Shown piece by piece: positions 1 to 42,068 of a stretch of DNA of 42,068 nt. Every line of letters begins with the position of its first letter. The first letter of the stretch is position 1. This stretch comes from Saccoglossus kowalevskii (lineage: Eukaryota > Hemichordata > Enteropneusta > Harrimaniidae). The position numbers and the translations under genes are program-made. Location: positions 111,488 through 153,555 of the forward strand of contig NW_003135357.1 in assembly GCF_000003605.2 (NCBI RefSeq), written 5' to 3'. Below the pieces are notes generated by a model. That model saw only the letters and a program-made list of their open reading frames with translations. It searched no databases and was not told the origin of the DNA.

Positions 1-94
1 CTACAAATTTCTAGAATGTTCCATTACTTCTATTGCCTATTCAACCAGTTTCTAGAACATTCCCAGTCACACAGAAGTGGTAAACAAGTCGTAT

Positions 95-560
95 GCGACA
101 TACATGTGTCACCGTAACGCCATAATTTACAGCGTGTCGTAATTGTGCGTATTGTACGGGGGTATTTTCATCCTATCATATAAAGAAATGCGAATTCCTA
201 ATATGGAATGAATACGCGCGTAAGCGCCCTCTAATATTAAAAACAAACATGGCTGCCGTCAGGATTTGACCGGACTCCACACAAAGAAGTTTGCTGATTC
301 TGTTCTTTTTGGATTTCGCCATTCCCATGATGTATCCTTGAAAGGAAACGATGTATAATAATAAGGTTATTATGAGTATATCTCGTAATAGTATACCTCG
401 CCGCTGTACTGCCTTCGTGCATACTTTGAGGTATACTCCTAATAACCTTATATTATGAACAGATTTATGTCTATAGCATACCCGTGAATGTGTTACCCGT
501 GTTACTAAAATAAATGACAGCCGAAAGACGAGTGAGTGACGTGGAATAACAGCATTGCAG
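95..560 (+). repeat. Interspersed repeat, copy I, with internal hairpin
   Basis: Shares GTCACCGTAACGCCATAA, the AACATGGCTGCCGTC region and the hairpin at 364-448 with the reverse complement of 16640-16990. Hairpin arms begin AGGTTATTATGAG and end CTCCTAATAACCT. The 3' part (about 455-560) also matches 29380-29500 in the gene A intron (ATAACAGCATT and surrounding). Confidence 0.75.
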
Positions 561-1174
561 CGTGTGCACGTTGGTGTTCATTGGAAGTTGAAACTCAAAT
601 ACAATAATTAAATATAATAACAAAATAATGTCCAGTCACTGTCATTAAAATGAGATTCTAGCTTTAATTTTTATCTTATTTTCTATATGTGTTTTATTTC
701 TATTTTCAAGTTTTTTTTTTATTTGCTAGTCCTTTTGCAGGGTTTTGGTAATCGCAAATGTATATAAGATAGCTAATATATATTTAATAAAACAATAACA
801 CACCATTCCAAAATGAAAAATAGTAAAAATATAGTAAAAATAAAAATAATACAAGCTGTACAATACACTACATATTAGTGTTACCTTATGTGTGTTTATA
901 TATGACTCAAGAACATGCAACCAAAACAACAGATATTAAATTGAAAAAAATGCACCACTAATACACACTAAAATTCCAATAAATAATATTAATGGTAGGA
1001 AAAGAAATTCCATGCTACAAATTTTGACTCTCCTGATTTTGATTTGTTATCATGTTACTCCTTGTTTGAATGGTTTTATTTGACTAATTTTTTCATTGTA
1101 ACACATTTTTAAAAGCTAACAAATACATAGTATTCCAACAGTCACAATTGAGGTTAATTGATTTACATTCGTAG
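561..1174 (+). repeat. Duplicated intron segment preceding the broken exon 2
   Basis: From about 580, aligns with 31150-31762, the end of the gene A intron (shared ATAATTAAATATAAT, TATATAAGAT, CTAAAATTCC-type stretches). This is intron sequence of the relic gene. No open frame of note. Confidence 0.75.
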
Positions 1175-1400
1175 GTGCGGTAGAACATCTGGAATCACTG
1201 AAGAAATCTGGTGCAGCAGAAATAAAGATATCTTCAGAAGAAATTGATGGGATCGAGACAGACACAGCTTACGATCGTGGACATTTTTGCTTTATAAAGA
1301 TGATGGTTCCGACATTGGCCTTGGCAAATATTTAGTAATTCTGAAGAAGGTGGATGGAAAATATCGTGCCTATCTCGATATTGATAACAGTAACAATTGA
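1175..1400 (+). pseudogene. Broken exon 2 of a fourth NTF2-like gene copy
   Basis: Acceptor TTACATTCGTAG and the reading GAVEHLESLKKSGAAEIKIS, then EEIDGIETDTAYDRGH match exon 2 of gene A. The exon is 226 bases instead of 227: one base is missing near 1282-1290 (CGTGGACATTTTTGC), so the frame shifts before the KDDG motif. The DNA for the conserved C-terminus, including the ending AACAGTAACAATTGA, follows in another frame. A polyadenylation signal lies at 1408-1413. Flanks on both sides match those of gene A exon 2 (31150-32380). Exon 1 is not seen and would lie before the window. A sequencing error is the main alternative to a true pseudogene. Confidence 0.85.
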
Positions 1401-1573
1401 ATACAATAATAAAACTGCTCTGTGTTAGTTTCAGTTTTTGATTGCCACACAGTCCTTTGTTTGAATCGGCTAACATATTATGTCATCTACGAAGACTATA
1501 ACACTAAAACACAGAATAATTCGTATCGGCGCTACCATGTCACCAAGCAAGACCAAACATTGCCCAGATAAAA

Positions 1574-1956
1574 AAACGGTCACTGGTAGCATAGTGGTAG
1601 TTGGATCATAATCATGTTCGGTAGCCCCAAGGTAAAATCCTACCTCAGACTGAACACCGAAAAGGGTCGATCCCCTACCCTGGGTGGGTGTGCCACAGAC
1701 TCAATGGAAAGGCCAATTCAACTGACCGAGATTCATTCACTAACGAATGCGACTTTGGGGGAACCTTGGTTAAGGTCCGTAGGTTCTTGTGTTCGACCGA
1801 GCCTGTCGTGTAGTCCTAAAAATGAACATAACTTCTGTGGCAAAAATGCACTATGTGTCAGCTCAAGTACTTGCAATTTGCAAATACAAAAACAAAGTCA
1901 GGAGAGACAACAGTTATATACAATGTCCTGAACAAAAACATGAAAATAATAAACGG
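1574..1956 (+). mobile_element. tRNA-like SINE insertion with AAACGG target duplication
   Basis: Element 1580-1950 (371 bases), flanked by AAACGG at 1574-1579 and 1951-1956. The paralogous locus near 32165-32215 (downstream of gene A) lacks it, so the insertion borders are supported by an empty site. The head TGGTAGCATAGTGGTAG resembles a tRNA A box and GGGTCGATCCCC at about 1665 a B box, though their spacing is wider than in a tRNA. The 3' end is A-rich (GAAAATAATAAACGG). The open frame at 1614-1931 within it has no recognisable protein. Confidence 0.65.
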
Positions 1957-2380
1957 ACGGTATTCAGTTCAATACAATCAGCATTTTTGGTGGAACTGCA
2001 AACATTTTATGTAAATATTTATTGTTCTAAATTGCTGTGTTGGTTCTTTAGTATCCGTGATTTTTTCACAAGAAGCATTGCTTCCCACGGTTTATGATTA
2101 TCTCGTCGTTGTAAATACCCTTTTGAGTGATACTTGACCAGTTGCTTCAAGATCAAAGCTGGACTTACCCTTGTTTTTTTAATTGTATGTCTGTGGTTGC
2201 CTTGCAACAGTCGAATTATCGGTATAATTGTTCCCAAATAATAGCACAATGTTGATAGATACATGCTACAAAATTTCACAATTAATTTAAAAATGACGAG
2301 CATTAGACTTTAATTTATATTTTCATTTATCGGTTTCAATCATTGCGATTAAAAGAATACAGGAATATAATACTCAATGC
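1957..2380 (+). repeat. Continuation of the segment duplicated from downstream of gene A
   Basis: 1957 to about 2170 aligns with 32200-32380 (shared GGTGG..AACTGCA, AAGATCAAAGCTGGACT). Similarity then fades. No gene seen. Confidence 0.65.
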
Positions 2381-3950
2381 CGACTAAAATATGTTTGAAC
2401 AATTGAATTTTGTGGGTCAAGATAAAAGTCAAATACACAATTTTGCAAGAATTTCCTATTTTTTTTGTTTTGCACCAACACTATTTTCAAATTTATATTC
2501 CACATTATCGTTCTAAAACTACAGGATAACACTATAATATTCATAAAAAATACATTTGCTCCTTTTGCGATTTGGTTTTTGGTCCATCTTCGACTAAAAA
2601 TGTATGTGTTTGGTTTCTATCTTTCAGCATTTATCAATTTCACAGAAACTTACAATGACAATATAGCGAGGTATTGAGATGGCTGCTGCTTAATTAGAAA
2701 CGACTGATAAAAACGCACACATTGGTACTATATAACTCTTTCCACAGTTTCCACAGCATCGCATTCAAACTATAGCATAACTTTTTCAAATACATGATCG
2801 ACGAAAAATAGTTGGTCGATTTATTGATTTTAAATTCATTTCTAAAATGGAAACCCTTTGGAATTTCTTCAAATGAAAATCTAATAACTCGACATAACTG
2901 CTTTCAGTATATATCACCATTACTCTCATTCCAATATTCGACAGGAATGATATTTACAGATATACAGTACTATACATGAGAACCATGACTTTCAATGGAT
3001 AAATTGGTCCTTAAAAATTAATGTGAAGATCAACATTTAAATAAGAGATTTTGATAGAATGTTCACATTGTTCGTGTCAAAAAAGCCTCCTGCAATTTCC
3101 ACGGTATCACGTTTAATCTATAGCATATTCTTGTTAGATAACCCTCCACAGAATATTATTGACCAACTTTGGTTTATTTTCAAAATGGCTATCCTTTGAA
3201 TGCTGGAATCTCCATATTGGCGTTTAGACCATTGTGTGCGTGATCCACTGATATCTCAGGAAAGTAGTTTACTCGTCCATAGCCTTTTGCGTTTTAGCGT
3301 GAATTGTTACCGTCGCTTGCTTTAATTTCACTTGATACATATATGCTATGGAATTATTTTCAGTAATGAATAATTTAGAGTTGAATCTATGCACATTATT
3401 TACCGAATATTTACATGTTGGCCGATTTTTGGATTTCTCAATAACGACATGCAATTAAACTTGGTATTGGTATGTATGTGCATTGAAAAACAACTAGAGA
3501 ATGCTAACCACAAATGTACTCTATTTGTTTTAATATCTCTAGATTTTTTTCTGTTAGTATCACAATACTGTTGGTCAGATTGCATTCACATGTTTTCATC
3601 CCAGAGAGCAGAGCTATGTGAATCCTACATTTTTAATCAACACACAGGAGTCATTTCTGAACTTACTTTGAATGTAATATGTTTTTAAAATAATCTTGTA
3701 CAATACGTGTATGTAAGCTGGGTAGTTTTTCTCACTCACCAAACAACCTACGCTTGTGTATGTATTTGATTTCAGTGCACTCCCGCACCTATTGCATGTA
3801 TCTAGTGGAGAATCTCAGACGAAACCATACTGAGCATATACACGTCTGTTGAACAGCACTGTACAGGGACAGATTTGATGGGAGAACGAGGATGGAAATA
3901 TGTGCTCGGAGAACATTCTGACGTCAAATTTGTCAAGACATTTGCGATTC
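2381..3950. other. No gene recognised
   Basis: AT-rich sequence with only short, unsupported open frames on both strands. I see no splice-framed coding stretch, RNA gene or clear mobile element. Confidence 0.5.
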
Positions 3951-5150
3951 GGCAGAACTTATAACTTGTACCCATGGGGGTGCAGTCGCAGCTAAATTTC
4001 TGCGATATACCATTTTCCAGACAGTGAATCACATCTAGTGTTGAAATTAATATAAAATATTAAGAATAATATTACAAGCAGTGAACATCAAGTGATGCTT
4101 TAATTATTGAAGCAATACAGTGCACTGACCTTGAGCCGCAGCCCAATTTCTGTGATATGCCATTTCCCAGGCAGTTAATCACATCTAGTGTTGAAATTAA
4201 AATAAAATATTAAGAATGATATTACAAGCAGTGAAAATCAAATGATGCTTTCATTAATGAAGCAATACAGTGCATTCACCTCAAAACATATTGTGGCAGG
4301 ACTTATAACTTGTACCCAGGGCGTGCAGTCTAGCAGTAGCTCAATTTCTGCAATATATCATTTCCCAGGCAGTGAATCACATCTAGTGTTGATATTAAAA
4401 TAAAATATTAAGATTAATTCATAAATATTACAAGCAGTGAACATCAATTGATGCTTTTATCAATGAAGCAATACAGTGCACTGCCCACAAAACATATTGC
4501 GGCAGGCAGGACTTATTGGCTATTTTTGTCCCATACTTTTGTAGGAAAGTACAGACTATAAATGGGACTGTTTAGTCCCCGTACGGACGAAATTTGGATT
4601 CCGTCCATGCGTCAGTGTGTCCGTCCAGAGCCATTTCTCGGACACCCTTTGACTGACCTCGTTCAAACTTGGCATACAGACATTGTATCATGACCTACAC
4701 TTGCACGCTAATTTTCGTTATGATTCGATTGAATATGGCTGATTGGCAGCCATTTTGCCTTCAAATTTGCTAAATTCTGATATTTAAACGTGTCCATGAA
4801 ATTTTTTCAAATTTATCGAAATGGTGGCTATCTTTATTAATATCTAAAAATTGCAGGCTGTAACGTGTCAGGAACTGTTTCTCGAAGCTGGACAGAGTGA
4901 TTTCAATCAAATTTTGTATGGTGATCATGCATATTGAGTTATGGGTGCATGTCCTTTGTTTTCGAGATTCAAGTGATGCTTTCCTTAATGAAGCAATACA
5001 GTGCACTGACCTCAAAACGTATTGCGGCAGGAATTATAACTTCTACCCAGGGGGCGTGCAGTCAAGCCGCAGCTAAATATTTCTTTGATATACCTTTTCC
5101 CAGGCAGTGAATCACATCTAGTGTTGAAATTTCTAAATATTGAGCTATAG
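3950..5150 (+). repeat. Tandem repeat of 150-200 bp units, interrupted
   Basis: The unit carries ACATCTAGTGTTGA..., ATTACAAGCAGTGAA and GAAGCAATACAGTGCA. The ACATCTAGTG marker occurs at 4031, 4181, 4379 and 5113, so three units lie together (periods 150 and 198) and a fourth is separated by about 450 bases of a different repeat (4515-4970). Each full unit also has CCAGG..CGTGCAGTC and TTTCCCAGGCAGT. Confidence 0.85.
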
Positions 5151-5640
5151 GTGCACGTCATTTTTTTTCGAGATTCGGTCCGAGATGGCCGACTGGCAGC
5201 CATTTAGTTTTTTTTTTCGTTTTTGTCCTGATCCCTCCAAAAGATATGGCCTGCTTCAGTTCAAAGTTTGTACATAGGTACTATACTTCAAGATAACACA
5301 ACACCATGTTTTGTTAGATCTGATCAAATTTGTCGAAATGGCGGCCATTTTGTTTAATATCTTAAAATCGTGTCTGGAACTGTTTCTCAGGGCTGAATAA
5401 GGCGATTTCAATCACACTTTGTATGATGATCATGTATATTGGGTTACACGAGCACGTCATATTTTTTTCAAAATTTGACCTAAATGGCCGACTGGTGGCC
5501 ATTTTTTCCCCCTTTTTTGTGCCGATTCTTCTGAAAGATATGGCCTGATTCAGTTAAAAGTTGAATAGGACACCTTACATATTAGGTTACAGTGCAAGCC
5601 ATGTTTCTTTTGGAGATACGTGAACAACAATACACGACTG
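4515..5640 (+). repeat. Degenerate repeat family with about 515-bp period
   Basis: Shared stretches at 4818 (CGAAATGGTGGCTAT) and 5333 (CGAAATGGCGGCCAT), and TTTCAATCA..TTTGTATG.TGATCATG at about 4891 and 5406. GGCCGACTGG.GGCCATTT occurs at 5188 and 5485. The first copy starts with a short GTACGGACG...CGTCCGTCC-type GC-richer block near 4580-4625. No coding capacity. Confidence 0.7.
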
Positions 5641-7132
5641 GCTGCATTTTCTGTTTATGCTATTTCCTTTGTAAGATATAGTCCAATTCAGTTTCCACAT
5701 AGGTAGTATACTGACAGTAACACATTCTATAATCTGTTTTAAGTGGCATTTCTACATGTCGCTTGTACTGAACATTTACATCGACTACAGCTAATACTGT
5801 ATGGGGACTATGCATTATCAATGCTTGTTTGTATTTTGTGATGAAAAGAGGGAACTGGTGGTACAAAGGTTAACCATTATTCCTCACTCTTCATGATGTT
5901 TATTATAAAACATATTTCATACCAAGGATTTATATGAGTATGGTTTGCGAGGGTGTGTTGTGTGATGAAGACCTCGCTCACACGGGAGAAGTCGTACGAA
6001 TTGCGAGATGGTCACAAAATCGCAAGAGTTACCTTCATATCTAGAAATCCTCATGGAAATTATTGAGTCTGTGAAAGAACTGATGCATGTCCATGCCAAA
6101 TCATTTTTCTAGTGTCCTTGTCTATTTACAAAGCGTAAAAAATTGTGCGTTTTTATATCACGGGGTGGATTTCTAGTGAAGCCAGAAGTTGTTGTTGGCA
6201 AGGTCGGAGTACCAGAGCTCATGACAGAATCCAGTTTCGGAAACAAAAAGATGGAGAAGTTATCAATGAAAAGATGGCACACACAGGAGATGATGGACGG
6301 GTATATATAAAAGCCTAACGCCATTATCTATGTCTTATGCATTATGTGTAACTAGATGTATCCTGTTGGACGTAAGGTTCATCTAGTGATAACAGGACGT
6401 AAATATGAAATGCAGTATTGAGAACATGTTGAGCTTGTGCTCTGAGAACATTCGTAAAGCTTTATTGGTGTCTTGGGAGCATTATGTGACATATTTATTG
6501 GCATGGGAAATATATGACATTCACCCTTGTTTCAAATAACTGTGAAAAGAAGCAAATCTGAATAAAATTCAGATGTATAATGAGATGTTAAGCCAAAAAG
6601 ATTGTCAACATGCTGACACGTTGCAAACATTGCACTTTCAACATTTAATAAATATTTCAATAAATTGTACATAATCCTGACAAATATTTCATATAATAGT
6701 CTAAAGATCTCAATGAATCTATACAAATTATCTCAGAGTGCAACTTCAATGAAATGTACACTATGTACAATGAACACATTGCCATATGTACTCTGTTAGA
6801 AGCACATGGCCTTATATAAATGTTAAAAGGAAAATATAAATGTATCAATACGAGTTTGGAATTACGTTCTTATAATCCCACCAAAATACAAATGTGTTTG
6901 TCTCGCATAAACCTCTATTGGAGATGTACTTCTAAAGGAACAAATATAGAAGTAACATGAGCAAAAAACCGAGAATATATTCTAGCATAAAATACGTAAT
7001 TGTGACCCTATCGTTATGAGGTTATTCATATCGCCAATCTCAAAAAAATAGGAAACCAGAAGAATACTGCAATATGATTATTATTGTAGGCATAAATTAC
7101 ATATTTGTTGCAAAATAAAAATAAAATAGTTG
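5641..7132. other. No gene recognised
   Basis: Short open frames only. Nothing matches a ZIP or NTF2-like exon, although a complete second ZIP copy would be expected to have its later exons somewhere here. Confidence 0.5.
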
Positions 7133-7350
7133 CCCAGTCTCGGTGGCTGTGATATTCGAGTTACACTTTCTAAATGTTTGTCAACATCGTGGAATGGACC
7201 TTCGTCGTGTCCATGTGTACCGTACATAAACACTGAACAGCTGGACACGAATGTAACCAGGTAATTGCTAGCAAACATCGCAACATGCCAGGGTACGCCA
7301 ATTGTTTTGAGTTGTTGGAGTTGCAATAAACACGTGTCTTTGGATGGTTG
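7133..7350 (-). pseudogene. Orphan, frameshifted copy of ZIP exon 1
   Basis: The minus strand encodes MFASNYLVTFVSSCSVFMYG THGHDEGPFHDVDKHLESV from an ATG at 7278, near-identical to the start of ZIP exon 1 (22386 downward). Just after ESV the copy lacks a net 13 bases relative to the parent, so the frame is lost before the NITATETE stretch, although the matching DNA is still there. The last 25 or so codons of the parent exon and its donor are missing. Similarity also covers about 70 bases upstream of the ATG and then stops. No further ZIP exons are visible between 1 and 7133. It is most likely a relic of a second ZIP copy rather than an exon of the intact gene, since it lies beyond that gene's 3' end. 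Confidence 0.82.
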
Positions 7351-8214
7351 CACATAAAAACGTCTGAAGAGACAACAGTGTCATTCAATGTCTAGAACTG
7401 TCGCCAGGCACAAAATCATAATTAAAAAAAACTTGTATCATACTGTCATTAGTAAAGCTATTTGAGTAAACAATCGTAATGGTAATGACGTCTGTAAATG
7501 TAATAACAATACCCTAGATGGTGAGACTCTCTATTATCTGTGGATCCTATGTCAGTGACTTGTCGGTTACGATGCTTTCTATGACTCAAAAACTAAAAAG
7601 CCACAAGCCAAATCCTTGTACTGTGAATATAACCGTTGTGTTTATTTTTAAAATGTGTTCAGCATATTCCAGAAATGGGATATCAACGGCGGTACTTACA
7701 TTGTTTTGGTACCGAATTGAACCATTCAGTAGTCTATTTTTACTGAAATTTTAGGTCATATAGCGACCCAAAAAAGGGAATCACTAACAGTCATCTGATT
7801 GGATACATATTTAGAGATGTGACGTGCGTATCGTCGTTGTTTGTTTTTTTAAATAAAGACCAACCCCCTGGCTGGGGCCAGGACCTGTACTCACGTGTGA
7901 GGGCTGGCCATGAGGCCACTGACAGAGATATAATGCAAAACTGAATGCCTGTCATTCTGATTGGGCGATAGAGTGTTTATGAATATGCAATATACTACTG
8001 GTTTTCAACACACAGTATTTTCAAATACTGTTGTCAACTGTAATCGGTAAAATATTATTTTGCTCCGGGTATTTGGGATTCAATGGAAAAGCATGAGAAA
8101 ATATAATTACGCTTGCCCGTGAACCTGAAAGTTTTGTCGATCCTTAAAACGGAAGCAGACTTACAACGCTAATCCGAGTTTGGATATTTTTTTTAAATCA
8201 ACGACCGGATGAAT
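7351..8214. other. No gene recognised
   Basis: A 78-codon open frame at 7518-7754 has no recognisable domain. The block CCCCCTGGCTGGGGCCAGG at 7864-7882 is a short GC-rich palindrome in AT-rich surroundings. Confidence 0.45.
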
Positions 8215-10166
8215 GAAAAATACAATGTTCTCCCGGCGGAGATAGATAAAAAGCTGCGAAGTCTCACCAATTCTTTGGCTAAGCTTTTTACAAGGGATAT
8301 CTACATGATGGTCCCATGTTCATCTACAGTATTACAATATTTTCTTCATTAAAAATCTTCACCACCTGTCCATTATTTAGCCTTTGACGGGATGCAACAA
8401 GCATAGATTTTGTTTTAGATGTGTTGATTGACATGTATTAACCCAACGCAAAATTGGCCAAACAACATCATTATACGCATTGTCACTACACTGATACTTG
8501 ATCGAGACGATAACAGCGTTTGATCTCAGTCTACACATAGAACTGTCCCCAGGGAATGATGGTAGATAATTTAATAATAATGGTCCTAAAATTTAACCAT
8601 GTGTTACACCATGTCAAATATTGACAGCATAGGACAGTTCACTCATCAATTACACAACATGCTTTCATGGCAGATAAATACGAATTAAACCATTTTATGG
8701 AAACTAGAAAAAAACACACTGAATAATCCCATCGTCCATATTGCTAAGTAATACATCACATAGTTTATGGCAAGAATGGAATTTCCGAAAACCTGACTGA
8801 AACAACGAAATTGGATGAAAATTGCATAGGTCATGAGATCCAATCTTTGTGTAATGGAAATACTTTAGCATGCTTAAATATGTCCGGAAAAATACCTGAG
8901 GAAATACTGGATTTGAATAAATAAGCAATACTTTCACAAATGAAAACGACAGAAGTCTAGGTGATGTGTTGTCAAGACCAACTGACTTAGAACTGGAGAG
9001 TGGAAACAGTTGATCCTAACGAACTGATATGTGACTGGTGGTATAACAAATGGTATTTGTCAATTTGGGTTCAATAATTTTCCGCAAATTCGTAAAATAT
9101 GTAGCCCCTCCCCCTGAAACACAGGGTTGTCACATGTCAGCAACATATGCAAAATGTATATTAAAATTAATAACAATTTCTTTGAGGTTATTGCTAACTG
9201 AAACATGAACGTTGAAAGAGTTAGGTTTACCACCACTGATCAATTCGTTAAGGTATTTCACATGGCGACACTGTTGGATTTATTGATTTTTCTTCACGGC
9301 CTTGATTACTAGTAAATTAACTACCAAATTAAGTTGCCTCCATGTTGGTTTAAAACAGTAACATCTCCTAAAATGCGTAAGTCTTCGAAGATTGTCTCTT
9401 TCTCTAATTTCAAGTAGAAAGCTCGTATTCAGCCAACTAGGTTGTCGTAATTTTTTACACGTCCACAAACAACGTGGGCATGCGAATCACAAATATATTG
9501 TTAAAAATAGAATGCAATGTCTCAGAGGCCAAATTAGTATAGAAATATTGTGTACTGAAAATAGAGGAGTGTTCAGAAAGTCAACCAAAAATAAAGACTC
9601 AACGAACACTTCAAAATTTCTATAGCTAATAGAAACATGTTTGTTGGACTGAGGAAAAGAGCGGTGTTCATTACGAACCACGACAATAGGGTTATGGTCA
9701 GACATTTCCAAATAATGAATGACAGCCAAATTAACATTATCATTATAATTTACATAAACATGATCCAGACATTTACCGGAGGAAGGCCTCGTAACACCAT
9801 TTATAATTTTAAAAAAGCCTAAATCAACTAAGAAATTAAACAAGTTGTGTGAACAATTAGATAGAACATCATACTCAAAATCTACAAAAAAATAATGTCT
9901 TTGCCTTCTAGGTAAGTTCTTTCAATGTCATGAGCTAACAGCACATTTCCGTTATGAGCAGTACTTGGTGGTCTATAAACGCCACCAAGTAAAATAGACG
10001 TACAACTGGATGGAGTTAATTCAATCCACATAATTTCAAGAAAATGGTCCTCCAGGTCAAATCTAGGACTGAAAACAGTCAGAGTTGACGGAGGCCACAA
10101 CATTTGACGAGTTGATGAAGGCCACATATTGCACAATTCACTCCATACCACCTGCGGCTCATGCAT
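8215..10166 (-). mobile_element. Decayed non-LTR (LINE-type) retrotransposon
   Basis: Minus-strand fragments in the right order for a LINE pol: endonuclease part (10166-9882, LLGGVYRPPSTAHNGNVLL; then 9843-9487, GKCLDHVYVN and MSDHNPIVVV), linker (9468-9280, PSWLNTSFLLEIRERDNLRR), reverse transcriptase finger/palm (8937-8704, PISLFQSGFRKFHSCHKL), palm (8640-8560, GVTHG-stop-ILGPLLL) and INTSKTKSMLVASRQRLNNG near 8430-8370, ending in KELVRLRSFLS near 8275-8235. Frameshifts and stops separate the pieces, so it is inactive. Clade not determined; CR1/Jockey-like groups share these motifs. Confidence 0.85.
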
Positions 10167-10170
10167 AGAT

Positions 10171-10849
10171 ACCCTGAACCAGACTACGACAGTGATTTAT
10201 TACTTAATTAACATAATTTAATATATAACCTCATTATCAGATGACACGTACACGAAATCATCACTATATATAGCTCTAGCAGATCTTGAACTTGTGATTT
10301 GGCGACATTCTTCTATTGATGTCCCACTTTCTTTGGACATGCGCTAGAAAATAACATCATCAGTACCCACAATGCATTTCTGGCATCAAGTGATTGTATG
10401 ATTGGATAACATATTGAATTATTCACACCTATACTAAATATTCATAATTGGAGTCATATAGGGCATATATCTATCGGAGTTGTTCATTTGAGGATAATAT
10501 TTTCAACCCTTTATTTTCGCGAAATATTTTTGTCATTTTCGGCGAAAAATAATTATTCTATTGATTAATTATTATATCAATTATATTGACTTTTTTCTTG
10601 ATAACCACTAACAATAGATAAATATGTATGTATCTTAGGTGGAATTACATTAGCTGTAAATTGTATTATAGGGTAAGTATCAACACTTGGCCTCATGGCT
10701 GTGCTACCATTAGGAAGTAAACAGTGTTGGCATAATTAAAATATTAAATGGAAATATATCTTTAACAACCTTGATCAAAATTCTTTCTCGATTACCACAA
10801 TATTCTTATAGGACAGCGGACTTCTTTCAACAATCAAAACGTATTTATA
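10171..10849. other. No gene recognised between the LINE relic and the ZIP 3' end
   Basis: AT-rich, no long open frame and no recognisable repeat borders. Confidence 0.45.
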
Positions 10850-10855
10850 TTTATT
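10850..10855 (-). terminator. Putative polyadenylation signal of the ZIP gene
   Basis: AATAAA on the minus strand, about 40 bases past the stop codon at 10895-10897. It is the first such hexamer after the stop. Confidence 0.5.
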
Positions 10856-10894
10856 TGATTCAAGCTTAAATTGTGAGTTTCAAATTTCAAACAT

Positions 10895-11023
10895 CTAGGC
10901 GTGTTCAAAATAAGCCAATAGAAAGATGATAGTAAATCCTGTTAGTATTCCAATATTTTGCCATAAAAACACCAACCAGTTATCCCTCCGAGTTGAACTC
11001 CGACATTGCGTCAATTGTGGTGT
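10895..11023 (-). CDS. SLC39A4/SLC39A12-like: ZIP gene exon 12: membrane segment 8 and stop
   Basis: 42 codons plus TAG, in phase with exon 11. Acceptor TTTCTTTCTCTTCAG. Encodes WLVFLWQNIGILTGF and a hydrophobic end ...AYFEHA, matching the last membrane segment of ZIP proteins (FLLQNxGLL pattern). It is too short to stand out as an open frame; I found it from the ZIP C-terminal pattern. Confidence 0.92.
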   Translation of the reverse strand, partial: TPQLTQCRSSTRRDNWLVFLWQNIGILTGFTIIFLLAYFEHA

Positions 11024-14000
11024 CTGAAGAGAAAGAAAAGATTGGTGTCATCTACTGTAAGAACAGAACAGATGGAAATCATCATGAGCATATTGATATA
11101 ATAACTTACAGATATACAGAGAACATGCTATGTAAATTAGCAAGTTATTGTGCATATATATAATATAATATAATAATTAATTAATAATATAATGTTATGA
11201 TTATTCTGAACAAACATTCACCATGTACAAAATTTTTATACGTTCAGGTAAACCGTTGTAAACTGAACTCACAAATTAGCTAATTAAGGTACACAAGCAA
11301 ATATCAAATTCTCACAACACACAATAGATTCGCCACATTTAAGGTTAATAATAAAATTTGTTGTCACAATGATTACTTACCATATCAGCCAATGATATGT
11401 ACAGAAACATACCAGCAGTGATTGCAAGTATCCACTCACTGACGCCGTCTATACTACCAATACCTAGACCAAGGTATAAACCAAGAAACGCAAAGCTTGC
11501 AGAAATTGCATTCCAAAATAAAGCTCGCTTATAACCCATACCAGTTGACACTAAAATGGCATAATCACCTAGTAAAATAAATGAATAACAATGGCATTGT
11601 GAAAGGCATTTACAATGTTGTTTTCTTGTAAATGAAAATGTCATACTAATGTTAAGTTTTAACACATCCAGTCTAATATATACACGGAAATGTGAAATTA
11701 TATAATATTGTTTAGTTTTTACATTTATAATCTAATATGTGTAAAGATTGCTTGCGTCAATGTGTGACTAATCTATTCTGTGTCACAGCGTTCTAAGCCA
11801 CAAACAGAATATTTTCTGTGTTAATCCAGTGAAAAAATGACTACAAACAGGTCATACATCACACATTATGGTGTATTTTATGTGTACAGGAAGTGCTAGG
11901 ATCTATAGTTTCACTGGATTAAGGTAGCGACACTATTATTTGTGTTGAAAATTACGATTTTCACATTTATTTATTAATTAATGAAATGCACTATAAACTT
12001 TCATCTGATAAAGTCAACGTAACCTAGAATGTCATGTAAGTTGGTTAAAATGTAGATTTTCTGAAGGGAATCAAGGCAGCTTCAGTAGTGTTTTCCAAAA
12101 TCAACAACACAGGTTTAATCTGTGTGCCTATAAGTTTCAAATATTAAGACAAAGCAATGTTAGGATGTGTTATCAGTAGCTATCTGAAACACAATGAGTG
12201 TTTCCAAACATTTGAGTGGTTTGTCTCCGTCCCTGTTTATTTCACAGATTAGTCATTTACATATGAATGTGTCAGACACAAGGTCACACAGCCATTGAAA
12301 AAAAAAATCATTGATTTTGGTGTTTGCATCTTCCGATTTTATCGAATTATAGCTATCCCATTCCTTTATTTTTTGGGGTTTCCAATAGTCTTACACATTT
12401 GGATGTCCCTGCACATGTTAAAACAGACCTTGATGGGAAAATAAATTTATTGTGCAGATAAACAAGCTTGAAAATCTTTGCTGTTACTTCATGGACGTTT
12501 TCTATGAGTTTATGTTTTTCAAAATACTAGGTCTTTAACAAAAAATAACGTATACTTATTGTCGTCGGATTAACACCAAATTTGCACAGCTTTAAGGTGA
12601 CAACGAGAGGAACTTGAATGTGTCCAGACAAACTATTTCATCGATTATTTACAAGTGTATTGTGGTTTGAGTTGGGGGCAATGCGACTAAAACAGAAATA
12701 GAAAATGTTGACACTACTTTTCAAAACGCTTTGCTTGAATAAAACTGACCAGACACATTTAATTTACCAGTCTATTGAACAACTAGGAAAAGTGAGAAAA
12801 CAACTTCTTATCACCAGCATAAATGCGTAATTATTTTTTTTACAAAAACAGTAATTTTTCACTCTTGATCAAGTAACGCACCGTAGAATGCAGATACGGG
12901 CATGGCAAACACACCTTTGAAAAGCTTGAAGTCTGGCGATTCCAAAAAATATATACTTTCCTGGGTCTATTTGTAGTCATTTGGTCACAATTAGAAGATG
13001 AAAACAAGTATGCAAATAATAGTCTCGCTACCTTAAGTGAATGTGTGTTGATTATTTATAGCATCAAGTCAGTATACTGCATCTCCTACATACTCTTGCA
13101 TGTACTTTGTCAAAGTATAACATACGCCATACGATGATGGCATGATAAGATTGGTTATATTCCAGGTGTAAATTCCATTATAGTGGTATCTGGCTTCTCT
13201 TATTTGGGTTTGTTTCACACACAATAATCAGTGAGTGGTGAATCAGTTCAAACGTGAACAGCGGGTACATGAATAGTTCACAGAGCTCGCACTGCACCAG
13301 GATCAGATCATTTCTCAAAACATCACTTCCAGAGATCACCAATTTCCATCTTTTAATGCCATTTGATTTTTCATTTCGAGTCATTTGTATTTATTTTCGA
13401 GTCCCCTGCGTTTTTTGCTTTTTTATTTCTTTGTTTTTATTATGAATTAATTTGTTTTTATCGACGATTTCTTGGTTGGTATTTAATTTTTTACTTGTTT
13501 TACCACAATTCGACAGAACATGAACGATGGCATTGTTTCCCATGAATAAAATGTTCATCTTACCAAATTCGTGCGGCAGTTCATGACATAACACAGCTAT
13601 ACTGGTAGACACCCCCGTTGAAACATCAATACAAAATGCTGCACCAATTGCCAGACCATCGGCGAAGTTATGCAAACCATCGCCTATTATCACCATGACA
13701 GCCAAACTGTTCAAATCTATGAATGAGATACACAGTCTTAGACCTTAGACGTAAATGAGATCTCGTTGAGAGTGAAATCCATTCTCTCCCTTCGTATCGT
13801 TAACTATTAGGCTATAGTAAACCCATGACAGTCGGAACAGTAGACGCAATTAAGGTCGCGAATGGAACACTATTTGAGGGACAAAAACAAGTCTCGCGGA
13901 TCTCTCGCTCACAACGCGATCTCGGTGGCCATTTTTGTCTAAAGGCCCGGTCACACCGACCGAACTTTGTTGGAGCATTCCTGGAGCGGTGAACAAATTT

Positions 14001-16240
14001 TATCACCGCTCGTTACCGTTCACCGCCGTTTAACAGAAGTTGGCCACCGTTAAGGCAACGCCGTATACGCTCGGTCACCGCTGATGGTCCCTCCTACAGC
14101 TCCGAAAGTTTTGAGCTGCACAAAATATTGCGAGCAGTGAGGAGCGGGCAATTTTCCGCTCCGGCAAAGTTCACCACCGCTCTAACAACGCCCAGTCAAG
14201 TTTGGCTCCGCTAGACGCAAGTTCGTGGACGATTGGGTCCGCTAGGCCAACGCAGAAATCGTGAACGCTTTTCCTGGGCGGTATGCCGTTAAACCATGCG
14301 CCGCTCTATCAACGATCGCGTCACCGCTAAACCAACGCTCGCTATCGTTAAACCTAAAGCAACGCCGGCTTCAGCGGTGCACCTCTAGGGCAACGCCCGT
14401 GTTTTCGATTTTTTCCCATTTTGTGAGTGGTGACGAGCGTCGTCTAAATTCCGCCCCCTCTCCCTACCGTTGAAGAAACGCTCCAACAAAGTTTGGTCGG
14501 TGTGACCGGGCCTTAAGGTCTACCAATGGGAACGATGTAAATATAGTATTAGCGTATATTTTATATTTAAATAAAACACTCCAAAAAAATTAACCGTTTT
14601 TGACACTGTGAAATTCATTCGTTTTCATGTACATACAGTATTTTTACAAAGTAAAATTATATTTATTAAAGTTATTCTTCATGAACGAGCTACATATTTT
14701 GCTTTTTTCATTTAGCGAATAAAATGCACAAATATCTACAATATATCAAATTCTATAAATATTTTTTAATATTCACGATAAATATGAATGTTAACATTGG
14801 TATATACATTTTCAAAAGAATTTCACAATGTCGAAAACGGAAAGCTTTTATCGTATAATCAGGTTTATTCAGTCTTAAATCGAATATAATCAAAAATTCA
14901 AACGCTGTTTGTCACTGGACGCCACTGTTCTTAAAGGGCGGCTGTCGTCATACAGCGTCTTGTTTGACAAAGCGAAATACACAACGCGTGTAAAATACAT
15001 TGTGTGCGTGAAATTCGGGCTCACGCTGCGCTGCGACCACCGCCTTTTAACTATTTATTAAAAGGCTATGTCCTCAAAAGCTGGTTTCCACAACGACTCA
15101 GGAAGATGCTTCCATTTTACTATTCATTATAATAATTGTTTGTTCCCAACGTGCCTGACACAAGTTAGTTAAACTTATTTTAAAACAAATAACAGAGAAA
15201 ACTTTAGGAGACGAGGAGGGGCATTATTTTTTTCTATCTTTCAGAGAAATAAATGAGAGACAAAAAACAACCTATGCAACGAAAGCCGCGTGTGTCATAA
15301 CCATATACAATTAAAATGGCACTCCAACCATCGAATATAAAACGATCTGTCACAAATTTAATGCTCCATTAAAAACAAATTACTTACACTGCCACCATTT
15401 TTTCTTTGTTTTGAATCCTCGCAATGTTCTTCAATAATTTCCAGTGTTTTCTCATCAGAAAGTCCAGACTAAAAGTGCAATATGTAGTGTAATATGTAGT
15501 TAATATGTCATCTGGAGATTGCACCTTCAAATATGCGGCTGATCTGCACTGGCTCGGAAGATGAATTCTGATTGGCTAAAAAAACAAAAAAACTGAATGC
15601 ACGTTCATTGTCAGTATTGTTATGCAAATTCAAACTAGCTAATCATTTACAACCTTCCGAGCCAGTGCAGATTAGCCCCAAATATGGCATTTGTTGATTG
15701 AATGAACACAGCAATCATAAGAAACACTAACGTTCATGCAACTCGTTCCTATTACAATGAAAGGTGGATATAAATAAACGTGAGTACCACAAGTTCAGCG
15801 TTAGATTCAGATTTCGTCACAAGATTCTTCACTTGAATGGAGGTATCTTCCTTATTTCCCTGCTCGAGGCTAGGTACATGCTGGTGACTGTGCCCATGCC
15901 CATCACCACTCTAGAATACAAACATAACAATTATTACAATTGCTAATTAGCTCAATTCATCGTAATTACTTAAAATATAATCATAACGTCACAAAGTCGT
16001 CGCGCAGCTCGCATTGAAATTGCGCGTGAATATTAAGTATTTTCATATAGGTTGACCAGGCCAATGTCTTGGTGTTTTATTTAAGTCAAATTTGTCTTTT
16101 AATGATTGTATTAATAATATTGTAAATGAGTTTATTAGAGCACTTGGTTATCCTAAATGTTATATCACAATATATCCGTTGTGTATATGTAAGAATTGAA
16201 TGTTTTAAATGACCCCGTAAAGCGGCTTTGCCATTTGAAA

Positions 16241-16327
<87 letters not shown>

Positions 16328-19300
16328 ATGCTTCGTGACGGTGGTGACAAAAATATACACTTACCGCGCCAATGTGTATAGCTATGAGGCCCATGAATCG
16401 CTCTAATAGAAAAAAACAATAAATAGATCCCCAGACAACCGTCATCTTCCAAAGATAGTCGAGATCGTGGCTGTGACCGTCATCCCCATGTCCCATTCCC
16501 GTCGCCTACAATGTACGATAAAACAAAGAATTGTATGTCGGTCCAAATTGCCAAGCAATGTTAGGATGTGTTATCAAATAATACAAATAATATACCACGA
16601 AATTCTCACTTGACGCCTCCCTTTCTCCCCCGACAGGAATTGATTATGTATGACCTATCCATATATTGTAACATCCTGAATACGGTATAATGTACTATGA
16701 GGTTATTACGAGGATACCGATAAATATGCACGAGGCCGATGCGACGGCGTACTGTCTGAGTGCATACTATGCGGTATCCTCGTAATAACCTTATTATTAT
16801 ACATCTTTTCCTCCAAATGATACTACCAGGGAATGCCGAAATCCGAAAAGTTTGCAACAAAATTAGCGAACTTCTTTGTTTGGAGTCTGATCAAACCCTG
16901 GTGGCAGCCACGTCTGTTTGTATTATTAGATTACGCACGTGATCATTCATTACAACACGCTGTAACTTATGGCGTTACGGTGACAGATGTATAATGATAG
17001 AAATTACTGAAGTACTTACGTGTGGAATCAGATGCAATAACGCATCAGCAGTCATGGTACTCACGGATAGTGCTATCAAAGTTTGCATTAACTTATTATA
17101 AAATGTCTTGCCTACAACTGGTATTGTTAATATTCCTAACAAGGAACACAAACAAATGACGAGGACTGCTATCGTGCCATAAAGAAACACTGTAAAGTAA
17201 AGTGAAATTCGTATGTTATAAATGTATCCACTGTCATCGTATGTTGCGCCCTCTATCAACAACTTTATTACTTCGCCCGGGACATCATCAACAGAAAATT
17301 GGAGTAATTAAAATAAATTATTTACATTGTGACAACTATCGTTGTTCTAATTGAAACCGACAAAAAAGAATCGTCGAGATAGCCATGTTTCGTGAACTTG
17401 ATGTAAACGCATAACCGATAATGTGTAATTTAAGTAATGTCCCCAGAATCTTGTAGATTGGCTATTAAGGTAGCGTAGTTTCGTCCACGAATTCCCCCCG
17501 TTCTCGTGGCTTCCGAGTGCTAAGCGATGTAAACTGGACATGGTGTTAAGATTTTTTATTGTAATCTGTCATAGCAGCTCTGAATAATTTCCACACTTCC
17601 ACTGAACTGCTACTATTATGATGTCTCGCTGTCTTATTTTAAGGCAATGTTTAATAAATTGTGCCTGGATTGTGTGGGTTGATTTAATTTGAAACCTGAT
17701 TTATATATTGTATCTAGTATACCAGTACTCCAAGATATGCTACGCATCAACAGTGTTAAATAAGTATGGCATATCAATTTCAAATATTTCGTTGCACATT
17801 TAATCTTCCGCTGATGCTTTATTATTATTATCCAGGGATTTTATTGCATTTTTGATTTCACTTTTTGTTATTGGTCTGTCCAACTCCTCATCCTTTTATT
17901 TATTTGTTTTCTTGAACTCTTTCCTTATATGAAGAAATTACTACGAATTTACGGATCGTTTAGGTATTGTTTTTTTTTTCTTGTATTTGAATTTGAGTCC
18001 AGCAGTCTTGGTCAAACCAGATTTTCTTCCTGTTTACTTTAGTGTTCATTTTTACTTTAAGAATAATTTCAAGTTGTTACTTGCCAGTGATATTATCACG
18101 AATGACGAAACATCGTCGACAGCTTTTTCTGAATCCATCTCATTGTATTTACCCAAAATAAACTTATTGATATTTGTGCTTTCAGTCATTTTCAACGTAA
18201 ATTTAATTTCTACCATCCCAAATATATTTTGGTGCAGAGGAGCCAAGGTGTTGTATTTGTCTTCACCTACTTGTCTATTTATATATATGTTCAGTGACAC
18301 ACATAGAAAGAGATAACTGTATGTAGTTGTTTTCGGTCTAACAATCAGGCCATGTACGAATAAACGTACATGGCTGAAGAAAATGATGAAAACGTATACT
18401 CCTTTATATTTGTTGCATGTCAGTGTGTATTCATCATCGAGGCACAGTGTCCACAGTACGGAACATATTTAAGTTATCGAAGTTCTAGTTCTACTCCTCG
18501 ACTAGTCCCGTTCAATTTCGCGGTGTGTGCAGACTATAATTTCAGATACTTCTCCATTATTAAATTACCGTTATTCTCACTACTATTAAATACCATCACG
18601 TTGCATATACGTTACATATCTTATAGCATGGAAACATAAATAATCGTTTAGTGTACTTACTCTCAGCCGAGGCGGAGTCGATTGGTTCAGATTCTGGATG
18701 GCATACACCACTGAGTATTTGCTGTAGCAATGAAGGACTCATCTCAAAAAACTCGTCTTCGTTTGCACCAATCGTGTGATTAACACTGAACATACCGAAT
18801 AGTTCACTCGCACTGTAACACTGTGAAATTATTCTGTGATTTAGATGTGTGCAACTCTCATATTTGAATAGTTTTGACGATAATTATATATCTATAAACA
18901 CACATTTTGTCACGTTGAAAAAAAACTATAATAGAATAAAAGGATAAAAACTGACCCCGTGAGATGTTTTGTATGCCACGCCGCCTTCTTCCTCCATGGT
19001 ATTGTACGAATCTTGGAGTTTCAAGTCACGTCTCTGTCTGTAAATCGATACGCTGTGGCTGTGCAATTCCTCTTCTTCTCCGATACCAAGATCCACCATC
19101 ATATGTTCCAACGCTGAAAGCGAACATCATGAATATGTATGATCTGGACCACTTGTGAATCGAGTCGGAATAATGTTAGAAGAATATCAATGTACCCACG
19201 GATAGCGACATAGACATACAAGTATAAAACTCAAATAGTAAAATTAAACGACGAGACACTATTATATAATAATGAAATGTTGCAGTTGGTAAATTACAGA

Positions 19301-22300
19301 GAGAATTGCTGCAACACCTATAAAAACGAAAGCAAATTGAGTGCGTTCCAGGCCATAATTGGCGGTGTGTCACAATTCGAATCTGGGTCAAGAAGTCATT
19401 TGGCGAAGGGGGGGGGGGGCTCAAGTATCACTTACAATGCAGGGATATGTAACCATCTTCTCCATAGAATTTAAATATTTCCCACAAAAAGGAATCAGTA
19501 TCTATCTTTGATGGTTCGCCAATGCAGTAACCAAACACTAGATACGACACGGTGATTGTCGACAGTTCTGCTAATTCGTAGGCATCCGCCCCGATGCTGT
19601 GATTGGCCATTGTGGATTCACTGTAGGCGCTCTTTGCTGTAAAACACTGTACATAAAACAAACTTAGCATACTGCCCTGGCTACGTGTGAATCAAAGACA
19701 GGAAGTATCCCCATATTGTGATGTATGAATCAGTTGTTAGTCCTTAGACTAAGCAGATTAAGCCCGCTACACACAATCCGACTCCACACACCCGAGCATC
19801 CATTTGAATATACACAACGTCTGCGCCCGGTTGCGTTCAGACGACTTTAGCGAATGTGTCAANNNNNNNNNNNNNNNNNNNNNNNNNNNNNNNNNNNNNN
19901 NNNNNNNNNNNNNNNNNNNNNNNNNNNNNNNNNNNNNNNNNNNNNNNNNNNNNNNNNNNNNNNNNNNNNNNNNNNNNNNNNNNNNNNNNNNNNNNNNNNN
20001 NNNNNNNNNNNNNNNNNNNNNNNNNNNNNNNNNNNNNNNNNNNNNNNNNNNNNNNNNNNNNNNNNNNNNNNNNNNNNNNNNNNNNNNNNNNNNNNNNNNN
20101 NNNNNNNNNNNNNNNNNNNNNNNNNNNNNNNNNNNNNNNNNNNNNNNNNNNNNNNNNNNNNNNNNNNNNNNNNNNNNNNNNNNNNNNNNNNNNNNNNNNN
20201 NNNNNNNNNNNNNNNNNNNNNNNNNNNNNNNNCACAGAAATACGATTAGTTGGGGTAATATTAAGCCAACCGATAACAACATTCGGTTGAAATCTTCTTT
20301 TTTTAATGGAAAATGGAAACACCTAATTATACGAAGAACATAGAACACTTTCCGGGGTATTTGAAACCGAAATTGTCATCTAACTCTAAGACCGTCGCTG
20401 ATTGGCTGCTGAGCTCGAATGACAATTTTTTGTTTCACAACATGTCTCTTATTTAGTTTTATGCAGCAATTCAAGATGGCGGCCCCCATATAGTAAATAT
20501 CGCATTTATTTTATTATCACGTGTGCGCCAGCTAACTGTGGTGTCAACATACACTGCTACGACTAAACACAACTGATTTGGATTGAAACTGTTCGCTCTC
20601 TATACTTTCTCCCAGCATGCAATATGCAAAATGGGGTTTGCTTGAGACCACTTAATGTTTTCTGAATATCATTGCAAATGAGGCGAGAAGTATGATTTAA
20701 TTTTTAAATAACCTGTGAGGTTTGTAATAATCGCCTGATACAATATACATGTATACTGTTCGCTGTTATTATAATTCGTAATTGATACCTTCAATAAAAG
20801 TTTAATCAATTAAAAATGGTAAAAATATCTATATAATTTTGTAAATAATTCTTTCTTTCCGCATCGGGGTTGTGGTGGACCACGAACTCCGTCTACACAG
20901 CACGATATCATGTAATCTGAGTATATGTAGTACTCAGGTATCAATCTTATCTAGCCATATAGCAACCATGTTTGGTTTTCTAATACAATGAATGGTATTA
21001 AGTCAATAACAGTTACTTTGTGTGTTTTATAGCATGTTCATGTAGATGAACTGAACAAATCACGTATCGCTTTAGGTTACAATATAATTGCCCGATTGTC
21101 TCCGATACTTTGATTTCCTATGACCATGAACATAAATAATATTTTTATTGCTTAGACATTAGTTTTGTCTGGGATAAGATGCATATACATTGTAGATAAA
21201 CTATTGTAGTTGAAAGACGCAGAACTGCGATGGTAAATTACATAAAAAGAAACAGTTTAAAAATCTTTTTTTTTTTGTCCGTTCTGACTTCCACTATATT
21301 GATTAAGTCACTTGTTAACTATGGCATACATGAAATACTCAGTAAACATCATCACATCCATGACTCAATATTATTCAACACGTTAATCTTTAAATCAAAA
21401 CAAATCTGAGTCCATCTCGACTAAAAACAGTGCATTTATAGTTGTAGACCAACGTACGCGTGTCAGGTCGGGCAGTGTACGACAGATTTTATACCTGCAT
21501 TTAGGTTTAATATGTAACTGTAGCTGATACACACGGTACCAGTGCGTGATTTTTTATCTGAGGTGACACGTATGTACGGCTCAAAGTTCATGCAAAATGG
21601 CTTGAGTGTAATTTTATATATTAAAGTTACCTTAGCATAGTTCGTCGCTACATACGTAGCGTTAATGTCTTCAATCACATGCTGAAATTCGTTATACGTG
21701 TGTCTGTTGGGGTCGCTGTCGCTGTCGTATCGCAGCAGTGACTGTGAGAAATAATCGTAGTCTTTTGCACTCGGATCTAATATGGTTTTGCACACGGTTC
21801 CTAAATCTGTGACATAGTACAATAGTACTACGCTTGCCTGGTGGAATTGCGGTACGTTTAAACCATATTTCATATCAGCATTAACGATGGTGAATAAACC
21901 CTCAACAGGAAGGCACTGATATGAAAGAAAATAATAACAACGATAACTAAAACATCATCGTATCTTGTGAACAAAATGGCCGCCGCATTTTAGGCTTGCA
22001 GTAATGAAAAATTTCGAAGCTGTTAACGGTCTCAAATTACATCTTATATTGAGCACTATTGTTTTAAGACGTTCCACTAAATATCACTCATCTGCAATTT
22101 AAAGTATTTTTTTCTATGTACAAACTTTTACAGTTATTGAATGTGTTACCTCTTGACATGACGTATTCGTGTTGGTAAAATCAATGGTATCACATTGCAT
22201 TCTGTTCCATAATATTCGTATAATATGCTCAGTCTCGGTGGCTGTGATATTCGCCTTGCCTTCGGGTTTTACACTTTCTAAATATTCGTCAACATCGTGG

Positions 22301-22386
22301 AATGGGTCTTCGTCGTGTCCATGTGTACCGTACATAAACACTAAATAGCATGAAACGAATGCAACTAAATGGCTGCTGGCAAACAT
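10895..22386 (-). CDS. SLC39A4/SLC39A12-like: ZIP-family zinc transporter, LIV-1 subfamily, ZIP4/ZIP12-like (12 exons)
   Basis: Whole gene, read on the minus strand; exons at 22386-22150, 21915-21631, 19646-19436, 19113-18956, 18820-18661, 17189-17020, 16505-16365, 15910-15788, 15468-15388, 13716-13564, 11568-11381, 11023-10895. The joined protein is about 678 residues, close to ZIP4 and ZIP12. Order: signal peptide (1-23), large Cys-containing ectodomain (24-350), three membrane segments (about 352-450), His-rich loop (GHGHSHQH near 458-465), then five more membrane segments. The metal site is complete: HNFADG near 538-543 and HELPHE near 567-572. Family knowledge: ZIP proteins move Zn2+ (some also Fe, Mn or Cd) into the cytosol. 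The ectodomain matches the ZIP4/ZIP12 architecture (helix-rich domain plus PAL-motif domain), but PAL reads PSL. All exon junctions agree in phase except exon 9 to 10. Substrate and membrane are inferred, not shown. Confidence 0.94.
11381..11568 (-). CDS. SLC39A4/SLC39A12-like: ZIP gene exon 11: membrane segments 6 and 7
   Basis: Two bases plus 62 codons (phase 1 to 0), acceptor TTTTACTAG, donor ATG|GTAAGT. Completes HELPHEFGDYAIL across the junction with exon 10. Contains ALFWNAISASFAFLGLYLGL and AGMFLYISLADM, both typical of ZIP C-terminal halves. Confidence 0.95.
11821..11922. mobile_element. Small foldback element between TTAA sites
   Basis: TTAATCCAGTGAAA at 11821-11834 is perfectly inverted as TTTCACTGGATTAA at 11909-11922, leaving a 94-base element between two TTAA sites. 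It lies in ZIP intron 10 and its right TTAA is also the left TTAA of the next element. Confidence 0.65.
11919..13036. mobile_element. 1110-bp inverted-repeat element flanked by TTAA
   Basis: TTAA (11919-11922) then GGTAGCGACACTATTATTTG; at the other end CAAATAATAGTCTCGCTACC then TTAA (13033-13036). The 20-base termini match at 19 positions when inverted. TTAA target duplication is the mark of piggyBac-type transposition, so this is a likely non-autonomous element of that kind. There is no coding capacity inside, and the termini do not start with the CCC usual in many piggyBac elements, so the class is provisional. Located in ZIP intron 10. Confidence 0.75.
13564..13716 (-). CDS. SLC39A4/SLC39A12-like: ZIP gene exon 10: metal-site membrane segments 4 and 5
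   Basis: Two bases, 50 codons, one base (phase 1 to 1); acceptor TCTCATTCATAG, donor TTTG|GTAAGA. Encodes MVIIGDGLHNFADGLAIGAA and later VLCHELPHEF, the two signature metal-binding motifs of the ZIP family. Confidence 0.95.
13940..14516. mobile_element. 571-bp MITE with TAA target duplication (PIF/Harbinger-like)
   Basis: Element 13943-14513 has inverted ends starting AGGCCCGGTCACACCGACC, with 34 of the first 35 bases matching, and TAA on both sides (13940-13942 and 14514-14516). A 3-bp TAA/TWA duplication is typical of PIF/Harbinger elements. The interior is much GC-richer than the surroundings and is built of degenerate repeats of CACCGCT and CAACGC-type words. No transposase. It lies in ZIP intron 9. 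Confidence 0.82.
15388..15468 (-). CDS. SLC39A4/SLC39A12-like: ZIP gene exon 9: acidic loop segment
   Basis: 27 codons (SGLSDEKTLEIIEEHC, then EDSKQRKNGGS), acceptor GCACTTTTAG, perfect donor AGT|GTAAGT, phase 0 at both ends. Exon 10 needs one carried-in base, so either a small exon is hidden between them or a donor two bases upstream (A|GTGTAA) is used. Confidence 0.78.
15542..15672. mobile_element. 131-bp foldback element
   Basis: ATCTGCACTGGCTCGGAAG at 15542-15560 is perfectly inverted at 15654-15672 (CTTCCGAGCCAGTGCAGAT), and weaker pairing extends inward (GATTGGCTA with TAGCTAATC). It fills part of ZIP intron 8. Confidence 0.75.
15788..15910 (-). CDS. SLC39A4/SLC39A12-like: ZIP gene exon 8: cytosolic His-rich loop
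   Basis: About 41 codons, phase 0 to 0. Acceptor GTTTGTATTCTAG; begins SGDGHGHSHQHV, the variable His-rich loop between membrane segments 3 and 4. The donor GTG|GTACTC is weak; GTG three bases earlier would also keep the frame, so the 3' end is uncertain by a codon. Confidence 0.8.
16040..16329 (+). mobile_element. Likely retroelement 3' end with (AAAT)n tail
   Basis: A tract of about 23 AAAT units (16238-16329) follows GACCCCGTAAAGCGGC and TTTGCCATTTG, a layout common at the 3' ends of LINE insertions. It sits in ZIP intron 7, only about 36 bases past the exon 7 donor. The class is inferred from layout only. Confidence 0.5.
16365..16505 (-). CDS. SLC39A4/SLC39A12-like: ZIP gene exon 7: His-containing loop and membrane segment 3
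   Basis: 47 codons, phase 0 to 0, acceptor TCGTACATTGTAG, donor GCG|GTAAGT. Starts ATGMGHGDDGHSH, then hydrophobic VVWGSIYCFFLLERFMGL. An (AAAT)n tract begins only about 36 bases past the donor in the downstream intron. Confidence 0.92.
16640..16990 (-). repeat. Interspersed repeat, copy II, with perfect 92-bp hairpin
   Basis: Reverse-complement relative of 95-480. The hairpin 16700-16791 has perfect 20-base arms (AGGTTATTACGAGGATACCG). In ZIP intron 6, ending about 30 bases from the exon 6 donor. Confidence 0.8.
17020..17189 (-). CDS. SLC39A4/SLC39A12-like: ZIP gene exon 6: membrane segments 1 and 2
   Basis: Two bases plus 56 codons (phase 1 to 0). The acceptor TTCACTTTACTTTACAG has a good pyrimidine tract, so I prefer it to the longer open frame upstream. 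FLYGTIAVLVICLCSLLG is membrane segment 1 and TMTADALLHLIPH ends segment 2; the DAxLHLxP pattern is typical of ZIP transporters. Confidence 0.92.
17190..18660. other. ZIP intron 5, no gene inside
   Basis: The 111-codon open frame on the plus strand at 17981-18316 shows no recognisable domain and no supporting gene structure. Nothing else seen. Confidence 0.5.
18661..18820 (-). CDS. SLC39A4/SLC39A12-like: ZIP gene exon 5: PAL-motif domain of the ectodomain
   Basis: 53 codons plus one base (phase 0 to 1), acceptor AATTTCACAG, donor GAGA|GTAAGT. Contains FEMSPSLLQQILSGVC, the counterpart of LSPALLQQQLSGAC in ZIP4. The family PAL motif is PSL here (near residues 326-328). Confidence 0.9.
18956..19113 (-). 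CDS. SLC39A4/SLC39A12-like: ZIP gene exon 4: acidic ectodomain segment
   Basis: Two bases plus 52 codons (phase 1 to 0), acceptor GTTCGCTTTCAG, donor GGG|GTCAGT (weaker than the others). Protein LEHMMVDLGIGEEEELHSHS and onward matches the spacer of ZIP4 (LAELSALMQRLGVG-like). It is rich in Glu and carries HSHS. Confidence 0.85.
19436..19646 (-). CDS. SLC39A4/SLC39A12-like: ZIP gene exon 3: ectodomain
   Basis: 70 codons plus one base (phase 0 to 1), acceptor TTTATGTACAG and donor CATT|GTAAGT. Starts with Cys (CFTAKSAYSESTMANHSIGA). The intron after it carries a run of about 13 G on the plus strand next to the donor. Confidence 0.88.
19863..20232. other. Assembly gap (370 N)
   Basis: Unknown bases inside ZIP intron 2. 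Flanking exons 2 and 3 join in phase 0, so no exon need be missing, but one cannot be excluded. Confidence 0.99.
20362..20437. repeat. Short inverted repeat in ZIP intron 2
   Basis: TGAAACCGAAATTGTCAT at 20362-20379 pairs with ATGACAATTTTTTGTTTCA at 20419-20437. Possibly a small foldback element. Confidence 0.5.
20438..21630. other. Rest of ZIP intron 2, no feature seen
   Basis: AT-rich with scattered short open frames; no exon-like stretch or repeat border found. Confidence 0.45.
21631..21915 (-). CDS. SLC39A4/SLC39A12-like: ZIP gene exon 2: ectodomain, helix-rich part
   Basis: 95 codons, phase 0 to phase 0, acceptor TTTCATATCAG and donor AAG|GTAACT. Begins CLPVEGLFTIVNAD and contains ASVVLLYYVTDLGTVCKTIL, which lines up with the conserved CLSV...SAAAVLYLSNPEGTC region of the ZIP4 ectodomain. 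Confidence 0.9.
22150..22386 (-). CDS. SLC39A4/SLC39A12-like: ZIP gene exon 1: signal peptide and N-terminus
   Basis: 79 codons, ending in phase 0 at donor GAG|GTAACA. The ATG at 22386 is chosen because it is followed at once by a hydrophobic stretch (MFASSHLVAFVSCYLVFMYG) that looks like a signal peptide. Next comes an acidic, His-containing run (THGHDEDPFHDVDEYLESV). A related, frameshifted copy of this exon lies at 7133-7350. Confidence 0.88.
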
Positions 22387-23050
22387 CACGAACGACTCCG
22401 ATGGAAACAGAACAGGACAACTTGCTAGAATTGTTGCAGCCTCACAAAACACGTGTCCTTTGAAGGTAGCCTATTATAGGACAGTGGATATTGCGATTCG
22501 TTCCCTGGCAACCAACAGTATCGCATGATGGTGCCATAAACGAAATTACTTCATTATTCGTATTGATCTCAGATCAATCACAAAATAACTCGGGGGAAAT
22601 CCTTACCATAATACAGAGTGACATAAACGGAGAAGCATATCTTCACGCATGCTTGACCAGTGAGCCAGAATCAACAAGGTACAAGTAACCTGTAGAATGC
22701 TGTGTAGGTAATATTTTATATTGATTTTTGTTGCATCTGCAGCAATTAGTTTCCAAACAATGAGAAATCTATAGGATTGGATATACTTCTCAGCTGGCTT
22801 AACATGCATAGTTCAAGCCTGCCTAACCAGTGATTATACCAGGATTTAGTTACAGCACCTAGACGGTCTGTGGTTACAGCTCCATGTTCCGAGTAATCGC
22901 AAAAAATTGACATTACAATAGAAAATAAAAGACTGGCACTCCCGTGTAATTAACAGCAAGTAAAAATTCCTGGGATTGAAACATAGATTGTGAAGTCACT
23001 GATGTAGGCAATGAATAACTCCAAGTTGGCATAAAAGACGAGGTAGTTTA
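22387..23050. other. Upstream region of the ZIP gene
   Basis: The promoter should lie here on the minus strand, but I see no clear TATA box and no metal-response core (TGCRCNC) in the first 300 bases. GTTCCCTGGCAAC at 22500-22512 resembles an RFX-type X-box. No gene. Confidence 0.4.
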
Positions 23051-23720
23051 TTTAATCAGTACTGAACTAGAGGCTGAAATCCGCTCCGCTAGGATTGCCC
23101 TTATAATCACTTTTGTTGGCGATTCGCTCCGCTAGAATTGCCCTTATAATCACTCGTGTCGTTGTGTGTGATTTCCAGTGTTTTCACGTATTATTTCTTC
23201 TGTGATTTTTTTGGCTTGGCCGATTTCGCTCAAACATGACAGGTAGGTCACACCTTCACCCTAGTTATTAGGAACAATCCGAAAAAAATTTTTGTCCCAC
23301 CGTTGCCATAGTAACAGCCAAAAAACTGATTTGTGGATAGCTTCGCGCCAAATGTATCTCCTCCTACAAATTTAGGAGTAAACACTTCAGACATAGCTCA
23401 TTCTACTCAGCTTGAGTGTGGGTACAGATTTACTATTTGAATTTTTGATATTTTTTTTCATTACCGAGAAATCTGACCCCAAAGTTGGGGTAACTTTTCA
23501 CAAACAACGGCTTTTAACTCCTCTGTGATTTTTTCGGCTTACCGAGAAAATTTACGCCCAACGTTGGGGTAACTTTTAACCAGCAATGGCTTTTAATTGC
23601 TCTGAGATTTTGGTTTGGCTAATTTTGTTCATATTTGACAGGCAGGTCGTACCGTCACTAATTGGAAAAAACAGTCTCGGTCCACTGCTATCATGGCAAC
23701 AGCCAAAAACTTTCGTCATA
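23051..23720 (+). repeat. Short direct repeats
   Basis: CGCTCCGCTAG.ATTGCCC followed by TTATAATCAC occurs twice in tandem at about 23086 and 23129. A second word set (TCTG.GATTTT..GGCT, GTTGGGGTAAC) recurs near 23200, 23485, 23520, 23565 and 23600. Confidence 0.65.
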
Positions 23721-26448
23721 AACCAACGCTAGCTTCAATGTTCATGTCTTACCATAGCAATAGCGGGAAACATATTGCTTGTTTTTTGAGCGGAGCGGAT
23801 CTCCAACCAACCTACCGGCTTGTTTTCATTGGCAACCGAACTATTTTTATTTTGTTAACAAATTTTCGTCTGCTATTTTTATCCAGTTCAAATCGTTCAG
23901 CAACATTTTTGGCATATTAGGTGTACATCACATGGAATACTATGATTGAGAGAACTTGATGTATGTTGACTGAGTTTTATAAACCCTGAAGGATCAACCC
24001 GCAGTAAAATAAGCGATTGCCATGAAGAGCAACTATCAACATCAAAGTACCAGGAGGTTTCTGCTGGCGACGTTTCGGCGTTACCCAGTTCCAAATAAAG
24101 ATTACCATCGCCAAATGAGCAACATTTAAACCGGTAATTAGGATTAATTCAATCCACGGCTAACAAGCTACATCACAAGCGACGTTGTAGCGTGCAGCTC
24201 AGTGACGACCGCTGCGATGAAAGTCATCCCTTCAGTGGAGTACCACAGTTGCACGGCATGTTTGCCAATGCAAAATTCTGTGGAGTACTTATAACTTCAA
24301 CATAGAAATTTAAACTACGTATGACTGATTTGAAACGTTCCATCGAGATCGGACGGCGGCCCAACTGCACCCTTGAACATTGCATTCAAACGAATCTTGT
24401 GGTGTGTCGTTCCCCTTCAAACCCGGGATTCAATCAATAGGGGAGTTTCAGTAAAAAAACACATCGCTAATCATGCAAATTCACCATTTTCAAACCAGTA
24501 TACTAAAACAGAAATGCTCAGCGATGCAAAAGAAGTATAGATATTACGTTTCAGTATACACATCTCTGTTAATACTGTCCTTCACATATTCTACTCCCAA
24601 TTATTACTGCGTAAAATGGAATAGCCTCTTTCCATGTTGACATTTTGAGTAAAATCACGTGATAGGCTGTTAAAATTGGTTGTTACATAGTCTTTCGCCG
24701 GTCTGGAAAATGTGTTTAATTAGCTCTCATTCGAGCATCAATGCAGATTTCCCTGTGGGAGTGAAACTAGGTCGACTCTGCCATTAAAAAACAGGCGTGT
24801 TTTCAGCACAAAACGAATAACCCTGGAGTGCACACAGCACACTGAATTTCAGAACAAATCTTGCATTAGTTACAGCCGCAGAAAATCAGACAAAACATGA
24901 AAACACTATATATTGTATTTCGGCCTGAACCCTCTCTATTGTAATTCAGGAAATTACCCCCGTATGTGCATCCATTTTCCTCCTTGGTATCACCCACCCC
25001 TGAAAACAAACTCTTAATACCACGCTGAAGCATTTGGTAATTCCTCAGCTCCCTAGAGCGAGGTAATTTGTATTTATGTTGGTGATCGTCGCTGTGTTTG
25101 CGGAAGTACTATGGGTGATTGCATGATAGGAGTCTTTTGATCAGTAACATAATTTTAGAAAAGTGAAAACTAGAATGACGCAAAATAAAGGTTGGTTTTA
25201 AATAATAAATATCATGAAATCTGGATGAAATAATGAAAGGAAATCGAACTGGTATGAAAAGGCAGTAAATGTAGCCAGAATTCAAGGTCAGGATCCGGGG
25301 TCAAATACGCCACAATACATCCATCATAGCGGCTGCAAAGTGTCGACAACTATGGATGCGGTATTAGCCTTGATTTGCAGTTTTCGTGATTGGCCGGGGG
25401 AAAATACATGCAAAATCTGTGCTTCAGTAACAGTATTTGCTGTTTTTTTGTGCAATGGAAATTAATATAAGAAATGCTGAAAGACATTTCCTTAAAGTAA
25501 AAAAACAACTTTTGGAGTTTATGTGAAAAATTGAGAAGACGAACATCCCTTGGGACAGTCGTTCTTGTGAAACAATGGACATACTTCTCCAGGGTATCAA
25601 ATGTATTATTTGAAGTGAGAAACCGCTGCTTTATCGAGGAGCAAAGTTCAATATCATTGGAGAGAGTAATTACCCCGCACATTAATGATTGGCCTCGGCT
25701 GGTTGAAGACGTTTTTAGATGGAATGACTCCTAGAAGGATTCACCGTGACATGGACTTCTCATTCGGGTTTATACAACACTTGTCGAGACATTGTTTTTG
25801 AAATTGTCAAACAGTGAAGATACGTCATGGAGCATGATCTGATAAATAGAATCAGAGGTGGTGGCACAAAATTGTACATGCGAGATCTGCTAACAATCCC
25901 TCGCGACGAAATTTTGAATCTAGACCCTCTGAAACGCTATTTCCTGCATTTGAGGGGCAAATTTGGCTGACATACATCGCTGAGTTTAATGTCATCTCCA
26001 GGGAAAACTTACTGACCCAGGTTTGATTTTTGATTGGGGGAAGACCCCGGTGCCGCCGCCACTGAGAATAGACAGAATTTTAGGTTTAGTTTCTGTGTTT
26101 CATTGTTTCCAAGTTTTATTATTTATTGTTGTTAGTTTCTAAATTTCAGTTCTTATTGTTCATAATTATTTACAGTAATAAAACAGTTTTTCATTCTGAA
26201 ATCATTCCAGTTATTATGGTTGTGTAGATGACAGCGTTCCCCCACAAATGATGATATTATCAGGGGGAAATTCTTCTCTTCGGGGTTCTCCACATGTGCC
26301 AGGGGGGAATAGCGTCTCGTCTCTCTATCGCGTTCCCTTGAGGTACGGGGTCGGGAAAGTCACTAAATTTTACAGTCAAATAAGACACACACAACGAAAT
26401 ACGTTTCAACTCTCGTTTTAGTCGGCCAGTCAAGTACCCTATCAGTCA
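23721..26448. other. No gene recognised
   Basis: Open frames up to 110 codons (minus strand 25350-25682; plus strand 25531-25734) have no recognisable motif and no supported exon borders. Confidence 0.45.
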
Positions 26449-27511
26449 CAGCGCCCTGGGGAAAAAATCCCCAAGACTATCGCAAGGCTGAACCAAGACT
26501 CGCCCAAGACTGGACTGCCTCAAGGCTCGCCCCAGGACTCGACTCTCGACTGCGTCTATCGTGGTGTATTCGTCAAGACCAACTCAAACTCTCTTTATTC
26601 ATTTTCAAAATTCTAACCAATTACAAAGCAGTAAAAAGACTCTAGGGCGTAACCTTCAATCATAAAGCCAATCACACTAAGTACGTTCACTACATTAATA
26701 ACTATGGATACCAACTGTCAGAAGGTGTAGTCAGAATAGCGACGGTTATCTCGTAATTAGTTCTAAATCACTGAGCCAAGTTCCGTCCAAAACTTCAAAT
26801 AGGCCTAAACGATGACAGACATAACACAGCAATTCGCTAATAATCAGCTAATTAAGTCGATTAACAGATACGCAAAACAAATCCATGACACATCCCTTCA
26901 CCCAAACTGAGATTATGCCTCCCGGCATTGCACGTTCACAAATCAAAGACCGTCATCTACTCATCGTCATACGGGTTAAATACAATACTAAGAAAAGTTA
27001 TAAATCAAAAAGAGTAAAACACGCTAATTAAGTACAATGATTATAATGTCTAAATACAATGGTTATACTCTATAAAACACAGCGCCCTGGGGAAAAGTCC
27101 CCAAGACTATCGCAAGGCTGACCCAAGACTCGCCCAAGACTCTCCAGGACTGGACTGCGTCTGTCGTGCTGTACTCGCCAAGACCAACTAAAAACTCTTT
27201 ATTCATTTTCAAAATCTTAACCAATTACAAAGCAGTAAAAAGACTCTAGGGCGTAACCTTCAATCATAAAGCCAATCACACTAATCACTGAACACGTCAT
27301 ATCTTTTGGTTAATCGTTCAATATATTAATAACTACGAATACTAACTGTCAGAAATAGTAGTCCGAATAGCGACGGTTATCTCGTAATTAGTTCCAAATC
27401 ACTGAGTCGAGTTCCGTCCAAAAAATCGCATGGCCTAAACGATGCCAGACATAACACAGTCGTTCACTCGTAATCAACTAATTAATTCGATCAACAGATA
27501 CGCAAAACAAT
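26449..27511 (+). repeat. Direct repeat, 631-bp period, two copies of about 430 bp
   Basis: Copy 1 at 26449 to about 26880 and copy 2 at 27080-27511 both start CAGCGCCCTGGGGAAAA and end CAGATACGCAAAACAA, with high identity between. Copy 1 has extra CAAGGCTCGCC / CAAGACTCGCC type short repeats near 26500-26550. The 200 bases between are not repeated. No coding capacity. Confidence 0.88.
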
Positions 27512-28060
27512 TTCATCATAATATGTACGAATATGTGTGAGTATGTTTCATGGATTAATAGGCCACTCCTTTGCTTCAATTGCAACTATATCTCTGGAAA
27601 TGTGACTTGCTGTTTATCATCAGAAATTTCACAAGGCAAAGGTCAATAAAAAAATACCTTCAGCCCAAATCACTTCATTGAGAAAAACATTAATACTAAA
27701 CAGACGCATTTATGACTCAGTTTGATAACATCATCCTGTTGCTAGCCACCTGAGCCGAGAAACGTTTCATTTGTCACGCACTCAGTATTTTTGAACTCTT
27801 TTAAATAATTGAATTTCCGTGGGGGAGGTGTAATCAGCAAGAAAATACAGGCGTATATGGGTGCGCTTAGTCTCAATTTTAGTCTAGTTTTACGTCAATT
27901 TCAACACAGTCTTCCAGAACACACGTTTTTTATATAATTCACAGGATTATAGTATACTGGCAGCCTATTGGCTGACATAGATTTTTATTGAGATGTATAC
28001 TGTGAAAAAGAAATAAAATCAATCGGGCTAGCAGTTTTGGAGAAGAAGTTGAAAAAAAGC
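27512..28060. other. No gene recognised
   Basis: AT-rich, no feature seen. Confidence 0.45.
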
Positions 28061-28105
28061 ACATTGTGTGACAATACATTAACATAAAGAAAATGGTTCT
28101 ATAGT

Positions 28106-28136
<31 letters not shown>

Positions 28137-28520
28137 TCTCAAATAAAGGAAATTAGTTAGTCACTATACCATGTACTTTAACACTAAAGCAAGAGAAGAG
28201 ACATGTTGGTGAGTGTTTTATTGTTTGCAGTTTTTAAAATACTATTTTTTTGGCAAATAAAAAAAATAAAAAAACAAAGAACTGCAGACCTCCCATCTTT
28301 ATATTTTTGCGTGGGCCAGCCAAGTTACCACATACAAAAATACACATAATATTTCTATTTAATTTATTACCATATACAAACAAATTGTTTGAACACTATT
28401 TCACCTTAATATTGTATTTATTTAATATTTACATTTATTCCCGACATCACATTCAGGATCTACAACAGTAAATAAATAAACAGAAATCATTTTGATGCCA
28501 TGTTTTTATAAGACACCGTC
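28060..28520 (+). repeat. Repeat block upstream of gene A, with (AT)n
   Basis: (AT)n at 28106-28134, then sequence matching 37664-38740 upstream of gene C (shared TTAGTCACTA.ACCATGTACT, GAGACATGTTGGTGA, ACTGCAGACCTC, GGATCTACAACAGTAA). Part of the tandem duplication unit. Confidence 0.8.
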
Positions 28521-28791
28521 ATATCATTTTGATTTGCACCATACCAATTCAAGCTGCAGGGTGTCTAGACAATGACTCAACAACCAATAAAGACATCTTC
28601 CACCCACAATAAAAATTGTAAATTTGATAGGACGCAACGTAACAGTACAGTGAAATTAAAAAGGTTGTTCATTATTGGCCTGTGCCGACCATGAACAGCC
28701 CTGACACTTTATGGGCGACCTCATTGAGTTAATAGTGTGCCATTGTTGTTTTGACTATGCTGCATCAGGCGTGTCGCGGCCTGATCCCAAG

Positions 28792-28853
28792 TATTTATAA
28801 ATACCCTAGCAATTTAACTATTCCCTTGGACCGATGACGTGCCGGGTCACGTG
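28792..28853 (+). promoter_or_regulatory. Gene A conserved promoter block: TATA-like box and CACGTG E-box
   Basis: TATTTATAAA at 28792-28801 and GGGTCACGTG at 28844-28853, about 250-310 bases before the start codon. The same two elements in the same order occur before genes B and C, inside a longer conserved block (TTGCTAAATTTAT follows). CACGTG is a binding core of bHLH-zip factors such as the USF and MITF/TFE groups; which factor acts here is unknown. Confidence 0.55.
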
Positions 28854-29105
28854 CTCTACATTGCTAAATTTATTTATGCGATATCTATGACCCCCTTGAC
28901 GCGGCATGAAATCTTCAGTGCGTGTAAATGCCGTACTAACACTTGGCTGACTTGCAATGCGACATCTATCTGCCCTGCCGTCTACTAAGTTTTGAACCGT
29001 AGGTCAATGATCAAGTTATTTATCCCTGTCAGATGGATAACCTCATTATTCTCGACGTGTACAGTCCAGGGCAGTACGCAGATTTGTAAAGCATCAATTG
29101 CAACG

Positions 29106-29253
29106 ATGTCTTTATCCGAAGCCGTTTCTGCCATTAATGCAAGGTATATTGAGCTATACAAGGTGGGTGATATGAAAACCCTCGCGACGGAGCTGTACCA
29201 TGAGGACTGTAAACTGATGATGAGCGGCTTTGAACCAATAGTCGGTCAGAAAG
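29106..29253 (+). CDS. Gene A exon 1
   Basis: 49 codons plus one base, donor AAAG|GTGCGT. Start MSLSEAVSAINARY aligns with MSIKSVIEANNAR of gene B and MSTKSVIEASHAR of gene C. Confidence 0.88.
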
Positions 29254-31989
29254 GTGCGTGCCGTTCACAGTAACAAACACATGACAAACATGTGCAATTG
29301 TGGGTTACCCAAACTTTAAATTCTATCAGACAATAAGCAACATAAGTAAATATTGTATTGTATCATTGTATTGTATTATGAACGGACCGGATTTATATCT
29401 ATAGCATCTCGTTTCGTTGTTTATAGTGTATTACTTGTAAATATGTATTGTAGTTGAGAGTTACTAAAACGAAAGACGAATGACGCGGAATAACAGCATT
29501 ACATTACATTACATTACATTACAGAACGAGCCATAAACCAATTAATTATATTTGGGCTAGATATAAGCAATTAAACAATGTTTGACATTGTTTGGATCAC
29601 CGGCAGAGATAGCTGGGCAAAATGGCCGACTTCCGCCCGCGGCCATAACGAATGTATAGCATAAAAATATATTAAAACAAAATTGAATTTTGAGTTTATA
29701 TTTTTTTTCATTTTGTGTGCTTCGTAATAGACAGTTGACGTTAAAAACTTTCGATATATTATACTAGGTGTTCCATTAAAACCACACCATTAAATGCCCA
29801 ACTTGCCATAAAACCTGATGATAAATCCTATGCTGGCTCAATGTATTACCAATGGACGATGTGTATTTCCCTGTCAGGAAAATGTCGTAACGTAGGTGAC
29901 TTTTCAAGTTTGTTCGCTTCGTCTCGGATACTTTGGGGTTCAATAAACTCAGCGACGAAGCTGTAGACGCAGTATTCGCAGCTTAAATTAGCGTTGAAAT
30001 TCTTTGACTTTTTTTACACAGATGTACGATCTAATTGTGAGCATTTAACAACAGGAAGTAACATAATTCAGGATTTAATACTGATTATGTCCGTCATTCC
30101 ATGTGAAACCACCCCAATGTTCGAATGTGAACCACTATCGCCATACTGCTTTTGGTGTTAAATGTCAGACCACAAGATAAACATATGATATCGCTGTGAT
30201 AACCGGTCATTTTTCTTCTTTTTAAAAGAGGGCTTTAATCACGATGTCTGTCCGTGAGTTGTGGACTGTTCTACGACAGTCTTGACTTTTGTCTTGTAAT
30301 GCGTCAGACAAACGTATTTTGCATACCAATGATGTTCACAAGATTAGTCTGTCCACAGATTCCTTTATTAAGTATCTAGCAAGCGGCTGTTTTTAATGCG
30401 ATCTTAAGATTGTACCAAATGGTATCTCGTTCTCTGGCAACCATAACCATTTATTGGATAGCTTCATATGATCAGCTAACAAATACAAGTGGGTATAGTA
30501 CAAAGGGAACAAAATATTACCTCATTTACTATTGTTCCCTCCAATTAAACTACTCACCATAACAATATACCCTCAGTAAGCTAAACAATAGACCTTTAAC
30601 GTCCATGGCATCATCTGTTGTCTTGAATAATTTTGCATGTAATTACAGTCACTGCACTGGAATAGACAAGAAATTCCTACTTGACCAGATTCTATTCTCC
30701 ATTTCCGTCAATGAAAAATCACTGAAGTTATTTTTTACATATTACTGATTACTGGGAAAAGAAGATTAATAACATCAACACCAACGATGCCGACATACAA
30801 AAGTTCCCTAATAGACCTCAACCTTCATTACAATTACGTCAAGGCAAAAAAGATCGACAAATGTTTGTCTGAGTGTTTTAGAGTCGCTCTCTTTTGTTCA
30901 TTCCACACTTATTGTGAAGTTGTGCGAGTTTACATACTAATAATACTGATGTTCACGAATAGTGTGCTAAGGAAAACATAAAGAAACTATCACAATCTTG
31001 CCATTAAATAATGAATGAGAATAGTAGATGTGCGTCATTAAATGCCAATGATTTAACATTAACATATTCTTTTCTAAATAAATTTCATCTAGTTACGAGA
31101 GCTGAAAGTGATGATGGTACATGTGATTTTTCTGATGCATGTTAGTGTTCATTCAAGTTTAAATTTTAATATAATAATTAAATATAATGACAAAATATAC
31201 TGAATCTTGAAAAAGGTAGTTTCTGTCCAGACACTGTTATTAAAATGAGTTTCTAGCCTAGGCTTTAATTTTTATTTTATTTCTATATGCGTTTTTTTTT
31301 TATTCTATAGTTTGTTTTTATTATTTGCTGGTAGTTATGCAGGGTTTAGATAATCACAAAGGTATATAAGATGTATATATATGTATGTGTGTATGTATGT
31401 ATGATGTATATAAAATGTTTATATATGGCTAAACAACTTGCACACAAAACAAAGGGTACTCAATTGAAAAAGAGTACCGCCAATAAACACTAAAATCCTA
31501 ATACATAATAACAATGGTAGGTAGAGAAATCTTTATTCTAAGTGGCGATGGTGTTCAAAACTGGCGATTATGACGGTAGTCAGTCAGTAACATAAACATA
31601 TCCATGCTAGCAAGTTTGCTCTTCTGCTTTTGATTTGTTGTCATGTTACTCCTTGTGTTTTTATTTGACAAATTGTGATAATTTTTTCATTGTAACGTAT
31701 TTTTTAAAAGCTACATAGTATTCCTAAAGACACAATTGATCTTAATTGATTTACATTTGTAGGCGTGGTAGAAAGACTGGACGCAATGCAGAGAACTGGT
31801 GCATCGGAATTAAAGTTGACTTCAGAAGAAATTGATGGGATCGAGACAGACACAGCTTACTGTCGTGGAAGTTATGTGTTTTATAAAGATGATGGTTCAG
31901 AGATGACCGTTGGCAAATATCTGTTAATCTTGAAGAAGGTGGATGGAAAATATCGTATCTATCTCGATATTGATAACAGTAACAATTGA
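29106..31989 (+). CDS. NTF2-like (DUF4440/SnoaL-like) small protein, gene A (2 exons)
   Basis: Exons 29106-29253 and 31763-31989, joined in phase 1 (AAA G|GC), give 124 residues. The pattern fits the DUF4440 branch of the NTF2-like fold: an N-terminal helix (AINARYIELYKVGDMKTLA), then LYHEDCKLM, the loop GQKG, and a C-terminal sheet with DDGSEMTVGKYLLILKKVDG and YLDIDNSNN. Members of this fold are small single-domain proteins, some of them enzymes or ligand binders; no reaction can be assigned here. No signal peptide or membrane segment with this start. An in-frame ATG at 29007 would add 33 residues that look like a mitochondrial targeting peptide (basic, Ser/Thr-rich), but genes B and C have no such ATG, so 29106 is preferred. 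AATAAA signals at 32046 and 32062. Confidence 0.88.
29254..31762 (+). other. Gene A intron
   Basis: 2509 bases. Holds a repeat fragment shared with 455-560, an (ACATT)n microsatellite at about 29497-29521, a block near 30955-31080 shared with the gene B intron (36385-36490), and an end shared with the relic gene (580-1174). Confidence 0.6.
31763..31989 (+). CDS. Gene A exon 2
   Basis: 227 bases, acceptor TTACATTTGTAG, stop TGA at 31987-31989. Begins GVVERLDAMQRTGASELKL. Same length as gene B exon 2; the relic at 1175-1400 is one base shorter. Confidence 0.9.
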
Positions 31990-32803
31990 GTACAAATTTG
32001 AAATCAAGTCGAATTGAATGGTGTCCTCTGAACCAACAGATGTAAAATAAACCATTTGTACAATAAAAAAACTGCTCTGTGTTAGTTTCAGTTTTTGATT
32101 CCCACGAAGACTATCACACAGAATTACCGGACAATTCGTATCGGCGGTACCAAATCATCCGGCAAGGTCGAACATTGGTCAGATAAACAGACTGTGTTAT
32201 TTTCAAGACAATCTCGATTTCTGGTGGGAACTGCATTTTTAAAAAAAAACTATTTGTAGTTCCTAATTGCTAAATTGCATTGCTTCTAAGTGTTTGTGAT
32301 TACCGTGTAGCTGTAAATATCCATTTTAAGGGGTATCGTGATACTTTTCCTGTTGCCCAAGATCAAAGCTGGACTAACCTATATATATATAAGCCCACTT
32401 ATAGGTGTGTCATTCTGATTTTGTCAGTTTAAACAATACCAACCTGTTGTCTACTCTTTGCAGGTGCTATTGTAATTTTATTCAAATTCGGGGTAAAAAT
32501 AGTATTGACAAATTGCACGACTATTGTGTTGAAATGGAAGGTTAATGTGATTATCAGTAAAATATAGATCAGTATCCTCAACAAAAGAGGAAGAATAATT
32601 GACTATTTTACGACAAATCAACAGATTAAGACAGCTTCTTTACACTTTACACTAACGCAACGTCACAATCCAGTGAAATTTAAAAGGTTGTTCGGTCTAT
32701 GCCGACCATGCGCAGCCCTGCACTTTATGTGCCGACTTCATACAGCGTCCCGTTGTTCATTCCATTATATTAGGCTGCATAAGGATTGTCGCGGCCCCAG
32801 CTC

Positions 32804-32859
32804 TATATATTTGTAAACACGCATGTTGGCTTGATCTGATGGCGTGACTGGGTCACGTG
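32804..32859 (+). promoter_or_regulatory. Gene B conserved promoter block
   Basis: TATATATTTGTAAA near 32804-32817 and GGGTCACGTG at 32850-32859, aligned with the gene A block. CTTGATCTGATG just before the E-box is shared with gene C. Confidence 0.55.
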
Positions 32860-32997
32860 CTCATCGTTGCTAAATTTATCTACGCGGCCTCTGTGACCCC
32901 GTAAGTTAATGATATCATTGTCGATTGTGCGACGTCATTGAATCAACGTGTCCAGACTAGGGTAGTACGTTATATTTACAAGCAACACACCTCTACG

Positions 32998-33145
32998 ATG
33001 TCTATAAAATCGGTCATTGAAGCCAATAATGCACGGTTTGGAGAGATGTACAAGGCTGGGGATATGAAAGCCCTAGCGACGGAGCTGTATCACGAAGATT
33101 GTAAATTCATGCCCAGTGGCTCTGAGACTAAGATAGGTCAGAAAG
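32998..33145 (+). CDS. Gene B exon 1
   Basis: 49 codons plus one base, donor AAAG|GTTGGT. The frame stays open upstream to about 32905 but holds no ATG, so the start is the ATG at 32998. Confidence 0.9.
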
Positions 33146-36100
33146 GTTGGTGCCGTCTCCATTAACAAACACATAAAACATGTGCACACGTGGGCGGGTC
33201 AAAATCCCAATCTCGAACGAGAGCATGCAACATGTTGTTCAAATATAATTGTATTCGTGAATGTATGTATGTTTATTGCCGTTTCTATTGCTAGTCGCTC
33301 GGTTCTGTGTTTTACCCGTACTAGCATGGATTAATGCACATGAGGTAAAAAGATCGGCCGAGTCTTCGTCGTCCTCGTCGTTAAATGTTTGTTGTGTTTA
33401 CAATACCGGGTTGACTACCTTCGCAATAGGCCACATATTAGCAGTGTGCCACCAATTCTTCCATACCCCTATACTGCTTGCCATACAGTCATCATTTTTC
33501 GTTCACTGGGAGATCCCGCGTTATGCGTGAATTCGAACTTAAAAACAGGACAAACAAAGATCGTAGCGTCGTGGTGGCGACAAACATGGCGTGGGATTCG
33601 ACAAACACGAAAGTATTTTGGGGGATATTTCCATGTACAGTAATGGTATCCAAACGCAACATTCCCCTGTCAAAGATCGGTCTTTCAAAGTGAGCTTCGA
33701 AATAATATAAAAGTTCGAAATCGAATCAATTTTTGCGGTCGGACGTTCGGCGCGCGTCTTTCACGCAACTCGCGAGATCTCGCAGTTGAACAGAAAATCA
33801 CTTATTCTAAACTGATACCCATATTTATTATATAAGGATATTTATTATATTTTATTGAGTTGAAAGCATGCCTACTGTATTACCAGGTCTAACACTACTG
33901 ACCTATGCCAGCCTTGACTCACACATGATGTCAAGTCCACATTACAATAACTAAACTACAGTGATGAAATGAAAGATAAAGAATATCATAGTGTGAAAAG
34001 AATTGCATCTTATTCATTGACTGGTTGGGTTACATACGGTATTTCCAAATATACTAAACTCAGTAATATGTCCCTAACATGGCCCTTGTTACATGATGAT
34101 TAGTTATGTTATATGTCATATTTATAATAATAGCTTACAAATCACCGGTAAATCATATTTTTCTTCCAATTTTTTTTTCAGCTGATTGATGAATATTCAA
34201 ATTAATTATGACCAATCACGGCTATTGCATAATAATGCAGATTAAGCGTTATTACATTTACGATGACACAGTATTTATCCTTTTTGAGTGCTTTGATATT
34301 TATCATTGAAAACACAAATTATACAAATGTCTACTTTGATACGGAAATTTCATGCAGATTGGTGACCCCTCCCCCTGCTGCATACACACGTTTATATATA
34401 GTTTAGCTCGACATTATGACACTATGAATTCTCAAAAAAAAATACATTAATATATTCACAACTCCTATAATATTGATAAAAAAATCACCTAAGTGAAATT
34501 AATACAGCAGTACACGGGGAAGTGTATGGTTGAGGGAATGGTTGGGGTAAATAGTGTTTGTATCGTAGAGGAAGAGAACTGTACATTAAATTGATAATAT
34601 TGTGTTTATCATATCGGCATACTTATTAACTTCCAAACTTAATAATCCACTACTTCTTTCACGAACATGGTGTTTTTTTAATTGGACTCATGTTTTGCCG
34701 GCTGTTACAATTTTAAAGTGTTTTCCTAGCATATGCAGGTTCAAATCGAACAAGGTACACATCGAGAGCACTTGTTGAGGAACAACAATATGATGTATCC
34801 GACAGGAAAAGCTGAAAATTACTTGACTAACCTCAAATAATAAATTTCCTATTTATAATTTTGAACTCATACCGTTCGTTCCAGTGCTGTTACATAAGCG
34901 AAAATTTGTTGAGAAATGTTAGGTTGATAAAAAATTGAATATTAACAAAATGTTGCGATTGTTATTACTAGTACTACTGTGAAATATCAGTTTCCGAAAT
35001 TAAAACGGGGAACCATAATACATTGTTTTGATTTTCTTTTAGCAAACAAAGTCCGTTGACGAAGCCACATAAATTGTTCACACATGTTCAAGTGGAGACA
35101 TTTCCTCTCATGATATTTTAATATTTGAACTAATTTTGATTTATTTTATTTGGGCCAGGCAGGCCTAGCACTGACATACAGCGAGTACTCGCTGGAAGTC
35201 TCGGTCAGTACTCGTACTTAGTGAATGACGACCTGGTTGTACAAACAACGGCTTTGTGTTTTGTACAGGGTACAGTACAAGTACACTACAGTAAAGTTCA
35301 GCGTGATACCAGTTACAGTACAACGATCATTTACCCATGCTCGCGTTCTTCGGAAATCTAAAAATAGACTACCTTGAGAAAGTCACGTGATTTATCTTCT
35401 GAGCATGCGTAGTGGATTCAAATATTTGTGTGGTGTTTTGAAGAGGAAACTGTTTCTCGGTACTTCACTCGAAAGGTATACATGCATGCCAGGTACATTT
35501 ATTCGTGATATATGCTCTTTGAATATCACAAAATAATAAATATTAAATTCGAATGTACATAATTTAAGACATTTCCCAATCCATGCTTTTTATTTTCTGA
35601 GCTAACATCCCTAGCCACACCCACACACACACACACGTACACATACAGATCTTACTATCGTTGTGACGCCACACATTGGATTAACTTTGAATATAGTTGA
35701 ATTAACTTTTAATATAGTTGCGATATGAACTCGATTAAAACGCGTTCCTATATAGGCTGCGTTTTAATTGGAGTTTGATTAATTAAACTCAATTACAATG
35801 CAATACAACGTAGAATTGCGTTTCAATTAAGTTTAATTAAATAAACGTTGAATATCCCGTGACTGAACATAGAAATAGTTGCGAAGCTTAGATTTAGTAT
35901 CGGGGGGGGGAGGGGTATGGTACAATTATATTAATATAAACTGAACCATACCTTCCCCTGATACTAAACCTAAGCTTCGCTAAGTTGACTTAAATTCGAT
36001 TAAATATTAATATAAATTATGAAAATAGTCAACAAAGTAAAAGGATCTCACTATTCACTGACGGGCTTCACTTTGTGGGTATGTGTCCATGGATTTGGCA

Positions 36101-37131
36101 TCACTTGGATAGAAAGACATGACTACCCCACACACAAGTAGCGCATAGTATTCTGGGTAGTATCGCTCGTCCCCTTGATCAAACACGATACACTCGTACA
36201 TATCCCCCCACGCGATGTTTAATTTGCATGTGTCCAGAAATTGTTTTGTTTTGTTTTTTTATACGTCAATTGTAACTTTTGCATGTTGTGTAAATGTATA
36301 TAATTCATTTGCAGGATATACCAAACATTTTTAGTGTCTATGTTATGGGAGTGTACATAACAATATTAACGATTTATCGAATTGTGCGCAGAGGAAAACA
36401 TAACGAGAGTATCACAATCTTGCTATTAAATAATGATTGAGAATTTTGGATGTGCATTATTATACTCTAATGAACTTAACATTAATTACTCGAACATGCT
36501 AATTGTACGAAGACTTGGCTAACCTCTATTAACTACTTTAAACTTAGTTTGTGTTGCTCATTTCAACTTTACTTACAAAAGCCAAAATGGAGAATTGATA
36601 ATAAAATATTAGTTTGCCATTCATTGGTGGATGCTCAAATATGATATGAAACATGAAAGCACATCTAGATGTATTAAATTAAATGTGACCTCGCAATGCT
36701 AACGTCCCTGGTAAGCAGATAGTTATTTAAATGGTAGCCGTGTTCACCCTACTCCCTTTTATGACAATCGCCAATCATTAATAAGTAAAACCAAGATAGT
36801 GTTGTTTTCATCTTTATTGTTTGAATTTGTTTGGCGCACCATGTAGTACCTCATTTAAAGACAAAAATTGTTTATTTATGACGTAAAGTAATTTACCTTT
36901 TTAGATGTGGCAAAAGAACTGGAAGGAATGAAGGCGGCAGGTATATCGGGAATGAAGTTGACTGCGGAAGAAATTGGTGGGATTGAGAACGACACAGCTT
37001 ACGATCGTGGACAGTACTTTCTTTATAAAGATGATGGCTCCGAGATGGGCGTTGGAAAATATCTGGTGATCTGGAAGAAAGTGGATGGAAAATATCGTGT
37101 TTATCTCGATATTTTTAACAGTAACAATTGA
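32998..37131 (+). CDS. NTF2-like (DUF4440/SnoaL-like) small protein, gene B (2 exons)
   Basis: Exons 32998-33145 and 36905-37131, phase 1 junction (AAA G|AT), 124 residues, same length as gene A. Key stretches: MSIKSVIEANNARFGEMYKA, ELYHEDCKFMPSGSE, KIGQKGDVAKELEGM, DRGQYFLYKDDGSEM, VGKYLVIWKKVDGKYRVY. WKK and the final DIFNSNN fit the typical DUF4440 C-terminus. Splice sites are AAAG|GTTGGT and CTTTTTAG|AT. The intron is 3759 bases and shares blocks with the introns of A and C. Two polyadenylation signals lie at 37185-37190 and 37387-37392; the second is shared with gene C. This is the best-preserved copy. Function unknown. Confidence 0.9.
35690..35870. repeat. AT-rich palindromic cluster
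   Basis: GATTAAAACGC at about 35732 pairs with GCGTTTTAATTG at about 35759, and AATTAAACTCAATT pairs with AATTAAGTTTAATT downstream. Several nested inverted repeats based on CAATTAAAACGCA-like words. Confidence 0.55.
35881..35980. repeat. 100-bp hairpin
   Basis: GCGAAGCTTAGATTTAGTAT (35881-35900), then a G-run and GTATGGT, is inverted as ACCATACC..CCCCTGATAC and CTAAGCTTCGC ending at 35980. Arms are about 36 bases with an AT-rich loop. In the gene B intron; may be a foldback element. Confidence 0.8.
36905..37131 (+). CDS. Gene B exon 2
   Basis: 227 bases, acceptor CTTTTTAG, stop TGA at 37129-37131; encodes DVAKELEGMKAAGISGMKL and onward to IFNSNN. Confidence 0.9.
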
Positions 37132-37392
37132 ATACTAATTAAGAATTAAGTCAAATTCAATGGATTCCTCTGAAATCACAGTAAAATAAACCATTTGTCC
37201 AATATTGAATACTGTTTCGGTTTTTGAATTCCATGTGTAAAGCACACAGTGGGAATCAGTGTTGTTACCCTGTCTGTGTGTTTTGGTACAAACTCAAAGC
37301 TAGAATGGCCGATATTCTTACCTTGGTGTTTGCTTGCGTGTGCGTTCGTTTGTCTGTCTGTTTTTCCCCCAGCATAGACCGATTTCAATAAA

Positions 37393-37660
37393 ACTTGTTT
37401 ACTGAGACGGAGTAAAAATCTATAAGCCTGGCGTTGGGGTGTTCTGATTGGATCAAATATACTATAATCCTGATATCACCACTGACGGACAAGGAATGGT
37501 AGTGCGGATAGGTTATTCAGTTAACAGTACTGTGCACAGGCAAGTCTAGTGCAAGATTTTATGCGATCATAAGAATGGAAATATGTGAGAAAAAGCTTTG
37601 ACGGTAAATTTGACAAAACATTCGCGATTCGTGCATGTATATAAAGCGTACCAGCTTAGG

Positions 37661-37704
<44 letters not shown>

Positions 37705-38985
37705 GAACCTTCCCCAAATAAAAGAAATTCTTTTATTTCAAAAAATAAGAATTAGTCACTAAACCATGTACTTTCACACACAAACAAGAGATGGGATGTG
37801 AGACATGTTGGTGAATTAGTGTTTTATTGTTTACAGTCTTAAAAACATCAGTTTTTTCACAAATAAAAATGAAAAAAAAAACTGCAGACCTCACATTATT
37901 ATATTTTTGAATGGGCTAGCCAAGTCTTCACATTCAAAAATACACATACTATTTCTATTTAATTTATTTTATTTTATTATATAATATTTTCATTGAATTC
38001 TCAAATTTGCTATACAATTTGATCAGTATTTCGCTTGATTTCATTGGATTCATATATTCACCAAAATGTGCATATAGTTGCATCAAGTGAGAGGTAGACC
38101 AGTAACAAATAATAGTGATAGAGGGAGAAGGAAAGAAGGGACGGAGGACATGGCATATTTGACAATCACTTGAGCCGATGCCAATACACTTGGATAAAAT
38201 CTGCTTTTCAAAATTGAAAATGAACAAATGACCACAAAATACATTAAAATACACCATCTCAAACGCCCGGGCTATGACATTAAAAGGTCCACCCCCAACT
38301 AAGGTCGTGAGTGTGAACAATACTTTACTGTTACCATATACCATAGTAATTTGTTGGACACTATTCCATCTTTATATTTACAATAATTATCCTTGTATTT
38401 AAATCTGTTTCAAGACATTTGAGGGATTTGCTTTAGAACAAAGCAATGGTGATGGCACGGGTGGGAGCTCTAGGAAATAGCGTTGCAGAGGGTCTAGATT
38501 TTAAAATTGAGCAGATCTCGTCCCCATGCAAAATTACGTGCCGCCGCCTCTGCAAAACAATACAAGGAGGAGATTTTGGTGTCAAAATTTGCTCCCAATT
38601 CAAATTCAAATATTGCCAGCAATAATTAATAAATCTTGTTCAGCATATCATTTATTCCTCGATATCATATTTGTTGGCTAGTTATCTGGATCTACAACAG
38701 TAATAAATAAACAAATCATTTTGAAACCATGTTTTTTAAGACACGCCCCCCCCCCCTCCAGGGCCTATATTGATAATTTGATATCGAGACGATATTAAGT
38801 CACTGCAAATTTGTTGCAGATTAGAAGAAACGCAACGCAAAAATTCAAAAGTTTAAGGGCTTGTTTATTTTCGTTCTCTATCATGCATAACACAAGCACT
38901 TTGAGCACCGAATTTACTTATTTAAACGTGGAGCGTTGTTCTTTCGAGTACACTGCATAATGTTTGTCGCCGCTAGAGCTTTATG
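37393..38985 (+). repeat. Intergenic region between B and C: second copy of the upstream repeat block, split by insertions
   Basis: (AT)n at 37664-37701, then matches to 28135-28370 up to about 37975. About 360 extra bases (37980-38340) and about 290 extra bases (38405-38690) interrupt it before it resumes to about 38745. No gene; the 126-codon minus-strand frame at 37964-38344 lies in the first extra segment and is unrecognised. Confidence 0.7.
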
Positions 38986-39047
38986 TATTTATAAACGTCG
39001 AACTACTCAACTGTTCCCTTGATCTGATGATGTTACCGGGTCACATG
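38986..39047 (+). promoter_or_regulatory. Gene C promoter block with degraded E-box
   Basis: TATTTATAAA at 38986-38995. The aligned E-box reads GGGTCACATG (39038-39047): one change breaks the CACGTG palindrome. The spacing to the TATA-like box (52 bases) is the same as in gene A. Confidence 0.5.
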
Positions 39048-39179
39048 ATTTACATTGCTGAATATACGTATCCGTTCTCTATTGAGTGTTGACTCGTGGG
39101 TCAAAGATATCTTTGTGGACAGTGTTTCAACAATTAACGACACCATTGCAAGCCAGATTTACAGCAAGACACTTCTACC

Positions 39180-39318
39180 ATGTCTACGAAATCGGTCATT
39201 GAAGCCAGTCATGCAAGGTGTGCTGAGTTGTACAATGCTGGTGACATGCAAGCTTTAGTGACGGAGATGTACCACGAAGATTGTAAATTTATGCCGAGTG
39301 GCTCTGAGACGAGGTTTG
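39180..39318 (+). CDS. Gene C exon 1 (3' end uncertain)
   Basis: 46 codons plus one base if the weak donor G|GTCATG is used. Without splicing the frame runs on to a stop at 39431. Confidence 0.6.
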
Positions 39319-41457
39319 GTCATGATAGCATGCAATATGCAGCTTGTTCATCAAATAAAATTGTCCCCGTGAACGTATGTATGATTTTGCCGTTCCTATT
39401 GCAGCTTGGTTCCGTGTTTTACCCGTACTAGCGTGGATTAATGCACATGGGGTAAAAAGGGCAACAGAGTCTTCGTCGTCCTCGTCGTTAAATGTGTGTT
39501 CTGTTTACAATACCGGGGTCACTACCTTCCTTATGGGCCACATATTAGCAGTATTGGCAAGATAGCATGCAACATATAGTGTTCGTCAAATATAAATGTA
39601 TTCGTGAATGGATGCTTGTCTATACAGTATCTATTGCATCTACAAGCTAGGTTAAAGTACATGAGGTATAAAGGTTGACCGACTCCTCGTCGTCCTCGCT
39701 GTTAAATGTGTGGTGTTGTTGTTACACTGCCAAAGTGACTAGTGCTAGGCAACAAAGCAACAGTGTGCCACCAGTTCTTCCATACCGCTACCCTTAGCCA
39801 GACAGTCTAAACTAAACTAAATTATTATTTGTTTAAATTAAATATGCAAATAATCACGGCCATTGATAATTATTACATATCAGATAACACAGCTTTCACC
39901 ACTGTGGGTGGTCTGATTTTGCAAACACAAATACGAAATATAGCTGCAAGCAGCGATTAACGGCTTTCGATGTAATGCCTGAGTTAGCACACAATTGCAT
40001 TTATGCAACATAGTTATGATATTACACTATATCGAGGATAATGGAGACATGTACTGTGATCAGTTTAGTATATAATGTGGGGAAATGTGCTGTTATGATA
40101 AATTGGTGACAGTATATGTGAACCATGACCAGTTCACTATATTGGGACCAGTCTATCCGGCTTTCAAATCACGTAAAGAGCCATAATACCATAGAATTTG
40201 AAAAAAATATTTCATTTGTGCAAACTATATACATGTAGCTTACACGATGGTCTTATCCAATGCCTTCAATGTAGCGTTATTTCCATGTCTCCAACTTCAA
40301 TGGTGCTCTAGATATTATAGATATGTTAATATGTTATTTCTCTTGTCCAATGTCTTCAATATAGTGTTAGTTCCATGTTTGTACATGCAATAGTGTCTGA
40401 GATATTAGGGATATGCATATATTGCTATGATAATTTGTATGTTGATAAGAATTGTAGTTCCCTCAGTAAACTACCATGGCTGTGACTAAGAAAATGCTCA
40501 TAACAATAACCATGGCAAATCGCTAATATATCATGATATAGTATATGAACTTATTTATTATGGCTCATTACCCCAATACAAGTGCGCTTCCACTATATGT
40601 TAAAAGAAATTATTGCAATAATAATACACAATTTAGGAAAAATATTATATATGTGTAATTGTTATAGAAAATGTCAACTCAACTGAGCTGAGCGGTTACA
40701 TGCAAATTTTTAGCATAACGTGAAATAGAGCAATTAATTCTCAACAGCTAGTTTCAATACATACAACCAGAATCATTACTGGCAATAGAATAGATAACAA
40801 TTCAGCGTGATGCGATTTACGATAGAACGACCATTCCCCACATTCTCGACCTATCAAATACTCGCGTTCACCGGGAATCTCAAAATAGAGAGCTTAGAAA
40901 AGTCAAGTGATATCTCTCCTGAGCATGCGTAGTCATTCATAACGGTAGTTGCAAATGAAAACGCTTCTCGACATTACACTCAGAACATACATATATAAAT
41001 AAATACGATAAATGTGATAAATATTCTCTGAATATTACACAGACACAAATGATTGAATTCAAGTTTACATAATGCCACGTTCCTGCAGTTTATTTCCTAA
41101 GCAAAGACCCCGATATAAATTAGCAGGTAGTGTCCGGGTAATATAATATTCAAAAAGGATGTGCAACTTCATTCGAGACAACAAATAGCTTATTCAAAAA
41201 TACAAGTTGTCGTAATTTTTACCTTTTTATGTGTGATAGAAGGATTTGAATCAATGAAGAAAACAGGTGTAGCGAAAGTAAAGATCACTTCGGAAGGAAT
41301 TGATGGGTTCGAGACTGACACAGATTACGATCGTGGAAATTACATTCTTTCTAAAGATGATGGTTCCGAGATGGATGTCGGCAAATATCTAGTGATCTGG
41401 AAGAAAGTGAATGGAAAATATCGTGTCCATATCGATATTTTGAACAGTAACATTTGA
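39180..41457 (+). CDS. NTF2-like (DUF4440/SnoaL-like) gene C, with altered splice sites; possibly decaying
   Basis: Exon 1 starts at 39180 (MSTKSVIEASHARCAELYNA, ELVTEMYHEDCKFMPSGSE-like as in gene B). The exon 1 end and donor found in A and B (CAGAAAG|GT) are deleted: after GGTCA the sequence jumps to material that lies deeper in the gene B intron. A weak in-phase donor remains nine bases upstream (TTTG|GTCATG at 39318). At exon 2 the usual acceptor TTTTAG is TTTTAT, but a new AG nine bases downstream (GTGATAG|AAGG, exon from 41240) keeps the phase. Using both gives a 118-residue protein lacking six residues at the junction loop. Exon 2 is open to TGA at 41457 with KDDGSEMDVGKYLVIWKKVN. It may be functional or an early pseudogene; RNA would decide. 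Confidence 0.68.
39319..41239 (+). other. Gene C intron
   Basis: Starts with two tandem copies (39340-39560, 39560-39810) of the block found once in the gene B intron, each with GTCGTCCTCG. From 40800 it aligns with 35300 onward. Nothing else recognised. Confidence 0.6.
41240..41457 (+). CDS. Gene C exon 2
   Basis: Acceptor GTGTGATAG; 218 bases against 227 in A and B. Encodes GFESMKKTGVAKVKITSEGI and ends DILNSNI. Polyadenylation signal AATAAA at 41601-41606, in the same context as in gene B (ATCAATAAAACTTGTTTAC against TTCAATAAAACTTGTTTAC). Confidence 0.72.
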
Positions 41458-41969
41458 CGTATTTTGATATGTACAAAGCACATAATTGCAGTCCTTGTTA
41501 CCCTGTCTGTGTGTTTTGGTTCACATCGGCCATTATTATTCCTGTTTGGTTTGTGTACCTCTTTGTTTCAACCACTTTTCCCCTATCACAAACTGATATC
41601 AATAAAACTTGTTTACCGTGACACAATATATTTACGTTGTAGTGCGGCGCACAACATGATTGCTAAGCGACCAATGACGACCTGACATGGCCAACAAAAC
41701 CAAACTCTTCTTCAACATTATGTGTAGAATTGGTTCTAAATTGTTGTCTCCAGGTTGAAATCTGTACATATTAATTACATATTAATGAAATCCTCCACCC
41801 CTCTCAATACACCCTACAACACTAATAGTCCCCATACTCATTTACATGTTTGTACAACAAACTTAGCAAATAGATGCATCAAACTTTTGACCAACCACTC
41901 ATCCTAATTATTGGTGGGTGAGGGCGCCATTTACTAATGAAAAGCCAGTCACACTGGTTCGCACTACTG

Positions 41970-41972
41970 GAG

Positions 41973-42068
<96 letters not shown>
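41970..42068. repeat. (AT)n microsatellite at window end
   Basis: At least 94 bases of AT repeat from 41975 to the last base; it may continue beyond. Confidence 0.98.

Follow-up and report, generated by a model that had tools for sequence, protein, structure and literature searches.

Different histories of exon 1 and exon 2 in a tandem cluster of small DUF4440 genes

Genes, relics and shared blocks of the cluster

The window, that is, the whole stretch of 42,068 nt that was analysed, contains two intact genes (A and B), a frameshifted relic (R) and a copy without the ancestral splice sites (C). The exons of A and B agree in length (148 + 227 nt; Table 1), a phase-1 intron interrupts both genes at one and the same codon, and each has a predicted protein of 124 aa. 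An earlier, sequence-only reading of this DNA had described three two-exon copies with common exon lengths and intron, which held for A and B but not for C, where the splice sites are lost. The same reading had placed the relic within 29106-41457, whereas its 226 nt exon 2 lies far outside that interval. The first exon of R is probably located at contig positions 105449-105587, about 7 kb upstream and left of the window.

Table 1. Positions in the window of exons, remnants and shared blocks (a slash marks the exon boundary)
Feature	Position	Strand	Remarks
R, exon 2	1175..1400	+	one-base frameshift; acceptor kept
R, intron blocks	565..1008	+	match A intron: 565-770 with 31136-31372, 893-1008 with 31416-31530
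A, upstream block	28632..28894	+	CACGTG word; self-BLAST with 32655-32900
A, exon 1	29106..29253	+	148 nt; donor AAG/GTGCGT
A, intron block	30919..31062	+	matches B intron 36342-36485, 79%
A, exon 2	31763..31989	+	227 nt including stop; acceptor TTTGTAG/GC; AATAAA at 32046, 32062
B, upstream block	32655..32900	+	CACGTG word; self-BLAST
B, exon 1	32998..33145	+	148 nt; donor AAG/GTTGGT
B, intron block	33225..33445	+	matches C 39337-39552, 85%
B, exon 2	36905..37131	+	227 nt including stop; acceptor TTTTTAG/AT; AATAAA at 37185
C, upstream block	38936..39088	+	CACATG word, as in intact D; self-BLAST
C, exon 1 remnant	39180..39321	+	ancestral exon end and donor deleted (alignment with A, B)
C, exon 2 remnant	41231..41457	+	open frame; acceptor AG to AT; proximal poly(A) segment deleted

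A search of the animal's own genome showed that the cluster runs beyond both ends of the window and added two intact copies, Z and D, just outside it. With protein A as query, at least 14 places were found, and all those listed were on the same single contig. The clustered paralogs Z, Q/R, A, B, C and D, some intact and some pseudogenes, lie in one orientation on one contig. Exon lengths of 148 and 227 nt and an intron in phase 1 are common to all four intact copies (Z, A, B and D), and five more distant relatives are likewise interrupted in phase 1 at the corresponding place. In the window, tblastn with exon 2 of A found B (E 6e-31), C (E 4e-28) and the relic (E 5e-25), and such values exclude chance similarity. 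The locus is very probably a birth-and-death cluster of tandem copies, each a small two-exon gene for a DUF4440 protein (NTF2-like clan) of about 14 kDa with a single domain, and the tandem duplication and birth-and-death proposed earlier were borne out by its intact (A, B, Z, D) and broken (R, C) copies. In this compact family, splice-site loss and frameshift distinguish the dead copies from the intact ones. The sequence itself establishes how the genes are built, which family they match, what has been lost and how the copies are related.

Similarity upstream of the copies was also recovered, as were the intron blocks and the 3' pairing that had been reported. The upstream blocks of A and B matched at 70% and recur before C, where 38936-39082 matches 28743-28888 upstream of A. 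Intron blocks are shared by R and A, by B and C, and by A and B, and on 3' similarity R goes with A (80 matches in 92 aligned nt), as B does with C (48 in 66).

Protein family and favoured function

The result of the HMM search supported the DUF4440/NTF2-like identity suggested for the family. Against Pfam PF14534 (curated cut-off 25.2 bits), joined A scored 37.3 bits and joined B 35.4 bits, while exon 2 alone reached 22.5 and 20.6 bits, respectively, and exon 1 alone gave no match. Since the joined proteins pass the cut-off and exon 2 alone stays below it, the gain supports the predicted splicing. The whole domain was covered, with A residues 9-115 aligned to model positions 3-107 of 107 and B residues 7-115 to positions 1-107. 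D, E, T and M1 also scored over the cut-off; Z (19.1 bits) and F (19.5 bits) differed in falling below it. When the PF14534 model was run against the six-frame genome, where exons are scored apart, no match was obtained, with all four candidates scored.

The nearest solved protein was PDB 3hx8 (E 3.6e-7, A residues 2-123), which we take to be bacterial and whose name, ketosteroid isomerase, is only putative. It is identical to A at 36 of 120 residues and to B at 42 of 120, with a GKY...DI.NS stretch in common, and at the level of sequence this match supports an NTF2-like fold for the predicted cluster proteins. With a profile including 3hx8, the next matches, 3d9r, 3h51 and iota-carbonic anhydrase, were weak (E 9e-5 to 0.007). 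No NCBIfam family scored above its cut-off for A or B. For SgcJ/EcaC (TIGR02246, cut-off 33.95 bits), B reached 18.4 bits and A was absent from the listed matches, so that both differ in this respect from the bacterial SgcJ/EcaC proteins. Bacterial plasmid proteins annotated as SgcJ/EcaC or DUF4440 (11 records, from Bradyrhizobium, Sinorhizobium, Mesorhizobium, Microvirga, Deinococcus and other hosts) showed 28-35% identity over 87-100% of B. A bacterial genome scan yielded one relative from 141 pattern matches, viral contigs none among 35, and the Rfam scan of the window had no match. Among 11 aligned proteins, only D34, G47 and N121 were invariant.

A ligand-binding NTF2-like protein is our best guess for the function. 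The analysis turned up no support for the dose-related role or the link to secondary metabolism that the sequence-only reading had suggested. By analogy, the proteins may be cytosolic homodimers, each with a cone-shaped pocket that would hold a small apolar ligand, and with roughly even confidence we take binding proteins to be likelier than ketosteroid-isomerase-like enzymes. It is possible, but rather doubtful, that they are instead enzymes of a ketosteroid-isomerase-like, SgcJ/EcaC-like or polyketide-cyclase-like kind. Enzyme names are indeed carried by the nearest solved and annotated relatives, and in a weak alignment of A exon 1 with ketosteroid isomerases (best E 0.06-0.1), Tyr14 falls at isomerase position 16. 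Position 40 of these isomerases is presumably the catalytic Asp, which acts with Tyr16; however, in the same weak alignment it falls on Met39 of A, where B has Pro, D has Thr and Z has Leu, and position 14 is Phe in Z and B and Cys in D. Z, B and D lack both an acid at 38-39 and Tyr at 14. The score below the TIGR02246 cut-off and the scarcity of invariant residues further argue against enzymes.

Larvae of Anisakis simplex also contain, in abundance, a small animal DUF4440 protein, listed at 13,671 Da in a table of the paper describing it (PMC7407331), although the likeness is by description, not sequence, and the accessible text of the paper describes no tandem cluster. Literature searches gave no paper for Branchiostoma and listed one for exon-restricted conversion. 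DUF4440 is named in only 11 papers of the literature searched, and this inventory with gene structures therefore offers a basis on which expression and binding can be tested.

Selection and the decay of copy C

Joined coding sequences gave dN/dS of 0.41 for A-B (Fisher p 0.0008), 0.39 for A-D (p 0.0003) and 0.29 for B-D (p 1e-5), consistent with retention of A, B and D by ordinary purifying selection. Such selection was not detected between joined Z and A (0.87, p 0.75). The dN/dS comparison of A, B and C that had been proposed as a check found purifying selection in joined A-B, but with exon 2 alone it was significant in only 2 of the 10 pairs of Z, A, B, C and D.

C was rejected as a normal two-exon copy because its donor and exon end are deleted and the ancestral acceptor AG reads AT at 41229-41230. 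The proximal AATAAA is also absent. In its sister D, intact and outside the window, the donor, the acceptor AG and the proximal AATAAA are all present. B was discarded as the closest relative of C in 5' sequence and exons, since D was closer in proximal upstream sequence (81% vs 59% for B), exon 1 (92% vs 83%) and exon 2 (89% vs 80%); the 3' flank of C is nearer B (73%) than D (44%). The change from CACGTG to CACATG was dropped as a mark of decay, as intact D also has CACATG.

Both exons of C are stop-free, and splicing through weak cryptic sites is conceivable, for example by an in-frame phase-1 join of TTG/GTCATG to GATAG/AA giving 118 aa. We regard it as unlikely that C is in fact such a functional diverged gene using new splice sites. 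The cryptic donor scored -4.3 bits with a donor matrix (58th percentile among the window's GT sites), compared with 5.0 for A and 1.9 for B. The C-D dN/dS of 0.33 (p 0.001) points to function, but constraint on D, and on C before its decay, contributes to it as well. The ratio of nonsynonymous to synonymous changes, 11 to 4 on the C branch and 8 to 11 on the D branch (neutral expectation about 3.95), points to decay of C; the excess on the C branch did not reach significance, however (p 0.09 when B is the outgroup, 0.16 when it is A), which favours a functional C. Among the 42 residues common to B and 3hx8, C retains 31, the same as A; however, it retains only 24 of the 36 common to A and 3hx8, where B retains 31, and 7 of the 31 common to A, B and 3hx8 are altered in C.

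Discordant histories of the two exons

The proximal 5' sequence, exon 1 and the intron tail are deeply split into Z and A on one side and B, C and D on the other, whereas exon 2 was, unexpectedly, barely split. Site counts for ZA against CD were 30:1:0 of 141 in exon 1 and 22:0:0 of 79 in the intron tail, but 6:6:0 of 222 in exon 2. The distal upstream region (-480 to -131), where Z aligns poorly, showed no split (3:4:2 of 140; A-B 76%). The likelihood-ratio statistic was 34.3, a value reached in 0 of 100 simulations (maximum 15.9), showing that the history of exon 2 differs from that of exon 1. With exon 2 alone, the AU test rejected no tree among the five compared, not even the exon-1-like ones, and the conflict is visible only in branch lengths and site patterns. 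The stepwise duplication suggested by the sequence-only reading describes exon 1, the introns and the proximal 5' sequence. It oversimplifies exon 2, which does not fit that tree in proportion.

The paralogs resemble one another more closely in exon 2 than the flanking sequence permits, a pattern in keeping with gene conversion that affected the 3' exon. Ectopic gene conversion would have carried exon 2 and the proximal 3' UTR between the two subgroups, its reach probably limited because the introns there have lost shared homology. The cluster is otherwise a case of ordinary gene-family turnover; two exons of one gene with different histories are its feature of interest, and copying of one gene half between neighbours would be the twist.

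The equal closeness of exon 2 across subgroups might also come from stronger constraint on exon 2 than on exon 1, with no conversion, which we consider quite unlikely. Constraint alone would also make the blocks similar between subgroups stop near exon and poly(A)-signal boundaries, as they do, and within one subgroup exon 2 had less synonymous divergence than exon 1 (B-C 0.27 vs 0.55; B-D 0.46 vs 0.73). However, exon 2 identity was below that of exon 1 in all four within-subgroup pairs (Z-A 77% vs 84%, B-C 80 vs 83, B-D 79 vs 82, C-D 89 vs 92), while between subgroups it was higher (A-B 79% vs 71%). Synonymous divergence between subgroups was 0.20-0.40 in exon 2 and 0.98-1.47 in exon 1, and the simulations rejected proportional branch lengths, all of which argues for gene conversion. 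A very improbable variant is homogenisation of one mRNA-shaped block, made of exon 2 and the 3' UTR as far as the poly(A) signal, through 5'-truncated cDNA recombining with the genes; if so, the tract would begin at the splice acceptor and end near the poly(A) signal, with the introns left intact.

Intact copies and selection

As listed in the table of features, the plus-strand copies A and B each consisted of a 148-nt and a 227-nt exon, separated by a phase-1 intron, and encoded 124 residues. The joined proteins scored 37.3 (A) and 35.4 (B) bits against the Pfam DUF4440 model PF14534, over its cut-off of 25.2 bits, which bore out the DUF4440 identity proposed in the sequence-only reading. Exon 2 by itself stayed under the cut-off (22.5 and 20.6 bits) and exon 1 by itself gave no PF14534 match, and this rise on joining supports splicing of the A and B exons. 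The donors, scored with a donor-site matrix, reached 5.0 bits in A and 1.9 bits in B (99.7th and 97.5th percentiles among window GT sites). The same reading had given all three copies these exon lengths and this intron phase, which held for A and B but not for C, where the exon 1 end and donor are missing.

Coordinates of the features (w, window; c, contig C2738)
Feature	Position	Strand	Remark
Copy A exons	w 29106-29253, 31763-31989	+	
Copy B exons	w 32998-33145, 36905-37131	+	
Copy Z exons	c 98770-98917, 100837-101063		intact by the criteria used for A and B
Copy D exons	c 159459-159606, 161484-161710		intact by the same criteria
Relic R (exon 2)	w 1175-1400		acceptor kept, one base missing
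Probable first exon of R	c 105449-105587		
Proximal AATAAA	w 32046 (A), 37185 (B)		
Distal AATAAA	w 37387 (second of B), 41601 (sole found for C)		corresponding
Common distal upstream	w 28100-28516 (A), 37666-38744 (C)		
Inverted repeat	w 100-455 / 16693-16992		self-complementary parts 355-456, 16697-16794
ZIP gene pieces	w 11345-21873	-	
Candidate ZIP exon	w 22194-22387		77% copy at 7096-7279
Direct copies	w 26435-26886, 27066-27516		
AT microsatellite	w 41975-42068		window end

Protein A matched at least 14 places in its own genome (572 Mb, 4,830 contigs), and all those listed were on the same contig. This contig, C2738, is 290,886 bases long and includes the window at 111488-153555; all but 12,392 of its bases were read for copies, and it also held a candidate exon 1 at 245.7 kb. 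When exon 2 was taken by itself, dN/dS was significant at 0.05 in two of the ten pairs, B-D and C-D.

dN/dS of joined copies (Nei-Gojobori; p by Fisher)
Pair	dN/dS	p
A-B	0.41	0.0008
A-C	0.49	0.007
A-D	0.39	0.0003
B-C	0.49	0.01
B-D	0.29	1e-5
C-D	0.33	0.001
Z-A	0.87	0.75
Z-B	0.54	0.01
Z-C	0.57	0.03
Z-D	0.48	0.004

Different histories of exon 1 and exon 2

The exon 1 tree was ((Z,A),(B,(C,D))), with support of 98-100, and exon 2 had a different history. Site patterns, counted as split:alternative:alternative over 141 columns of exon 1 and 222 of exon 2 with sites not independent from quartet to quartet, were 21:1:1 vs 3:2:2 for Z,A against B,D (Fisher p 5e-7), 30:1:0 vs 6:6:0 against C,D (2e-8) and 19:0:1 vs 5:0:7 against B,C (4e-5). 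For Z,A against C,D, the counts were 20:0:1 of 90 in the 130 nt upstream, 22:0:0 of 79 in the intron tail preceding exon 2, 2:3:1 of 40 in the 3' UTR, and 3:4:2 of 140 in the distal upstream stretch, where Z aligned poorly. Between subgroups, synonymous divergence reached 0.98-1.47 for exon 1 as against 0.20-0.40 for exon 2; within subgroups it was greater in exon 2 for Z-A (0.31 vs 0.19) and C-D (0.26 vs 0.23), and smaller there for B-C (0.27 vs 0.55) and B-D (0.46 vs 0.73). A proportional branch-length model fitted worse (2dlnL = 34.3; maximum 15.9 in 100 simulations under the model). An AU test restricted to exon 2 rejected none of five trees, so the evidence for the difference lies in branch lengths and site patterns rather than in a competing topology. 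Ectopic gene conversion, limited to the part with remaining homology, would account for this conflict. A cDNA donor behind exon 2 homogenisation would also explain the mRNA-like tract limits, but is not needed.

Copy C and the relic

Aligned with A and B, copy C lacked the 3' end of exon 1 together with the donor and the intron start, its acceptor read AT where AG was expected, and the proximal AATAAA was absent; its closest relative, D, kept donor, acceptor and AATAAA. Both exon frames of C are still open and a weak cryptic donor (score -4.3 on the matrix used for A and B) permits an in-frame join, which makes loss of function probable rather than certain. When B served as outgroup, nonsynonymous:synonymous changes were 11:4 on the C branch and 8:11 on the D branch (4 sites unresolved); when A did, they were 11:5 and 6:9 (7 sites unresolved), against a neutral ratio of 3.95. 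The two branches did not differ significantly (p 0.09 and 0.16). The distal upstream sequence common to A and C was not seen ahead of B, where the A 3' flank lies instead.

The relic R, formerly placed within 29106-41457, is actually at 1175-1400. Its frame is broken after 36 codons by loss of one base, and its exon 2 differs from that of A by dS 0.17 and dN 0.17. An exon 1 about 7 kb away, 79-85% identical to Z and A over the exon and first intron bases, is probably its first exon; this exon carries a deletion of 18 nt, an A precedes its donor GT, its upstream sequence aligned with that of the other copies at no more than 30-46%, and no further family exons were found between it and R. The inverted repeat in the R intron looks like a small DNA transposon.

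Distant relatives and neighbouring sequence

Query E, a more distant DUF4440 gene, matched at least 11 places in its own genome, 4 of them on three other contigs, with one match on C3161. E and F lie on the cluster contig, T on C4724, and the tandem genes M1 and M2 on C3164; each of the five retains a phase-1 intron at the corresponding position. M1/M2 (C3164:1-5200) are a near-identical pair of diverged DUF4440 genes, a much younger duplication elsewhere in the genome.

The best solved-structure match was 3hx8, a putative ketosteroid isomerase (E 3.6e-7). Bacterial relatives with 28-35% identity occurred in 11 plasmid records, and a bacterial genome scan gave one locus (32%), in Mangrovibacterium. 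Eleven proteins were aligned: 3hx8, the Mangrovibacterium protein and nine encoded in this genome, of which two were near-identical. The sole invariant residues were D34, G47 and N121, and no His was invariant. By a weak alignment, the catalytic Asp of the isomerase is not kept in the cluster proteins. For these reasons a putative ligand-binding role is favoured, at about an even chance. The parts of the DUF4440 literature searched described no tandem animal cluster.

The ZIP zinc-transporter gene pieces matched PF02535 and a ZIP4 domain, and, like the presence of genes with introns, agree with an animal source. From its reading frame, we take the stretch upstream of them to be a candidate early exon of the same gene; as this has a copy, the neighbour gene may be partly duplicated as well. 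Minus-strand frames at 9487-10166 resemble, by a motif, a retrotransposon endonuclease remnant; the one frame of this stretch tested, 9487-9843, had no Pfam match. The direct copies, of about 450 bp and 79% alike, lie about 630 bases apart, and the microsatellite spans 94 bases.
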